Source of the DNA: Bifidobacterium sp.
Lineage (GTDB): Bacteria > Actinomycetota > Actinomycetes > Actinomycetales > Bifidobacteriaceae
Reading direction: 5' to 3'
NCBI GenBank assembly: GCA_022649135.1
Contig: JALCNP010000005.1
Location: 1 to 64,000 of the forward strand
DNA: 64,000 nucleotides
How positions within the stretch are numbered: position 1 is the stretch's first letter; each line of letters begins with the position of its first letter. Below, one piece after another: positions 1-64,000 of this stretch. The position numbers were made by a program, and so were the translations under genes. The notes under the pieces are model-generated. The model was not told where the DNA came from, searched no databases, and saw only the letters and a program-made list of their open reading frames with translations.

Positions 1-62
1 GGCCCAGCACGGCGATGGTACTGCACTCGACAGGGTGTGGGAGAGTAGCTCGTCGCCGCATC
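1..62 (+). rRNA. rrf: 5S ribosomal RNA, 3' end only
   Basis: The window opens inside a 5S rRNA. The conserved 3' half is readable (GGCGATGGTACTGCACTCGA, then GGGTGTGGGAGAGTAG), which is typical of actinobacterial 5S rRNA. The 5' part lies outside the window, so an rRNA operon presumably ends here. The exact 3' end is estimated from the family and could shift by a few bases. Confidence 0.9.
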
Positions 63-70
63 ACACGTCG

Positions 71-106
71 AAGGACCCCGCAGGGACAGCATCCCACGGG
101 GTCCTT
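71..106 (+). terminator. rRNA operon terminator hairpin
   Basis: AAGGACCCCG (71-80) pairs perfectly with CGGGGTCCTT (97-106), giving a 10-bp stem directly after the 5S rRNA. The stem ends in TT followed by CCCATACC, so the T tract is poor. Position and stem strength support a role in ending the rRNA transcript. Confidence 0.8.
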
Positions 107-135
107 CCCATACCCACCCACCACCACACGGTGAG

Positions 136-1110
136 CTACGACTCCGACTTCCCCGCGCGCCAGTAACCCATGAATGCGACATCGCTTCTGTTCATGTGCA
201 TCTGCTCGACAAGCATGCGGCGTATGTCACGGACCATGGCAGCTTCGCCGGCCACCCATGCATAGAGGTCGTGCGGCTTCGCCCGGCCCCTTTCATTGTC
301 CTGCGGCACTTCCCACAGCAGATCGCGGTCGATGTCGATGGGGGGAAGCTTCTGATCGGCTGATGCGCGCATGGCATCCGCAGACGGCTGTCCAGAGCAC
401 GCGGAAATCGCTTCCAGACGGCCTGTCAGTGTCGAACCATGCGGTCTGCCTCCTCGCGTCCCCCAGTCGATATGGATGCCCGCAACGTCGGGCATGCCAA
501 TGACGTCCTCGTCGCAGGGCACTTCGAGCAGTGCCTTTCCCGTCCCCTGCCATCCGTCACGCGTCAGAGAATCGAGAATGGCGCCTATCGCCGGTACCGC
601 GGTTTCGTCTCCGATCAGCAGCAGACGATGAGCCGCCGCGGGATGGAAATCGATGCCCAGGGAGGATCTGTCGGATAAGGAGTGTGGTCCGATGATCACC
701 ATCTCATCCCCACGTTGCGCGTGTGCGGCGTATTCTCCGGCAGGTCCCGCCTGATCATGCAGGACGAAGTCGATGGTGATCTCTCGCCTGTCGGGTCGTG
801 CCGCACGGATGGTGTAGGTGCGAAAGACATTGCGCCGATGCGCAGGCAGCTTCCTCCATTGGTCGTACCACGCCGCACGTCGGATGGAATCCTCATCAAA
901 CAGCTGCGGGTCGCCCCAGGTTTCGTCGGGCAATGGAAACATCACTTTGATTCGCTGGTCGTACCCGTCCGTCCCCAGAAGATCGAGATCGTCACCGTGA
1001 CAGGTGATTCTCTGAAAATGTGGTGAAAGACGCTCGATATGCTCGACGTGGACCAGATAAGGGCGAAACGCGGGTTGGGCCGTTCTGATGTCATTCGTGG
1101 AATTGTTCAT
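136..1110 (-). CDS. siderophore-interacting protein (ferric-siderophore reductase)
   Basis: A 324-residue SIP/ViuB-family flavoprotein that would release iron from an imported ferric siderophore in the cytoplasm using reduced FAD. Visible features are the FAD-binding RTYTIRAARP segment, the nucleotide-domain motif GDETAVPAIGAILDSL, and the C-terminal VAGEAAMVRDIRRML and FMGYWRAGK blocks typical of SIPs. The frame stays open upstream to 1614, but that part is low-complexity Ser/Pro/Phe encoded by a pyrimidine tract. I therefore start at MNNSTNDI (1110), where homology begins. The ribosome-binding site there is weak (GAGAA). It is the last gene of the minus-strand iron-uptake operon and is separated from the ATPase by the unusual 1180-1403 tract. 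Confidence 0.88.
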   Translation of the reverse strand: MNNSTNDIRTAQPAFRPYLVHVEHIERLSPHFQRITCHGDDLDLLGTDGYDQRIKVMFPLPDETWGDPQLFDEDSIRRAAWYDQWRKLPAHRRNVFRTYTIRAARPDRREITIDFVLHDQAGPAGEYAAHAQRGDEMVIIGPHSLSDRSSLGIDFHPAAAHRLLLIGDETAVPAIGAILDSLTRDGWQGTGKALLEVPCDEDVIGMPDVAGIHIDWGTRGGRPHGSTLTGRLEAISACSGQPSADAMRASADQKLPPIDIDRDLLWEVPQDNERGRAKPHDLYAWVAGEAAMVRDIRRMLVEQMHMNRSDVAFMGYWRAGKSES

Positions 1111-1179
1111 GTTTTCTCGGTTCGCGGTCGTTTTTTGGGCAGGGGGCATGATGTGCTGCATGCAGACAAGGGTCGGATG

Positions 1180-1403
1180 CGGGAAGGGGAAGGCAGCAAT
1201 GAGAAGAGAGTAGGGAAAAGGGGAAAAGAAGGGAGTCGGGGATGAGAAGGAGGAACGAACGGGAAAGGGGGAAAAGAAGGGGCACACAGATAGGAAGCAG
1301 GAACAACAGAGAAAGAGAACAGGGGAGAACGAGAAGGGTGAGACGGGGAAAACGAGGAGAGTGACAGGAGAGAACGAGAAAGGTGACAGGGGAGAAAAGG
1401 ACA
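1180..1403. repeat. polypurine/polypyrimidine tract with 22-nt tandem repeats
   Basis: The 322-bp gap between the ATPase and the SIP gene contains a strongly strand-biased stretch. By my count 159 of 180 bases at 1201-1380 are purines on the plus strand. The right part is a degenerate tandem repeat of about 22-23 nt at 1321-1342, 1343-1365 and 1366-1387, with a partial fourth copy; the common core is GAGAACGAGAAAGGTGA. On the transcribed (minus) sense it reads as a C/U-rich leader for the SIP gene. It could form triplex (H-)DNA or act as an unstructured leader, but the sequence alone does not show a function. Confidence 0.75.
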
Positions 1404-1432
1404 TGGCTCGCGGCTGGCATGGGAATCCGCGA

Positions 1433-2296
1433 TTAACGGTTCGAAGGGGCATCGCGTCGACGCCTCGCCAGCAGACTATGGCTCGAGGCCGGCGACATGA
1501 CGGGAACCTCGCATGAGACATCCATGGAGACGCGTGCCTCGACGGCGAACACCTCCCGCACGATCTCCTCGGTAATGACATCCCGCGGGGCCCCATACGC
1601 CTTTCTTTCGCCATCTTTCATGGCGAGAATCCAATCGGAATAGCGGGCCGCCATGTTCAGATCGTGAAGCACCATCACGATCGTCACGCCCTCCTGCCGG
1701 TTGAGATCCGCCAGAAGGTCCAGAACGTCGAGCTGATAGGCGATATCCAGATAGGTCGTGGGCTCGTCAAGAAGAAGGATATCCGTTTCCTGCGCCAGGG
1801 TGAGAGCTATCCACGCTCGCTGCCGTTGCCCTCCCGAGACCTCATCCAACGGCCTGTCTGCAAGATCGGCAAGGCCTGTGACGGTCAGTGCGTGGGCGAC
1901 CGCACGGTCGTCTTCGCGGGTCCAGCCGCCCGCAAACCCGTGATATGGGTGTCGTCCGCGCGCCACAAGATCCCCGATGGCGATGCCTTCCGGCGCCTGG
2001 GGGGATTGAGGGAGAATCCCTATGGTTGTAGCGATATGCCTTGTTGAGTAGGAGCTCAGGGGCCTGCCGTCAAGGGACACCTCTCCTCTCGACGGTCGCA
2101 GCAGTCGTGCGAATGCCTTGAGCAGGGTCGATTTTCCGCATCCGTTGGGGCCGATGATGGCGCCGATCTGATGGTGGGGGATGTCGACGTCAAGATCGTC
2201 GATGACGGTGTGCCCGCCATAGCCCAGGCCCAGATTGCGGGCACTAAGCGTGTGGGCTGAATGGGCGTGAACACCATCCGATGATATCCGGCTCAT
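1433..2296 (-). CDS. iron-siderophore ABC transporter ATP-binding protein
   Basis: A FepC/FhuC-type ATPase that powers siderophore import. It has Walker A (GPNGCGKST), Q-loop (GILPQS), ABC signature (VSGGQRQR), Walker B (DILLLDEPTTYLD) and the H-loop (VLHD), in normal order. The start codon overlaps the stop of the upstream permease as TGATG, so translation is probably coupled. AGGAG sits about 5 nt before this ATG; a second ATG immediately upstream (2299) is too close to the ribosome-binding site. The Arg/Ser-rich C-terminus is not a recognised domain. Order in the operon, as transcribed: lipoprotein, permease, permease, ATPase, reductase. Confidence 0.92.
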   Translation of the reverse strand: MSRISSDGVHAHSAHTLSARNLGLGYGGHTVIDDLDVDIPHHQIGAIIGPNGCGKSTLLKAFARLLRPSRGEVSLDGRPLSSYSTRHIATTIGILPQSPQAPEGIAIGDLVARGRHPYHGFAGGWTREDDRAVAHALTVTGLADLADRPLDEVSGGQRQRAWIALTLAQETDILLLDEPTTYLDIAYQLDVLDLLADLNRQEGVTIVMVLHDLNMAARYSDWILAMKDGERKAYGAPRDVITEEIVREVFAVEARVSMDVSCEVPVMSPASSHSLLARRRRDAPSNR

Positions 2297-3426
2297 CATA
2301 TCTCCTGTCTGCGAGTCATGCGGATTATGAGCGCTGCGAGTATCGGGCCGCCGATGATGCCGGTCACGACGCCCACGGGCAGCTGGGTGGACGGGACGTG
2401 CTGGGCGGCGATGTCGGCGGCGATGACCAGGCAGCCTCCCATGAATCCCGCCTGGATGAGAGAGGGGGCACGTCGGCCTGCAAGCGGCACGGCAAGGGGG
2501 CCGGCCAGGAACGATACAAAGGAGATGGGTCCGCTGGTCGCGGTTGCCACGGAAAGCAACAGCACCGAAAGAACCAGAACTGCCGTCTGGGACAGGCGCA
2601 CTCGAACTCCGAGTCCGGTGGCTATCTCGTCGCCGAAGCGCAGCACGTCGACATGTCGACGGAGGGAGACAAGCAGGGAGCCGGCAACGAGCACGGTTAC
2701 CACCAGGGGAGGAACCTCCTGCCACTGCGATGATGCCAGGCTCCCGGTAAGCCAGCGTGAGGCCGCCTGAACATCCCACTGGTTGGCGCGCAGAAGAATC
2801 CACGAGCTGAGTGCGTTGAGCCCGGCGCCGGTGCCGATGCCCATCAGGATGAGGCGTGCATAGGACAGACCTCCGCCCGACGAGAGCCATATGACGCTGC
2901 AGGCCGTGATCAGGCCTCCCGCCACGGCAAGCGCGGCCAGCGGGAACCCCGATAGGCCCAGGATGATGATTCCGAACACCGCCGCGGTGTTCGCCCCCGA
3001 GGTGATGCCGATGATGTCCGGACTGGCCATGAGGTTACGAAGCAGATGCTGGAAACTTGTCCCCGCCATTCCAAAGGCCATGCCGCAGAAGGCTCCGATG
3101 ACGACCCTCGGAAGTCTCAGCTCGCCGATCGCGAAACTGACACCGGGAATATATCCACCGGAAAGCACCGTGAGGACGTCGGTGATTCGGTACATGTCGT
3201 GGCCGAACATAAGATCGAGCAGCATAAGCGCGGCCAGCGCCATGCCCATCAGCATCGTGGTCACGACGGAGCGCAGCACCGCGCGACGTCTCTTTTCCCG
3301 CAGTCGTGGGGCGAGGGCATCCTCCCGGTCGCTGCTAGCTGGGACCCCGCAGCGCATGGGTCCTGCAGGCCGGCCGTCACCGACGACGAGCATGGACTTT
3401 CCGGAGGGCACAGGTGTCGGCGTCAT
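2296..3426 (-). CDS. FecCD-family siderophore ABC permease (second)
   Basis: A 376-residue multi-pass permease of the FecCD/BtuC family. Typical motifs are ELRLPRVVIGAFCGMAFGMAGTSFQ (start of the family core) and GLGVRVR, plus about nine hydrophobic segments. It has an unusually long hydrophilic N-terminus of about 50 residues before the first membrane helix. It begins 3 nt after the preceding permease and has a GAGGGG ribosome-binding site inside the end of that gene. It should pair with the product of 3430-4503 to form the membrane channel. Confidence 0.92.
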   Translation of the reverse strand: MTPTPVPSGKSMLVVGDGRPAGPMRCGVPASSDREDALAPRLREKRRRAVLRSVVTTMLMGMALAALMLLDLMFGHDMYRITDVLTVLSGGYIPGVSFAIGELRLPRVVIGAFCGMAFGMAGTSFQHLLRNLMASPDIIGITSGANTAAVFGIIILGLSGFPLAALAVAGGLITACSVIWLSSGGGLSYARLILMGIGTGAGLNALSSWILLRANQWDVQAASRWLTGSLASSQWQEVPPLVVTVLVAGSLLVSLRRHVDVLRFGDEIATGLGVRVRLSQTAVLVLSVLLLSVATATSGPISFVSFLAGPLAVPLAGRRAPSLIQAGFMGGCLVIAADIAAQHVPSTQLPVGVVTGIIGGPILAALIIRMTRRQEI

Positions 3427-3429
3427 GAT

Positions 3430-4503
3430 CTAGACCCCTCTCATCGCATGTCGACGAACCAGTGCGACGAAGATCGGAGCTCCGATCAGGGCCGTGACGA
3501 TGCCGACCTCGACGTCGGCCGGCCTGGTGACGATTCGTCCCAGAACGTCGGAGGAAAGCAGCAGCAGCGGCCCCATCAGCGAGCTGAGGACCAGTATGCG
3601 CCGGTAGTCGGAGCCGATGACCAGACGAGCCGCGTGCGGTACGATAAGCCCCACGAACCCGATCGGTCCCGCCAGCGATGTGGCCGCCGAACAAAGCAGT
3701 ACGGCGGCGATCCAGATACGCAGGCGGGTCCGGTTGATCCGCAGTCCGAGACCGGCTGCAAGCTGGTCTCCGAGAGCCAGCGCGTTGAGGGCGCGGGCGG
3801 AGCCGAAAGCCAGAGCGAAGCCTATGGCGAACAGTGGTATAAGAGGTGCGATAAGAGGGAAGCGTGCTCCGGACAGACCTCCCACCTGCCAGAAGCGGAA
3901 GGTGGATATGACATCTACCCGAGGCAGCAGAATCGCTGATATGAGCGACCCCAGCACGGCGCTGATCACCGCTCCGGCCAGGGTCAGCTTCAGCGGGGTC
4001 GGTCCTGATCCTCCCATGGATCCCAGCGTCCAGACGGCGGCCGCTGTCGCCGCGCTGCCGAGAAGGGCCATCCCCACATATTGGATGGGGGTGGTCAGAC
4101 CCATGAACGCAATGGAGCAGACGATGGCGAACGCTGCCCCGGTATTGAGGCCCAGAATGGAGGGATCGGCCAGCGGGTTGCGTGCGACGCCCTGCATCAG
4201 CGCGCCGGCGACACCAAGACTTGCCCCGATCAGGATACCCAGAGCGGTGCGGGGGAAACGCAGCCGTATCGCCTGCGCCGCGATATCCGATGTGCCCGGC
4301 GACAGCGCGTGCGTAACATCGTTTATCGTGACCGGTCGTGAACCGAATGCGATCGAGCATGCGCAGACGACAAGAAGCGCCAGGGCGGCCAGGAGACAGA
4401 TCGCACTCAGTCGGGAGATCGCGTGTCCTCCTATCGTGATCGTCGTCCTGCGATCGGGCATATGCGCCTGTGCCTCTGTGAGACGGTCATGTCTGGATGT
4501 CAT
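3430..4503 (-). CDS. FecCD-family siderophore ABC permease (first)
   Basis: A FecCD permease of 357 residues from the chosen start. Family motifs include LRFPRTALGILIGASLGVAG, QGVARNPLADPSILG and GPIGFVGLIVPHAARL, with about nine or ten membrane segments. I chose the ATG at 4503 because GGCAGGAG lies about 9 nt upstream. The frame also allows an ATG at 4548 that would overlap the lipoprotein stop as ATGA, but no ribosome-binding site is visible there. It sits directly behind the substrate-binding lipoprotein and before the second permease, as expected for a heterodimeric siderophore importer. Confidence 0.9.
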   Translation of the reverse strand: MTSRHDRLTEAQAHMPDRRTTITIGGHAISRLSAICLLAALALLVVCACSIAFGSRPVTINDVTHALSPGTSDIAAQAIRLRFPRTALGILIGASLGVAGALMQGVARNPLADPSILGLNTGAAFAIVCSIAFMGLTTPIQYVGMALLGSAATAAAVWTLGSMGGSGPTPLKLTLAGAVISAVLGSLISAILLPRVDVISTFRFWQVGGLSGARFPLIAPLIPLFAIGFALAFGSARALNALALGDQLAAGLGLRINRTRLRIWIAAVLLCSAATSLAGPIGFVGLIVPHAARLVIGSDYRRILVLSSLMGPLLLLSSDVLGRIVTRPADVEVGIVTALIGAPIFVALVRRHAMRGV

Positions 4504-4544
4504 GCCATGGGGCTCCTGCCGCTCGGGCCGGTCGGGGGAGACGA

Positions 4545-5615
4545 TCATTTCGCCCGTGCTGCTGCTTGTCCGAGAAGCTTCATGTACTGTGCCGTCGTCG
4601 CGGGGATCGAAAGAGCCGAGGGGTCAAGTGCGTTGGCCAGTTCGCTGGTGCTGTCGATCACCACCACCGAACCTCTGCGGACGGCCGGGATCTTGGACAG
4701 CAGAGGATCCTTGCGCATCGCGTCAAGCAGTCCCGGTGTCCCATAGGTGACGATGACGTCGACGTCGTTGTATTCATCGGCGTTTTCGGAAGAAACGTCC
4801 GCATAGAAGCTCGTGGTTCCCGACGAGAGTCTTCTGATCGATGCAGGGGTTGTGAAACCGAGGTCGTTGAGAAACTGGGGTCGCACGTCGGTGGTGGTGT
4901 AGATGCTGAATCGTGAGAGCGTGGATGAGTCGAAGTACATGACCGCGGCCGATGTCCCCGATACCTTGGGGTATTGAGCGGCCTCGTCGTGAAGGCGCCT
5001 CTCCAGTGTTCTGATGAGCCGTGCCCCTCGCTGGACCTCGCCCAGAGCCTTCGCCGTCGTGGCGACCATGCTTCTCCACGGGTCTCCCCACGCCACTTTC
5101 TGGTAGGCGATTGTCGGAGCGATCGCACTCAGGGTCGCGTACTGCTCTTTGGTCATTCCGGATTGGAGCCCGATGATGAGGTCCGGCCGGGAAGCGGCGA
5201 TGGCTTCGACGTCTATGCCGTCGGATTCATCGTGCAGCTGCGGAAGGTCTGCTTTGGCGACCCCCATCCTGTCCAGTGCCGCTTTGGTCCATGGGAGGTA
5301 TCCGCCGTCAACGGTTTTCCCATAGGTGCTTTTCTCGATGCTGACGGGAACCACGCCCAGGGCGATCACATTGTCGAAGCTTCCCCAGCCCACGGTGGCG
5401 ATACGGTGGGGCTTCGAGCGGATTACGGTTTTCCCGTATGCGTGAGTGATCGTGACGGGAAATCCTGCGGAGGACGACGAGGCCGCGGAGGAGTGTTCGG
5501 CAGCGGAGTCCGCCGGGAACGCAGAGCATGCCGCCGTGGTGAGAAGGACCGCCGTCGCCAGAGCTCCTGCACACAGTGTTCTCAGTGGGCGTCCGGATTT
5601 GCTGTGTGTTGTCAT
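4545..5615 (-). CDS. iron-siderophore ABC transporter substrate-binding lipoprotein
   Basis: A FepB/FhuD-like (cluster A) binding protein of 356 residues, anchored outside the membrane. The signal peptide ends in a lipobox LTTAAC with the lipidated Cys at residue 30, followed by a Ser/Ala-rich linker. The mature part has the family opening (PHRIATVGWGSFDNVIALG), the connecting region ASRPDLIIGLQSG and the C-terminal VRRGSVVVID. Strong ribosome-binding site (AAGGAG, 4 nt before ATG). As first gene of the minus-strand operon it defines the substrate, probably a ferric hydroxamate or catecholate; which one cannot be told from the sequence. Confidence 0.92.
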   Translation of the reverse strand: MTTHSKSGRPLRTLCAGALATAVLLTTAACSAFPADSAAEHSSAASSSSAGFPVTITHAYGKTVIRSKPHRIATVGWGSFDNVIALGVVPVSIEKSTYGKTVDGGYLPWTKAALDRMGVAKADLPQLHDESDGIDVEAIAASRPDLIIGLQSGMTKEQYATLSAIAPTIAYQKVAWGDPWRSMVATTAKALGEVQRGARLIRTLERRLHDEAAQYPKVSGTSAAVMYFDSSTLSRFSIYTTTDVRPQFLNDLGFTTPASIRRLSSGTTSFYADVSSENADEYNDVDVIVTYGTPGLLDAMRKDPLLSKIPAVRRGSVVVIDSTSELANALDPSALSIPATTAQYMKLLGQAAARAK

Positions 5616-5926
5616 GATGCTCCTTCACGTGAAACGAGTATGTGCGGATACGTTCGAATGAGCCACAACTTAGCAAGCATGTGGAGCGAAGAACAGTCTT
5701 GTTTTCTGATTCCACATATGCTATGACACCGTGAAAATGTGAGGAACAAGACACGGAGGCGTCACCGTGCGATGCACGGGGGTTCGCGGCACGCGGACGC
5801 GCAGGCCGGGACTGTGCATTTCGCGGATAGAATATGAGGAGCGCGCACGGCCGAATGCGTCGAGAATGAATAGGGTGCTGATGCACGGCGAGTAATGGAA
5901 CAGGAAGCATGGCTAAGGAGTCGGCA
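5616..5926. other. divergent intergenic region, iron operon / aldo-keto reductase
   Basis: About 310 bp that must carry two divergent promoters. I looked for an IdeR/DtxR-type iron box and did not find a convincing 19-bp palindrome. The only symmetry near the iron operon is CCACA (5663-5667) facing TGTGG (5680-5684) with 12 bp between, which is too weak to call an operator. A TAGAAT -10-like hexamer lies near 5826 on the plus strand. Confidence 0.4.
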
Positions 5927-6865
5927 ATGAAATATTCATCTATAGGGTCGTCTGGCGTTCGTGCGTCACGGGTCGCGCTGGGAGTCATGCGCATGGATGG
6001 TGCAACAGCACCGGAGGCGGCGAAGATCGTCGACACCGTGGTGTCGCGCGGCGTGAACTACTTTGATACGGCAGACGTGTACGCCAACGGGAAAAGCAGT
6101 GCGGTGCTCGGCCAGGCTCTGAAGGATGCGCACATCGACCGCGGCGCGATCCTGTTGCAAACGAAATTCGGCATATACCGTGCCCCCCACAGCGACACCA
6201 ATATTCGCTACGATTTTTCGCAGGCGCATCTGCTGTCGGCGCTTGACGGAGAGCTGAGGAACCTGCAGACGGACTATGTGGATTTCATTCTGCTTCATCG
6301 CCCCGATACGCTGGTGGACCTCGATGAGCTCGCCGACACGTTCAACAAGCTCCAGAACAGTGGGAAGGTACGTCATTTCGGTGTGAGCAACGTGAACCCG
6401 ATGCAGGTGGAACTGCTGCAGGGTGCCGTTTCCCAGAAGCTGGAGGTCAATCAGCTGCAGTTCGGTCTCGGGCACACGCAGATGATCGAACAGGAATTCC
6501 ACGTGAACATGGGGGATGCTTCGAGCGTCGACCATGACGGCGGCCTGATTGCCTATTCACGGCTCAAGGGGATGACCATACAGGCCTGGAGCCCGTTCCA
6601 GTACGGGTTCTTCGAGGGCGTGTACATCGACAGCCCCAAGTTCCCGAAGCTCAACGATCTTCTCGCGACGCTGGCCGGCAAGTACGGGACGAGCAAGAAC
6701 GCCATCGCCGTCGCGTGGATTCTGCGTCATCCTGCGAACATTCAGGTGATTCTCGGATCGATGACGCCGTCGAGGTTGGAGGAGATGACGGACGGTGCCG
6801 ACATATGGCTGGAGCCGCAGGAATGGTACGACCTTTACTTCGCGGCCGGCAATGACCTGCCGTAA
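5927..6865 (+). CDS. aldo/keto reductase, YdhF-like
   Basis: A 312-residue NADPH-dependent aldo/keto reductase (TIM barrel). The catalytic tetrad region is visible: Asp and Tyr in NYFDTADVYANG, Lys in LLQTKFG, and His in FILLHRPD. KVRHFGVSN and the C-terminal cofactor loop ILGSMTPSRLEEM resemble the Escherichia coli YdhF group. I start at MKYSSIG (5927), which has AAGGAG 6 nt upstream; the first in-frame ATG at 5909 is less well placed. The natural substrate is unknown. It is followed closely by a small zinc-ribbon gene. Confidence 0.88.
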   Translation: MKYSSIGSSGVRASRVALGVMRMDGATAPEAAKIVDTVVSRGVNYFDTADVYANGKSSAVLGQALKDAHIDRGAILLQTKFGIYRAPHSDTNIRYDFSQAHLLSALDGELRNLQTDYVDFILLHRPDTLVDLDELADTFNKLQNSGKVRHFGVSNVNPMQVELLQGAVSQKLEVNQLQFGLGHTQMIEQEFHVNMGDASSVDHDGGLIAYSRLKGMTIQAWSPFQYGFFEGVYIDSPKFPKLNDLLATLAGKYGTSKNAIAVAWILRHPANIQVILGSMTPSRLEEMTDGADIWLEPQEWYDLYFAAGNDLP

Positions 6866-6876
6866 GGTCGCATGGC

Positions 6877-7134
6877 GTGCATTTCTTCATTCCCCAACGC
6901 TGTGCGGCATGCGGCAAGATCATGTATCACGACAAGGCGACCGCCCAGCGGGCGGCTGACCGTAGCTTTGTCGAACGCAGCCGGGAGCTGTGGGTGTATC
7001 GCTGTCGGTATTGCGGGGCATGGCATCTGACCAGCCAGGATCCGCAATACCGTTCGGCTCGCAATACCGCGACCGCCCAGCGGCGCGGAGGCCACCCCTC
7101 CCGCAAACGGGGATATAAGCCGCGGAACAGATGA
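6877..7134 (+). CDS. small zinc-ribbon protein
   Basis: An 85-residue basic protein starting at GTG, 11 nt after the aldo/keto reductase stop, with AAGG 9 nt before the start. Two CxxC knuckles (CAAC near residue 9, CRYC near residue 43) indicate a single four-Cys zinc ribbon, and the tail is Arg/Lys-rich (GHPSRKRGYKPRNR). The pattern YRCRYCGAWHLTS is typical of small actinobacterial and phage zinc-finger proteins. Function is unknown; nucleic-acid binding is plausible from the charge and fold. Confidence 0.6.
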   Translation: MHFFIPQRCAACGKIMYHDKATAQRAADRSFVERSRELWVYRCRYCGAWHLTSQDPQYRSARNTATAQRRGGHPSRKRGYKPRNR

Positions 7135-7303
7135 TTCCGCGCCATCCAAGGCGGGCGATGAGACGGTTCTGGCGGTTGTGGGGATGACCATGACGGTGAT
7201 CCTGATGGCTGTGCGTCGAATGATGCAACGCGACACGGCCGCCGAATATCGTGCATGGTCCGATAGGGCCGGCGCGCGGCGGCATGGCGCCATGCCGCCG
7301 CTC

Positions 7304-8083
7304 TCAACGGTCGAAGCGGAATCCCTGGCGTTCGGCGGTCGGTGTGAAGCGGCGCTTCTCGCTCGCTGGCTTCACGGCCCCCTGAGCGATCTGGTCGCTG
7401 AACGCGTCCACGGGGCGATCCGCCTGCCTCAGGTCATAGTAACGGTGAACATCGGCATCGAATCGGTCGAGGCCGGTGATGACGGCATCGGGATCGGCGG
7501 GATATTCGTTGACGAAGAACTGGTCGGACCGATCAAGCCTTGGTTTGAGCGCCGGAGCCTGATCGGGTTTGCCGATGGCGAGCCCGAGAACGGGGTATGT
7601 GTATTCGGGCAGGTGCAATACGTCAATCAGGCGGTTGATGTCGTTCAGCACGGACCCCAATATCACACAGCCAAGCCCCAGTGAATTCGCCGCAGTCTCC
7701 ATGGCATGCAGGGCGAGAACGGCGTCGTTGCTCGCCTGGATCAGTCGATAGCTGGAGTTGAAGGCGAAATCATCGCCGTGGACGTCGATCCCCTTGCGCT
7801 CGGCGATGCGCGCGTTGCGGTGCTCGTCCGCTATGAAGACGTACAGCAGGGGGGCCTGCGCGATGTAGGGTTGGCGGCCGATTCGTGCGATGTCGCCCTG
7901 CAGATCGCGGTCCGTTATGCGTATGGCGCTCCAATCGTTCATGTAGTTGCTTGAAGCCGCCCGTTGCGCGACTTTTTCCAAGGTCTCCCTGATGTGCGGG
8001 TCGATCGGGTCCGTCTTGAATTTTCTGATCGAACGTCTGTTGAGGAGGGTGTTGATGGTTTCATTCGTCTGATTGTCTGTCAT
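7304..8083 (-). CDS. NfsA/FRP-type nitroreductase (NADPH-flavin oxidoreductase)
   Basis: A 259-residue FMN-dependent nitroreductase. The N-terminal RRSIRKF motif binds the FMN phosphate, ASSNYMNDWSAIRI and the central GLGCVILGSVLND segment match the family, and the C-terminal part (RRFTPTAERQGFRF) is the long tail of the NfsA/FRP subgroup. It reduces flavins, quinones or nitro compounds with NAD(P)H. It stands alone on the minus strand between the zinc-ribbon gene and the RpiR regulator, with no clear operon partner. Confidence 0.88.
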   Translation of the reverse strand: MTDNQTNETINTLLNRRSIRKFKTDPIDPHIRETLEKVAQRAASSNYMNDWSAIRITDRDLQGDIARIGRQPYIAQAPLLYVFIADEHRNARIAERKGIDVHGDDFAFNSSYRLIQASNDAVLALHAMETAANSLGLGCVILGSVLNDINRLIDVLHLPEYTYPVLGLAIGKPDQAPALKPRLDRSDQFFVNEYPADPDAVITGLDRFDADVHRYYDLRQADRPVDAFSDQIAQGAVKPASEKRRFTPTAERQGFRFDR

Positions 8084-8202
8084 GTCGTTATTGTCTCAGG
8101 GCCATATGGCAAAAGAGGCATGTTCCGCTGACAGGAAATGTCAATGATCGGGGGTGCGCGGGTCGCGGCCCGCCGCGCAGAAGGATGTGGCTGCATGAGC
8201 GG

Positions 8203-9057
8203 CTACTCGGCATCGTCGAGTTCGTCGAGTTCCTTGAAGCGTCTGTTGATGTCCTCTATGCGGCTCTCTGTCTGGTTCGTGGCGGCGACCCTGCTCTGTG
8301 CGAGGGATGCCACGCTGTCTGCGATCAGCGCGATGACGCTGAAGGCCGCCGTATAGCTCGACAGTATTCTCGAGTTCAGATCGATCTGGATGAATTGCGT
8401 GGCGGCGGACTGCGCCGTTCGGCGCACGGTCGAGTCGCCGATCATCAGAGTGGGCACGTCGTGGTCCCGCAGCGAGGAGACGATTCGGGGGAGGACTCGC
8501 ATGCGCCGTCTTGCGGCGAAGACGACGGCGTAGTCATGGGGGGTCAGTGACGCCAGCTCCTCCGCGATGCTCTGTCCCGGAAGCGGGCATACGGTGACGT
8601 CGTCTCTGGATTGAACAAGCTGTTCCCTGAGATGCAGCGCGAGTGGATAGTTGTTTCGGTATCCTATGACGCAGACCCGTCGGGCCCCGAGGATCCCGTG
8701 GGAGATGGAGCCGAGCTGGCGTGCGGTGATGCCGGCATAGGTGTTTGTCAGGCTTTCCACGTCGCGAAGCAGCTGATCCTGTGCGGGGTCCTTGGGAGTC
8801 GTCGCCGTGGCCGCGATCTCCGGCGCTCCGGGTTGGTGGTATCGGCGGACGTCCTGCTTGAATTCCGCGGCGCTCGCGTAACCGAGTTTTCTGTAGAGTC
8901 GACTGAGGGTTGGCTGCGACACTCCGCTGAGATGCGACAGCTCGAGGGAATTGTATATGAGCACATCCGTGAGATGGGCGGTGATGAAGTGTGCGGCCTG
9001 CTGTTCGGTGGCGGTCAGAGACCCATGGGCCTGCCGCACTCGTTCGACAACGTTCAT
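8203..9057 (-). CDS. RpiR/MurR-family transcriptional regulator
   Basis: A 284-residue regulator with an N-terminal RpiR HTH (LTATEQQAAHFITAHL, then SHLSGVSQPTLSRLYRKLGY) and a C-terminal SIS domain (RVCVIGYRNNYPLALHLREQL; sugar-phosphate-isomerase fold). I chose the ATG at 9057, which has GGAAGGTGG about 7 nt upstream; an ATG at 9084 lacks one. It is divergent from the allantoin permease gene, and TGAAA/TTTCA-type inverted repeats lie between them. It is therefore the best candidate regulator of the 9410-18948 operon. RpiR proteins usually sense phosphosugars; a purine catabolite as ligand would be an inference. Confidence 0.88.
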   Translation of the reverse strand: MNVVERVRQAHGSLTATEQQAAHFITAHLTDVLIYNSLELSHLSGVSQPTLSRLYRKLGYASAAEFKQDVRRYHQPGAPEIAATATTPKDPAQDQLLRDVESLTNTYAGITARQLGSISHGILGARRVCVIGYRNNYPLALHLREQLVQSRDDVTVCPLPGQSIAEELASLTPHDYAVVFAARRRMRVLPRIVSSLRDHDVPTLMIGDSTVRRTAQSAATQFIQIDLNSRILSSYTAAFSVIALIADSVASLAQSRVAATNQTESRIEDINRRFKELDELDDAE

Positions 9058-9242
9058 ATGGTGTCCACCTTCCCGTTCCTTCATTCATCGTAGTGGATGA
9101 GCGGGTGCGAATCCCGCGTGACGCGCCTTTTCGGGAATGGCGCCGCCTCGGTCATCGGGGTTTTCGTGACATCGATTGGGGCCGCATGCCCCGAGGTGGG
9201 GGCGTCGATGAAATATCCCGTTCATCCATTCGTTTCGAATAG

Positions 9243-9279
9243 GAAATTTCAAAATCGATTGATTGAAACAAATATTTCA
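9243..9279. promoter_or_regulatory. candidate RpiR operators upstream of the allantoin permease
   Basis: Two symmetrical elements occur in the 352-bp divergent gap between the RpiR gene and the permease. GAAATTTC (9243-9250) is a perfect 8-bp palindrome. TGAAA (9264-9268) faces TTTCA (9275-9279) across 6 bp. GAAA/TTTC half-sites are common in RpiR operators, and a related A/T-rich palindrome recurs at 11850-11865. The rest of the gap (9058-9242 and 9280-9409) shows no other gene. Confidence 0.5.
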
Positions 9280-9409
9280 GACCATGGTCACGTCGTTGAC
9301 CAAGATGCCCCGGCACGGCGCACCGACATCCTTCCCGCCCCGTCTCCGCGGCCGCGTGGAAGCGGAAAATCGGGCCGTCCGGCTTCATCCCACACAAGGA
9401 GAGCGCATT

Positions 9410-11005
9410 ATGACCTCAATCACGGCGGAGGAAGAAATCGACCGGACCCGACCGCAGAAGGAACCGCCGCAGAGCGACGGCCGGGCCGACGAGGTCGTCA
9501 TCAAGGAGGGATACGATCCCCGTCTTGCCAACAAGGATCTGGCACCACTCAGAAAGCAGACATGGTCGTGGTACAACATCTTCGCCTTCTGGATGTCGGA
9601 CGTGCACTCCGTCGGGGGGTATGTCACGGCAGGCAGCCTCTTCGCCCTGGGAATCGCCAGCTGGCAGGTTCTTGTGGCGCTTTTGGTGGGAATCGTCATC
9701 GTCCAGGTTTTCGTCAATCTCATCGCCAAGCCCAGCCAGAGAATGGGGGTCCCATTCCCCGTCACGACCCGATTCGTCTTCGGTGTGAAGGGAGCCAACA
9801 TCCCGGCTGTCATACGGGGCATCATCGCCGTCGCCTGGTACGGCGTGCAGACCTTCCTCGCCTCGGAATCCCTGAATGTCATATTCCTGAAATTCATCCC
9901 CTCGTCCCGCGTGCTGGCCACGGACTACTCGTTCCTGGGACTCTCCGCATTGGGGTGGATCTCCTACGGGGTCCTCTGGATCGCCCAGGCATGCGTGTTC
10001 TGGCGGGGAATGGACACCATCCGGACCTTCATCGATTGGGCCGGTCCCGCAGTGTACGCGGTGATGTTCGTGCTTGCCGTCTATCTGGTGGTCCAGGCCG
10101 GAGGCCTCGGCCACATCAACCTCACCCTTTCCTCCGGCGCCCCGCTGGGATTCGTCCGATCGATTCCCGTCATGATCACGGCGGTCGCCCTCGTCGTGTC
10201 GTATTTCGCGGGGCCCATGCTGAACTTCGGCGACTTCTCGAGATACGCCCATACCTATTCGAATGTGAGGAAGGGGAACTTCTGGGGTCTGCCGGTGAAT
10301 TTCCTCGTGTTCTCCCTGCTGACGGTCGTGTGCGCATCGGCGACGGTTCCGGTGTTCGGCAAGCTCATCACCGACCCCATCGCGACGGTGGAGAGGATCG
10401 GGGCGCCGTTCGCGATTCTTCTGGGCGGACTGACCTTCGTCGTCGCAACCGTCGGCATCAACATCGTTGCGAATTTCGTGTCACCCGCATTCGATTTCTC
10501 CCACGTCAATCCCAGAAAGATCAGCTGGCGCACGGGCGGCATGATCGCCGCGGTCGGTTCGGTGGTCATCACTCCCTGGAATTGGTATTCCAACGATCAG
10601 GCGATCCACTACACGCTCGATCTTCTCGGCTCCCTCATCGGCCCCCTGTTCGGCATTCTGATAGCGGGCTACTTCGTGGTGGCACGGCAAAGGGTGAAGG
10701 TCGACGACATCTTCACCATGGACCCCCATGGATTGTATTGGTATCGCAACGGATTCAACCCCAATGCCGTGGCCTCCCTGGTGGTGGCCGGGGTGTTCTC
10801 CGTCGCCAGCGTGATCCTGCCGTCCCCCCTGAAGCAGCTGGGCATGCCGGATATGACGTGGATATCGAATTTCAGCTGGTTTCTGGGTGCGGCGATCGGA
10901 TACGTGGCGTTCGTCTTCCTGGAAAGGCGACATCCGAGGATGCCGCATCTGGAGGCCGGGCAGGCTGGGGTCAGCGATGGCGCCGCCGACGAGGGCGTGC
11001 TGTAA
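9410..11005 (+). CDS. NCS1-family allantoin/hydantoin/nucleobase permease
   Basis: A 531-residue cation symporter of the NCS1 (Mhp1/PucI) family with about twelve membrane segments. Family blocks include WSWYNIFAFWMSDVHSVGGY near helix 1, RFVFGVKGANIPAVIRGI, AWYGVQTFLASESLNVIF, and MLNFGDFSRYAHTYSNV around helix 8. The start at 9410 has AAGGAG 8 nt upstream; the open frame further upstream is not supported. As the first gene of a plus-strand allantoin cluster it most likely imports allantoin. Hydantoin or a nucleobase remains possible because NCS1 specificity cannot be read from these motifs. Confidence 0.9.
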   Translation: MTSITAEEEIDRTRPQKEPPQSDGRADEVVIKEGYDPRLANKDLAPLRKQTWSWYNIFAFWMSDVHSVGGYVTAGSLFALGIASWQVLVALLVGIVIVQVFVNLIAKPSQRMGVPFPVTTRFVFGVKGANIPAVIRGIIAVAWYGVQTFLASESLNVIFLKFIPSSRVLATDYSFLGLSALGWISYGVLWIAQACVFWRGMDTIRTFIDWAGPAVYAVMFVLAVYLVVQAGGLGHINLTLSSGAPLGFVRSIPVMITAVALVVSYFAGPMLNFGDFSRYAHTYSNVRKGNFWGLPVNFLVFSLLTVVCASATVPVFGKLITDPIATVERIGAPFAILLGGLTFVVATVGINIVANFVSPAFDFSHVNPRKISWRTGGMIAAVGSVVITPWNWYSNDQAIHYTLDLLGSLIGPLFGILIAGYFVVARQRVKVDDIFTMDPHGLYWYRNGFNPNAVASLVVAGVFSVASVILPSPLKQLGMPDMTWISNFSWFLGAAIGYVAFVFLERRHPRMPHLEAGQAGVSDGAADEGVL

Positions 11006-11093
11006 TCCGCGCCGACCGTGGGGTGAAATCCTCGCCCCACGGGAATGAACGCGGGGAACGAACGCAGGGAACGGCGGGAGAGTGTGACGAATT

Positions 11094-11855
11094 ATGCGCA
11101 TGATGGTTATCAACCCCAACACCACGATGTCGATGACTGATTCGATCGGCCGTGCCGCCCGTGCGGCCGTCGGCCCGGATGTTCGTGTGGAGGCGGTGAG
11201 TCCCGGCATGGGTCCTGTCTCCATCGAAGGGCATTACGACGAGGTGCTGGCATCCGTCGGGGTGGTCGACGAGGTCCGGCGGGGCGAGGCTTGTGGTGTG
11301 GACGCTTTTGTGATCGCCTGTTTCGGGGACCCGGGGTTGCAGGCCGCCCGTGAGCTGGCGTCGGGGCCGGTGGTCGGCGTTGCCGAGGCTGCTTTTCGCG
11401 CCGCCGGTTTCGCCGGACGGTCCTTCGCGATAGTCACGACGCTCGGCAGAACGCTGGGCCGGGCCCGCGACCTTGTTGCGGAGTATGGCTGTGAACGTCA
11501 GTGCGTGGCATACCGCGCCTGCGAGGTGCCGGTTCTCGGACTGGAGGACGATGAAGGGGACGCGTATATGGCGCTGGAGGCGGAATGCGACGACGTGCTC
11601 CGCTCGACGGACGCGGATGCCATTGTGCTGGGGTGCGCGGGGATGGCCAAGCTGTGCGGGCGTCTGGCGGATCATCTTGCCGTTCCCGTCATCGATGGCG
11701 TGGCGGCCGGGGCGGCTTTCGCCGAGGGGCTTGTGCGCATCGGTATGCATACGGGTAAGCGGCGTGAGTTCGCCAGACCCATCGCCAAGCCGGTTCGCGG
11801 TCTCCTGTCCGGTTTCTCCCTGGAGGAACTTCCCGGGGGAAGGCGAAGAAATTGA
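11094..11855 (+). CDS. allantoin/hydantoin racemase (HpxA/HyuA-type)
   Basis: A 253-residue Asp/Glu/hydantoin-racemase family enzyme. It has two catalytic Cys in the expected symmetrical positions: ACFGDPG in the first half and VLGCAGM in the second. The N-terminus (MVINPNTT) and the RSFAIVTTLGRT strand are typical of the HyuA/HpxA group. It would interconvert (R)- and (S)-allantoin so that allantoinase can use both. A GGGAGAG ribosome-binding site lies about 12 nt upstream. The neighbouring allantoinase and allantoate amidohydrolase favour allantoin over other hydantoins. Confidence 0.9.
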   Translation: MRMMVINPNTTMSMTDSIGRAARAAVGPDVRVEAVSPGMGPVSIEGHYDEVLASVGVVDEVRRGEACGVDAFVIACFGDPGLQAARELASGPVVGVAEAAFRAAGFAGRSFAIVTTLGRTLGRARDLVAEYGCERQCVAYRACEVPVLGLEDDEGDAYMALEAECDDVLRSTDADAIVLGCAGMAKLCGRLADHLAVPVIDGVAAGAAFAEGLVRIGMHTGKRREFARPIAKPVRGLLSGFSLEELPGGRRRN

Positions 11856-11865
11856 ATTTTCAATT
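11850..11865. promoter_or_regulatory. 16-bp perfect palindrome before the aminotransferase gene
   Basis: AATTGAATTTTCAATT is a perfect 16-bp palindrome that overlaps the stop codon of the racemase gene. A further GAAA...TTTC pair lies just downstream (11868-11889). The 120-bp gap to the aminotransferase start would allow an internal promoter. Its TTGAA/TTCAA half-sites resemble the GAAA/TTTC elements in front of the permease gene, so the same RpiR regulator could bind both. This is inference. Confidence 0.45.
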
Positions 11866-11976
11866 CAGAAACTTTTGGATAATAAATTTCAGTATATCCG
11901 ACGTCCGACCGAGGCGTGAACAACACGCGACCCGGCCGCAGGCGCCACCACGACAATGCGGATGGAGAAAACGCAG

Positions 11977-13290
11977 ATGGAGAAACCACGGATGGCAGCA
12001 ATGACAGTCGGCGGCGCACGGCATGACGGCAGTGCGATCGAACCGCTTAATCCCCCCCACCGTCTGCTGATGGCACCCGGGCCGGTCAACGTCGACCCGC
12101 GGGTGCTTTCGGCCATGGCCAAACCGACCGTCGGCCAGTTCGATCCTTATATGTTCACGGTTATGGAAGACGTGCAGCGCATGTTCCGCATCATCTTCAA
12201 GACGGGCAATGAGCAGACGATGGTGGTGGACGGAACGTCCCGATCGGCGATCGAGGCCGCGCTGGTCTCCGTCCTCGCTCCGGAGGACGACGTCCTCGTG
12301 TGCTGCGCCGGCCGTTTCGGGCTCCTGCTCAAGGAGATCGCCGAACGATGCGGCGCGCGGGTGCATGTGATTACGAAACCGTGGGGGGAGGTTTTCACGC
12401 CTGAAGAGATCGAGACGGCCATAAGGCGCACGCGCCCCGCGCTCGTGGCCACGGTGCATGGGGACACGTCCACCACGATGCTTCAGCCCCTTGAAGGTCT
12501 CGGCGAGATGTGCCACCGTTATGGGGCCCTTCTCTACACCGATGCGACGGCCTCCCTGGTGGGCAACGATCTGAGAACGGACGAATGGGGCGTCGACATC
12601 GTGAGCACGGGCATGCAGAAATGCCTCGGCGGCCCCTCGGGCATGGCGCCGATCACGGTTTCCGACCGCGCCGTGGCGGTAATGGAGCGGCGCAAAAGCA
12701 TAGAGGCCGGTGTGGCTGCCGATGCCCGGGAAATCGGTTCGAAACGCATCCGCAGCAATTACTTCGACCTTCCCCAGATCTTCGACTACTGGGGACCGCG
12801 TCATCTCAACCATCACACCGAAGCGACCCACATGCTCTACGCAGTGCATGAGGCCGCGAGAATCGTCGTTGACGAGGGCGTGGACCGCGCCATCGAGCGC
12901 CATCGTCTCAACGGCTGCGCCATGGCCGCCGCCCTGAGCGCCATGGGACTGGAGCTGTTCGGCAACCAGCGCAACCGCATGAACGATGTGATCGGGGTCG
13001 TGATACCTCAGGGGGTTCAGGATTCCCGGATACGGGCGGATCTGCTGGAAGACTTCTCCGTCGAGATAGCCTCGTCCTTCGGGCCCCTGCAGGGCAGGAT
13101 ATGGCGTATCGGGGTCATGGGCTGCAACGCCCGCAAGGACGCCGTGCTCACCACCGCGGCCGCACTGGGGACGGTGCTGGGGCGCAGCGGCGTGCAGGTG
13201 CACACCGAGGATGGGATCCGCGCCGCCCTTGACGTGTATGCAAGTCAGGGTCAACCCTCCGCCGAGATGAACGGGAGGGACGCGCGATGA
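11977..13290 (+). CDS. pucG: (S)-ureidoglycine-glyoxylate aminotransferase (PucG-type)
   Basis: A class V PLP-dependent aminotransferase of about 437 residues. The N-terminal block MAPGPVNVDPRVLSAM, the PLP-contact HGDTSTTMLQPL and the Schiff-base Lys215 in STGMQKCLGGPSG match the PucG/AGT family. PucG transfers the amino group of (S)-ureidoglycine to glyoxylate, giving oxalurate and glycine. No ureidoglycine aminohydrolase (AllE) gene is visible, which fits this route. The start is ambiguous because ATGGAGAAA is repeated; I use 11977 (GGAG 9 nt upstream), with 11956 and 11992 as alternatives. The stop overlaps the next gene as ATGA. Confidence 0.88.
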   Translation: MEKPRMAAMTVGGARHDGSAIEPLNPPHRLLMAPGPVNVDPRVLSAMAKPTVGQFDPYMFTVMEDVQRMFRIIFKTGNEQTMVVDGTSRSAIEAALVSVLAPEDDVLVCCAGRFGLLLKEIAERCGARVHVITKPWGEVFTPEEIETAIRRTRPALVATVHGDTSTTMLQPLEGLGEMCHRYGALLYTDATASLVGNDLRTDEWGVDIVSTGMQKCLGGPSGMAPITVSDRAVAVMERRKSIEAGVAADAREIGSKRIRSNYFDLPQIFDYWGPRHLNHHTEATHMLYAVHEAARIVVDEGVDRAIERHRLNGCAMAAALSAMGLELFGNQRNRMNDVIGVVIPQGVQDSRIRADLLEDFSVEIASSFGPLQGRIWRIGVMGCNARKDAVLTTAAALGTVLGRSGVQVHTEDGIRAALDVYASQGQPSAEMNGRDAR

Positions 13291-14621
13291 GCGGCGTGCG
13301 GGAGACCGGGCCGCAGGACTGGGCGGTCCGCGCGGCCGCGGAGATCATGGATCGCTGTGACAGGCTCGCCGGCATCAGCGATATGGAATCGGGGATCGAA
13401 CGGACCTACCTGTCCCCCCGGATGGCCGACGCGTACGAGCTTGCCGGCGGATGGATGCGAGAGGCGGGGCTGGACGTCCATGTCGATCCGGCGGGCAATC
13501 TCGTCGGACGGGTGGAGGGAAGCCGGCCGGGCCTGCCCGCACTGGTCCTCGGATCCCATCTCGACACGGTTCCCGACGCCGGGAGATACGACGGGATCCT
13601 CGGCGTCGTGACCTCGATCCATGTCGTCTCCCATCTCATCGACTCCTCGATCACCGCGCGGCTGCCCTTCGCGATAGAGGTCGTGGCCTTCGGGGACGAG
13701 GAAGGTGCGCGCTTCGGCGCGACCCTTCTCGGGTCCTCGGGCTTCGCAGGCTGCTGGAACCCCGGCTGGATGGATCTTCGGGACCGTGACGGGGTCAGCA
13801 TGCGCCAGGCGTTCCATGATTTCGGCCTTGACCCGGATCGCGTCGAGGACGCCGCACGCACTCGCGATCAGGTCATGGGCTACCTGGAGCTGCATATCGA
13901 GCAGGGGCCGATACTGGAGCAGCGCGACAGGGCTCTGTCCTCGGTGAGCTCCATCGCGGCCGCCGCCCGCTACATGATCGAGGTTCGTGGCGAATCCAGA
14001 CATATCGCCACCCCCTATGACCTGCGCGAGGATGCGCTGACCGCCGCCGCGCAGATGATCGTGGCCGTTGATTCGATCAGCCGCGTCGCCGGAACGCGCG
14101 CGAACGTGGGTGAGATAGCGGCGGAGCCGGGCGGGGTGAATGTCATTGCGGGGAAGACCGTGTTCAGCCTCGACGTGCGTGCCGGGACCAATGCGCAGCG
14201 GGATGCGGTGTTCGACCGGATCTGGGAGGCGTTCGACGACATCTGCACCCAACGGTCGGTGACCGTGACGAAGAGGCGTATTCATCAGGCGGATGCCGTG
14301 CGGTGCGACGATTTTCTCCGCGGGTGCATCGACAGCGGGATCGAGGGCGCGGAGAGGAAACCGGCCTTCGGTCTCATCAGTTTCCCGGGCCATGACGGGA
14401 TGGCCGTGGCCCATGCGCTTCCCATAGCAATGCTGTACGTTCGCTGCGCAAACGGCATCAGTCACAGTCCCCTCGAATCCGTAAGACAGGACGATGTCGC
14501 CTATGGGGCCGATGCCTTCGCACGCGCCGTCGTCGCCGTGGCGGATCGACTGGGGGCCGTCGGCGATCTCGCACACGCCGCGACCGGGCTGTCCGCGGAT
14601 CCGCTCGGCACATCGGCCTGA
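13287..14621 (+). CDS. allC: allantoate amidohydrolase (M20 family)
   Basis: A 444-residue metal-dependent amidohydrolase that would convert allantoate to ureidoglycine, ammonia and CO2. M20/AllC motifs are intact: GSHLDTVPDAGRYDG, FGDEEGARFG, ELHIEQGP, GHDGMAVAHA and NGISHSPLE. The usual lid-domain block (of the form GxxxHAGTTPM) is altered to GESRHIATPYD; its His is kept but the AGTTPM part is not. This may change substrate preference. The ATGA overlap with the aminotransferase indicates coupled translation. N-carbamoyl-amino-acid hydrolase is the main alternative, but the context favours allantoate. Confidence 0.87.
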   Translation: MSGVRETGPQDWAVRAAAEIMDRCDRLAGISDMESGIERTYLSPRMADAYELAGGWMREAGLDVHVDPAGNLVGRVEGSRPGLPALVLGSHLDTVPDAGRYDGILGVVTSIHVVSHLIDSSITARLPFAIEVVAFGDEEGARFGATLLGSSGFAGCWNPGWMDLRDRDGVSMRQAFHDFGLDPDRVEDAARTRDQVMGYLELHIEQGPILEQRDRALSSVSSIAAAARYMIEVRGESRHIATPYDLREDALTAAAQMIVAVDSISRVAGTRANVGEIAAEPGGVNVIAGKTVFSLDVRAGTNAQRDAVFDRIWEAFDDICTQRSVTVTKRRIHQADAVRCDDFLRGCIDSGIEGAERKPAFGLISFPGHDGMAVAHALPIAMLYVRCANGISHSPLESVRQDDVAYGADAFARAVVAVADRLGAVGDLAHAATGLSADPLGTSA

Positions 14622-14698
14622 TCTCCGGATTCCGGTGCCCCATCATCGCGAGCCGGTCGTTCCATCGGCTCCCATCCATCCGACGAAAGGTCGTCATT

Positions 14699-16084
14699 GT
14701 GGAAACGATAATCAGTCAACAAAGCACCGGTGCGCGCGTCGATCGTGAGCCCGCGGACGATCTGGTCATTCGGGGCAGGGCCTTCGTCGGCGGAGCCTTC
14801 GTCGACGCGGCCGTCGGGATCCGCGGCGAACGGATCGGCGCCGTACTCGCGGACCCGGGTGCGGAGGTTCATGCCGGCACAGAGATCAGACTGCGCCCCG
14901 ATGAGGTCCTGATCCCGGGCATCGTGGACACGCATGTGCACATCAACGAGCCGGGGCGCACCGAATGGGAAGGCTTCGATCATGCCACAAGGGCGGCGGC
15001 CGCAGGCGGTGTGACGACGGTGATCGACATGCCGCTGAACAGCAATCCCCCTACGCTGAGCGTCGATGCCCTGGATCTCAAGCGCCATGCCGCCGCCACA
15101 CAGACGTATACGCAGCTGGGCTTCTGGGGAGGCGTCGATGCCACCAACCTCGGGGGGCTCGAGGAACTCTGGCGGGCCGGGGTGTTCGGATTCAAATGCT
15201 TTCTCTCGCCCAGCGGCGTCGATGAGTACGGCTCCCTGAGCTATGCCGGCCTTGAGAGGGCCATGCGCGAGATCGCCGGTTTCGGCGGCCTGCTCATCAT
15301 CCACGCCGAGGACCCCGGCGAGCTGGCGGCCGTGCGTCGCCCCATCGGACGAACCTACCGCAGCTTCGCCGATTCACGACCCGCCGTCAGCGAGGCCAGG
15401 GCGGTCGAACGGGTGATGGACCTCGTGCGTGAGACCGGGTGCCGCACGCACATCCTCCACGTGTCGAGTGCGCGCAGCGTGCGCGCCATAGCGCGGGCGA
15501 AGGAGGAGCGGCTGCCCGTGAGCGCCGAGACCTGCCCGCATTATCTCACGCTGGATTGCGACCACATCCCCGATGGCGACACCTCGTACAAATGCTGCCC
15601 CCCGATACGAGACGTGCATGAGCAGGACGCCCTGTGGCAGGGCCTTGCCGACGGCACTCTGGACATCGTCGTCACGGACCATTCCCCGACCACGGCAGCC
15701 ATGAAGTCGGGAACGCTCGCAACCGCGTGGGGAGGCGTTTCGAGCCTGCAGGTAGGTTTCAGGGCCGTGCTCACCCAGGCACGGCGACGTGGATTCGGGC
15801 TTGCCGACGTTCTTGGATGGATGAGCGTGAACACGTCCCGTTTCGCGGGTCTCGAGGACAGGGGAGGCATTGAGGTCGGGAAGCGGGCCGACCTGGCGGT
15901 AATCGCACCCGACGCCTCTTTCGTTGTGGATGCCGCGCGGCTGGAAAGCCGCAACCCGATAAGCGCTTTCGACGGCATGACCGTCAACGGGGTGATACGA
16001 CGTACGCTTGTCGGCGGAGCCGAGCCGCACGCCGATGCGGGGAATCTGATAGTCAGACCCTGGCGTGCCGTCTCGACGTCATGA
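14699..16084 (+). CDS. allB: allantoinase
   Basis: A 461-residue cyclic amidohydrolase that opens the allantoin ring to allantoate. Two-metal-site residues are visible: HVHINEPG (His79 and His81), the carboxylated-Lys motif GFKCFLSPSGVDEYG (Lys166), IIHAEDP, ILHVSSA and the catalytic VVTDHSP. The length suits the AllB family (about 450). Translation starts at GTG with GAAAGG 8 nt upstream. Dihydropyrimidinase and hydantoinase are relatives, but PSGVDEYG-type motifs and the gene context support allantoinase. Confidence 0.9.
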   Translation: METIISQQSTGARVDREPADDLVIRGRAFVGGAFVDAAVGIRGERIGAVLADPGAEVHAGTEIRLRPDEVLIPGIVDTHVHINEPGRTEWEGFDHATRAAAAGGVTTVIDMPLNSNPPTLSVDALDLKRHAAATQTYTQLGFWGGVDATNLGGLEELWRAGVFGFKCFLSPSGVDEYGSLSYAGLERAMREIAGFGGLLIIHAEDPGELAAVRRPIGRTYRSFADSRPAVSEARAVERVMDLVRETGCRTHILHVSSARSVRAIARAKEERLPVSAETCPHYLTLDCDHIPDGDTSYKCCPPIRDVHEQDALWQGLADGTLDIVVTDHSPTTAAMKSGTLATAWGGVSSLQVGFRAVLTQARRRGFGLADVLGWMSVNTSRFAGLEDRGGIEVGKRADLAVIAPDASFVVDAARLESRNPISAFDGMTVNGVIRRTLVGGAEPHADAGNLIVRPWRAVSTS

Positions 16085-16242
16085 TGCGCCAGGCCGTACT
16101 GTAGTGGATATCGACTGCGACCAAGGGCTGCGGCGAGAGCGGGTGCGCTCCGCAGGCGCGCCTGCGAAGGCCATCCGGCCGCCCGGACGTCTGGATGCAC
16201 TGTGGGCGTGGGCCACAGGAGAGTGGACGGAGGAAAGGTCTT

Positions 16243-18948
16243 ATGATGACTGATGTGCTGCAACCCTTGACGGACCCGCATGATGCCGGGGCCGTCTATG
16301 TCTCCTCCACACCGGAGCACGTTCTGTGGGGCAGGCTTCCCTGCCGCGAGGACGCGTGCGTCGCGTGCGCCGCGGCAGGGGAGGACATCGTCGTGGATAC
16401 GGTAAGCCACGAGGGCCTTCTGCCCGATCAGGGCGGCGACCCGATGGCGTATTTCACGGCCCGTGGTGTGAGACCCGATCAGGTGCTCACGGATGCCGTG
16501 GATATCGCCGCCCGTTGCCATCGTGATGAGCGGGAGGACGGGCCGCATGTGGTGACGGGTCCCGTTCGCATCGAGGGTGCACATCCCGGCGACCTGCTCG
16601 CCGTCAGCATCAGGCGGTTGGAGAGGCGCGTGCCGTATGGGGTGGTCTCCACCAGGCACGACCGTGGAGTGCTTGCCGGTGACGAACGCTACGATGCGGA
16701 TTATGGCCAGTTCTGCTGGGCTCGCGGAGACAGGGCGGTCTTCGCCTCGCCGGAAGACGGGGAAGTCGTGGATTCTTCCGGGCGCAGCGATGGCGACCCG
16801 TGGAAGACCGGGCATTCCGGCGCCCCGTCGTTTCCCCTCAACCCGTTTCTCGGCATCGTCGGCGTCATGCCGGACAGCGCTCACAGACCAAGCTCGATAC
16901 CCCCCGCCGCCTATGGCGGGAACATCGATCTGCGGGAGTTGACGGAGAATTCGACGTTGTTCATTCCCGTGCAGGTCGAAGGCGCCGGACTCTATGTGGG
17001 TGATCCGCATTTCGCCCAGGGCAACGGCGAGGTCGCCCTCACCGCGCTGGAGGCCTCGCTTCGCGCGACGCTCCACGTCGAAGTCATTTCCCGCTCCGAT
17101 CGGTCGAGGGTCCTGGGGATGTCCCCTCTGCCGTTCGCCTATGCCCACCGATGCGTGATTGCGCTGGGGATGGACAGGGACCTCAACCGCGCCTTGCGCG
17201 ACTGCGTCGGGAACGCGGTTCATATGATCCATCGGCTTTTCGGTGTTCCCGAGCGTCAGGCCTATCTTCTTCTTTCCGCGGCCGCCGACTGCGACGTCAC
17301 CCAGGCAGTCGACATCGTCAAGGGTGCCCATGCGATGATCGACGTCGACATGTTTCGCGACTGTCCCGCCTATGGAGCCGCCATGGATTTTCTGCACGAT
17401 TTCGAGGACGGCTCCCTGACGGCGGCGGTGCAGAGGTACGAAACGGCTCTGGTGAGCAACGACGTCGACGCCATGAAGGCCATATTCGCCGACGATCCGG
17501 ACGGGGTGCCCGTGGTGAGGTCAGATAACGAGGGGCCGCTGGTGGGCCACCGGGCGATCGCAGACTTCCGTGCGCGGCGGGGAAAGACTCCGGGCCGGAC
17601 ACTGCGCAGAAGGATCATCCGTACGCTGTCACCGGACGCGGCCTCGGTCGTGTCCCGATTCGATCGGGACTCGGGCGGAACCATCACGCAAACGCAGGTA
17701 TGGCGGCGTTACTCCGGGGTGTGGCATATCGTGGACGCCCATCTCACCTATCCCTCGCCTGCGATGGATTCGCGGATATGGCGTGTTGTGGGCGACCCGC
17801 TTGTTCCACCCTCGAAGCCGGGGCCTCTCGATTCGATGAGCGTGGCCGTGAAGGATCTTTTTGCGATTCACGGTTTTTCGGTCGGGGCGGGGAATCCCGA
17901 TTACCGTCGTGAGTCGCCCGTGCGCGATAGCGATGCGGACGCCGTTCGCATGCTGCGCGATGCCGGGGCCAGCGTCCGCGGCATCGCGCAAACGGATGAG
18001 TTCGCGTATTCCCTCGCGGGAACGAACATCCACTATGGGACTCCGCCGAATCCGCGTGCCCCGGGCAGGATCAGCGGGGGCTCCTCCTCTGGTCCCGCTT
18101 CCGCGGTGGCATGCGGACAGGCGGATATAGGTTTGGGGACCGACACGGCCGGATCGATCAGAATCCCCGCGGCGTATCAGGGGTTGTGGGGAATCCGCAC
18201 CACGCATGACAGGGTTTCGCGAGCCGGGGTGCACCCCCTGTCCTCCAGCTTTGACACGGTGGGCGTGCTGGCACGCACCCACGGGGTGTTGGCGGCGGCG
18301 ACATCGGTTCTCGTCGGGGTCGATGCGGTGTCGGCCATCGAGCCCGTGATGCTGCTCTCACCGGGTCTGTGCGATCATGTCGAGTCGGATGTGTCGGCCG
18401 CGTTCTCGGGGTTCGTGCAGGTCATCCGTTCACGTTCGGCGTATCGGTGGATGAGCATGTCCATCGACGATTCCCTGTTGAATGAGTGGCTCGGCATCTT
18501 CCAGACAGTCCGCGGCTATGAGGCGTGGCGGTTCAACGGCGCATGGGTGGCGTCCCATCGACCTTCCCTGGATCCGGGCATCGCGGCACGTTTCGACCAT
18601 GACTCGCATATCCCCGTCGGCGAATACCGCACGGCCATCGCTCGTCTGTCCCAGGTTCGTGAGGCGGTGCGCGCCGAACTGGGTTCACGCCCCCTTCTGA
18701 TTCCCACGGCTTCCAGCGTGGCACCCCTGAGCGATCCGGGAGAGAAGGCGGCGCAGGCCATTGAACGGGCGCGGCGACAGACGCTGCTGCTGACGAGCCT
18801 CGCAGGGGTGGCGGGTCTGCCGGCGGTGAACATCCCTCTGGTCACAGACCGCAATCTGCCATGCGGGGCGTGCCTCATCGGACCGGCCGGGTCGGACAAC
18901 GCGCTGGTCGCGCTTGCGGGGCGGCTTTCCGACTGTGCGGATGAGTAG
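16243..18948 (+). CDS. three-domain fusion: FmdA/AmdA amidase + AtzH/HpxZ-like + AtzE/HpxY-like amidase
   Basis: A 901-residue protein with three enzyme-family modules. Residues about 1-380 are an acetamidase/formamidase (FmdA_AmdA) domain with SSIPPAAYGGNIDLRELT and VGDPHFAQGNGEVALTALE. Residues about 383-505 are an NTF2/SnoaL-like domain resembling AtzH/HpxZ (DUF3225). Residues about 507-901 are an amidase-signature domain with the full Lys-Ser-Ser triad: Lys537 (VAVKDLF), the GGSSSG loop at 612-617, and nucleophile Ser638 (TAGSIRIPA). HpxZ- and AtzE-like proteins occur in oxalurate catabolism, so this protein probably hydrolyses oxalurate made by PucG; the FmdA part may deamidate a product such as oxamate. 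I start at 16243 (GGAGG 9 nt upstream). No frameshift or stop interrupts the joins, so the fusion is genuine in this sequence. Confidence 0.85.
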   Translation: MMTDVLQPLTDPHDAGAVYVSSTPEHVLWGRLPCREDACVACAAAGEDIVVDTVSHEGLLPDQGGDPMAYFTARGVRPDQVLTDAVDIAARCHRDEREDGPHVVTGPVRIEGAHPGDLLAVSIRRLERRVPYGVVSTRHDRGVLAGDERYDADYGQFCWARGDRAVFASPEDGEVVDSSGRSDGDPWKTGHSGAPSFPLNPFLGIVGVMPDSAHRPSSIPPAAYGGNIDLRELTENSTLFIPVQVEGAGLYVGDPHFAQGNGEVALTALEASLRATLHVEVISRSDRSRVLGMSPLPFAYAHRCVIALGMDRDLNRALRDCVGNAVHMIHRLFGVPERQAYLLLSAAADCDVTQAVDIVKGAHAMIDVDMFRDCPAYGAAMDFLHDFEDGSLTAAVQRYETALVSNDVDAMKAIFADDPDGVPVVRSDNEGPLVGHRAIADFRARRGKTPGRTLRRRIIRTLSPDAASVVSRFDRDSGGTITQTQVWRRYSGVWHIVDAHLTYPSPAMDSRIWRVVGDPLVPPSKPGPLDSMSVAVKDLFAIHGFSVGAGNPDYRRESPVRDSDADAVRMLRDAGASVRGIAQTDEFAYSLAGTNIHYGTPPNPRAPGRISGGSSSGPASAVACGQADIGLGTDTAGSIRIPAAYQGLWGIRTTHDRVSRAGVHPLSSSFDTVGVLARTHGVLAAATSVLVGVDAVSAIEPVMLLSPGLCDHVESDVSAAFSGFVQVIRSRSAYRWMSMSIDDSLLNEWLGIFQTVRGYEAWRFNGAWVASHRPSLDPGIAARFDHDSHIPVGEYRTAIARLSQVREAVRAELGSRPLLIPTASSVAPLSDPGEKAAQAIERARRQTLLLTSLAGVAGLPAVNIPLVTDRNLPCGACLIGPAGSDNALVALAGRLSDCADE

Positions 18949-18950
18949 AG

Positions 18951-18985
18951 TCCGCCTCCTGCCGTCATAGGCGACAGGAGGCGGA
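18951..18985 (+). terminator. hairpin after the allantoin operon
   Basis: TCCGCCTCCTG (18951-18961) pairs perfectly with CAGGAGGCGGA (18975-18985), starting 3 nt after the fusion gene's stop codon. There is no T tract after it. It probably ends or protects the 3' end of the allantoin mRNA. Confidence 0.65.
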
Positions 18986-19007
18986 GATCCCGGAGTCATT
19001 CCCGGTC

Positions 19008-19038
19008 GGCCTCGCCTCCTGTGATCATGGGCGAGGCC
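19008..19038. terminator. second hairpin between convergent genes
   Basis: GGCCTCGCC (19008-19016) pairs with GGCGAGGCC (19030-19038) across a 13-nt loop. It lies between the convergent allantoin operon and the minus-strand DUF4235 gene and could serve either. No T tract is present. Confidence 0.5.
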
Positions 19039-19100
19039 CATACCGACAGAGGGCGGGTCTGTGCACGTGGCCCGCCGGTGAATGATGCGTGGGCGGGAGT

Positions 19101-19547
19101 TCAGCGTTTGGCCGCGCGTTTGCGGTGCCGTCGGTTCACGAACGCCTGCGAGCCTCGGTCGGACAATTGCGAGACCACTGCCGCGAATGCGGCGGAGAGA
19201 GCGGCGAAGGCAAGGCCGGCGATCACGCCCTGGTTCTGCTCGGCGCCGCTCCGGGATTCGGCGGCGGTTGCTTTCGAGATTCCGGGTTCCGTGGCATTGC
19301 CCGTCGTCCGACCCCGTCCGGCACGCGATGCCCCTGTGCTCCACAGGGTGTGAAACAGTTTTCCGGCAACGAGCCCTGCAAGCGAGGGCAGCGCCGCCTT
19401 GATGATTTTGTCCCCCAGGGAATCGGGGTCGTTGATCCTTTGATTGCGCATGTCATTTACCTTCTCGTCGATGGCACCCAGACGCGAGATGATTCTGTCG
19501 GCCGCCTCGCGGGTCCCTCGTCCGTTCTCATCCTGCACGTTGCTCAT
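19101..19547 (-). CDS. DUF4235-like membrane protein
   Basis: A 148-residue protein from MSNVQDEN. The central block LGDKIIKAALPSLAGLVAGKLFHTLW and a second hydrophobic stretch (GVIAGLAFAALSAAFAAVVSQL) resemble the actinobacterial DUF4235 family, small proteins with two membrane segments. The C-terminus is strongly basic (NRRHRKRAAKR) and probably cytoplasmic. The start at 19547 is chosen because the part upstream is non-conserved; no good ribosome-binding site is visible. Function is unknown. Confidence 0.75.
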   Translation of the reverse strand: MSNVQDENGRGTREAADRIISRLGAIDEKVNDMRNQRINDPDSLGDKIIKAALPSLAGLVAGKLFHTLWSTGASRAGRGRTTGNATEPGISKATAAESRSGAEQNQGVIAGLAFAALSAAFAAVVSQLSDRGSQAFVNRRHRKRAAKR

Positions 19548-19677
19548 GCACCCATGATAATTCATAGGGCATATCAGGGTGATGCGCCGGTGTGCACGGC
19601 GATGCGGCATCCTCTCGTCTGACTCCGACCGACGTCCACGAGCGGATCGCCGTGGCGATGCGGACTACAGTGGAGAT

Positions 19678-20376
19678 ATGAGCGAATACCATTCTTTGGG
19701 CAATGATGCCCCTCATCGTGGGTTTCTGGTTCTTCTGCGCCACGGGCAGACGGCATGGAGCGTTTCGGGCCAGCACACCGGCAGGACGGATCTTCCGCTG
19801 ACCGAGACCGGGAAGGACCAGGCCCGTGCGGCGGGGGCGCGTCTTCGACAGGCCTTCCCCTCCGGCTTCGAGCCGCGTCATGTGTTCGCCAGTCCGCTTC
19901 TGCGGGCCAGACAGACCGCCGCGCTCGCCGGCTTCCCCCGCCACGAGGTTGCGGACGATATCGCGGAATGGGATTACGGCCGTGCCGAAGGACGTACGCG
20001 TGTCCAGATCGGCGAGGCCATCGGGCATGACTGGAATCTGTGGCGTGACGGGACCGAGATGCTCGGGCCCGATATGGACGGGGATCGCGTCGAGGTCCTT
20101 CCCGGTGGCACAAGAGTGAACGTCCACAACACCCGGGGCGAGATGATAGGTGACGTCGCGGTCCGCGCGCGCAGGATGATCGGGGAGATCCAGCCCATCG
20201 TCGAATCGGGGCACGACGTCCTGCTGGTGGCCCATGCCCATATCCTTCGGATTCTCACGACACAGTGGCTTGACGTGGACCCTCACCAGGCCAGACTGCT
20301 GAGGCTGGACACCGCGCACTACTCGATCCTCAGCCAATACAAGGGGGACAACGTCATCGAACGGTGGAACGTGTAG
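19678..20376 (+). CDS. histidine phosphatase family protein (phosphoglycerate mutase-like)
   Basis: A 232-residue branch-1 histidine phosphatase. It has the phospho-His motif LLRHGQTAWS, the basic pocket Arg in FASPLLRARQTA, a catalytic acid region (EWDYGRAEG) and the second catalytic His in VLLVAHAHILRIL. Such proteins act as acid phosphatases or sugar-phosphate phosphatases rather than glycolytic mutases. I start at 19678 (GGAG just upstream); the longer frame lacks support. It lies alone between a DUF4235 gene and the sugar ABC transporter. Confidence 0.88.
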   Translation: MSEYHSLGNDAPHRGFLVLLRHGQTAWSVSGQHTGRTDLPLTETGKDQARAAGARLRQAFPSGFEPRHVFASPLLRARQTAALAGFPRHEVADDIAEWDYGRAEGRTRVQIGEAIGHDWNLWRDGTEMLGPDMDGDRVEVLPGGTRVNVHNTRGEMIGDVAVRARRMIGEIQPIVESGHDVLLVAHAHILRILTTQWLDVDPHQARLLRLDTAHYSILSQYKGDNVIERWNV

Positions 20377-20450
20377 CGTCCCCGCCGCTTCGGCAGGTGG
20401 ATTCGCCGTCGGCTGACGTGCCGCGAATCGACGTTTGGCCGCGACATATA

Positions 20451-20462
20451 GCAAACGTTTGC
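20451..20462. promoter_or_regulatory. LacI-type operator before the sugar ABC transporter
   Basis: GCAAACGTTTGC is a perfect 12-bp palindrome with the central CG typical of LacI-family operators. It lies about 118 bp before the binding-protein gene. The LacI gene at 26668-27819 belongs to the same locus and is the likely ligand-responsive repressor. I did not find a second copy in front of the alpha-glucosidase or lacI genes. Confidence 0.7.
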
Positions 20463-20579
20463 AAAATATGCCAAAATGAGAGAGAATGGATACTGTTCAT
20501 GCCGGTGCAGTGCTGCATCGTGCGGTTGCGGGCGAGCAGAGGCCGCGACTGGGCATGACGGGAAGAGAAAGGTTCAAAG

Positions 20580-21911
20580 ATGAATCGAAGCACAATGAAG
20601 GTTATGGGCGTCATCGCGGTGGCCGCGCTCTCATTGACTACGTTTGCAGCGTGCGGGTCGAGCGGCTCTTCGTCGGACACCAAGGGCAAGGTGTACTACC
20701 TTAACTTCAAGCCCGAGGTCGCCGATCAGTGGACGGCTCTGGCAAAGCAGTACACCAAGGATACCGGTGTTCCCGTGGACGTGCAGACCGCCGCCTCCGG
20801 AACGTACGAGCAGCAGCTGAAAAGCGAGATGGCGAAAAGCGAGGCCCCGACGCTTTTTCAGGTCAACGGTCCCGTCGGCTATGCCAGCTGGAAGGACTAC
20901 ACGGCCGACATGAAGAACACGAAGGTCTATAAGGATCTGGTCAATCGGAACGTCGCCCTCAAGGACGGAAACAAGGTCGTCGGGGTCCCCTACGTGATGG
21001 AGACCTACGGCATCATATACAACAAGGACATCCTCAAGAAATACACGGAACTCTCCGGAGCCAAGATCACATCGGTTTCCGACATCAAGTCCTTCAAGAC
21101 CCTGAAGGCGGTCGCCGACGACATCCAGGCCCGCAAGGCGGAGCTCGGAATCAAAGGGGCGTTCACCTCTGCGGGTTTCGACTCCAGCTCCGACTGGCGT
21201 TTCAAAACCCATCTGGCGAACCTGCCGCTCTACTACGAGTTCAAGAAGGACGATGTCACCAAGCAGCCGGCAACCGTCAAGGGAACGTATCTCCCCGAGT
21301 TCAAGAACATCTTTGATCTCTACATCAAGGACTCCACCACCAATCCCAAGCAGCTGAGCTCCAAAACCATCGAGGACGCGAACTCCGAGTTCGGCCTGGG
21401 GCAGGCCGCCTTCTACCAGAACGGCACCTGGGCCTGGTCCGATCTGCAGAAGGCGGGCATGAAGGCCGATCAGGTCGGAATGATCCCCATCTACATAGGT
21501 GGTCCGAACGAGGCGAAGGAGGGCCTTGCCACGGGTTCCGAAAACTACTGGTGCATCAACGACAAGGCCTCCGCGGCCGATCAGAAGGCAACGGCGGACT
21601 TCCTCTCCTGGGTCATCACCTCGAGCGCCGGGAAGAAGGCCCTGTCCACCGGCATGGGCTTCACCACCCCCTTCACGACGTTCAGCTCCATCACGTCGGA
21701 CAACCCGCTCACCGAGGCGGCGGTGGCGGACCAGGCCTCGGGGAAGACTGCGGTCAGCTGGAACTTCACCATGATGCCTTCCGAGACATGGAAGAACAAT
21801 CTGGGCAATGCGATGCTTGAATACGCCCAGGGGACCGGTAATTGGGACGCTGTGAAAACCGCCTTCGTGCAGGGTTGGGCGACCGAGTACAAGGCCGCCC
21901 ACCAGGACTGA
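20580..21911 (+). CDS. sugar ABC transporter substrate-binding lipoprotein
   Basis: A 443-residue family 1 extracellular sugar-binding protein (MalE/MsmE type). A lipobox TTFAAC places the lipidated Cys at residue 25, followed by a Gly/Ser linker. The body has typical motifs such as TLFQVNGPVGYASWKDYT, GVPYVMETYGIIYNKDIL and GQAAFYQNGTWAWSDL. The ribosome-binding site is AAAGG, 7 nt before ATG. Two permeases follow. With the GH13 alpha-glucosidase and LacI nearby, the substrate is probably an alpha-glucoside or alpha-glucan oligosaccharide. Confidence 0.92.
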   Translation: MNRSTMKVMGVIAVAALSLTTFAACGSSGSSSDTKGKVYYLNFKPEVADQWTALAKQYTKDTGVPVDVQTAASGTYEQQLKSEMAKSEAPTLFQVNGPVGYASWKDYTADMKNTKVYKDLVNRNVALKDGNKVVGVPYVMETYGIIYNKDILKKYTELSGAKITSVSDIKSFKTLKAVADDIQARKAELGIKGAFTSAGFDSSSDWRFKTHLANLPLYYEFKKDDVTKQPATVKGTYLPEFKNIFDLYIKDSTTNPKQLSSKTIEDANSEFGLGQAAFYQNGTWAWSDLQKAGMKADQVGMIPIYIGGPNEAKEGLATGSENYWCINDKASAADQKATADFLSWVITSSAGKKALSTGMGFTTPFTTFSSITSDNPLTEAAVADQASGKTAVSWNFTMMPSETWKNNLGNAMLEYAQGTGNWDAVKTAFVQGWATEYKAAHQD

Positions 21912-21924
21912 CGGCACGTGGTGC

Positions 21925-21966
21925 GCGGCTTCGCCACGGGGGCGGGAGCCCCCGTGGCGAAGCCGC
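21925..21966 (+). promoter_or_regulatory. perfect 19-bp intercistronic hairpin
   Basis: GCGGCTTCGCCACGGGGGC (21925-21943) pairs with its exact complement at 21948-21966 around a GGGA tetraloop. It starts 13 nt after the binding-protein stop and ends 20 nt before the permease. There is no T tract. Such hairpins stabilise the upstream message and let binding protein exceed permease; that role is inferred. Confidence 0.75.
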
Positions 21967-21992
21967 CATCGCGGTTGTGAAAGGATGTGGTT

Positions 21993-22850
21993 GTGTTGAT
22001 AAACATGGCCGGAAAAACAATACGACGGTGGTGGGCGCTGTTCGCCCTGCCCACGTTCGCCGCCTTCATCATCGGCTTCCTCGGCCCGTTCCTGATGGGG
22101 ATCTACCTCAGCTTCTGCAAATTCACCACGGTCTCCGATGCGACGTTCGTGGGAACGCGCAACTACGTGAACGCATGGAGGGACGCCCAGTTCTGGCATT
22201 CGCTTCTGTTCACCACGGCATTCACCATCGTGACGACCGTCGTGATCAACGTGGTCGGATTCGCCATCGCCTACATGCTGACGAAGGCGATAAAGGGATC
22301 GACCCTGTTCCGTTCCGTCTTCTTCATGCCCAACCTCATCGGGGGCATCATCCTGGGCTATGTGTGGATGCTGCTGTTGAACGGCATTCTGGGGCATTGG
22401 GCCCTGACCATCACCTATTCCGCGGTGTATGGATTCTGGGGGCTGGTGATTCTGGTCTGCTGGCAGCAGATAGGCTACATGATGATCATCTACATAGCCG
22501 GGCTGCAGAGTCTTCCCACGGATGTCCTGGAGGCCGCGGCCGTGGATGGCGCGAATGGCCGGCAGACGCTGATGAGGATCACCATCCCCCTGATGATGCC
22601 CAGCATCACCGTATGCACGTTCCTGACCGTCACCAATGGGTTCAAGCTGTTCGATCAGAACCTTGCGCTGACCAACGGCGCTCCCTCGAACACGTCTGAG
22701 ATGGCCGCGCTCAACATCTACAACACCTTTTACGGGCGAATGGGGTTTGAGGGAGTGGGACAGGCGAAGGCCGTGATCTTCTTCATCATCGTGGCGCTGA
22801 TCGCGCTTATCCAGAACAGGCTCACCACCAGCAGGGAGGTTCAGGCATGA
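21993..22850 (+). CDS. sugar ABC transporter permease (MalF/UgpA-type)
   Basis: A six-helix inner-membrane permease of about 285 residues. The EAA loop that contacts the ATPase reads LEAAAVDGANGRQTLMRITIP, as expected for CUT1-family permeases. An upstream AAAGGA favours the GTG at 21993; GTG 21987 and ATG 22005 are alternatives. No ATPase gene is encoded in the locus, so the transporter probably relies on a shared MsmK-type ATPase elsewhere. The stop overlaps the next permease (ATGA). Confidence 0.92.
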   Translation: MLINMAGKTIRRWWALFALPTFAAFIIGFLGPFLMGIYLSFCKFTTVSDATFVGTRNYVNAWRDAQFWHSLLFTTAFTIVTTVVINVVGFAIAYMLTKAIKGSTLFRSVFFMPNLIGGIILGYVWMLLLNGILGHWALTITYSAVYGFWGLVILVCWQQIGYMMIIYIAGLQSLPTDVLEAAAVDGANGRQTLMRITIPLMMPSITVCTFLTVTNGFKLFDQNLALTNGAPSNTSEMAALNIYNTFYGRMGFEGVGQAKAVIFFIIVALIALIQNRLTTSREVQA

Positions 22851-23686
22851 ACGGCGACACAGTGAAGCATGGGGCGTGGTGGACGGCGTTCTTCGCGGTC
22901 CTCTCCCTGGCGTGGGTGTTCCCCATCGTCCTGGTGCTCATCAACTCCTTCAAAAACAAGGTGTACATCGCCAGTGACGCCTTCTCCCTCCCCACGAGCA
23001 AGACATTCGTCGGATTGGACAACTATAAGCTGGGCATCCAGCGTACGGACCTGATCGCGAGCTTCGGCTGGACGGTTCTCATCACCGTCGGCTCCGTGCT
23101 GCTCATCCTCGTGTGCACCTCCATGTGCGCATGGTGGATCGTGCGCGTGGACAACTGGGCCGCGCGGGCGCTGTACGTGCTTTTCCTCTTCAACATGATC
23201 GTCCCTTTCCAGATGGTGATGTTCACCCTGTCCAAGATCGCCGACACCCTCGGATTCAGCACCCCCTGGGGGCTGTGCATCGTCTATCTGGGCTTCGGGG
23301 CCGGGCTTGCGGTGTTCATCTTCACCGGTGTCGTCAAGGGGATTCCCCGGGAGCTTGAGGAATCCGCCATGATCGACGGGGCCAGCGTACCGCGCATATT
23401 CTTCCAGATAGTGGTGCCGATCATGCGGCCCTCCATCATCTCGGTGGCGATTTTGGAGGCGATGTGGATATGGAACGACTTCCTGCTTCCCTACCTGACG
23501 CTGGACATGCGCAAGTACAAGACCATGTCGATTGCCATCCAGTATCTTAAGGGCGGATATGGCTCCATCGACATGGGGGCCATGATGGGCTGCCTTGTCC
23601 TCGCGATCATCCCGATCATCGCCTTCTACCTCGTATGCCAGAAGTACATCGTCAAAGGCGTCATGGCCGGGGCCGTGAAGGGGTAG
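22847..23686 (+). CDS. sugar ABC transporter permease (MalG/UgpE-type)
   Basis: A 279-residue second permease of the CUT1 pair. The N-terminal FPIVLVLINSFKNK, the EAA loop ELEESAMIDGASVPRIFFQI and the C-terminal YLVCQKYIVKGVMAGAVKG are typical of MalG-type subunits. It is translationally coupled to the first permease by ATGA. A strong GC-rich terminator follows at 23715-23775. Confidence 0.92.
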   Translation: MNGDTVKHGAWWTAFFAVLSLAWVFPIVLVLINSFKNKVYIASDAFSLPTSKTFVGLDNYKLGIQRTDLIASFGWTVLITVGSVLLILVCTSMCAWWIVRVDNWAARALYVLFLFNMIVPFQMVMFTLSKIADTLGFSTPWGLCIVYLGFGAGLAVFIFTGVVKGIPRELEESAMIDGASVPRIFFQIVVPIMRPSIISVAILEAMWIWNDFLLPYLTLDMRKYKTMSIAIQYLKGGYGSIDMGAMMGCLVLAIIPIIAFYLVCQKYIVKGVMAGAVKG

Positions 23687-23714
23687 GGCCTTGTGTCGGC
23701 ACGGCCTCCCCGTC

Positions 23715-23775
23715 GGCGGGCGCGCCCGAACCCGGATCGCGATGCGGTTCCGGGCGCGGGCGCGCCCGCCGTTTT
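23715..23775 (+). terminator. terminator of the sugar ABC operon
   Basis: GGCGGGCGCGCC (23715-23726) pairs with GGCGCGCCCGCC (23759-23770), with a further pairing-capable GGTTC/GAACC type region in the loop, and GTTTTC follows. This is the classical intrinsic form and ends the transporter operon before the convergent YesL-like gene. Confidence 0.85.
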
Positions 23776-23866
23776 CCTGTGATGCCCATGACGGGATTGT
23801 CCATGATGATGTGTCCTGCTGCGGACGATCGCGTTCGTCCCCTGCCGCGCGAGTACCGGCGGAGGG

Positions 23867-24493
23867 TCAGCTGCCGCTTTCCCGGTGTCCATCCGGGTGG
23901 ACATAGGGGGCGAAGACGTGCTCCAGAATCGGCGTGTGCACGCCGATAAGGGAGCCGTAGCCGAGAACGGCGAGAGGGAACAGCGCCTGCGGGGCGTAGA
24001 CGAAGCAGACCGAGAGCAGGGCTAGGGCCGCGGCGTCTATGGCCATGAGCAGGACGGTCCACCCGATGTGGGCGAATCCGATGATGAATGCGTTGCGCAA
24101 GGTGGTTCCCACAGGGTTCTCGAACCGTGCCTGCATGGCGAAAACCCATTCGAATCCGATGAGCCACAGCAGCGTCAGGCCGATTACAGGGGCAAGCAGC
24201 AAAGGGGTTCTGACCGCGATCCACCCATAGATCAGCGCGGCCGCGCCGATGGCGAACGGGATCCACAGGATGCAGGCCTTGGCGCAATTCGACCGAAATG
24301 CCGTGCAATAGTTGCGAACGACATGGCCTTCAGATTCGGCCAGCCGACGTGATGCGTCATGGGCCGCCGCCAGCGCCGCCCCGATGGTCACCACCGGCAG
24401 GCTGCATACGGCGAGCATGGCATTGATCGTTATGGTGTCAACGACTTTCGATAGCCCCTGCATGAAGGTGGAATCGGGAGAGAGCCAGCTCAT
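23867..24493 (-). CDS. YesL-like (DUF624) membrane protein
   Basis: A 208-residue protein with about five membrane segments. The early block TITINAMLAVCSLPVVTIGAAL and the following AHDASRRLAESEGHVVRNY match the YesL/DUF624 family, which is common beside sugar ABC transporters and glycosidases in Firmicutes and bifidobacteria. Its biochemical role is unknown. It lies downstream of the GH13 gene on the minus strand, after a 170-bp gap holding a G-rich repeat, and probably belongs to the same regulon. Confidence 0.85.
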   Translation of the reverse strand: MSWLSPDSTFMQGLSKVVDTITINAMLAVCSLPVVTIGAALAAAHDASRRLAESEGHVVRNYCTAFRSNCAKACILWIPFAIGAAALIYGWIAVRTPLLLAPVIGLTLLWLIGFEWVFAMQARFENPVGTTLRNAFIIGFAHIGWTVLLMAIDAAALALLSVCFVYAPQALFPLAVLGYGSLIGVHTPILEHVFAPYVHPDGHRESGS

Positions 24494-24560
24494 GATGCTC
24501 CTTTTCTCGTGGTGTCCCTGTTATGCACCGTGGCGGTGGGTATGCGTGGTGGTGGGTATG

Positions 24561-24630
24561 GGACGGTGAGGTGGGTGTGGACGTGTGGTGGATACGGACG
24601 GTGAGGTGGGCATGAACGGTGTGGTGGATA
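24561..24630. repeat. G/T-rich tandem repeat, two copies of about 34 bp
   Basis: Two adjacent units begin GGACGGTGAGGTGGG and end GTGTGGTGGATA, at 24561-24594 and 24596-24630. Looser GGTGGG units extend left to about 24530. Together they fill most of the 171-bp gap between the glucosidase and YesL-like genes. In the transcribed sense the tract is C/A-rich and probably unstructured. No coding sense is apparent. Confidence 0.65.
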
Positions 24631-24664
24631 TCGACGTGGAAGGAGCGTGGCGGAGGCCCGATCG

Positions 24665-26428
24665 TCACACGTCCGTGAGCATCCACACGGTCGTGTCCTG
24701 CGGTATGGAGTCGCCGAGCGGATCCGCGCTCGCGAGCACAACCGTTCCGTGAGGCAACGGCACCGGCTCCGATCCGAAATTCGTGATGCTGACGAATCTT
24801 CGGTCTTTGCGAGTGGTCATTCGCGAGTAGGCGATGGTGCTCCGATCGTCGAAGGATTCGGTCGTAAGCAGGGTGAGACCCGTGTCGCGGGTTGCCGTCA
24901 GCAGGGTCTGGCGCAGTGAGAGGGCCTTGCGATACAGCTGAAGCATGGATGTCGGATCGTTGTCTTCGCGGTCCACGGCGAAATGCCGAAACCACAAGGG
25001 CTGCGGAAGATGCGGTTCGCAGGCGGGAGACCCCGCCCTCTCCTGTGGGGAGAAGCCGAAGGATGCGCCTTCGCCGAATTTCGGGTTCCATGCGGCCGGC
25101 CGGGGCTCGTCGTCGGCCCTCCACGGCAGCGGTACCCGACATCCGTCCCTTCCCTTCACGCAGAAGGGGCCACGGGAGTTGCGCGACTGGGGGTCCTCCA
25201 GACGATCCCACGGAAGGTCGGCGACCTCGAACAATCCCAGCTCCTCGCCCTGATAGACGTAGACCGATCCGGGCAGGCCCGCCTCCAGCATGATGGCGGC
25301 CCTTGCCCTGCGCGTTCCCCGATCCCGATCCTCGATATAGCTTTCTCCGTTGCGCAGCAGCCAGTCATTAGCGATCTGGTGGTATCCGCGGGTCCTGACC
25401 TGAGGCAGGGCGTACCTGCTCGCATGGCGGGGGACGTCGTGGTTGCTCATCACCCACGTCGTGGTGGAACCGGCTTCCCTCGCGCAGTCAAGGCCCTTGA
25501 CGATGGCCGTGCGCAGCTCCTGCGGACACCAGTTCGCTTTGGCGAATTCGAAGTTGAACACCTGCCCAAGCTCCTTCTCGGAGGCGTAAAGATGCTGATG
25601 CTCCGGAGCGACCCACGCCTCGGCGATCGCAAAGCGCGGTGGATCGTATTCGTCGAACACCCGCCGCCATTCGCGGTAGATGTCGTGCACCTCCGGTCTG
25701 TCCCACAGAGGATGGTCGCCGTCGGCGGTGGGCTGTGCCTGGGAGGGCCAGCGTCCCAGTTCCTCAAGGCTGCGGCTGCTCAGATCCTTCGCCAGACCGT
25801 GCGCCACATCCACCCGGAACCCATCGGTGCCATGGTCCGACCAGAAACGCAGCGTCCTGATGAAATCCTCATGGACATCGGGGTTCTTCCAGTTCAGATC
25901 GGGTTGCTGCCTGGCGAACAGATGCAGGTACCACTGCCCGTCGTCGACCCGCTGCCAGGCGCTTCCGCCGAACATCGAGAGCCAGTCGTTGGGCGGGATC
26001 TCGCCGTCGCAGCCGCGTCCCTCGCGGAAGATGTATCGTTCTCTCTGAGCCGATCCGGGGGCGGCTCCGAGCGCCTCCTGGAACCATGGGTGCCTGTCGG
26101 ACGTGTGGTTGGGGACGATGTCCACCACGACTTTGAGTCCCTGCGAATGCGCTGCGGCGACCATGGCGTCGAAATCGTCCATCGTTCCCAGCCTCGGATC
26201 GACGTCGCGGTAGTCGATCACATCGTATCCGCCGTCGGCCAGCTCGGACGGATAGAAGGGGGAAAGCCATATCGCGTCGACGCCGAGGTCGCGCAGGTAG
26301 CCCATCCTGCTGGTTATGCCGGCGATGTCGCCCAGGCCGTCGCCGTCCGAATCCTTGAAGCTGCGAGGGTAGATCTGGTATACGACCGCTTGCTTCCACC
26401 AGTCTTTATGGGTGTTGTTGGATGTCAT
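24665..26428 (-). CDS. GH13 alpha-glucosidase / oligo-1,6-glucosidase
   Basis: A 587-residue cytoplasmic alpha-amylase-family glycosidase. The catalytic triad is readable: nucleophile Asp207 (GFRVDVAHG), acid/base Glu270 (AIAEAWV) and Asp331 (SNHDV). VYQIYPRSFKDSDGDGLGDI and VVDIVPNHTSD are classical GH13 blocks, and the calcium-site motif SDGDGLGD is complete. It would hydrolyse alpha-glucosides brought in by the neighbouring ABC transporter. The start at 26428 has AAAGGAC 5 nt upstream; the long upstream frame is not conserved. Exact linkage preference (alpha-1,4 or alpha-1,6) cannot be fixed here. Confidence 0.92.
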   Translation of the reverse strand: MTSNNTHKDWWKQAVVYQIYPRSFKDSDGDGLGDIAGITSRMGYLRDLGVDAIWLSPFYPSELADGGYDVIDYRDVDPRLGTMDDFDAMVAAAHSQGLKVVVDIVPNHTSDRHPWFQEALGAAPGSAQRERYIFREGRGCDGEIPPNDWLSMFGGSAWQRVDDGQWYLHLFARQQPDLNWKNPDVHEDFIRTLRFWSDHGTDGFRVDVAHGLAKDLSSRSLEELGRWPSQAQPTADGDHPLWDRPEVHDIYREWRRVFDEYDPPRFAIAEAWVAPEHQHLYASEKELGQVFNFEFAKANWCPQELRTAIVKGLDCAREAGSTTTWVMSNHDVPRHASRYALPQVRTRGYHQIANDWLLRNGESYIEDRDRGTRRARAAIMLEAGLPGSVYVYQGEELGLFEVADLPWDRLEDPQSRNSRGPFCVKGRDGCRVPLPWRADDEPRPAAWNPKFGEGASFGFSPQERAGSPACEPHLPQPLWFRHFAVDREDNDPTSMLQLYRKALSLRQTLLTATRDTGLTLLTTESFDDRSTIAYSRMTTRKDRRFVSITNFGSEPVPLPHGTVVLASADPLGDSIPQDTTVWMLTDV

Positions 26429-26559
26429 GGCGTGTCCTTTCGTGTCGAACCGCACCGTCGGGGACCTCGGTGTTCCCGATCTGCGGACGGATGGTTGTAC
26501 GGGGAAGTGCATATGGTGTGCGCGGGCGCGTGAACGGCCGCGCATGGGGGCGGGGGTCG

Positions 26560-26603
26560 GATCCGCGTCGGCCTGACGGGTCCGCTGCGGGCCGACGCGG
26601 ATC
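26560..26603 (-). terminator. 14-bp hairpin between lacI and the glucosidase gene
   Basis: GATCCGCGTCGGCC (26560-26573) pairs perfectly with GGCCGACGCGGATC (26590-26603). It lies 65 nt after the lacI stop on the minus strand, in a 239-bp gap that must also contain the glucosidase promoter. No T tract follows, so termination may be partial. Confidence 0.6.
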
Positions 26604-26667
26604 GGGTGCGGGCGTGTGGCGGGCTGGTGTCCGACGAATCTCTGACGACAAGGGGCGGGATGGGGAA

Positions 26668-27819
26668 TCAGCGTCGCCGCCGATTCCTTTCGTCCCCCGG
26701 AGCGTCTGCATCGCCGCCCTCCTGTGCGGGGTCGTGTGGCGGGGTTGGCTCGTTTCTGCTGGCCGACTGCCGCGCGGGCGTGGAGCCGTCTGTGGAGCAG
26801 TCCGTGGGGTATACGGCATCCGTGTCGCGCAGGATGAGCTGGGCGCGCGCCGTCTCGTTGGGTTCGTCCAGTGTCTTCCCCTCGATGAGCGCCAGGGCCT
26901 TGGCGGCGGCACGCCGGCCGATTTCCCGCGGATTCTGCCGCATGGTGGTCAGTCCGATCAGGTCCGATTCCGGTGTGCCGTCGAACCCCGTGATGGAGTA
27001 GTCGCGGGGCGTGCGATAGCCGTACCTCGCCAGCTTGAGCGTCAGGGGGACGGCTATCCGGTCCATCTGACAGCAGATGGCGTCGGGAAAACGCGGAAGG
27101 GCGAGCAGATGGGTCAGCGCGTAGTCCGTGACGACGCTGTCTCGCGGTATGGAGATGACCTTCCAGTTGATGTCGCCACGCTTCGCCGCTGCGGTGCACG
27201 CCTCGACAAAACCCCGTTTCCTGGCGTCCATGCTGGAGTCAATGGTTTTTATCGGGTCGGAGCACAGATATACGATGTCGCGGTGCCCCAGATTGAGAAG
27301 ATGGTTGGTGGTGGTGCCCATCTCCTTTTCGTCGTCGATGCCGATGGATGCGTCGAAGCAGTCGGAACGGCTGTTGATTCCGATCAGGGGCACGTTGACG
27401 CGTTTGAGCTGCTCCACTTCGTGGGGGTCCACGGCGAATGACGCCACGAACACGGCATCCACGTTGCGGCGCACCGGCAGGGTCGTGAAGAAATCCCTGC
27501 GGTGTCGCGCCGAGTCGATGCGCTGGAAGAGGGAGATGTCGTATCCGTGCGGCTGGAGCACGGAGTTGATTCCCATGAAGACCTCGGCGTTGAACCAGCT
27601 GGAGATGTCCTCGTTCATCAGCAGGGCGACGCGGTATGTCTGCCCCGATTTGAGTGCGGCCGCCGAGCGGGAGATGTTGAAGTCGAGCCTGTCGGCGGTT
27701 TCCAACACCTTTCGCCGGGTTTTGTCGGAAACGAGGCCGGGCCTGGTGAAGGCCCGGGAAACGGTTGAAATGGAGACTCCCGCCGCTTTGGCAACGTCAT
27801 GGATGCCTGCACTGCTCAT
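26668..27819 (-). CDS. LacI-family transcriptional repressor
   Basis: A 383-residue LacI/GalR repressor. It has the N-terminal HTH (IHDVAKAAGVSISTVSRAF), the hinge region (ISRSAAALKSGQTYRVALL) and a periplasmic-binding-like sensor domain ending in ITGFDGTPESDLIGLTTM. The C-terminus continues about 40 residues beyond the usual end as a low-complexity, charged tail (TPARQSASRNEP... RNRRRR). The ribosome-binding site AAAGGGG lies 5 nt before ATG. It probably controls the ABC transporter (operator 20451-20462), glucosidase and YesL-like genes. Confidence 0.92.
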   Translation of the reverse strand: MSSAGIHDVAKAAGVSISTVSRAFTRPGLVSDKTRRKVLETADRLDFNISRSAAALKSGQTYRVALLMNEDISSWFNAEVFMGINSVLQPHGYDISLFQRIDSARHRRDFFTTLPVRRNVDAVFVASFAVDPHEVEQLKRVNVPLIGINSRSDCFDASIGIDDEKEMGTTTNHLLNLGHRDIVYLCSDPIKTIDSSMDARKRGFVEACTAAAKRGDINWKVISIPRDSVVTDYALTHLLALPRFPDAICCQMDRIAVPLTLKLARYGYRTPRDYSITGFDGTPESDLIGLTTMRQNPREIGRRAAAKALALIEGKTLDEPNETARAQLILRDTDAVYPTDCSTDGSTPARQSASRNEPTPPHDPAQEGGDADAPGDERNRRRR

Positions 27820-27874
27820 CTCGGCCCCTTTGGTGAGATCATGTCAATCCGCCATGGTGCGGAACGACCATACT

Positions 27875-27908
27875 GTTATCAGAATACTGCATACGTTGTC
27901 AAAGACAA
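27875..27908 (-). promoter_or_regulatory. lacI promoter with overlapping palindrome
   Basis: On the minus strand a consensus -35 TTGACA (27902-27897) is followed, 16 nt later, by GATAAC (27880-27875) as -10. The -35 box overlaps a 13-bp palindrome TTGTC-AAA-GACAA (27896-27908), which could be an operator for this or another regulator. Confidence 0.6.
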
Positions 27909-28019
27909 AGTTTCTGAGAAAAATATCTGGAATTTCAGCGATTCCTTGTTGGCTTCCGGTCTACGAATCCGCAATTACTGCGAACATTTACAATACCCGC
28001 ATGCCCCCACCTCCCGTGA

Positions 28020-28067
28020 GAATTGTACAAGGAAAACCACGGAGGGGGATGAATCCTCCCACAATTC
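28020..28067. other. nested inverted repeat in the lacI-dnaK divergent region
   Basis: GAATTGT (28020-28026) faces ACAATTC (28061-28067), with GGAGG (28041-28045) and CCTCC (28055-28059) nested inside. The 422-bp gap between lacI and dnaK is otherwise A/T-rich and holds the two divergent promoters. A role as a bidirectional insulator or operator is possible but not shown. Confidence 0.35.
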
Positions 28068-28088
28068 GTGAAGATGTGGGAATAAAAG

Positions 28089-28122
28089 TTGGCATTCAAA
28101 AGTTGAGTGATATAGGCTCAAG
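28089..28122 (+). promoter_or_regulatory. dnaK promoter with HAIR (HspR) operator
   Basis: GTTGAGT (28102-28108), a 7-bp spacer, and GCTCAAG (28116-28122) match the HAIR consensus CTTGAGT-N7-ACTCAAG apart from one base in each half. A -35 TTGGCA (28089-28094) and a -10 TATAGG (28111-28116), 16 nt apart, overlap it, so HspR binding would block RNA polymerase. HspR is encoded as the last gene of the operon (32142-32705), giving autoregulation. Confidence 0.85.
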
Positions 28123-28241
28123 TTTTGAAAGACAAAACGAAAGCGGCGTCAGGCGTCGGACGGCGCCCCTCATCGGGGCGTTGGACGAGGACTTGGGCGA
28201 CCATCGTGAACGAACGATTAGAACACATAAGGAGACATAGT

Positions 28242-30131
<1,890 letters not shown>

Positions 30132-30132
30132 G

Positions 30133-30906
30133 ATGTCCGAGTTCAACAAGGATGACTACCTTGACGACCTCCCGGATGCGCAATCATTGAATGATGGTTC
30201 CGCGCCGGCGGGGCCGCAGGGTGGTCACGGCGATGATGCGACGAAGACTCCGCCATCCGACGGTGCCGCGGCGTCCCGGCCGAAACCGGGCGAAGCGGGG
30301 CGGACGGATCATGTCGGCGGCGACGGGAAACCCGCCGATGGCGATTCCCACGACGGCCGTGGCCGGTCCGGTGCCGAAACGAAAACGGAACAGGGCGGGC
30401 CCTCGGACGAGGACCGTCCCGCCTCGGACCAGCCCGCCGACAAAGGCGGTCCCGGGTCGCAGGATGGTCTCACGGCGCTGGGAAAGGCCAAAAAGGAGGC
30501 CGCCGACTATCTGGAGGCGCTGCAGCGTGAACGCGCCGAGTTCGTCAACTACCGCAATCGGTCCGCCAAGGAGCAGGAGAGGTTCCGCCAGCACGGCATC
30601 ATCGACGTGCTCACGGCCCTGCTGCCGGCCCTGGACGACATCGACCGCGTTCGCGAGCACAGTGAGATGGATGATTCCTTCAAGGCCGTGTCGGCCAAAA
30701 TCGACAAGGCCTTCGAGAAGTTCGGCGTGGAGAAGTTCGGCGAAAAAGGCGAGGATTTCGATCCCACCAAGCATGAGGCCATTCTGCACCGTCCCGATGC
30801 CCAGGCGACGAAGGAAACGGTGGACACCGTCGTTGAGGCTGGCTACCGCATAGGCGATCGCGTGATTCGCGCGGCTCGCGTCGTGGTGGCTGCCCCCCAG
30901 CAGTAG
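30133..30906 (+). CDS. grpE: nucleotide exchange factor GrpE
   Basis: A 257-residue GrpE beginning 1 nt after the dnaK stop. About 110 N-terminal residues are low-complexity and rich in Gly, Asp and Pro, longer than in most homologues. The conserved dimer coiled coil (AADYLEALQRERAEFVNYRNRS) and beta domain (FDPTKHEAILHRPD and GYRIGDRVIRAARVVV) follow. It releases ADP from DnaK. No strong ribosome-binding site is seen, which suggests coupling to dnaK. Confidence 0.95.
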   Translation: MSEFNKDDYLDDLPDAQSLNDGSAPAGPQGGHGDDATKTPPSDGAAASRPKPGEAGRTDHVGGDGKPADGDSHDGRGRSGAETKTEQGGPSDEDRPASDQPADKGGPGSQDGLTALGKAKKEAADYLEALQRERAEFVNYRNRSAKEQERFRQHGIIDVLTALLPALDDIDRVREHSEMDDSFKAVSAKIDKAFEKFGVEKFGEKGEDFDPTKHEAILHRPDAQATKETVDTVVEAGYRIGDRVIRAARVVVAAPQQ

Positions 30907-30944
30907 CACCAGCCCGCCGCCCCTCCCGTCGTTGCCCGATCGGC

Positions 30945-31016
30945 GGGACCGCCGGTGCCGCCGACACCAGCGGTCCCGGTGTTTCTTCGGACCCGGTATC
31001 GGGTTCGAAGAAACAC
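30945..31016 (+). promoter_or_regulatory. two consecutive hairpins between grpE and dnaJ
   Basis: GGGACCGC (30945-30952) pairs with GCGGTCCC (30970-30977). Directly after it, GTGTTTCTTCG...ACCCG (30979-30995) pairs with CGGGT...CGAAGAAACAC (31000-31016) through one G-T pair and a GTAT loop, giving a 17-bp stem. They occupy the 237-bp gap and lack T tracts, so they may set relative mRNA levels rather than end transcription. Confidence 0.6.
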
Positions 31017-31143
31017 GTGGGAGAGACACCCGATGGGCATCGGCCCGGTGCCTCCGATATCGGGCCATGGGGTTTCGGAGCGTGGGCTTCATGCCTGTGG
31101 ACAGAACATAATGAATGGAAGATTTTAGGAAAGGGAGATGCAG

Positions 31144-32136
31144 ATGGCTGAGAATGAATGGTTATCCAAGGATTTCTATAAAGTCCTCGGTGTCTCCAAA
31201 GACGCCAGCGCAGCCGATATCACCAAGGCCTACCGCAAGCTGGCACGCAAATACCATCCGGATTTGAACAAGACGAAGGAGGCGGAGGAGAAATTCAAGG
31301 ATGTCTCCGAGGCCTACGATGTGCTGAACAACAAGGAGCAGCGTCAGAAATACGACGCGATTCGCCAGTTCGGCATGGGGGGAGCCCGCTTTGCCGGGGG
31401 GTCCGGTCAACAGGGTTTTGACACGTCGGGATTCTCCGACATCTTCGGATCGATGTTCGGCCAGGGTCAGGGAAACTCCCGCGTTCGATTCTCCACGCAG
31501 GGCGGGGGGCAGCCCAACCTCAACGACATCTTCTCGATGTTCGGCTCCGGTGCCCCGCAGGGCTCGGGCACGTACACGCAGGAACGCCGTCGTCCGGCCC
31601 GCCCGCATAAGGGGGAGGATCGTAATTCGAAGATCACGCTCACTCTGCGGCAGGCGGTGAAGGGCGCGACGGTCTCCCTTGCCGTGGACGGCAGAAGGTT
31701 CAGGACGCATATCCCCGGCGGCGTGAAGGACGGCCAGAAGATTCGTCTTGCCGGCAAGGGCAGGCCCGGAACCGACGGCGGGCGGAACGGGGACATGTAT
31801 CTGAGCGTGCACGTGAAGGCGGACGATCGGTTTGCGATGGTCGGTGACGACATCGTCATGACTCTGCCCATCACTCTTGCGCAGGCCGTCACCGGTGCAA
31901 AGGTCACCGCCAGGGACATAGACGGCGCTTCGGTGACGTTCCGTGTTCCCGCAGGATCCTCGAGCGATAGCGAGGTCAGAGTCGCCGGACGGGGTGTTCC
32001 CGGGCGCGACGGCGATCTCGTCGCGCGTCTCCAGATTCGCGTTCCGAGCAGACCGGGAATGGCCGTGAAACGCGCCGCCAAGGAGTTCGACGCCGCCTGC
32101 GGCGATTTCGCCCAGGAACTTGAGCGGGAGCGCTGA
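31144..32136 (+). CDS. dnaJ: DnaJ-type co-chaperone without zinc fingers
   Basis: A 330-residue J-domain protein (J domain with KYHPDLN near residue 40, Gly/Phe-rich linker with [10 protein letters not shown], then two C-terminal beta-sandwich domains with [15 protein letters not shown] and [11 protein letters not shown]). The four CxxCxGxG zinc motifs of classical DnaJ are absent, as in CbpA/DnaJ1 of heat-shock operons with HspR. AAAGGGAG lies 6 nt before the ATG at 31144; an ATG at 31138 is too close to that site. It delivers substrates to DnaK. Confidence 0.93.
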
Positions 32137-32141
32137 GACCA

Positions 32142-32705
32142 ATGGCGGGCGGGTCACGGCAGATGCGCAGGTTGTATGAGATGTGCGCGCTTGCGCTTGT
32201 CCGGGGGCGCGCCGATCTCGATGGTGCCGTTGATGTCGGATTCGACATCGACATGCCTCTGTTCACCGTCAGCAGGGCGGCACGGCTTGCAGGCATTCAT
32301 CCGCAGACGCTTCGCGAATACGATCGGCAGAGGCTGGTTGTGCCGCAGCGCACCTCCGGCGGAGCCCGCAGATATTCGCTGCGCGATCTCAATCGGCTCC
32401 AGCAGGCGCAGCAGCTTAGCCAGGATGAGGGGGTCAATCTGGCCGGGGTCGGCAGGATTCTTGATCTGCAGGAGGAGAACCGCGAGCTCAGGCGCCGCAT
32501 CACCCGAATGGAGACCCCTGCCGGGTCGAGCGTGTTTGCCGCGGACGCGGATGGCGGAATCGTGGAGATCCAGCGTTCGAGCAGCGCCAGAACCTGGCGG
32601 CATGACATACACGTTCGCATTCGTGAGCTTCCCGCGCCCCGCAGGGCCGGCCGGCCGGCCGATTCGAAGTCGATGGTGCTGTGGAATGCGGACTACGAGG
32701 AATGA
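32142..32705 (+). CDS. hspR: heat-shock repressor HspR (MerR family)
   Basis: A 187-residue MerR-family regulator. The HTH reads FTVSRAARLAGIHPQTLREYDRQRLVVP, followed by RTSGGARRYSLRDL and a coiled coil. About 38 residues precede the usual HspR start, so a start further in, nearer MPLFTVSRAA, is possible. HspR represses the operon through the HAIR site at 28102-28122, with DnaK acting as co-repressor in characterised actinobacteria. It starts 5 nt after dnaJ. Confidence 0.92.
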   Translation: MAGGSRQMRRLYEMCALALVRGRADLDGAVDVGFDIDMPLFTVSRAARLAGIHPQTLREYDRQRLVVPQRTSGGARRYSLRDLNRLQQAQQLSQDEGVNLAGVGRILDLQEENRELRRRITRMETPAGSSVFAADADGGIVEIQRSSSARTWRHDIHVRIRELPAPRRAGRPADSKSMVLWNADYEE

Positions 32706-32818
32706 TGGACGACCATCGGTGATGCGGTGCGACGGCCGGCATGATTGCGCCCCGCATTTGTCTTATGGCTCTGCTGGTATGAAAGGCGCAGGTGAATGCG
32801 GCGATGGCGGAGGAAATA

Positions 32819-33490
32819 ATGCTCAGGGCAGTGTTGTGGGATATGGACGGCACCCTTATCGATTCCGAACCCTACTGGCACGAGTCGGAGCTCAGACTCG
32901 CCCGCGCCCATGGGGGACAATGGAACGATGAGCTCGCCTGGCAGGGGTCGGGGAAACCCGTTCCCCAGATCGCCCGCCAGATGGTGGCTCTGGGGACCGA
33001 TCTGTCCGAGACGCAGATCGGCGAGGCCATGATCGACTATGTCGCTCGCAGCGAAATGAGACACATGCCGTGGATCCCCGGAGTCGAAAAGGTGCTGAAG
33101 ACCTTGACCGCGGCGGGTATTCCCTCCGTTCTCGTCACCACATCGCCGCGTGCCCTGGCTCAGAATCTCGTGGATCAGGCTCCTCGGGGGGCCTTTGTGG
33201 GATTCGTGTGCGGGGATGACGACGTGGCGAAGAAGCCCGACCCGGCACCCTATCTTGCGGCAGGTCGGATAGTCGGCATCGGCGAAGAGCAGATGCGCGA
33301 ATGCATAGCCGTCGAGGATTCCCTTACCGGGCTTCAGTCCGCGGTATCCAGCGGCGCCACGACACTGGCGCAAACCGCCTACATCCGCACGGATACGTCG
33401 CAGGGGCCGCAGTTCGCGTCGATAAGCGGATACGAAGGGCTGACGGTGCGTCGACTGGAGGAATACGTCAGGCAGCGCATCGGCATATAG
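32819..33490 (+). CDS. HAD-superfamily phosphatase (beta-phosphoglucomutase-like)
   Basis: A 223-residue HAD hydrolase. Motif I (WDMDGTLIDSE) has both catalytic Asp, motif II Thr is in VLVTTSPRAL, motif III Lys in AKKPDP, and motif IV in CIAVEDSLTG. A helical cap between motifs I and II places it in subfamily IA. The start at 32819 has GGAGG 5 nt upstream; GTG 32792 is an alternative. The substrate is unknown, perhaps a sugar phosphate. Confidence 0.9.
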   Translation: MLRAVLWDMDGTLIDSEPYWHESELRLARAHGGQWNDELAWQGSGKPVPQIARQMVALGTDLSETQIGEAMIDYVARSEMRHMPWIPGVEKVLKTLTAAGIPSVLVTTSPRALAQNLVDQAPRGAFVGFVCGDDDVAKKPDPAPYLAAGRIVGIGEEQMRECIAVEDSLTGLQSAVSSGATTLAQTAYIRTDTSQGPQFASISGYEGLTVRRLEEYVRQRIGI

Positions 33491-33752
33491 CCGCACATGA
33501 TCCCATGCCCATGCAACTGGAAATCAATCCGATGCAAAGAGCCCCCGATCGCAGGGGCGCACCGCAGCGGGCGGCCTTCGTCGGGCGGGTGTGGGGGCTT
33601 TCTTCCGTTGGCCCCGGCCGCATGGCCAGGGTTTCGAGCGGCATCCGATGGCGACCATACGGCCCGGGACACCAGCGAGATGTCACCGAGATGCCTCTGA
33701 CATAGGGGTGGCCGTCAATGACGATAACGACGCCCTCCCCTGATGCGACGAA

Positions 33753-33784
33753 TGCGGCCCGCTGAGACGAGGCAGCGGGCCGCA
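33753..33784. terminator. 12-bp hairpin, convergent intergenic region
   Basis: TGCGGCCCGCTG (33753-33764) pairs perfectly with CAGCGGGCCGCA (33773-33784) over an 8-nt loop. It lies in the 357-bp gap between the convergent HAD phosphatase and aldehyde dehydrogenase genes. The rest of that gap (33491-33752) holds no recognisable gene. Confidence 0.65.
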
Positions 33785-33796
33785 AGGATGGTCGGG

Positions 33797-33840
33797 CACG
33801 CCGAACCCGGATCGGCATGGCCGGGCGCGGGTTCGGCGTG
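33797..33840 (-). terminator. 13-bp hairpin after the aldehyde dehydrogenase gene
   Basis: CACGCCGAACCCG (33797-33809) pairs perfectly with CGGGTTCGGCGTG (33828-33840), 8 nt beyond the minus-strand aldehyde dehydrogenase stop. It is the likely terminator of that gene, though no T run follows. Confidence 0.65.
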
Positions 33841-33847
33841 GAGCATA

Positions 33848-35239
33848 TCAGAATGGATCGTCGATGTCCGGCTCGGCGATCAGCTTGATGTTCACGAACT
33901 CATGGATGCCCAGATCGATGAGTTCATGGCCGTAGCCCGAACGGTTGATCCCGCCGAACGGCACATCCGCCTGAACTCCGGTCGGATGGTTGATGAACAT
34001 CATGCCCGTGGCGATCTTCTCCGAGACCCTCCACGCGCGCTCATGGTCGGAGGTGAACACCGATCCGCCCAAACCGAACGGAGTGCCGTTCGCGACGCGA
34101 ATGGCCTCGGCCTCGTCGGCGACGCGGTAGAGTTCGGTCACCGGCCCAAACATCTCGGTCGTGTATGCGGGGTTCTCCGGGGTGATTCCGGTCAGAATCG
34201 TCGGCTGGAAGAAGGCTCCCTTCGAGGGGACCTCCGGGCCGACCTTCTCTGCGTGCGCTCCGGCTGCGATCGCCTCGTCGACCTGCCTGCCCAGGGTGTC
34301 CACCGCCGACTGCGTCGACAGCGGGGCAAGCGTGGTGGACGGGTCCATGGGATCGCCCGCCTTGAGCTTCTCGACCCCCTCATGATACTTCTTGACGAAC
34401 TCGTCATAGACGGAGTCGACCACGATCAGACGCTTGGAGGAGACGCAGACCTGCCCGCCGTTCCAATGGCGACCGAAAACGGCCCACTGGGCGGCCTTGT
34501 CCACGTCCGCGTCCTCGAGAACGATGAACGCGTCCGACCCGCCGAGCTCCAGTGTGCTCTTCTTGAGATACTTTCCCGCGGCCGACGCCACTGCGGCCCC
34601 GGCTCCCTCGCTGCCGGTGAGGGCGACTCCCTTGACCCTGGGGTCGGAGAGGATCAGCTCATTCTGATCGTGGGATGCGAAGATGTTCGTGAAGACATGC
34701 TCCGGAAGCCCCGCCTCCAGGAACAGCTTCTCGAACGCCTGGGCGCACTGGGGCACGTTGGAGGCGTGCTTGAGAATCAGCGTGTTCCCCGCCATGAGCT
34801 GCGGAGCCGCAACGCGGACGATCTGATAGTACGGGAAGTTCCACGGCTCGACCATATAGAGGACGCCCAGAGGCTGGTACACGAGCTTGGCGTGTCCCGG
34901 GGCATAGGCCTTGCTCTCCAGCTCGCGCGGCTTGAGCTCCTCCTCGCCGTGCTCGACATAGTAGTCGACGATCTTGGCGCTGAGCTCCACTTCGCCCTCC
35001 GCCTCGGTCAGAAGCTTGCCCATCTCCAGGGTGAGGATCTTCGCGAACTCGGTGTGGCGCTCACGGAGGATGCGCGATACGTTCGCAAGGATCTCCGCAC
35101 GCCTCGTGAACGAGGTCTCCTTCCAGCCCTGGAACGCGGTGTCCGCTGCGGCGATCGCGTCCTTGACCTCACTGTCCGTGGCCGTGGGGAAGGTTTTGAT
35201 AAGTTCGCCTGTATAGGGGTTGACTGTTTTGTATGCCAT
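33848..35239 (-). CDS. NAD(P)-dependent aldehyde dehydrogenase (succinate-semialdehyde type)
   Basis: A 463-residue aldehyde dehydrogenase. Catalytic Glu lies in TLELGGSDAF and catalytic Cys in NGGQVCVSSKR; the cofactor-binding VALTGSEGAG and PWNFPYYQIVR are present. Length and sequence resemble the short GabD/Sad group. AAGGAAGAGG is 5 nt before ATG. It is divergent from a FucO-type reductase, so lactaldehyde (from fucose or rhamnose) is a plausible shared substrate, oxidised here and reduced by the neighbour. Succinate semialdehyde is the alternative. Confidence 0.9.
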   Translation of the reverse strand: MAYKTVNPYTGELIKTFPTATDSEVKDAIAAADTAFQGWKETSFTRRAEILANVSRILRERHTEFAKILTLEMGKLLTEAEGEVELSAKIVDYYVEHGEEELKPRELESKAYAPGHAKLVYQPLGVLYMVEPWNFPYYQIVRVAAPQLMAGNTLILKHASNVPQCAQAFEKLFLEAGLPEHVFTNIFASHDQNELILSDPRVKGVALTGSEGAGAAVASAAGKYLKKSTLELGGSDAFIVLEDADVDKAAQWAVFGRHWNGGQVCVSSKRLIVVDSVYDEFVKKYHEGVEKLKAGDPMDPSTTLAPLSTQSAVDTLGRQVDEAIAAGAHAEKVGPEVPSKGAFFQPTILTGITPENPAYTTEMFGPVTELYRVADEAEAIRVANGTPFGLGGSVFTSDHERAWRVSEKIATGMMFINHPTGVQADVPFGGINRSGYGHELIDLGIHEFVNIKLIAEPDIDDPF

Positions 35240-35300
35240 ATTAGCCTCTTCCTTGAGTTATCCTTCATGGCGGTAGTCATCACTCTCGAGGGTTGCGGCC

Positions 35301-35329
35301 GTCACAGCCGTGACCGCGCACTCGAGTGC
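35301..35329. promoter_or_regulatory. two palindromes between the dehydrogenase genes
   Basis: GTCAC-AGCC-GTGAC (35301-35314) and the perfect 12-bp palindrome GCACTCGAGTGC (35318-35329) lie side by side upstream of the aldehyde dehydrogenase gene. They look like operator sites, but I cannot assign a regulator. Confidence 0.4.
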
Positions 35330-35411
35330 TGCCTCCTCCATTATCTATCTTTTTCGCGGACGCGTGGTGCGAATGGGGGCGTAAGGGCCCATGATTCGCG
35401 CAAGGCGAATG

Positions 35412-35451
35412 CGTGACATATTTCACAGGCGGATGGGGCCGCACCTAAGAT
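35412..35451 (+). promoter_or_regulatory. fucO promoter with Rex-like operator
   Basis: GTGAC-ATAT-TTCAC (35413-35426) is close to the Rex operator TTGTGAA-N4-TTCACAA. It overlaps a -35-like TTCACA (35422-35427), which is 18 nt from the -10 TAAGAT (35446-35451). Rex represses NADH-consuming fermentation genes when NADH/NAD+ is low, which suits an alcohol dehydrogenase. Confidence 0.6.
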
Positions 35452-35510
35452 GGGGAACCGTCAGGAACCTTACCCATTCCAGGCATCGACTATCAAAGGA
35501 GATAAACATT

Positions 35511-36662
35511 ATGGTATACCGCATGATATTCAACCAGACCGCCTATTTCGGCCGCGGCGCGATCAGGGAGATCCCGAAGGTGGCGCACGCGCATGGCTTC
35601 GCCAAGGCGTTCATCGTCACCGACCCCGTGCTTGTGAAGACGGGAACGGTGAAGCGGGTCACGGATGTGCTTGACGCGGCACGGCTCCCGTACGAGCTGT
35701 TCGACAACGTCAAGCCGAATCCTCCCGTCGAATGCATTCAGGACGGCGTGAGGAAATTCGCGGATGCGGGTGCCGACTTCCTCATCGGTCTCGGTGGCGG
35801 ATCCCCGCAGGACACCTGCAAGGGCATCGGCATCATCACCGCCAATCCCGAGTTCTCCGACGTCCTGTCTCTGGAGGGGGTCGCCGATACGAAGAACCCG
35901 TCCGTGCCCATTTTCGGCGTCCCGACCACGGCGGGCACCGCATCGGAGACGACCATCAACTATGTGGTGACCGACACGGCGAGGAAGCGCAAGTTCGTGG
36001 CCGTCGATCCCCATGACATCCCTCTGGTCGCATTCGTCGACCCCGATCTGACGGACACCATGCCGCGCGGCCTGAAGGTCGCCACCGGTCTGGATGCGCT
36101 GACGCACGCCATCGAAGGCTTCGTCACCCCAGGCTCCTGGAGTCTGTCGAACTGCCTGTCGCTGCAGACGATTCGCATGGTCGCCGAGAATCTGGCGAAG
36201 TCGGCCGACGGCGATGTCGAGGCGGGCGAGCAGATGGCCTACGCCTCCTATATCACCGGCATGGCCTATTCCAACGTCGGTCTTGGCCTGGTGCATGGCA
36301 TGGCGCACCCGCTGGGCGGAAGGCTGGGCGTGGCCCATGGCGTGGCCAACGGAATCCTGCTCTCCTCGGTCATGGAATACAACAAGGACTACACCGGGGA
36401 GAAGTACCGCGACATCGCCGACGCCTTCGCGGTCAAGGATGCTCGCACGGGTGACCTTGAAACGGTGCGCGAGGAGGCGGTGCAGGCGGTGCACGATCTC
36501 GCCGTGAGGCTGGGCAACCCCACCACGATCAGCGAGGTCGGGGCCACCCGGGCCGATCTCAAGCCCCTGGCCCATGACGCGTTCAGGGATGTATGCACGC
36601 CCGCCAACCCCCGCAAGGCAACGGAGGAGGACATCCTGGGAATCTACACGTCGCTCATGTAG
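35511..36662 (+). CDS. fucO: lactaldehyde reductase / iron-dependent alcohol dehydrogenase (FucO-type)
   Basis: A 383-residue group III (iron) alcohol dehydrogenase. The NAD-binding LIGLGGGSPQDTCKG, the FGVPTTAGTASE block and the metal ligands in DALTHAIEG, HGMAHPLGG and VAHGVANG are intact. It starts at 35511 with AAGGAG 9 nt upstream. FucO reduces L-lactaldehyde to 1,2-propanediol with NADH, a known end product of fucose fermentation in bifidobacteria. Other small aldehydes are possible. Confidence 0.9.
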   Translation: MVYRMIFNQTAYFGRGAIREIPKVAHAHGFAKAFIVTDPVLVKTGTVKRVTDVLDAARLPYELFDNVKPNPPVECIQDGVRKFADAGADFLIGLGGGSPQDTCKGIGIITANPEFSDVLSLEGVADTKNPSVPIFGVPTTAGTASETTINYVVTDTARKRKFVAVDPHDIPLVAFVDPDLTDTMPRGLKVATGLDALTHAIEGFVTPGSWSLSNCLSLQTIRMVAENLAKSADGDVEAGEQMAYASYITGMAYSNVGLGLVHGMAHPLGGRLGVAHGVANGILLSSVMEYNKDYTGEKYRDIADAFAVKDARTGDLETVREEAVQAVHDLAVRLGNPTTISEVGATRADLKPLAHDAFRDVCTPANPRKATEEDILGIYTSLM

Positions 36663-36732
36663 TGGTTCGGCCACGAATCCCGCAGAGTGGCGAGAAGATC
36701 CGGCCCGTGGCGAATCGGCTTGTCGGGTGGAG

Positions 36733-36782
36733 ACCCGGTCGGGTCCAGCCGCGGGCCGTTGCCCGGCCGGACCCGACCGGGT
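36733..36782 (+). terminator. nested hairpin after fucO
   Basis: ACCCGGTCGGGTCC (36733-36746) pairs perfectly with GGACCCGACCGGGT (36769-36782); an inner CGGGC-CGTT-GCCCG stem (36752-36765) is nested in the loop. It lies 70 nt after fucO and 51 nt before the glycosylase gene and probably separates the two transcripts. Confidence 0.65.
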
Positions 36783-36833
36783 ATGGTGGTGGCTGGCTTC
36801 TGCGCACATGCATTCATGGATAGGGAGGGCATC

Positions 36834-37460
36834 ATGAGCGGTGACTATGACTATCTGACAGGGGATGCCGACGTCGCCGCCCAACGGCTCCTGGGAGACG
36901 TGATCACACGGGATCTCGACGGCCGGCGCATGAGGGCCCGCATCGTGGAAACCGAGGCCTATGACCAGAACGACCGTGCCAGCCACGCATTCCGAGGTAG
37001 GGACGAACGCAACCGCGCCCTCTTCGGGCCTCCCGGACATCTGTATATCTACATATCCTACGGAATCCACCGCTGCTGCAACATCACCTGCGGTCCGGAC
37101 GGGTTCGGCGCCGGCGTCCTGATACGCGCAGTGGAGCCGGTGGAGGGGCTGGCGCTCATGGAGGAGCGACGCGCGGTCCGGGGGGTTGCGGTGTCGAACG
37201 GTCCGGGGAAGCTGTGCCAGGCGTTGGGCATCGATATGCGTCTGTATGGGCATGCGATAGGCGACGCGCCTCTCACTCTTCGGCCGGCGGCCCTGCGGGA
37301 TGGCGAAGGCATCGTCCGCACTCCCCGAATCGGAATCAGCAAGGAGACCGGGCGGCTGCGACGGTACCTTATCGAGGGGAACCTGTGCGTGTCCCGTGCG
37401 CCTGTCATGATCCGGCGGCAGGCGGTTGCGGTTGAGGCCCCGCTCGGGGAGCGGGGCTGA
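36834..37460 (+). CDS. 3-methyladenine DNA glycosylase (AAG/Mpg family)
   Basis: A 208-residue alkyl-adenine DNA glycosylase that removes alkylated or deaminated purines from DNA. The catalytic Glu is in VETEAYDQNDRASHAFRG, and RNRALFGPPGHLYIYISYGIH and VSNGPGKLCQALGI are family blocks. AGGGAGG is 6 nt before ATG. It is a housekeeping gene that directly precedes the left direct repeat of the 37477-42928 islet. Confidence 0.92.
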   Translation: MSGDYDYLTGDADVAAQRLLGDVITRDLDGRRMRARIVETEAYDQNDRASHAFRGRDERNRALFGPPGHLYIYISYGIHRCCNITCGPDGFGAGVLIRAVEPVEGLALMEERRAVRGVAVSNGPGKLCQALGIDMRLYGHAIGDAPLTLRPAALRDGEGIVRTPRIGISKETGRLRRYLIEGNLCVSRAPVMIRRQAVAVEAPLGERG

Positions 37461-37476
37461 ACCGAACGCGGTGACC

Positions 37477-37538
37477 CGCATGCGCCGCCGCATGGCGAAG
37501 GCCTGGTCGGCCCGGCTCCCAGAGGCCAGCGCACGAGG
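37477..37538 (+). repeat. left direct repeat of the islet (tspO 3'-end remnant)
   Basis: These 62 bp match 42863-42928 in the same orientation. From ATGGCGAAGGCCT to GCACGAGG the two copies differ by one substitution and one missing G; the outer end differs by one substitution and a 3-bp gap. On the minus strand the right copy is the last 12 codons of the TspO-like gene plus its stop and flank; here only that end is present and the single-base gap breaks the frame. Confidence 0.85.
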
Positions 37539-37610
37539 GGGCCTCCAGCGCCGGTATGGCGGTGTGAGGCCCTCCCTGGCATATGGTTCGCGAACCGCAC
37601 GGCAGGATCG

Positions 37611-38528
37611 CTATACTCCATGCTCCATCCTCGACTTGAGCACCGCACCAAGCAGATTCGATGAGTTGTTGTAGCGGCACTTGACGATTCTTGTGCTCAA
37701 AAACTCCTCCGTGGCGTTGAAGAACGGAACTGAGATTGTGCGGTACCGTGCGGTCAGCAGGTCGATGAACCATCGTTCTTCGGATATCCCACCCCCTATG
37801 CAGATGACATCCGGGTTCCAGTTGACGACCATGGTGATCACATCCATGACAAGATGGGTCATCCACATGTCGACTGCCTGTGCGGCGATCCCGTCGCCCG
37901 ATCTATAGCGCATGATGACGTCACTTCCCAAAGCCGCCCTGCTGTTGTGAGATGCGAGATTATTGTAGAATCGAACCAAGGCTCTCATGCTGCACTGATT
38001 TCCGAGTTTAAGAATTTTTCCCGTCGATGCTTCGAAGTAGGGGATGAAATGGATTTCACCTGCAAATCCATCCGCACCGTAGACCACGTCGTCGGCTGAG
38101 CACAGACACCCGCCGACGCCTGTACCGATGATCATGCATGCGGAGGTGTTCGTCCCCTTGGCGTTTCCCAGTTTGAGCTCGCACAGGCCGGCTGCCTTCG
38201 CATCGTTGATCGTGGCGGACGGGAGCCCTGTTCGCCCTGAGACTTCATGATTGACGTCATGTCCGAAAAGGTTGCCGACGCTGGCCGCCGCCTTTGTTCT
38301 GATGATTGCGTCGCGCCCTACCAGACCGGGAACGCTGAGGCCGTAAGCGCGAATCGGTGTGTCCCTGTCGACGGGTGCATCGCAAAGGTAGTCAAAGTAA
38401 TCGTCGTCCTTTTCAAAGCGAATGGATTTCTTCTTCCACTGCCTGACGAGCGTGTAGTTGTCGTCGACTATTCCGTACTTGATAAAGGTGCCGCCGACAT
38501 CAATACCAAGATAATATTGCTGTTCCAT
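37611..38528 (-). CDS. ROK-family sugar kinase (BglK-like)
   Basis: A 305-residue ROK kinase. It has the ATP-phosphate motif DVGGTFIKYG, the sugar-binding and catalytic INDAKAAGLCE, and the second nucleotide motif IIGTGVGG. The Cys cluster of the ROK zinc site is mostly missing (GEIHFIPYFEA...NQCSMR), as in some ROK kinases. Beta-glucoside kinase BglK is a ROK protein of this size, and the GH1 enzyme in the same operon has a phosphate-binding loop. I therefore favour a beta-glucoside kinase over a glucokinase. The ribosome-binding site (AGGT next to ATG) is poor. Confidence 0.85.
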   Translation of the reverse strand: MEQQYYLGIDVGGTFIKYGIVDDNYTLVRQWKKKSIRFEKDDDYFDYLCDAPVDRDTPIRAYGLSVPGLVGRDAIIRTKAAASVGNLFGHDVNHEVSGRTGLPSATINDAKAAGLCELKLGNAKGTNTSACMIIGTGVGGCLCSADDVVYGADGFAGEIHFIPYFEASTGKILKLGNQCSMRALVRFYNNLASHNSRAALGSDVIMRYRSGDGIAAQAVDMWMTHLVMDVITMVVNWNPDVICIGGGISEERWFIDLLTARYRTISVPFFNATEEFLSTRIVKCRYNNSSNLLGAVLKSRMEHGV

Positions 38529-38606
38529 ACCTGAGCTTTCTCGAAAAACAATGTGGGTCTGACCATGGTGATCGTTGTCTGGTCGTGTGCGACCGCGCTG
38601 CTGCGT

Positions 38607-39851
38607 TTACTGCGGAAGAACGCCCCCAGCTGTGTTCTTTGTTCCGGATTCCCTGGTTTTCAGTCCGAAGAGAGCAATGAGACCGGCGATGACGCCCAGG
38701 ACCGCCAACACTATGAACGCTCTCTCGAATGTCCCCGAAGAGACGTCCAGAATGTAGCCGATAAGCGTTGGTGCGACGAATCCGCCGAAGGATGAGACAG
38801 CGGTGATGACTCCCATCGCAGTGCCGATGTAGTTCTCCGGAACCATGCGCTGGGGCAGCGTCTTTATCGCCACGAAGGGGAACATCGTGGTGTATGCGGC
38901 GACGTATATGCACACGACGGAGATCCATAGATTCGCTCCCTGGGCCATGAGCACGAACAGGAGAGCCGTGAATATGGTGCTGAAGAAGATGAACCAGTTC
39001 TCCCGTCCTTTGAAGACCTTGGAAAGAAGCCATCCTGTCAGAGGTGCACAGCCGATGGAGATCAGTGAGCTCAGTGAGAGAATCGTCCCGATTTCTACCA
39101 GGTTGCGACTGAAATGGGTGCTGAGAAAGGTCGCATACCAGTTGTTCGCTCCGTTGAGGATAAGATTGAAGAGGAAAATGCAGATCGTGAATATCCACAT
39201 ATTGCGGTTTTTGAAAACGTAGGAGATGCTGGACTGGTGTGTGGCGGCCGGACTTCCCTTCTTGGCGTCATCCGATCCCTGTTGGAATTGCTTCATCGTC
39301 GGAAGGGCCTTCATGGACAGAAGGATGACGAGAACGTACATGATGGCAGCGGTCCAATAGGCGTATTGCCAATTGAGGGATATGATCCACGCTCCGACGT
39401 ACAAAGCGACGAATCCGGCGATGTTTTGCGCCACAAACCACACGGATTGGAGCATCACGCGTCTTTCCTTCCCGTAATTGACGGCGATTCCCTTTGTCGT
39501 TGAAGCCGGGACGCTCCCGTGGGCGAATCCGAGGAGAAACCGGATAAGGATGAACAGCGACAGAACGGTTGCGAGAGGGAACAAGACGGCACAGACTACG
39601 GACAGCCCAAGGCAGAATAATATTACGCGTTTATATCCGATTTTATCCGCTATCCACCCGCCGGGCAGGGATACAAGCGCGTATCCGAGAGAATACGCGC
39701 TCATCATTAAACCGGCCTGAGTCGCCGAGAACCCAAATTCCGATCGTATGGGAATGATGGCCATAGAAATCAGCTGTTTATCAAAGCAGACGGCGAAGTA
39801 GATGATCATGAGCGTGGAGATGACCCCGTAGCGTACAAAAAATTTCGACAT
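38607..39851 (-). CDS. MFS transporter (sugar/sugar-acid type)
   Basis: A 414-residue major-facilitator permease with about twelve membrane helices. The helix 2-3 loop motif GGWIADKIGYKRVI is complete, and the repeat in the second half (GWLLSKVFKGREN) is present. FDKQLISMAIIPIRSEFGFS resembles the ACS/hexuronate branch of MFS. I start at MSKFFVRY, with AAAGGA 6 nt upstream. Between the ROK kinase and GH1 genes, it is the only transporter of the islet and should import a beta-glucoside. GC content is low here (about 47% at 39601-39660). Confidence 0.88.
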   Translation of the reverse strand: MSKFFVRYGVISTLMIIYFAVCFDKQLISMAIIPIRSEFGFSATQAGLMMSAYSLGYALVSLPGGWIADKIGYKRVILFCLGLSVVCAVLFPLATVLSLFILIRFLLGFAHGSVPASTTKGIAVNYGKERRVMLQSVWFVAQNIAGFVALYVGAWIISLNWQYAYWTAAIMYVLVILLSMKALPTMKQFQQGSDDAKKGSPAATHQSSISYVFKNRNMWIFTICIFLFNLILNGANNWYATFLSTHFSRNLVEIGTILSLSSLISIGCAPLTGWLLSKVFKGRENWFIFFSTIFTALLFVLMAQGANLWISVVCIYVAAYTTMFPFVAIKTLPQRMVPENYIGTAMGVITAVSSFGGFVAPTLIGYILDVSSGTFERAFIVLAVLGVIAGLIALFGLKTRESGTKNTAGGVLPQ

Positions 39852-39889
39852 TGAAATTCCTTTCATTCTTCTCTGGGTTGGCTATGACA

Positions 39890-41668
<1,779 letters not shown>

Positions 41669-41780
41669 TCAAGGGGTGATGCTGTGGCACAATGACCGAA
41701 ATATCGATTTGTGTGACCGAACTTAATGATGGCCAATTCCGGTGCCACGGTCTGCATGCTTACCCTGTTATGCTGGTCTG

Positions 41781-42773
41781 ATGACTGTTGATGAATTGCG
41801 CAGGAGGCTGTTCATTCTGACTCCGAGCGAACGCTTCCATTTGGATCATCCGGGTACCAGGTCAAAAAGATACGACCACATCGACATCGTCCGTCGTGAC
41901 GGAAGAAAGCTGTATGTTTTCAAATTCGACACCATTATGAACAACCACAACTTTTCGATGCATAAGGAATCGCGCTATGCCCGGATACCTCCCCATATCC
42001 ACACCGTCATAGAAATCATGTATGTATACAGCGGATCCTGCACCCAGATCATCAATGGCGAAAGGGTCGTCCTTGGCGAAGGGGACGCGTGCCTTGTCGA
42101 TGCCGATACGGTTCATGAGATACTGCCCCTCGGGAACGATGACATAGTCATTACGCTCGATGTCAGAAAGCAGTTCTTCACCGAAGGCTTCCTGGCTCAG
42201 TTGTCGTCCCAAGGGGTGGTGGCTCGTTTTCTGATGTCCTCACTGGCCCATAGGCGGCAGATGAACGGGTATCTTGTTTTCGCCAGGCAAGAGGATGTCG
42301 AGCTTAGGGGGGTCATCCAGAAGCTGTTCTGCGAATACTACGACTCGGGTCTATGCAGTGACGAGATCATCGATGCGTATCTGATTATTCTCTTGTCGTA
42401 TCTCTTCCGCATCTACCAGAAGCATGCCGCCCGATTCGCCAACCATGGTACGGCAATGGCCATGCCTGCCCTAATTCTGAGCTATATCGAAGATAACTGC
42501 GTGACCGCGACTTTGCGGTCGACGGCGAAGGCCTTCGGGTTCCATCCCAACTATCTAAGCTATTACATCAAGAAGAACACGGGGAAAACCTTCAAGGACA
42601 TCATCATCGATTATCGGATGGCGCTCGCCGCCTCATATCTTCACAACACTGACATGTCCGTCGTCGCATTGGCGCACGAGTTGGGATATTCGAACCTCAC
42701 GTTCTTCTACGAGAAGTTCAAGAAAAGCTATGGGATGAGCCCACGGGAATATCGCATGTCATCACCTTCGTGA
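41781..42773 (+). CDS. AraC-family transcriptional regulator
   Basis: A 330-residue regulator. The N-terminal half contains a cupin-type sensor (ARIPPHIHTVIEIMYVYSGSCTQII, DADTVHEILP) and the C-terminal 100 residues contain two HTH motifs (RSTAKAFGFHPNYLSYYIKK and VVALAHELGYSNLTFFYEKF) ending in the family signature YGMSPREYR. Start at 41781 (MTVDELRR) is tentative since no clear ribosome-binding site is visible. It is divergent from the GH1-MFS-ROK operon and is probably its sugar-responsive activator. Confidence 0.88.
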   Translation: MTVDELRRRLFILTPSERFHLDHPGTRSKRYDHIDIVRRDGRKLYVFKFDTIMNNHNFSMHKESRYARIPPHIHTVIEIMYVYSGSCTQIINGERVVLGEGDACLVDADTVHEILPLGNDDIVITLDVRKQFFTEGFLAQLSSQGVVARFLMSSLAHRRQMNGYLVFARQEDVELRGVIQKLFCEYYDSGLCSDEIIDAYLIILLSYLFRIYQKHAARFANHGTAMAMPALILSYIEDNCVTATLRSTAKAFGFHPNYLSYYIKKNTGKTFKDIIIDYRMALAASYLHNTDMSVVALAHELGYSNLTFFYEKFKKSYGMSPREYRMSSPS

Positions 42774-42862
42774 TGGCCGAATGTCGGTGATGGCCGTCCG
42801 CTTCTGTCGAGGGGATGGGCGGGGCCTCGGTACTGTCTGTCTGTTCGGGCGTCGGGGGTGCG

Positions 42863-42928
42863 CGCATCCGCCGCCGCCGTATGGCGAAGGCCTAGTCGGC
42901 CCGGGCTCCCAGAGGCCAGCGCACGAGG
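42863..42928 (+). repeat. right direct repeat of the islet (3' end of the tspO-like gene)
   Basis: A 66-bp sequence repeated at 37477-37538 in the same direction. Here it covers the last 12 codons and stop of the intact minus-strand TspO-like gene (42892-42928) plus 29 bp beyond it. The pair brackets the four-gene sugar islet exactly. Confidence 0.85.
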
Positions 42929-43707
42929 ACATAGATGGTGGCGGCGGCGAGGACCACCAGAAGGGCGATGAGCGTGTACACGACCACGGGGTAGGCGTCG
43001 TTGTAGCCCGAAACAGAAAGATGTCTGGTCAGTATGCCGAGGTAGGCCCAGATGAACACCGCGAGATACGACCAGTCCTTGCGGGTAAGTGTGACGGCGA
43101 GACCAATCGCGGCGCCGACGACCAGTATGATCGCGGTCCATGTCGAATCCCCGATTCCCCAGCCGCTCCAGTGGGCGGACACGAGAAGGACGCTCGCATT
43201 GGCGATGGTCGCGATGGTGATCCATCCGAAGTATATGCTGAACGGGAGTCGTATCGTGAGCCAGTCGACCGCCGTGAGCGTGGACCGGGCGATGGTTCCG
43301 GAGATGTGGGCGAGCGTGATCAGCATGGCGATTATCAGCAGCATCGCCAGCCAGATGATGTCGAACTGCCAGGCAAACAACCAGCAGATATTGAGAGCCG
43401 ACAGTATGGTGAATGGCTGCGCCATGCCGGATGACAGTATGTCCGCGTTCTTCTCGGCGGGGGTGCCGCCGCTGACGAACTGCCGGATCGCGTACACCGT
43501 GACGAGCAGGTATATGATGCCCCAGATCGCGAAGGTGAATCCTGCCGGGGTGAACAGGGTGGGATGCAGCGCGGAGACCTCCCCGGTGGTGCGCCCGTTG
43601 ATGAGTGTGGTGCCGCCCGCCAGGGCGTTGACCACGAGAGACAAGGCAAAGACGACCGTCGCAATGATCTTGCGGGTTGGGTGACCGCTGGATATTTTCT
43701 GTGCCAT
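42892..43707 (-). CDS. TspO/MBR-related multi-pass membrane protein
   Basis: A 271-residue protein with about eight membrane segments. FTPAGFTFAIWGIIYLLVTVYAI, WLFAWQFDIIWLAMLLI and LPFSIYFGWITIATIAN resemble the long tryptophan-rich TspO/MBR-like proteins found in Actinobacteria and Firmicutes. Classical TspO binds porphyrins or other ligands, but the role of this long form is unknown. Its last 12 codons are duplicated as a remnant at 37501-37538, so this gene end may have served as an insertion point. Confidence 0.75.
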   Translation of the reverse strand: MAQKISSGHPTRKIIATVVFALSLVVNALAGGTTLINGRTTGEVSALHPTLFTPAGFTFAIWGIIYLLVTVYAIRQFVSGGTPAEKNADILSSGMAQPFTILSALNICWLFAWQFDIIWLAMLLIIAMLITLAHISGTIARSTLTAVDWLTIRLPFSIYFGWITIATIANASVLLVSAHWSGWGIGDSTWTAIILVVGAAIGLAVTLTRKDWSYLAVFIWAYLGILTRHLSVSGYNDAYPVVVYTLIALLVVLAAATIYVLVRWPLGARAD

Positions 43708-43743
43708 GTCACAAGTATAGGGCGTCGTGCGTCGATAATGTCC

Positions 43744-45612
43744 TTACTTGCCGGGTTTTTCGTCGGATTGCGCGCGTGCGTCCCGGATGTCGTCGGAAGG
43801 GATGAATCCCAGCCCGGTGAACAGTGGCAGCATCGAGAAGATCGGGGTCATGAACCAGCACAGCGCCGACGGGGAGGCGAAAAGCGACAACGAGGTGAAA
43901 CCCAGTACGGACCATGCCGCCAGTGCCGGCCAGCGTCGGCGCGTGGCGAGATACAGGGCCACCATCAGCGGAATGTACGTGACATAGATCGAATACGAGG
44001 CCACCGGGCTGTGGGCATAGTGTCTGATGCGGGCCGCCACGCGTACTTTGCTCCGGGAGGTCCGGCCTGTTGCGGCGCTGAGGTCGTGGAGGGCGGCCCG
44101 TGCCGTGACGGGAGGGGTGACGAATGTCTCCCAGCGTTTCATATAGCCCGTGTCGAAAAGATACCCCGACCCCCAGGGGAACATGATTCCGCCGTTCGGA
44201 TAGTACCAGCGCGCGTCCAGAGTGGCGTACGTGCGTATGTATGCCAGGGGGTGGTGAACCCCGACCTCGACCCAGGCCTTGAGGGCCGTGATCTTGAGGG
44301 GGAGGGCGTCGCCGGGCCTGATCGTCCATGACGTCTCGTCCGACCGTTCGTCGTCGTACTGCCTGCCCGACAGGACGACGTTCATGAACGGGGCGAGCCT
44401 GGCGCGTTCCTGCACTGTGAGAACCTGCGGCTCGTCCGACTGGATGCGTGCGATGGGCAGCATCACAAGGCCGAATACGTCCCTGTCCAGGGTGACATGG
44501 GCATGGGTGAGAGCGGTGCTGCACGGCGTCCATACGCATTCGGCCAGAAGCACCGCAGCAAGCATGCACAGAAAGGCCTTTATGCGCATGCGTCCCGCGG
44601 CGAGCAGCAGCATGATCCCGGAGCATATCATCACGATCAGCATGGTCCGTTTGCTGATCACGGTGAGGAAGAGAAGAACCACGAATGCGGCGCACAGCCG
44701 ATTGTCGGCGAACGCCCGGCCCCGTGTCAGACAGGCTTCGATGACGATCAGCGAAAGGGGGATGAGAAACACCGTGTTCAGGGAATCCTTGGACATGGTG
44801 GTGACCGATCCGACCATGCCGTAGTCGAACGCCGCGTAAAGCAGCCCGAGGACGAGTGCCAGACGTGGCACGCCCCATGTGCGCAGGTAGCACAGTGCCA
44901 GCGAGGTGTTCGCCGCCATGGCGATCGCCTGTACCCCCGTGTACAGCGCCAGCCCCCAGGCGAGATTTCCCAGGGAGCGGCCCGCATGCCAGAACAGACC
45001 GAACACCAGCGTGTCGAAAAGAGGGTGCTGCGTATAGAAGGCGTGGTAGCCCGAGGACTGCATGAACTGCGCGATGGTGTCGTCGCGCATCACGCCCGGC
45101 CAGCAGAACGCGTACCAGGGTGCCCAGCACGCGACGAGCGCAAGCCAGTACACCGCAAAGCGCTGGCGCAGGCTCGACGGGAATGCCATGCGCTCCCCGG
45201 GACCGATCAGCCGTCGGATGCCGGCGGCGAATGCCATGGTCGTGGCGCCGCCGTGTTCCGTCGGTCTGTGCGCGTTTGCGATTCTGGCGGTGCGCATCCC
45301 GACGAGCCCTCCACGGTGCGTTCCCCCCTGTGACGCTGCATCGAACCAGGCGTATACGATCACGGCGGCGACGTAGCAGCAGCCGGCCATGATCCCCGCC
45401 GTGACGAGCGACTGCCGCGGCGTTGCGTGCAGCCCGTCGACAAGATGGCGTGCCCCGAACACGATGGCGAATGCCAGTGCGGCGAAGATGAGGGCGGCGG
45501 GGTCATCCCATCGTGGCGAACCCGCGCCCGAGTGAAGCGGGTGAGGAGGTTCCAGCTCGCGAAGCGGAGCGTCGTGGTGCGTCGCGCCCGGGTGATGATG
45601 TCTTGTCAGCAT
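43744..45612 (-). CDS. large multi-pass membrane protein (DUF6020-like)
   Basis: A protein of about 622 residues with around ten to twelve membrane segments. CWPGVMRDDTIAQFMQSSGYHAFYTQHPLFDTLVFG and the long extracytoplasmic loop with DARWYYPNGGIMFPWGSGYLF resemble, as far as I can recall, the DUF6020 membrane family common in bifidobacteria. The arrangement is reminiscent of GT-C glycosyltransferases, but I see no clear catalytic motif. The start at 45612 overlaps the TetR gene by 7 nt; ATG 45630 is an alternative. It is the last gene of the TetR-ABC operon. Confidence 0.7.
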   Translation of the reverse strand: MLTRHHHPGATHHDAPLRELEPPHPLHSGAGSPRWDDPAALIFAALAFAIVFGARHLVDGLHATPRQSLVTAGIMAGCCYVAAVIVYAWFDAASQGGTHRGGLVGMRTARIANAHRPTEHGGATTMAFAAGIRRLIGPGERMAFPSSLRQRFAVYWLALVACWAPWYAFCWPGVMRDDTIAQFMQSSGYHAFYTQHPLFDTLVFGLFWHAGRSLGNLAWGLALYTGVQAIAMAANTSLALCYLRTWGVPRLALVLGLLYAAFDYGMVGSVTTMSKDSLNTVFLIPLSLIVIEACLTRGRAFADNRLCAAFVVLLFLTVISKRTMLIVMICSGIMLLLAAGRMRIKAFLCMLAAVLLAECVWTPCSTALTHAHVTLDRDVFGLVMLPIARIQSDEPQVLTVQERARLAPFMNVVLSGRQYDDERSDETSWTIRPGDALPLKITALKAWVEVGVHHPLAYIRTYATLDARWYYPNGGIMFPWGSGYLFDTGYMKRWETFVTPPVTARAALHDLSAATGRTSRSKVRVAARIRHYAHSPVASYSIYVTYIPLMVALYLATRRRWPALAAWSVLGFTSLSLFASPSALCWFMTPIFSMLPLFTGLGFIPSDDIRDARAQSDEKPGK

Positions 45613-46253
45613 GGCGTCGACGGCGACCATCCCTTCATGATCGCGTGCAGTCCCTTGGTGTACTGCGCATCCGAATCGGGTCTCCACCCCTGATTGAGGA
45701 GGGCGGCGAGATTCGGGTGCGACTCGGGGGTGAGGGATTCGTATGCTGAGGGGAGCGTCCGGCCCCCGACGGGCTCGCCCACTTCGGCCAGCACATGGCC
45801 GATGGTGTACGTCACCAGGACGTTGATGAGGTCGGCGGTATCCGCATTGGCGGGCATCCCCGCCTTGACGAGGGGGGTGATCATGCGGTCGAGCATTCCG
45901 AGCAGCTCGGGGCTGACGGCCGGGCGCGTGCCCAATATCGTGATGGCTCGGGGGTGGGCCCGCAGGGTGTCGCGCAGCAGCAGCATCGCGGCGCACAGCT
46001 GGCTTTGCCACGGTGCTGCCGGATCGATGGATCCGGGATTGAGTCCCGACCATATCATTTCGGTGATGCCATCGAAAAGCGCGGTTTTGTTGGGGATGTA
46101 ATAGTAGACCGCCATCGGGTCGACGCCGAGACGGGCGCCAAGCCGACGCATGGTCAGTTTCTCCGGTCCGTCGCTGTCGACCATCTCCAGGGCGATGGCA
46201 AGGATGCGTTCACGTGAAAGGCCCGCATGCGTGGGGCGTTGTGCTGTGCTCAT
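45606..46253 (-). CDS. TetR/AcrR-family transcriptional repressor
   Basis: A 215-residue regulator. The N-terminal HTH reads RILAIALEMVDSDGPEKLTMRRLGARLGVDPMAVYYYIPNK, typical of TetR itself, and the C-terminal part resembles TetR_C. It is encoded downstream of the ABC exporter genes and overlaps the permease stop by ATGA. The repeated TTCTAC/GTAGAA palindromes upstream of the operon (47984-48017) are its likely operator, giving drug- or ligand-induced autoregulation. Confidence 0.9.
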   Translation of the reverse strand: MSTAQRPTHAGLSRERILAIALEMVDSDGPEKLTMRRLGARLGVDPMAVYYYIPNKTALFDGITEMIWSGLNPGSIDPAAPWQSQLCAAMLLLRDTLRAHPRAITILGTRPAVSPELLGMLDRMITPLVKAGMPANADTADLINVLVTYTIGHVLAEVGEPVGGRTLPSAYESLTPESHPNLAALLNQGWRPDSDAQYTKGLHAIMKGWSPSTPC

Positions 46254-47023
46254 GTCGTTCCCACTTTATCCGCGTTCGCCCGGAAGCACAATCCGCTCAC
46301 CAGGGCGAAGACCATGGCGAAGAGGAGAATCATGCCGATCGCCGGCGCGACGTCGAGCATGTCGGCGTGCTCCAGAGTGAGTCTGTGCAGGGCATCCAGC
46401 GTCCAGTATGCGGGGGAGCAGTGCGCCAGATCCCCCACCCAGCGCGGGAAGGAGGAGACCGGGGCCAGGGCCCCTCCGATTCCGGCCATGACCATGCCGC
46501 CGAGCATGCCGATCGTGTTCGCCTGGTCCATGGTCGCGCACACGGAGACGAGCATGACCGCGAACGCGACGAGCATGACGGTGAAGGCGAGCATCACGAG
46601 AGCGATCGCGCACACGGAGCCTGTAGGCCGATAGCGGAACAGGACTGCACCGGCACCGAACACGCATGTCGTCTGGATGAGCTGCACGACCAGCCGGACG
46701 CCGACCTTGCCGAGTATGATATCGGCGGTCGAGGCGGGGCTTGCCCGCAGACGATCCCACGTTCCCCAGGCGTGCTCCCGGTAGAACAGGGTCGTCGTCT
46801 GCTCGACGGAGAGGAATGCGAACAGCACCGCCATCCCCGGAACGTTCTGGGCGGCGCCCGAGACGGCCACGTATCCCTGTGCGGCCAGCTGCGCCTTGGC
46901 GCTGGGGTCGAGCAGGGCGATCATGATGAGCGGCATGGCCGTCATGATCACAGACGGCATCGGATCGCGCGCCAGCAGCTCCACGGTGGTTCGGGCCACG
47001 CACAGGCTACGCGACAGCGACAT
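46250..47023 (-). CDS. ABC-2 type transporter permease
   Basis: A 257-residue permease of the ABC-2 exporter family with six hydrophobic segments. The region after YREHAWGTWDRLRASPASTADIILGK is a typical ABC-2 block, as is AGIGGALAPVSSFPRWVGDLAHCSPAYW. The start (47023, MSLSRSLC) overlaps the ATPase gene by 17 nt. It forms an exporter with the product of 47007-47951. Drug efflux is likely given TetR control, but the substrate is unknown. Confidence 0.88.
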   Translation of the reverse strand: MSLSRSLCVARTTVELLARDPMPSVIMTAMPLIMIALLDPSAKAQLAAQGYVAVSGAAQNVPGMAVLFAFLSVEQTTTLFYREHAWGTWDRLRASPASTADIILGKVGVRLVVQLIQTTCVFGAGAVLFRYRPTGSVCAIALVMLAFTVMLVAFAVMLVSVCATMDQANTIGMLGGMVMAGIGGALAPVSSFPRWVGDLAHCSPAYWTLDALHRLTLEHADMLDVAPAIGMILLFAMVFALVSGLCFRANADKVGTT

Positions 47024-47951
47024 CGTCCGCCCCCCGAACGTGGTGTGACGGTGTCCGGGTGATCGCCAGATACGCCGCCTCCAGGCTTGGCTGAGCGACC
47101 TGCACATCCGCGAGCGAGGAGATTCGTCGCTCGCGCGAGAGCTCCGAGAGCGCCGCTGCGAGAACGGGACCTGAGCCCTGAGGGCAATCCGCGCAGGCGA
47201 GCATTGTTTGTCCCTGCCGTTCCCACCCCAGCAGCGTGGGTGCCTTGCCGCGGAACCGAAGGGTCACCATGGGCCGGGACCATTGGTCGATGACGCTGCG
47301 TACGTTTCCGTACTCGGTGATTCGTCCGTCGGCCAGCACCATGATGTCCGCGTCGAGATGTTCGAGTTCCGGCGGGTAGTGGGTTGTGTACACGACGCTG
47401 GTCCCCTCTCGCGCCATGCCGGACACCACGTCGAGGATCGCGGTTCTTGATTGGACGTCCGACCCCACCGTCGGCTCGTCGAGGAAGAGGACGTCCGGGC
47501 GGTTGAGGATGGCCATGGCGGTGTGCAGCCGTCGCTGCTGGCCGCCGCTGAGATTCTGCGCCGTCTGGCCGAGACGGTCGCTCAGGCCCATCGCGGCTGC
47601 CGCGTCGTGGATGCGTCGGCGGGCGGTCCTCCCGCGCAACCCGGCAAGTCCCGCAAAGCATCGCAGATTCTCCAGAACGCTGAGGGTCGGATAGATTCCC
47701 AGTGCCTGCGGGGCGAGACCTATGTGCGAGGCGGCTTCCCGACGATGCGCGAGCGCGTCGATTCCCGCGATATGCACGTTTCCCGAATCCGGTGCGGTCA
47801 GTCCGGCCAGAATCGATATCAGGGTGGTTTTCCCGGCTCCATTGACTCCCATGAGCCCGACGATCCTCCCTGGCGGGACGTGCATGCTCGCCCCGGTGAG
47901 CACGTGGTGCCCGCCGTAGGCCTTGGTGATGGTGTATGCGTCAAGCTGCAT
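47007..47951 (-). CDS. ABC exporter ATP-binding protein (DRR/CcmA-type)
   Basis: A 314-residue ATPase with Walker A (MGVNGAGKTT), signature (NLSGGQQRRL), Walker B (DVLFLDEPTVGSD) and H-loop (TTHYPPE). About 90 extra residues follow the nucleotide-binding domain, as in daunorubicin-resistance type ATPases. GAGG lies 6 nt before the ATG at 47951. It is first gene of the minus-strand operon ATPase-permease-TetR-membrane protein. Confidence 0.9.
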   Translation of the reverse strand: MQLDAYTITKAYGGHHVLTGASMHVPPGRIVGLMGVNGAGKTTLISILAGLTAPDSGNVHIAGIDALAHRREAASHIGLAPQALGIYPTLSVLENLRCFAGLAGLRGRTARRRIHDAAAAMGLSDRLGQTAQNLSGGQQRRLHTAMAILNRPDVLFLDEPTVGSDVQSRTAILDVVSGMAREGTSVVYTTHYPPELEHLDADIMVLADGRITEYGNVRSVIDQWSRPMVTLRFRGKAPTLLGWERQGQTMLACADCPQGSGPVLAAALSELSRERRISSLADVQVAQPSLEAAYLAITRTPSHHVRGADDVAVA

Positions 47952-47983
47952 GGGTGGCCTCGATTGTTGTCGCAAAGCTGGAT

Positions 47984-48065
47984 TTCTACAACGTAGAATT
48001 AACTCTACGGCGTAGAAAGCACTATGTCAAATGGCACTGTGTCAAGCGACGATGTGTCAAACGGT
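47984..48065 (-). promoter_or_regulatory. TetR-type double operator, promoter and TGTCAA iterons
   Basis: TTCTAC-AA-CGTAGAA (47984-47998) and CTCTACGGCGTAGAA (48003-48017) are two near-palindromes that together form a 34-bp palindrome matching at 14 of 17 half positions. On the minus strand a -35 TTGACA (48030-48025) and -10 TAGAGT (48007-48002), 17 nt apart, overlap it. The -35 is one of three TGTCAA copies on the plus strand spaced exactly 15 bp (48025, 48040, 48055). The rest of the 420-bp gap up to 48371 shows only G-rich GGGTGATA-like repeats near 48170-48200. Confidence 0.75.
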
Positions 48066-48371
48066 GGGAACGGCAGCCCCCAAGCCGGGCATCATCCGAC
48101 ATGGTCGTGGCACGGGCGGGGCACGGATTCGGCCCGGCCTCTCCGGGGCATGCGGATCCGCAGCCGCTCGGGTGATAAGGGGGTGATATGGGGGTGAAAT
48201 CCCGTGCATTCAGCCCGAAGGCCCTGTATCCGACAATAGACTGGTCGCTTGGTGAGGTTCATTGAAGGCATGGCATCGTCATGGGCGTAAGTCCGCACGA
48301 GATCGGGAAACCCCCGACGATGCATGGGGAGAAAACAACTGCACGACATCAGACGTGGGAGAGGCGTGGGC

Positions 48372-50399
48372 ATGCACTATAACGCGGCGCGTAGAACAAT
48401 GGGGATGCTGTTGTCGGTCTGCATGCTTGCGGGCGGCGTCGCGGCCGTCTCCTCCGCGCAGACGACCGCCGTCGCCGACCCGGTTACATCGACGTGCTCG
48501 TCCCCCCAGAACCCCATGGGAGGTTCCACGCCGAAGAACTCGAATGCCGGTTTCACCATTTTCACCACGGGTGACGCGGACCTGGAGAACAGCGAGCTGG
48601 AAGGTTCCCTGGCGGTGGGCGGCTCTGCGTATTTCGGCAACGGATCCACCGATTATCCGATATTTCACAATGATGCCGGTAGCGGCAACTATTCCCTCCC
48701 GACGATCGAGGGGGATTCGACCCGCGTCCTCCTCAACGAATACGACTCCACGTCGACGCGCAGGCCGCATATCACCTCGCGCTCGACGAATTCGGATCCG
48801 GGAGAGTCGGGATTGGCGAAGCTGATGACGGTCGCCAGCGGCTCAACCTTCTCCCAGGCCAATTCCGGGACGCAGTACAATCCCGGCGGTTCAGCCCAGC
48901 CCCTTGTCTCCGACACCAACGCGTGGACCGGTGATTCCACGGGAGAGGGGGAGCGTTTCCGGACTGCCGACGGCACCTCGTTCAGCTCTCTGTTCCCCGC
49001 GGACCAGGGAATATCCCTTCTTGGCGGCCTTGACTCCTCCAACGCGAACATGAGCCCGACGATGAGCGCAGGCAGCCAGGCCACAGCCATCACCCTTGAT
49101 CCCGACAGGCCCAACGTGGTCGATCTGAGCGCCATACCGATCGACGACGGCGGGACGCACAAGTTCTCCATCACGTGGGGGACGGGTGTCGCGCCCTCGT
49201 CCACGGGGCCTCTGATCATCAGGGTTCAGAAGTCCGATGTGAAGGACGGCGTGGTCACGCTGCCGTCATATGTCGACAAGGGCAGTGACACGGACAACAT
49301 CAGCTACGTGCTGTTTGATCTGTCCGCCATCACGGGGGCCGTCACCGTCGTCAGCCAGGACAACTGGAGCAACCCCGAACCGTTGCGCGGATCGATCTAC
49401 GCGCCCACGGCCGACGTGACCTTCCCCAGCGGCGCGTTGGAATACGAGGGGCAGATCATCGCGCACTCGTTCGCAGACAAGGCGGTGAAGGACAGCCAGG
49501 TCGAGATGCACACCAACATCTTCAAGGGGCTTGTCCCCGGATCCTGCCCGGTGGTGTCGACCACCAACCTGTTTCTGTCCAAGACGGTGAACGGTCTGAC
49601 GCCGTCCGGCGACCAGCGCTTTACATTCGACCTCGACAGGGTAAGCGCCCCCTCCGGGGCCGCCGCGTTCACACGGCAGACGGCGAAGAACACCAACGGC
49701 AGTATCGTTTTCACCGATATCGAGCAGTACGATGCGCCCGGGGACTATGTATACAAGGTCACCGAGGAAAGCCCCGGCTCGGGGTATGAAGCGAACTCCC
49801 AGACATTCTATGCACAGGTGACTGTCACCGCGACCGGTTCCGCGACTGCGACCGGTGGCTACTACGTCTCGACGGCGTGGTTCTCGGATCAGGGATGCAC
49901 GACCCCCGTTTCCGGAACCCCCACCTTCCACAACATCCAGGTCGGGGGATTCAGCGTCGCCAAGAAGGTCGATGATCAGACGGGCGGATTGTTCGATGGA
50001 TCCGCCGAGTTCACCGTGGGCTACTCCTACGTCGATTCCGGGGGTGCGACCGTTTCCGGCTCCCTCCTGGTCAAGGCCGGGGAAACGGCGAACGGGCCGG
50101 ACAACATACCCTTCGGGACGAAGGTGACGCTGACGGAGAAGGATCCCGCCCCGGTGAGCGGTGCCGTATGGAAGGCATCATTCGATCCGTCGAACACCAT
50201 CACCATCGGCTCCGGCTCGCAAAGCGTGATGGTGGTCACGCTGACCAACACCCTTGCCCCCGTCCAGACCAACCTTCCCGATACCGGGGGCAACGCCCCG
50301 CTCATATGGTTTTCGGTGCTCGCGCTGTCGATGCTTCTCGCGGTCGGCGGAGGCGTCGCGTCCCGGCGTGCGCGCAGGGGAAGCGACCCGACCCGATAA
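48372..50399 (+). CDS. LPXTG pilus adhesin / ancillary pilin
   Basis: A 675-residue cell-wall-anchored surface protein. After a signal peptide (MGMLLSVCMLAGGVAAV) come a choice-of-anchor A domain (FTIFTTGDADLENSELEGSL to LEYEGQIIAHS, about residues 50-390), an FctA/Spy0128-type pilin domain (KTVNGLTPSGDQRFTFDLD to YKVTEESPGSGY) and a DUF5979-like domain. It ends with LPDTGG, a hydrophobic helix and RRARRGSD. It would be the tip or minor subunit of the pilus made with FimA and sortase C. GGGAGAGG lies 7 nt before the chosen ATG. Confidence 0.9.
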   Translation: MHYNAARRTMGMLLSVCMLAGGVAAVSSAQTTAVADPVTSTCSSPQNPMGGSTPKNSNAGFTIFTTGDADLENSELEGSLAVGGSAYFGNGSTDYPIFHNDAGSGNYSLPTIEGDSTRVLLNEYDSTSTRRPHITSRSTNSDPGESGLAKLMTVASGSTFSQANSGTQYNPGGSAQPLVSDTNAWTGDSTGEGERFRTADGTSFSSLFPADQGISLLGGLDSSNANMSPTMSAGSQATAITLDPDRPNVVDLSAIPIDDGGTHKFSITWGTGVAPSSTGPLIIRVQKSDVKDGVVTLPSYVDKGSDTDNISYVLFDLSAITGAVTVVSQDNWSNPEPLRGSIYAPTADVTFPSGALEYEGQIIAHSFADKAVKDSQVEMHTNIFKGLVPGSCPVVSTTNLFLSKTVNGLTPSGDQRFTFDLDRVSAPSGAAAFTRQTAKNTNGSIVFTDIEQYDAPGDYVYKVTEESPGSGYEANSQTFYAQVTVTATGSATATGGYYVSTAWFSDQGCTTPVSGTPTFHNIQVGGFSVAKKVDDQTGGLFDGSAEFTVGYSYVDSGGATVSGSLLVKAGETANGPDNIPFGTKVTLTEKDPAPVSGAVWKASFDPSNTITIGSGSQSVMVVTLTNTLAPVQTNLPDTGGNAPLIWFSVLALSMLLAVGGGVASRRARRGSDPTR

Positions 50400-50516
50400 G
50401 ACGTGACGGGGCACCGTCGCACCCGTGCGGGGAAGGGCATGCAACGACCAACCGCACTCGCCATGCCTATGCCGAATGCACAACGGGGAATATCCCTCAA
50501 TAAAGAAAGAAGAACA

Positions 50517-52178
50517 ATGAAAAAACAGATCACACGAATAGCCGCCGCGACGGTGGCGTTCGCCTCCGCGATCGCCCTTGCGGTGGCCGGCGCCGGCTCG
50601 GCGATCGCCGATGACATCACGACCGCGGACGGATCGATCACCATCAACGCGGCAGCGGGAACGAACGCGGTCGACGGCCATACGTTCAAGGCGGTTCAGC
50701 TGGCGACGTATAACGTTGATGGCATAGACCAGGACGCGAACAGCAACTACAAGGGCGTCAACGTCACCACCGTTTCGGGACTCGCGACCCCCATCGCCAC
50801 CGCGGCCACCGCCGCCGGGGTGAGTCCCCTCGATGCTACCAATCCCATGGCCTCGGTCGTCAAGCAGCTTACCGACAGCGGCTCGAGCCCCTATTCGGGC
50901 AACCTCCGCACCTTCGTCACCGCTCTGGCGAAGGATGCAGCGGTCACAACCGCGCTCGCCACCGCGCCCTCAACGACGGGAACGAAGGATCAGGCGGCGT
51001 TCACCGATCTGCCGGAAGGGCTTTATCTGATCGTCGACACCACTGCCGTCACGGCGGCGAATGCATACTCGACGTCGATCCCCATGCTGGTGGGAACCAA
51101 GATCAACGGCCATGATCTGACCGATCAGACCCTGGGCGTTGTGGACGTCAAGAACGAGCTGCCCACATTGAACAAGACGTTGGTCAGCCCTTCTGCAAAC
51201 GCACCCTTCGTCGGAGTCGGCAGCGATGTCGAATGGAACCTGACCGGATCAGTTCCGAACTACACCGGCTACACAACGTATGACTACGTCATTTCCGACA
51301 CCCTGTCCGCCGGCCTGTCCTACAACGCGGACAAGGCCCTCACCGTCACCGTCGGGGGAAAGCAGCTGACAGCGGGAACCGACTACACGCTGAAGTCCGT
51401 CGTGAATGCCGACAAATCAACATCCCTGACCGTTGATCTGTCCGCGTCCATCATGAAGCAGACCATTGGGGCTCCGATCGTGGTCGACTACCACTCAACC
51501 GTCACCACGGACGTCAAGGTGATCGACGATATCCTGAACAACAACGCGTTCCTGACGTATTCCAACAATCCGGCGAGCGACAGCCACGGCACGACCGTCC
51601 CCGTCTCCAAGCACCTGTTCACCTACGGATTCAACCTGCTCAAGCAGGACAAGTCAACCGCAAAGGCACTGGCGGGAGCCGGCTTCACGGTCACCCAGTC
51701 CGGCGGCACCGCACCCCTGACGTTCTCTGCGGCAGCGGATTCGACGGATGGACATTACGTCTATGATCCTGCAGGAAGCACCACCACGCTCACCACTCCG
51801 GCCAGCGGCGAACTCGCCGTGGGCGGCCTGGCGCCGGGGACCTACACCGTGCAGGAAACGGTTGCTCCGGCGGGCTACACGACGGGCGTCCTCCCCTCGT
51901 TCACCATCACCATCACCGGTAACGCGACGGCGAACGCCAACACGAGCACGCAGCTCAGTGACGGCGCCCCCACCTACACCTTCAAGGGCGATACCTGGGG
52001 TCTGTCCTCCTGGAGCGATGCGTCGGCGACGGTAACCGTCGACAACGTCACGTCGCTTGCCCAGCTGCCGTTGACCGGCGGCGCCGGCATCGTCCTCTTC
52101 GGTGCGATCGCGGTCGTTCTTGCGGCGACCGCCGGCATCGTTCTGATCAAGGCGAAGAAATCGGAACGAAGCATCTGA
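50517..52178 (+). CDS. fimA: FimA-type major pilin
   Basis: A 553-residue pilus backbone protein with a signal peptide (cleavage near SAIADD), isopeptide-bond pilin domains, a SpaA/Cna_B-like domain with the E-box GTYTVQETVAPAGYT, and a C-terminal LPLTGG sorting signal, membrane helix and KAKKSERSI. The Lys in VVDVKNELPTLNK probably serves as the polymerisation (pilin-motif) Lys. A purine-rich leader (AAAGAAAGAAGAACA) precedes ATG. The sortase gene follows after a strong terminator. Confidence 0.9.
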   Translation: MKKQITRIAAATVAFASAIALAVAGAGSAIADDITTADGSITINAAAGTNAVDGHTFKAVQLATYNVDGIDQDANSNYKGVNVTTVSGLATPIATAATAAGVSPLDATNPMASVVKQLTDSGSSPYSGNLRTFVTALAKDAAVTTALATAPSTTGTKDQAAFTDLPEGLYLIVDTTAVTAANAYSTSIPMLVGTKINGHDLTDQTLGVVDVKNELPTLNKTLVSPSANAPFVGVGSDVEWNLTGSVPNYTGYTTYDYVISDTLSAGLSYNADKALTVTVGGKQLTAGTDYTLKSVVNADKSTSLTVDLSASIMKQTIGAPIVVDYHSTVTTDVKVIDDILNNNAFLTYSNNPASDSHGTTVPVSKHLFTYGFNLLKQDKSTAKALAGAGFTVTQSGGTAPLTFSAAADSTDGHYVYDPAGSTTTLTTPASGELAVGGLAPGTYTVQETVAPAGYTTGVLPSFTITITGNATANANTSTQLSDGAPTYTFKGDTWGLSSWSDASATVTVDNVTSLAQLPLTGGAGIVLFGAIAVVLAATAGIVLIKAKKSERSI

Positions 52179-52188
52179 TTCGGCAATG

Positions 52189-52232
52189 ACTCCGTATGCG
52201 CACCATGAGCATAGGTGCGCATACGGAGTTTT
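52189..52232 (+). terminator. 16-bp terminator between fimA and the sortase gene
   Basis: ACTCCGTATGCGCACC (52189-52204) pairs perfectly with GGTGCGCATACGGAGT (52214-52229), followed by TTT. It is a textbook intrinsic terminator 11 nt after fimA. The sortase gene starts 78 nt later, so it probably depends on read-through. Confidence 0.9.
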
Positions 52233-52309
52233 GCGTTGCCAAACACTGCCGCATCGTACCGGTGCCGGTGCAGGTATCGGTCACAGAATCAGGGGATCGG
52301 AGGGATTGC

Positions 52310-53290
52310 ATGCCGTGTTCTCCGCCTGCGCCCACCTGGCATGATCTTGTCACGGGTGTCGCTCTGCGCCCGGGCGGCGGAAGAGGCAGACGCAGGCGGG
52401 GCTTGTACACCGTCTCCGTGGTTCTGTTCGTCGCCGCCCTGCTCGCCCTCCTTACGCCGATCGCCGTGCAGATGGTCTCCCAGGAGCAGCAGGCTCGAAC
52501 GGCCCTCGAGAGTGAAAACACCGTTTCGGAATGGCCGTCGCTCAAGCAGCGCGACGAGCTGCGACAGGCGCGGGCGTACAACGCTCGTATCGCCCGCGGC
52601 GGGCAGACGACGCTTGGCGAGGTTCCCGACCCCTTCAGTGCGGCGGGGCATGCCACCCGATCCGCAACGGATCGGCAATACCAATCGTTGCTCGACATCT
52701 CCCATGGGATCATGGGAACCATTGCAATTCCGAAGATCTCTCTGACGCTGCCCATCTATCACGGCACATCCGACGCCGTCCTGGCTCAGGGAATCGGCCA
52801 CCTGTATGGCACATCGCTCCCTGTCGGCGGGGCGTCCACCAACTCCGTTCTCACGGGGCATCGGGGTCTGCCCAATGCGCTGCTGTTCACCCGCATCGAC
52901 GAACTGCGTCGGGGGAACGTGATCTACATCAAGACGCTGAACAAAGTACTCGCCTATAAAGTGGACGGCATCCGCGTGGTAAAGCCGGAGCAGGTTGCCG
53001 GCCTTATACGGGTCAGACCCGGCGAGGACAGAATAACGCTGATGACGTGCACGCCCTACGGCGTGAACACCCAGAGGCTTCTGATATTCGCCAAACGAGC
53101 GGCGATGCCGCAGGAGGCCCCCTACATTGACGATGCCCCCCGGGACCACGTGCTTCCGGCGCTGATGGTCTCCTGCCTTGTTGCTCCTGTGGGGGTGGCT
53201 GCGGCTGCGGCATACGACGTGCATGCACGGGAGCTGCGGGCGCGGCATACGACACGACGACGGCTTTGCCACGCGAGGCATAAGAGGTGA
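52310..53290 (+). CDS. srtC: class C (pilin-polymerising) sortase
   Basis: A 326-residue membrane-bound transpeptidase. Catalytic His184 (LTGHRGLP), Cys247 (LMTCTPYG) and Arg256 (NTQRLL) are present. A lid motif DPF (Asp107) lies before the core and there are membrane helices at both ends (VSVVLFVAALLALLTPIAV and the VAPVGVAAAAA segment); both are class C hallmarks. It joins FimA subunits and the adhesin into a pilus. GGAGG lies 6 nt before ATG; the frame upstream of 52310 crosses the terminator and is not supported. Confidence 0.92.
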   Translation: MPCSPPAPTWHDLVTGVALRPGGGRGRRRRGLYTVSVVLFVAALLALLTPIAVQMVSQEQQARTALESENTVSEWPSLKQRDELRQARAYNARIARGGQTTLGEVPDPFSAAGHATRSATDRQYQSLLDISHGIMGTIAIPKISLTLPIYHGTSDAVLAQGIGHLYGTSLPVGGASTNSVLTGHRGLPNALLFTRIDELRRGNVIYIKTLNKVLAYKVDGIRVVKPEQVAGLIRVRPGEDRITLMTCTPYGVNTQRLLIFAKRAAMPQEAPYIDDAPRDHVLPALMVSCLVAPVGVAAAAAYDVHARELRARHTTRRRLCHARHKR

Positions 53291-53587
53291 TGCTAACCGG
53301 CGGCGGTGTACATCGGCATGGTCCTTATTCCCCTGGGGAAGTCGGAGGTCACGGCAGATCCATCGTGGGGGCCGGCCCGATCTGTCGCGCTCCCCATAGA
53401 GGAGCCAGCCGGGGATGATTCCGGATTCCGGCGCGCTCCCCTCCCGGTGGCGGTTTTCGCGTCATGACCGTTCGTTCAGATGCGAGCGGGACGCACGCAT
53501 GTATTCTGTCTTCGGTGAGATGCGAGGATCCCGCATTGCGGATGGTGTCTCGGATCCAACGGGTGATTGCGGGGTGTCCATATTACA

Positions 53588-55102
53588 TTACGGATATGCC
53601 TTTTCCCGACCCAGCTGCGGTGCAGCCAGCGATGGAATCCACAGAGAATGATTCTCAAATCTGGGGGGGGGGGGGGCTTGATGCTTGGTTGTGGGTGTCC
53701 AGCCACCAAGGTGCCGGCACGCCTCCGATCGCGAATGGACACCGAGTTTTCTGTATATCGACTTCACCTGCGTTTTGATCGTGTTGGGGGAGACGAACAG
53801 GGTGTCGGCGATCTGCGCAAGCGTCATCGACGTGTCGAGGTATCGGGCCACCGTTCTTTCTCGTCCCGTGAGTTTGGACATCGTGGGCGGTGACACCGGG
53901 ATGGTGCCCTTGCGCGTGCTCCCCGGCGCGATCACCGCCCGCATCGTGGTACCGAAATCCTTTTCCTTGGCGATCAGTCGGCGATACAGGCTCTCCAGGG
54001 TCGAGTCGGGCAACCCCAGCACGGGGGAGACGACCCCGATGGTCATGGCGATGTGCGCCCCCAAAGAGAACGCCTTGTCGGCCTCGTCGTGCTTGTCCAG
54101 CAGGTCGAGTGCGGTTGCCCGGCATATGTACACCCCTGCGAGTGACGAAAGGCAATGGCCTGTTCCCGGAGCCGTGCATGCCTCCGTGACCCGTATGGCG
54201 GTGGAGTATTCCCCCTGGTTGATCGCCACGCACGCGCGAAGCATATCGTAGCAAAACGCGTGGCATGGGGGTGACGAGCGTCCCTTGAGGGACTCCTTTG
54301 CCTGTGTGACGGAGCGGCTTTCCAGCAGGCCAAGCACCTCGAGTATCGTCGCTTCGGCCGAGATGAAGGGAGGATAGTGCTGTGCGTCGATTCCGGAGGT
54401 GAGGGTCACCACGGTGCCGAGCAGTCGGGTGTAGTCATGCCGCCGTATCTGCCTGAGCGCTTTCGCGAGGATGTCGGTGGCGTTGACCAGAACCGGATCG
54501 TGAAATGTATCCGGCGGTTGGTCGGGTGGGGCGGCACCGTTGAAAAATGCTCCGAGCTGCTGCTGTGTCGACACCTGTTCGCGGGCCAGCGACAGGGGCC
54601 ATGAACCGTGCTTCCAGGGTGCTTCCGTCTGGATCTTCAGGGCGGCGATGACCGCCTTCGATGCCCCCGACAGCTCCCCGGCCGAGGCCTTGGTGAGAGC
54701 GTACAGACTTGTGGCCCAGAATGTCACGGCCTTGTTCACCATATTCCCATTTTCCTGCATGCCGAGTTCGGCATAGTGGGCGGAGAGCTGGATGTCGCTG
54801 GTCAGCAGAAAAATCTCGGAAAGGATGCAATAGGCCACTGAAACGTCGGACGGAGACATCGATAACGTGTCGCGATCAAGATTCGGAAGTATGACTGCGT
54901 GAGCCAGTCTGGCTGCTTCGGGGGATTTTCCGCAGTGGGTCAGTGCATGGGCAAGCGCCATGCGATAGCGGAAGGATTCACGTATCGCCGGGTTGTCGCT
55001 CAGGCCGAGGACATGGCTTATATCGCTGTGGCGCAGGCGCTTTCTACCGGGAATGTCCGCATAGAACACGGATTCTATGGATGTGGCCAATTCTTCATTC
55101 AC
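53588..55102 (-). CDS. large LuxR-family transcriptional regulator
   Basis: A protein of about 504 residues facing the pilus genes. The last 90 residues contain a LuxR-type HTH (LTGRERTVARYLDTSMTLAQIADTLFVSPNTIKTQVKSIYRKLGVHSR). The 380 residues before it are helical and TPR-like (for example MALAHALTHCGKSPEAARLAHAVI), without the P-loop of LAL regulators. The 3' end contains a 14-base C run (coding sense) that encodes a Pro run just after the HTH. I start at GTG 55102, with AGGGGGAG 3 nt upstream; a TTG at 55129 is possible. A role in pilus control is inferred from position. Confidence 0.82.
   Translation of the reverse strand: MNEELATSIESVFYADIPGRKRLRHSDISHVLGLSDNPAIRESFRYRMALAHALTHCGKSPEAARLAHAVILPNLDRDTLSMSPSDVSVAYCILSEIFLLTSDIQLSAHYAELGMQENGNMVNKAVTFWATSLYALTKASAGELSGASKAVIAALKIQTEAPWKHGSWPLSLAREQVSTQQQLGAFFNGAAPPDQPPDTFHDPVLVNATDILAKALRQIRRHDYTRLLGTVVTLTSGIDAQHYPPFISAEATILEVLGLLESRSVTQAKESLKGRSSPPCHAFCYDMLRACVAINQGEYSTAIRVTEACTAPGTGHCLSSLAGVYICRATALDLLDKHDEADKAFSLGAHIAMTIGVVSPVLGLPDSTLESLYRRLIAKEKDFGTTMRAVIAPGSTRKGTIPVSPPTMSKLTGRERTVARYLDTSMTLAQIADTLFVSPNTIKTQVKSIYRKLGVHSRSEACRHLGGWTPTTKHQAPPPPRFENHSLWIPSLAAPQLGREKAYP
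53663..53676 (+). repeat. 14-base homopolymeric G tract
   Basis: Fourteen consecutive G residues on the plus strand (C on the coding strand of the LuxR-type gene). Such tracts slip easily during replication. The present length encodes four Pro and a 24-residue tail; a change of one base would change the tail length (about 61 residues with 13 C, 2 residues after QI-type ending with 15 C). The HTH upstream stays intact in all frames. Confidence 0.9.
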
Positions 55103-55144
55103 ATACTCCCCCTCACGCTGTGTCACCAATGCTACAGAGTATTA

Positions 55145-55157
55145 TTAACTCAGTTAA
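55145..55157. promoter_or_regulatory. TTAACT-C-AGTTAA palindrome upstream of the LuxR-type gene
   Basis: A perfect 13-bp palindrome 43 bp before the GTG start of the LuxR-type gene. Its TTAAC half-sites resemble the RTYAACAGTYAAC elements of the adjacent glycan cluster, but spacing and symmetry differ. It may be an operator of the regulator itself. The rest of the gap to 55363 is GC-rich with no gene. Confidence 0.4.
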
Positions 55158-55363
55158 TTGTAATAAGTTCGCATGACATTCCACTATGACGGGGGCAGGG
55201 GGGCGGCCCGCAGATTTCTCGTGGTCTGGGGTACCTGCGTGGAGGATGGCGTGGTCTGTGGGGGTGAGACGGGCGGCGCCGGCTGAAGGGCCGACGGCTG
55301 AGAGGTTCAGGAAAGCGGATGAGGCGGCGGCGCGGCGGGTGGTGTGCTTGTGTATCGGACGTG

Positions 55364-55395
55364 TACAATACAGTTAATAACTATTAACAGTTAAC
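55364..55395 (+). promoter_or_regulatory. glycan-cluster promoter and operator, site 1
   Basis: A -10-like TACAAT (55364-55369) is followed by the 13-bp element ATTAACAGTTAAC (55383-55395). GTTAAT-AACT-ATTAAC (55373-55388) is a 16-bp inverted repeat overlapping it. The same 13-bp element, in the same direction relative to transcription, occurs at 61882-61894 and 62054-62066. Confidence 0.65.
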
Positions 55396-55417
55396 AATAG
55401 ATCAAAGGCGGTCATTC

Positions 55418-56578
55418 ATGCCGATAACGTACCGATCACGGCGGCTCGAGGCGTTCCTTACGGGTTTCTCCGACACGGAGATCGGACCTGCAGGGGGTCT
55501 CATCGCCCATAAGGTCGCGAAACGCTGGCGCGACCAGATTAGGGATCCCTCGTTTCTCTGGAATGAGATGTGCTCATCCGGCATCCATCTCGAAATGACC
55601 ATCGAGACGCCGGTGACGGTAAGGATCGCCGTCTACGACCAGTATGACCGCCGCCATGAGGTGGCTATTCGTGCCGGAGTCGCCGGTCTCGAGCGCCACA
55701 GGGAGGTGCGCATCGATTCACGGGGAGACTTCAGGATTTCCCCAGAGGGCGATTCGGGCATTCTTCGCCCGGCGGCCTGCACCGCACTCACGGTTTCACC
55801 CGAGTGCGGCCAACCGACCCCATGCACGATATATCTGCCCCACACCTGCATTGCGGAAATCGTCGATATCACGTCCCACGCTCCTGTGCGACCTGCCTCG
55901 TATGCAGGGGAAAGGCTTCGCTGGACGCATTACGGAAGCTCCATCTCCCAAGGAGTGCTGGTAAAGGACCCCACTCGCCGATGGACCGAGCAGGTCGCAC
56001 GACGTCTCGATCTGAGCCTTCGCGATTTCTCGATCTCCGGGAATGCGCAGATGGACCCCGGAGTCGCAAGGGCCATTGCAGCGGTTCCTGCGGATGTCAT
56101 CACGTGCGCCATCGGAATCAATCTGGTGAACTCCGACTCGATGCGGGAACGGTGTTTCATCCCGGCGCTTCACGGCTTTATCGATGTTATTCGCGAGAGG
56201 CTGCCCGCCACACCGATCGTTCTCATCACGGCGTGCTCATGCCCCATACAGGAGGATGTCCCTGGCCCGACCTTCATGAACGAGCACGGTGTCTTCGTCG
56301 CGGCAAGGCGTCATGTCGACAATGATGCAGGGGCGTTGACGCTTCGGCGAACGCGTGAGCTCGTCGCCCAGGTGGTGCGTGGGCGGAAGGATGCCAATCT
56401 CAGCGTGGTGGATGGCCGTACTCTTCTGGGGCCGAACGACACTCGATTTTTGGCCGACAACCTGCATCCGGACGAAGAGGGGACCGATCTCATCGCCGCC
56501 CGGGCCGGAGCGATGCTGCTCTCATTGCTCAGGTCGAAGGGATATGACATAGCCGACCGCGGAACCGCCACGTCGTGA
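55418..56578 (+). CDS. SGNH/GDSL-type carbohydrate esterase
   Basis: A 386-residue two-domain protein. Residues about 1-160 look like a beta-sandwich; the rest is an SGNH hydrolase with nucleophile Ser175 in HYGSSISQG, a block III-like region GINLVNSD, and the catalytic Asp347/His350 in DNLHPDE. No signal peptide is present, so it acts in the cytoplasm, probably removing acetyl or other acyl groups from an imported oligosaccharide. AAAGG lies 9 nt before ATG. It is first gene of the SGNH-GH127-BNR operon. Confidence 0.87.
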   Translation: MPITYRSRRLEAFLTGFSDTEIGPAGGLIAHKVAKRWRDQIRDPSFLWNEMCSSGIHLEMTIETPVTVRIAVYDQYDRRHEVAIRAGVAGLERHREVRIDSRGDFRISPEGDSGILRPAACTALTVSPECGQPTPCTIYLPHTCIAEIVDITSHAPVRPASYAGERLRWTHYGSSISQGVLVKDPTRRWTEQVARRLDLSLRDFSISGNAQMDPGVARAIAAVPADVITCAIGINLVNSDSMRERCFIPALHGFIDVIRERLPATPIVLITACSCPIQEDVPGPTFMNEHGVFVAARRHVDNDAGALTLRRTRELVAQVVRGRKDANLSVVDGRTLLGPNDTRFLADNLHPDEEGTDLIAARAGAMLLSLLRSKGYDIADRGTATS

Positions 56579-56631
56579 ATCCCCGCTGCCGGATCCGACG
56601 GCCGGGTCGACGATGATGAAAGAAGGCAATC

Positions 56632-58530
56632 ATGAGATATGAACCCTTTCGGCCCAACGAGGTGTCTCTGGGAGAGGGAGTCTACGAGCAGAGGCACAAG
56701 CACAATGTCCGATATCTTCTGTCGTTGGACAATGCGAACCTGCTTCAGAATCATTATATCGAGAGCGGCATCCCCGCCTATCCCAATCTGTTCGGCGCCT
56801 GGGAGGGGAAACCCAATTCACAGGGGGCGGATCTGCACTGGGGATGGGAGACGCCGGGGAGCGCGGTCCGGGGTCAGTTTCTGGGGCATTGGATGTCGGC
56901 GGCGGCACGGGAGGTGTCCAATACCGGCGACGCAATCCTGCGGGTAAAGCTTACGAGGATCATCGACGAGCTGGCTCGGTGCCAGCGTGAGCATGGCGGG
57001 GAATGGGTGTTTTCCATACCCCCGTTGTATATGGATCATCTGGCCCAGGGGCATCCCAACGGAGTGCCTCAGTATGTGCTGCATAAGACGCTTATGGGCC
57101 TGGTCGAGAGCTATCGGCTTCTGGGGATCGCGCAGGCTGTGGATATAGCCGTGCGCGCGTCGGCTTGGATCAGACGCTGGGCATCCTCGTTCCCGCAGGA
57201 GCAGTGGGATGCGATCCTCGACGTCGAAACCGGCGGCATGCTCGAGATATGGGCGGATCTGCTGGAGTGCACCCATGACGACATGTTCGATTACCTTCTC
57301 GATAGATACTGGCATCATCATCTGTTCGATGCCCTTCTTGCCGGCGACGATGTTCTGACGAACCGTCATGCCAACACCACGATTCCCGAGGTCATCGGGG
57401 CCGCCCGCGCCTATGAGACGACAGGGGAATCTCGATGGAGGGATGTGGTTCTCGCCTACTGGGACCAGGCGGTGACGCGGAGGGGGACGTTCGTCACCGG
57501 AGGGTGCAATTCCGGTGAGGTGTGGTGCCCGCCGTTCGAATACGCCGCGCGCCGCGGCGACAAGAACCAGGAGCTGTGTACGGTGTTCAATATGATGCGA
57601 CTGGCCGACATATTGTTTCAGTGGACCGGCGAGCGCTCCTACCTCGACTATTACGAACGGAATTCAGTGAATGGCATCCTGGCGCAGACGCATCCCGAAA
57701 CCGCGATGCCCGCATACTATCTTCCCCTGGAGGGAGGGGGACGCAAGCTATGGGGGTCTGCCACTCATGATTTCTGGTGCTGCCATGGTACGGCCGTTCA
57801 GGCGGGGAACATGCACAACGACGGAATCTTCTATCGGGGCGGTACGCAGGGGCAGCTGATCGTCGTCATCGCCCGATATGTGGATGCGTGCGTGGAGGCC
57901 CCGGAAGGCTCGGGAACGCTCCGGGTGCGCATGCAGTCCGCCGGGGCGACGGCCGGTGACGCCCTGCACAATGAATCCGAGCGGGGGTTCACGCATCGGC
58001 CGCAATCCGTGGACATGCGCATCGCTGCTGATTTCTCGGGTCCCGAGAGGGTGGTGCTGCGTCTGCGCATTCCCCCGTGGTGCGACGGCGACTTCCGCGT
58101 GGAGGGTGGCAGTCGGCCGCGGGGAGTGAAGGACGTGGACGGATTCGTGGATGTGCCGATGGAGGGAGGGCACGGCGAGATCGACGTGCATATTCGTCAG
58201 GTCGTGCATGCTGTGGCAATCCCCGATGAGCCCGAAACCGTTGCATATGTCGACGGGCCCGCGGTCCTGGCCGGATTGTGTGACGGCGAACGGACGCTGT
58301 ATGGGGACGCATGCGACGCGTATTCCGTGCTTGCTCCGTGTAATGAGCGCCAATGGGGAATATGGATGAAGGGCTACCGCACCGTGCACCAGCATGAATC
58401 GGTGCGGCTTCTTCCACTGTATGACATCGTGGACCAGCGGTATTCGGTGTTCTTCCCGGTTCAGGGTCGGGGGTCGACGGATGGTGGCGAACGGCGGAAC
58501 CATGACGTCGCCACGAGGGAGGATAGATGA
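56632..58530 (+). CDS. GH127-family glycosidase (beta-L-arabinofuranosidase type, DUF1680)
   Basis: A 632-residue cytoplasmic enzyme of the GH127/DUF1680 family, founded by HypBA1 of Bifidobacterium longum. The zinc/thiolate active-site residues are visible: Glu296 (CNSGE), Glu314 and Cys316 (QELC), and the CysCys pair 383-384 (FWCCHG), where one Cys is the nucleophile. An (alpha/alpha)6 barrel is followed by beta domains. The substrate is probably a beta-L-arabinofuranosyl oligosaccharide, but related clans use other sugars. The stop overlaps the next start as ATGATGA-type coupling. Confidence 0.88.
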   Translation: MRYEPFRPNEVSLGEGVYEQRHKHNVRYLLSLDNANLLQNHYIESGIPAYPNLFGAWEGKPNSQGADLHWGWETPGSAVRGQFLGHWMSAAAREVSNTGDAILRVKLTRIIDELARCQREHGGEWVFSIPPLYMDHLAQGHPNGVPQYVLHKTLMGLVESYRLLGIAQAVDIAVRASAWIRRWASSFPQEQWDAILDVETGGMLEIWADLLECTHDDMFDYLLDRYWHHHLFDALLAGDDVLTNRHANTTIPEVIGAARAYETTGESRWRDVVLAYWDQAVTRRGTFVTGGCNSGEVWCPPFEYAARRGDKNQELCTVFNMMRLADILFQWTGERSYLDYYERNSVNGILAQTHPETAMPAYYLPLEGGGRKLWGSATHDFWCCHGTAVQAGNMHNDGIFYRGGTQGQLIVVIARYVDACVEAPEGSGTLRVRMQSAGATAGDALHNESERGFTHRPQSVDMRIAADFSGPERVVLRLRIPPWCDGDFRVEGGSRPRGVKDVDGFVDVPMEGGHGEIDVHIRQVVHAVAIPDEPETVAYVDGPAVLAGLCDGERTLYGDACDAYSVLAPCNERQWGIWMKGYRTVHQHESVRLLPLYDIVDQRYSVFFPVQGRGSTDGGERRNHDVATREDR

Positions 58531-59936
58531 TGCTTCACGGCACGAATATGTGGAATTTCGATGATTACCAACCAATCGGAAAATGGGATGAACACCCGAT
58601 CGTGGTCACCCGGATCGTTCCGGACGACGAGGGTTTTCTCCTCTCCTGGAGGGATCCCGGCCAGGCCGGGGGCGGATATACCGTTCGATGGCACGATGTC
58701 GAGGGCGTGGACCATGGGTCATGCGCCGTGAATGAAGCCCATGTTCATGTGTCGGGATTGTGCGAGGGACATACCTATGAGGTGACGGTGTCCGGGGCCC
58801 GCGACGGCGCAGCGAGTCAGCCCCGGTTGCTGCGCTGCGGCGACGCCCCTGGAACGATCGTCAACTATCTGCATCCCCGTGACGGCGCCTACGGTTTTTC
58901 GGGAAGGTTCCTGGCGAGCCCGTCCCTTGTCGTTCTCCCGTCCGGTAGGCTGCTTGTGTCCATGGATGTCTTTGAGTGGCATGGGGGGCAGAACCTGACC
59001 GTCGTCTTTCTCTCAGAGGATCACGGACGGTCGTGGCATTATCTCACGCAGCTGTTCCCCTGCTTCTGGGGGGCGATGTTCGTCTCCCGGGGAACGTTGT
59101 ATATGCTGGCGATGGCGACGGAATACGGTGACCTTCTCCTGGGGGCATCCCACGATGAAGGTAAAACATGGTCTGCGCCGGTGCCTTTGTTTCGCTCGTC
59201 CGCGAATGGTGCCGTCGGAGGCCTCCATAAGGCTCCCACGCCCGTGGTGGAGGCGAACGGCAGAATAGTCACCGCGATCGATTATGGGTCATGGGAGACG
59301 GGCGGTTTTCGACAGGCCATCCTTTCCTGCGATGTGCAGGCGGATCCGATGGATCCGGAGAGCTGGAGACTGAGCTCCCTGTGCGATCCCCGGAAGGGGC
59401 TGCTTGATGACGAGGGCATTTCCGGAGGGGGGCTTGAGGGGAACGTCCTTGTCGGTCCGGGGATGGAGATCTATGACATGCTCCGGTTGCAGATCGATTC
59501 CTCTGTGGGCAATCCCCACCCGCGTGCACTGCTTCTGAGGGCCGACCCGTCCCTCGGCTCTCTGCACTATGTGCGGACCGTCCCTTACGGAGGCGGGAAC
59601 AATGCGAAGTTCTTCGTCCTCTACGACCCGGTATCAGGCAAATACTGGGCTGCGGGCAATGAACCTGCACCCGGCCACCCGGATGCGCGCAATGTTCTCG
59701 CGCTCAGCTGTTCCGACGATTTGACCGACTTCAAGCCCGTTTGCTGCATTGTCGATGGGAGCTCGGGAGATCCGCGGTTCGTCGCCGCACAGTATCCGAG
59801 CATGGCGATTGACGGCGACGATCTGCTCGTTGTCAGCCGCACCGCTGCGAACGATGCGGATTCATACCACAACAGCAATTACATCACCTTCCATGTGGTG
59901 AAGGATTTCCGCAGCTGTGGACAGATGGCGCGATAA
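58527..59936 (+). CDS. BNR-repeat (sialidase-fold) protein with Fn3-like N-terminus
   Basis: A 469-residue protein. Residues about 25-110 look like a fibronectin type III domain (FLLSWRDPGQAGGGYTVRW... CEGHTYEVTVSG), and the rest is a beta-propeller with two Asp-boxes (SEDHGRSWHY and SHDEGKTWSA). There is no signal peptide. The fold occurs in sialidases and several other glycosidases; I could not identify the Arg triad and Tyr/Glu of true sialidases with confidence, so substrate is left open. It overlaps GH127 by 4 nt and has GGGAGG just upstream, so it is co-translated with GH127. Confidence 0.75.
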   Translation: MMLHGTNMWNFDDYQPIGKWDEHPIVVTRIVPDDEGFLLSWRDPGQAGGGYTVRWHDVEGVDHGSCAVNEAHVHVSGLCEGHTYEVTVSGARDGAASQPRLLRCGDAPGTIVNYLHPRDGAYGFSGRFLASPSLVVLPSGRLLVSMDVFEWHGGQNLTVVFLSEDHGRSWHYLTQLFPCFWGAMFVSRGTLYMLAMATEYGDLLLGASHDEGKTWSAPVPLFRSSANGAVGGLHKAPTPVVEANGRIVTAIDYGSWETGGFRQAILSCDVQADPMDPESWRLSSLCDPRKGLLDDEGISGGGLEGNVLVGPGMEIYDMLRLQIDSSVGNPHPRALLLRADPSLGSLHYVRTVPYGGGNNAKFFVLYDPVSGKYWAAGNEPAPGHPDARNVLALSCSDDLTDFKPVCCIVDGSSGDPRFVAAQYPSMAIDGDDLLVVSRTAANDADSYHNSNYITFHVVKDFRSCGQMAR

Positions 59937-60039
59937 GCCATGCATGACGGGGTACCTTCGGGCGGCCCGTCTCGGACTTCCCGCGCATATGCCGTAATGG
60001 CACCGGCGCGGGAAGGCGTCGTTCGTCGTGGGCCATGTG

Positions 60040-60867
60040 CTATTCGTCATCGCCAAAGGTGCGACGCACCCATGAGGCGAACAGGTCGGGCCAGGATTGT
60101 ACGCAGGGCTCTATCGCCACGGTTCCGTGCCAGGCCGATTCCCGCGTTCCCAGACTCAGGCCGTGTCCGCCGCTGGGGTAGAGGTGCGCCTCCACGGGCA
60201 CTCCGTTGGCCACGCAGGCATCGATGAAAAGCAGTGCATTCTGAACCGGTACGAGGTCGTCGGTTATGGTATGCCAGATGAATGTGGGTGGGGTGGAGTG
60301 CGTCACTTGCTTTTCCAGGCTCAGTCTCTTCCGCAATTCGGCATCGTTCTTTCGCATGCCCATCAGGGATGCAAAGCTGCCGTCATGGGCATACCGTCCC
60401 GACGTGATGACGGCGTATCCGAGCATCATGCCATTCGGTGCCGATTGGGCGACGGTGAGTCCGTGATCCTCGATTTCCTGTCGTGCCGCTCCCGTTCCCA
60501 GGGTTGCGCAAAGGTGGCCGCCGGCCGAAAATCCGGCGACGATGACCGCGTTCGGGTCGATGTTCCATACCGATGAGCTGTCGCGGATGATCGACACCGC
60601 CGTTGCCAGTTCTATGACCGAGCAGGGAAAGGCGGAGGGTTTGACTGAGTAGCGCAGGACGAAGGCATGGAACCCGTTTCCCAGCATGGACAAGGCGATG
60701 GGCTCCGCCTCCCGATCCGAGGTGAACTCGTATCCGCCGCCCGGGACGATGACGATGGCGGGTCGCGTTCTGGCGATGTCGATCTCCGGGCTGTTGTCGA
60801 TGAGGTATCCGTCGAGAACGGCGTGAGATCCGTCGATTCCCGTAATTAATCTGTGAATTGTTCTCAT
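60040..60867 (-). CDS. alpha/beta hydrolase, acetylxylan-esterase-like
   Basis: A 275-residue cytoplasmic esterase of the Aes/BD-FAE type. The oxyanion region VPGGGYEFTSDREAEPIA, the nucleophile Ser114 in AGFSAGGHLC, an Asp in TITDDLVP and the catalytic His in SGGHGLSLG are visible. AAGGA lies 7 nt before ATG. It is the second gene of a minus-strand pair behind the DHDPS-family aldolase and may deacylate the same imported glycan as the SGNH esterase. Confidence 0.87.
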   Translation of the reverse strand: MRTIHRLITGIDGSHAVLDGYLIDNSPEIDIARTRPAIVIVPGGGYEFTSDREAEPIALSMLGNGFHAFVLRYSVKPSAFPCSVIELATAVSIIRDSSSVWNIDPNAVIVAGFSAGGHLCATLGTGAARQEIEDHGLTVAQSAPNGMMLGYAVITSGRYAHDGSFASLMGMRKNDAELRKRLSLEKQVTHSTPPTFIWHTITDDLVPVQNALLFIDACVANGVPVEAHLYPSGGHGLSLGTRESAWHGTVAIEPCVQSWPDLFASWVRRTFGDDE

Positions 60868-60891
60868 ATCCTCTTCCTTGTGTGTTGGTCG

Positions 60892-61803
60892 TCATGCGCG
60901 TGTGTTGTCATGTCGTCGGAGGTAGTCGCTCCAGGGATTGCCCGCCCGCATCGAGGAGACGAGCTCACGGATACGCAGACGCGTTGATTCATCCGGCTCG
61001 TCGATGGGCATTCGGCATGTTCCGACGGATTCCCCCAGTATGCGGAGTGCGTATTTGAGATTGCCGATCGTCGGTCCGATCGTCTGGACGATGGCGATGA
61101 GCGCGCGTTGGATGGAGGATGCCGTGCTGTCGTCGTGGCGGATCAGGGCATCTCGCAGAGCGGCCCAGGCGTCGGGGAAAGCGCCCGATATGCCGGATAC
61201 CACGCCGGCGCCGCCGGCTGCGCATGTGGCCGGTAGATCCGCGTCGTTTCCCGACCATATCGAGAGCGAAGGGGCTGCACGATGGTAGATGGCCACGCGT
61301 GTGGAGGCCGTTCCCGACAGCTTGAGTCCGTTGATCCCCAAGGAGGCGAGACGCCGTATGGTGCCGGTGGAGACGTCGTTTCCGGTCACATCGGGGAATA
61401 TGTATGCATACAGCGGGTAGCTCGTGTTCGCGCGAAGCAGAGAGTAGTAGCGCAGAATGCCCGATTCCGTGGCCGGCAGATAGTATGGGGTGATGGCGGC
61501 GAATCGGGTGGCGCCGGAATCCGATGCCATATCCATCAGTCTGAGTGCCTGCATGGTCGAGGGCGCACCGATCTGTGCGATGATGCGGCTGGTCTCGAAC
61601 ACGGTCAGGGTCCAGGATACGAGTTTGGTTCGCTCGTCATCGGTCAGGGAGGGGAATTCGGCGGTTGTACCGGGAATGAGCACCCCGTCTACATAGGGGC
61701 GGAGCCGATGCAGATAGTTCAGGTAGGCACCCTTGTCGAGCCGTCCTGCGGCCCCGAACGCAGCTATCGCCGCCGTGATGATGTCTGGTTTGCGCTGTGT
61801 CAT
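60892..61803 (-). CDS. DHDPS/NAL-family lyase
   Basis: A 303-residue class I aldolase/dehydratase of the dihydrodipicolinate synthase superfamily. Schiff-base Lys161 lies in INGLKLSGT, the catalytic Tyr in ITPYYLPA, and GTTAEFPSLT replaces the usual GTTGE carboxylate-binding motif. AAGGACCC lies next to ATG 61803. The gene context is sugar catabolism, not lysine synthesis, so a 2-keto-3-deoxy sugar acid (for example from L-arabinose or a sialic-acid-like sugar) is more likely. The exact substrate cannot be told. Confidence 0.83.
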   Translation of the reverse strand: MTQRKPDIITAAIAAFGAAGRLDKGAYLNYLHRLRPYVDGVLIPGTTAEFPSLTDDERTKLVSWTLTVFETSRIIAQIGAPSTMQALRLMDMASDSGATRFAAITPYYLPATESGILRYYSLLRANTSYPLYAYIFPDVTGNDVSTGTIRRLASLGINGLKLSGTASTRVAIYHRAAPSLSIWSGNDADLPATCAAGGAGVVSGISGAFPDAWAALRDALIRHDDSTASSIQRALIAIVQTIGPTIGNLKYALRILGESVGTCRMPIDEPDESTRLRIRELVSSMRAGNPWSDYLRRHDNTRA

Positions 61804-61881
61804 GGGTCCTTCTTCTCGGCTGGCGGGTGGATGGTGCACATGAATGGATGCATGTGGGAAGGCATGTATCCATTCATTCAT

Positions 61882-61900
61882 GTTAACTGTTAACAATATA
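61882..61900 (-). promoter_or_regulatory. glycan-cluster promoter and operator, site 2
   Basis: On the minus strand a -10-like TATATT (61900-61895) is directly followed by GTTAACAGTTAAC (61894-61882). This controls the lyase-esterase pair. The 397-bp gap 61804-62200 contains this site and site 3, and no gene. Confidence 0.65.
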
Positions 61901-62023
61901 CGATACGATATTCGACACGCTCGATATGGTGCGGCGCGCTGATTCCCGTGCATGATAATCAGTGGATTTCTCTTCTGTCAGTTGCGACATTGGCATGGGG
62001 AACGACCTATACGATAAGGGTGA

Positions 62024-62066
62024 TTGACAGGGATTGACGAACGCCGTAGTATTGTCAACAGTCAAC
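62024..62066 (+). promoter_or_regulatory. glycan-cluster promoter and operator, site 3
   Basis: -35 TTGACA (62024-62029), a 17-nt spacer and -10 TAGTAT (62047-62052) form a near-consensus promoter. GTCAACAGTCAAC (62054-62066) lies across the expected transcription start. Binding there would block initiation, so the unknown regulator is probably a repressor. Confidence 0.75.
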
Positions 62067-62200
62067 AGTAATCATAAACTATTGACACGTCATCGAAGAA
62101 CACCAATGATGCACCGTCGCATCGTTGCTCAAGCATCGCGGATACTGGATCGGCAATGAGCGGCAATACTGCATCGGTGTCGCAATGAAAGGAGAGGAGC

Positions 62201-63805
62201 ATGGCACAGCATCGTGTCGTGTCCATGGCAGGAAGGGCGTGTGCGGCTATATCCGCACTTGCGGCGCTCATGACCATGGCAGCGTGCGGATCATCGGGCG
62301 CCATGGTCGACGGGAAGCCCGTTATCAAGGTGTTGGTGCAGTACGACAGCACCAACAGGCTTCCCATAGAGAAAAATGCGTGGGTGAAGACCCTGGAGTC
62401 GAAATGTGACTGCTCGATATCATGGCAGGTGGTTCAGCAGAATGCGTGGGCCCAGCAAAAATCGGCGATTCTTGCTTCGGGAGACGTTCCCGACGTCTCC
62501 ATTCGCGCGTTTAATCCCGATGATGCGGCGAAATTCCCCTATTTTGAGAATCTCGCCCCCTTCATCAAAAAAATGCCCAACGTGCAGAGGTTCTTCACCC
62601 AGAATCCGTCTGCGCGGCGCATGGTGTCCGATCTGCAGGGCAATCTCGAGGTCCTCCCGGCCGAGATGCCCGCCGGCGGTTCCAATCAGCATTGGATGAT
62701 CAATAAGACCTGGCTTGACAAGCTCGGATTGAAAATGCCCACGACATGGGATGAGCTCACTTCGGTGCTTGAGGCCTTCAAAACCGAGGATCCCAACGGC
62801 AATGGCAAAAACGACGAAATCCCCTTCGACGTCAGCGCCTTGGGAACGGACGGTTTCCGCTGGTATACGCCCATGCTGGCGCTGGGGTCCACTGGAATAG
62901 TGACGCAGGCGCAGGGGGGTCCCTTCCAGGATGGGATATACATAAGGAATGGCAAGGTGGCAGAATGGCTGACCTCCCGTGAATTCAAGCAGACGTTGCA
63001 GTGGTATGCCCAGCTGTTCAAAAAGGGGCTGATCCCTGCCGATGCCCTGACCCAGGACGGCTCGAAATATGGTAGCGCGTTGACCGGAAGCAAGGACAGC
63101 GCGACGGTCGGTCTTGCCTTCGCCTATCAACCCGCCGCCTTTGGAACGCATGCCGACGAATATGTGGCCATGCCCACCCCGAAGGCCACGGCGACCATGT
63201 CCGACAAGGATGTCGTCTGGGACGCATCGGGAGACTACGGGAAATACGAGAACTACCATCTTGCGGTGAAGAAGAACGATTCCCACATGGACAACATCCT
63301 GAAAATGGTCAATGCGCTGTATGACGAGAAGATGTCGGTCGAGCAGTATTACGGCGACATTCCCTCGCTGGTGACCGATGAGGGCTCCCATGCCTACAGG
63401 GTGTCAGACAAGGTCTTCTCCGACCCCAACGTTTCCTACAGCCTTGGGCCCTGTTTCGCCGGATGGTTCCCGAACGACGTAAGAATCACCGGAGATCCCA
63501 GCATCACCGCAATGCAAAAGGCGGAAGCGTCATACGCCAGCGCGTATGGTCACTACACGGTCAATGTCGATTCGATGCCGATTTGGGTGAAGCTGGACAG
63601 CGCCGATGAGAAGACGTTCGATGGCAACAACACCCAGATTCTCAATTACGCGACTCCGCTGATCGCCAAGTGGATGAATGGCACGAACACTGATTTCGGC
63701 CAGGCATGGGATACCTATGCCTCCCAGCTCAACAAGCTCGGTCTGCAGAAGAACGTTGAGCTGTGGCAGAAATGGTACGACAAATACACCAGCCAGAAAT
63801 TCTGA
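62201..63805 (+). CDS. ABC transporter substrate-binding lipoprotein (LplA-type)
   Basis: A 534-residue extracellular solute-binding protein. The lipobox MTMAAC gives the lipidated Cys at residue 29. The long form with TWDELTSVLEAFKTEDPNGNGKNDEIPF and the calcium-loop-like DPNGNGKNDE is typical of the LplA/YtcQ-type proteins that import oligosaccharides. AAAGGAG(AGGAG) precedes ATG. A permease gene seems to follow at 63987. It would capture the glycan processed by the neighbouring SGNH, GH127, BNR and esterase proteins. Confidence 0.92.
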   Translation: MAQHRVVSMAGRACAAISALAALMTMAACGSSGAMVDGKPVIKVLVQYDSTNRLPIEKNAWVKTLESKCDCSISWQVVQQNAWAQQKSAILASGDVPDVSIRAFNPDDAAKFPYFENLAPFIKKMPNVQRFFTQNPSARRMVSDLQGNLEVLPAEMPAGGSNQHWMINKTWLDKLGLKMPTTWDELTSVLEAFKTEDPNGNGKNDEIPFDVSALGTDGFRWYTPMLALGSTGIVTQAQGGPFQDGIYIRNGKVAEWLTSREFKQTLQWYAQLFKKGLIPADALTQDGSKYGSALTGSKDSATVGLAFAYQPAAFGTHADEYVAMPTPKATATMSDKDVVWDASGDYGKYENYHLAVKKNDSHMDNILKMVNALYDEKMSVEQYYGDIPSLVTDEGSHAYRVSDKVFSDPNVSYSLGPCFAGWFPNDVRITGDPSITAMQKAEASYASAYGHYTVNVDSMPIWVKLDSADEKTFDGNNTQILNYATPLIAKWMNGTNTDFGQAWDTYASQLNKLGLQKNVELWQKWYDKYTSQKF

Positions 63806-63986
63806 TTGGTGCAGGGAGACTTCCGCATGGCATGACGACAAGCGTGTCGAACCGTTCATTCCTGCAACGCCGGGTCTTGGATGGACGGTTCCCTGTCGTT
63901 GGCGGCGTATGAGTCGTTCGTGATTCACATGTCTGTTCTCGGCGGAAACCGAAGAACGCGGAACATCATTATCGCAGGAGGGCCTT

Positions 63987-64000
63987 ATGGAAACAGAGTC
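63987..64000 (+). CDS. start of next gene, probably ABC permease (partial)
   Basis: Only METES is visible. AGGAGG lies 7 nt before the ATG, a strong ribosome-binding site, and the position after an LplA-type binding protein is where an LplB-type permease normally lies. The 181-bp gap before it (63806-63986) holds only a weak GTTCT...AGAAC hairpin. The product is inferred only from position. Confidence 0.45.

Follow-up and report, generated by a model that had tools for sequence, protein, structure and literature searches.

A three-domain amidase fusion in the last gene of a bifidobacterial allantoin operon, and the two-gene module that it joins

Frame, start and operon of the fusion gene

Why should an amidase of the formamidase/acetamidase (FmdA/AmdA) type be joined in one polypeptide to an AtzH-like domain and an amidase-signature domain, and what might such a chain do as the last product of an allantoin operon? 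The gene lies in the window, by which we mean the whole 64,000-nucleotide stretch of Bifidobacterium sp. DNA that was analyzed, and an earlier note on this DNA had described it as one unbroken 901-residue frame at the end of an allantoin pathway. Translation of 16243-18948 on the plus strand bears out the frame, giving 901 residues with a single terminal stop. The longest mechanical ORF opens upstream at 16195 (917 aa); the first residue of the relatives of the fusion is aligned with Met2, which places the start at 16243 or 16246. The start codon lies directly 3' of GGAGGAAAGG. A scan for promoters and terminators at the locus gave no signal exceeding shuffles.

8203-9084, minus strand: RpiR-family regulator, divergent from the operon (Pfam)
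9263-11005, plus strand: NCS1-type permease, allantoin-permease-like (Pfam, NCBIfam)
11094-11855, plus strand: member of the Asp/Glu/hydantoin racemase family, probable allantoin racemase (Pfam)
11956-13290, plus strand: ureidoglycine-glyoxylate aminotransferase-like protein (class V), expected maker of oxalurate (solved matches 3NNK, 3ISL)
13287-14621, plus strand: M20-family allantoate amidohydrolase-like protein, expected producer of ureidoglycine (TIGR01879)
14699-16084, plus strand: allantoinase (TIGR03178, 480.7 bits, above the cut-off of 357.85)
16243-18948, plus strand: triple-fusion gene (residues about 1-371 FmdA_AmdA, about 386-505 AtzH-like, about 506-901 amidase-signature)
16243-17355, plus strand: FmdA_AmdA domain, residues 1-371, proposed oxamate amidohydrolase
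17398-17757, plus strand: AtzH-like (HpxZ-like, NTF2) domain, residues 386-505, proposed to decarboxylate N-carboxyoxamate
17758-18945, plus strand: amidase-signature domain, PRK08310/AtzE-like, residues 506-901, proposed to deaminate oxalurate

The fusion gene ends a same-strand row of permease, racemase, aminotransferase, M20 amidohydrolase and allantoinase, with a gap of 158 bases between the allantoinase and the fusion. In the expected pathway, allantoin is converted through allantoate to ureidoglycine, and an aminotransferase then moves the amino group to glyoxylate, leaving oxalurate. The top solved match of the neighboring aminotransferase is 3NNK, a ureidoglycine-glyoxylate aminotransferase (503 bits), and the next is PucG, 3ISL (419 bits). 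Since this best match is to an oxalurate-forming enzyme, oxalurate is the expected substrate of the fusion, and the placement at the end of an allantoin pathway holds. The M20 amidohydrolase scores 317.7 with the hydantoinase/carbamoylase model TIGR01879, above its cut-off of 204, and 472.1 with the best allantoate model, below its cut-off of 479.

Downstream of the fusion there are a DUF4235 ORF on the opposite strand and a histidine-phosphatase gene (Pfam), and Pfam found no AtzG/GatC-like small-subunit family either within the operon or among the next ORFs beyond it. A related RpiR gene lies within the same 20-kb stretch in 11/11 other operons of the family Bifidobacteriaceae. Farther along the window, positions 20580-27819 hold genes for a solute-binding protein and for two membrane proteins of the ABC type on the plus strand; the minus strand carries a DUF624 ORF, an enzyme of the alpha-amylase family and a LacI regulator.

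Domains and active-site residues

The three domains proposed earlier for the chain were all recovered by Pfam, each above a gathering cut-off of 27: FmdA_AmdA (PF03069, 99.8 bits, in two stretches with the best at residues 218-369), AtzH-like (PF11533, 67.4 bits, residues 392-502) and Amidase (PF01425, 176.2 bits, residues 525-696), the last accompanied by a Lys-Ser-Ser triad. PF01019 (G_glu_transpept) is absent from the Pfam families of the protein. Curated NCBIfam cut-offs were reached by none of the best 25 of the 28 models matched, including formamidase FmdA (NF045496, 70.7 bits against an equivalog cut-off of 500), HpxZ (NF033625, 62.8 against an equivalog cut-off of 135), AtzE/HpxY (TIGR02715, 174.9 against 425.75) and the PRK08310 amidase (NF006169, 347.7 against 391), which is the top model of all. 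Four relatives of the fusion score 361.8-381.5 with this last model, and a Caballeronia amidase encoded beside hpxZ scores 526.1. The C-terminal part is a member of the amidase family, as had been stated, but its nearest type is PRK08310 rather than AtzE/HpxY proper.

Solved relatives were found with phmmer for each part: the acetamidases 2f4l and 3b9t, the AtzH structure 6bjt, and the amidases 2dc0 and 6c62. We used AlphaFold2 (five models, run on 62 aligned proteins from the window and the loci) to model the fusion; the mean pLDDT of 91.7 reflects high confidence across the three domains, and the pTM of 0.68 is modest, the mutual arrangement of the domains not being fixed by the model. The modelled amidase part superimposes on 2dc0 (Z 47.9, rmsd 2.4 over 384) and 6c62 (Z 46.5, rmsd 2.2 over 382), and the modelled FmdA part on 3b9t (chain 3b9t_A; Z 40.8, rmsd 2.1 over 327). 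Membership in the AtzH family rests on sequence, because the fold-search rows mainly cover the amidase part.

The intact amidase triad with Lys537 and Ser638 that had been read from the sequence is now Lys537-Ser614-Ser638, and each of its residues is invariant in 63/63 aligned AtzH-amidase rows; these are 63 of 90 amidase rows, the other 27 having been set aside for want of an AtzH part or for a doubtful start. For the middle domain, three MAFFT alignments of the same 63 rows with the Caballeronia HpxZ and three solved relatives equate Y399 with AtzH Tyr22 (62/63), R426 with Arg46 (62/63) and R452 with Arg73 (63/63), the odd row in each case being a gap. All three place Arg46 opposite Arg426 and supersede a pairwise HMMER alignment that had put it at P423, three residues off. 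Tyr22 and Arg46 of AtzH are reported to be necessary for catalysis, and Arg73 is the position mutated in the ligand-bound structure (PMC6219798). In the FmdA part, H56, E57, H102, R138, H139, D229, D254, H256, Q259, E263 and E270 are invariant in 78/78 rows.

A candidate route from oxalurate to oxalate

We lean, with some reserve, toward a trifunctional enzyme that would complete allantoin catabolism. The amidase domain would release ammonia from the terminal amide of oxalurate to give N-carboxyoxamate, the AtzH domain would decarboxylate N-carboxyoxamate to oxamate, and the FmdA domain would hydrolyze oxamate to oxalate and ammonia, replacing HpxW. The fusion would set the three activities at 1:1:1, with the first step at the C-terminal end of the chain and the last at the N-terminal end. 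We infer all three reactions, the oxamate step of the FmdA domain most of all, and likewise their succession within one polypeptide.

The first two steps transfer to oxalurate the reactions of AtzE, which deaminates 1-carboxybiuret, and of AtzH, which likely decarboxylates the product (PMC6219798); so transferred, they would yield N-carboxyoxamate and then oxamate. The AtzG-AtzE-AtzH system of cyanuric acid degradation in Pseudomonas ADP resembles the fusion in this deamination followed by decarboxylation, in the AtzH residues kept and in the amidase match to 6c62, but the fusion has no AtzG-like gene nearby, carries AtzH ahead of the amidase, has FmdA added and belongs to an allantoin operon. 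The HpxWXYZ system of Klebsiella likewise has an HpxZ-like and an amidase-signature protein after allantoate, with the same expected substrate, but its genes are separate and it uses HpxW for oxamate, in place of which the fusion has an FmdA-type domain. HpxW hydrolyzes oxamate in Klebsiella (Hicks and Ealick 2016, cited in PMC5270733). An FmdA-family amidase would be a natural candidate for this hydrolysis. The FmdA part of the fusion shares the Pfam domain and the fold (3b9t) with the formamidase-acetamidase family, but the fusion falls well under the formamidase equivalog cut-off, is fused, and has an allantoin context.

HpxW is a member of Pfam PF01019, and no match to this family was found in the genome of the window (G000, 95.7% complete), which speaks against an HpxW elsewhere in it. 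Counting against a general replacement of HpxW, seven of 21 genomes searched have PF01019 genes, and six of these are FmdA carriers (G111, G018, G213, G388, G312 and G189); in G111, the B. subtile genome with the triple fusion, the match is split over two frames. Oxalyl-CoA decarboxylase scored above its cut-off in two of 21 genomes searched (G041 and G065) and gave no match over the cut-off in the genome of the window, so that use of oxalate by this route was rejected there; oxalate would be a dead end and be excreted, which weighs against the proposed route. The proposal of the earlier note that oxalurate is converted in sequence to ammonia, CO2 and a small acid agrees with the domains, the kept residues and the allantoin operon; the small acid is here proposed to be oxalate, and the order of the steps is reversed on the chain.

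Several other explanations can be weighed against a trifunctional enzyme. As its family name would have it, the FmdA domain might simply be a formamidase or acetamidase whose substrate is some unrelated amide, and a stop codon lost between co-transcribed genes would then be all that joined it to its neighbor; FmdA is absent from 5/12 allantoin operons of the family, and the 4-base overlaps described below would ease accidental joins. We consider this unlikely, given the score of 70.7 bits against the formamidase cut-off of 500, its recurrence beside the same amidase (in a single case, L147, in reversed order) and the 11 polar FmdA residues invariant in all rows. It is rather unlikely, too, that only the amidase acts on oxalurate while the AtzH domain has a chiefly structural role, as an internal substitute for an AtzG/GatC-like subunit. 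AtzE works as AtzEG (PMC6219798), and no gene for such a subunit lies beside the fusion, there being the 158-base gap upstream and none by Pfam downstream; however, a relic need not keep Tyr22, Arg46 and Arg73, which are retained in 62, 62 and 63 of the 63 rows. Two operons (G129 and G130) that keep the amidase without AtzH cut both ways, since they also indicate that AtzH is not strictly needed.

A third reading, in which the FmdA domain cleaves oxalurate (to oxalate and urea) or N-carboxyoxamate, and the chain has two alternative rather than successive activities, seems improbable to us. The substrates are alike, and locus L159 has FmdA and allantoin genes with no amidase match in 21 kb; on the other hand, the amidase is kept in 12/12 aminotransferase operons of the family while FmdA is variable, and urea would require a further enzyme. 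Finally, an assembly or frameshift artefact at the joins, a possibility raised by the earlier note, can be dismissed almost entirely, since the full-length fusion recurs, at 62% identity, in B. tibiigranuli and B. subtile, and the structure model is of high confidence across the three domains. The triple-fusion protein is real and conserved, and it is probably functional.

The fusion and the two-gene module in other genomes

The search for the same architecture in other genomes, which had been suggested with the original reading, shows the triple fusion to be rare: it occurs in 3/189 Bifidobacteriaceae genomes (the species of the window, B. tibiigranuli G115 and B. subtile G111), with one match spanning the whole query. 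Two further candidates, G086 (an "open frame" of 1408) and G054 (945), were rejected because in both an in-frame stop separates FmdA from the AtzH-amidase. The aminotransferase is present at 1e-60 or better in 12/189 genomes, and in all 12 the amidase lies in the same cluster, with AtzH in 10 and FmdA in seven of these operons. By layout, three have the triple fusion, four have FmdA beside an AtzH-amidase (G086, G018, G054 and G030), three have the AtzH-amidase without FmdA (G065, G083 and G114), and two have the amidase alone (G129 and G130). The AtzH counts are restricted to these 12 operons because an apparent lack of AtzH is unsafe for diverged copies, such as those of L089 and L097, which have space for AtzH and an AtzH-like start.

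It is as if the pathway had been trimmed from its end. The 12/10/7 order would fit an amidase that acts first, an AtzH domain that speeds a decarboxylation also able to run by itself, and an FmdA enzyme that is last and optional. In nine more genomes of the family the amidase occurs with no aminotransferase at 1e-60, so the amidase family is not bound to oxalurate alone. Outside the allantoin operon, G083 has a second, remoter FmdA match (45%) with one internal TAG at 38631-39812 of contig C9.

The amidase-only gene that ends the allantoin operon of G129 (L043) opens with 22 residues (9046-9111, plus strand) that resemble the N terminus of the B. tibiigranuli fusion. Among nine N termini compared with 8 references, this start scored 50 against the B. 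tibiigranuli fusion (reached in 0/500 shuffles), 42 against L041 (2/500) and just 28 against the window's own fusion (29/500), and the sister amidase of G130 gave no FmdA-like N-terminal match. The start is possibly a relic of a deleted FmdA-AtzH part, and the simplest reading would be a deletion that began in FmdA, ended in the amidase and kept the frame, in an ancestor that was either fused or two-gene.

The three fusions form one group in the FmdA tree (75/83, unstarred). The amidase tree places them in a clade of 9 that also holds AtzH-less amidases from two other genera (98/95, with a long-branch warning), and the amidases of G129 and G130 fall in the clade with the fusions (98/95, under the same warning); a tree with the three fusions held together is not rejected (p-AU 0.238). 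Quick trees gave 88 and 95. In the Caballeronia record, hpxZ (185.0 bits, cut-off 135) overlaps the PRK08310 amidase (526.1 bits, cut-off 391) as a separate gene, which suggests a series from separate genes to an AtzH-amidase fusion to the triple fusion, the direction of which we infer. On that Caballeronia plasmid (L171, 6769-9565, plus strand), a DUF1116 gene, hpxZ and the PRK08310 amidase stand in a row behind xanthine-dehydrogenase-family genes.

Seen beyond the family, the gene of the window is the fused version of a module of two genes that is widespread, FmdA followed by an AtzH-amidase. In 59 of the 96 loci compared, which were picked, not randomly, by matches to the fusion protein, the FmdA gene adjoins the amidase gene (58 with FmdA first, one with the amidase first). 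The remainder comprise two fused loci, eight with both genes non-adjacent, two with the genes on opposite strands, 18 with the amidase only, six with FmdA only and one with neither, all at a 200-bit limit; L146 and L154, counted as FmdA only, have an adjacent amidase match below 200 bits. The loci taken included 20 regions of order-level matches and 64 named loci; the 96 are 104 minus 8 same-organism repeats or near-identical loci, with several Nocardia carnea strains kept and L052-L080 (29) set aside. The two genes overlap by 4 bases in 26/59 adjacent loci, an approximate count since start codons were chosen by rule. The module has the same domains as the fusion, in the same order in 58/59 adjacent loci, but as two polypeptides, and the AtzH part is missing at some two-gene loci. 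Modestobacter (L147, 9953-12549, plus strand) has the reversed order, AtzH-amidase then FmdA, also with a 4-base overlap.

In a draw of 396 genomes from the order, 118 had matches to the fusion at 1e-30 or better; among the matches listed, the window's own alone spans FmdA and amidase jointly, and many genomes have separate FmdA and amidase matches side by side. A phylum-wide draw of 396 genomes gave 17 matches at 1e-40. Two Rhodococcus plasmid records match over 97% of the query, and in the one examined an FmdA gene and an amidase gene overlap. In some part of its length, the fusion protein is also matched by 731 Klebsiella plasmid records.

That the combination is undescribed, as had been claimed, accords with a search of open-licence papers on AtzH/AtzE, oxalurate, oxamate, HpxW/HpxZ and ureidoglycine topics, which found no account of the fusion or of the two-gene module. 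Its uniqueness does not stand, since FmdA beside an AtzH-amidase is common in Actinomycetes; what is special is the final join. We hold it about evenly balanced whether the module-linked FmdA proteins supply the oxamate amidohydrolase that has been missing in Actinomycetes, as a replacement unrelated to HpxW that became part of one trifunctional chain, with its sites reversed, in a few bifidobacteria. Fusion and recurrent gene coupling together link an FmdA-family enzyme to oxalurate breakdown and point to a previously unassigned enzyme for the last nitrogen-releasing step of allantoin breakdown, so that FmdA becomes a gene to be tested directly for oxamate hydrolysis where HpxW is absent. They also suggest that many Actinomycetes proteins labelled acetamidase/formamidase do other things, and they sketch a path from overlapping genes to a fused gene and perhaps to loss of the added domains.

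The aminotransferase lies in the same stretch in 37 of the 58 FmdA-first pairs and is found in none of the stretches of the other 21. FmdA and AtzH-amidase genes are grouped, by eye, with ABC-transporter-like genes rather than with allantoin genes at L040 (7750-13258, minus strand), L042 (8578-14140, minus strand) and L110 (9929-16926, plus strand), and at L081 and Nocardia L112 they lie around or before genes resembling, again by eye, those for a binding protein, a permease and an ATPase. By Pfam, L112 and L120 each have a GntR regulator and L135 has a permease; neighbor clustering by longest ORFs, which looked to be mostly antisense noise in these GC-rich genomes, was used just to choose proteins for Pfam. 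No aminotransferase was found in the stretches of these seven loci, so the module may serve imported compounds too. At L110, an amidohydrolase-like ORF is visible downstream (by eye).
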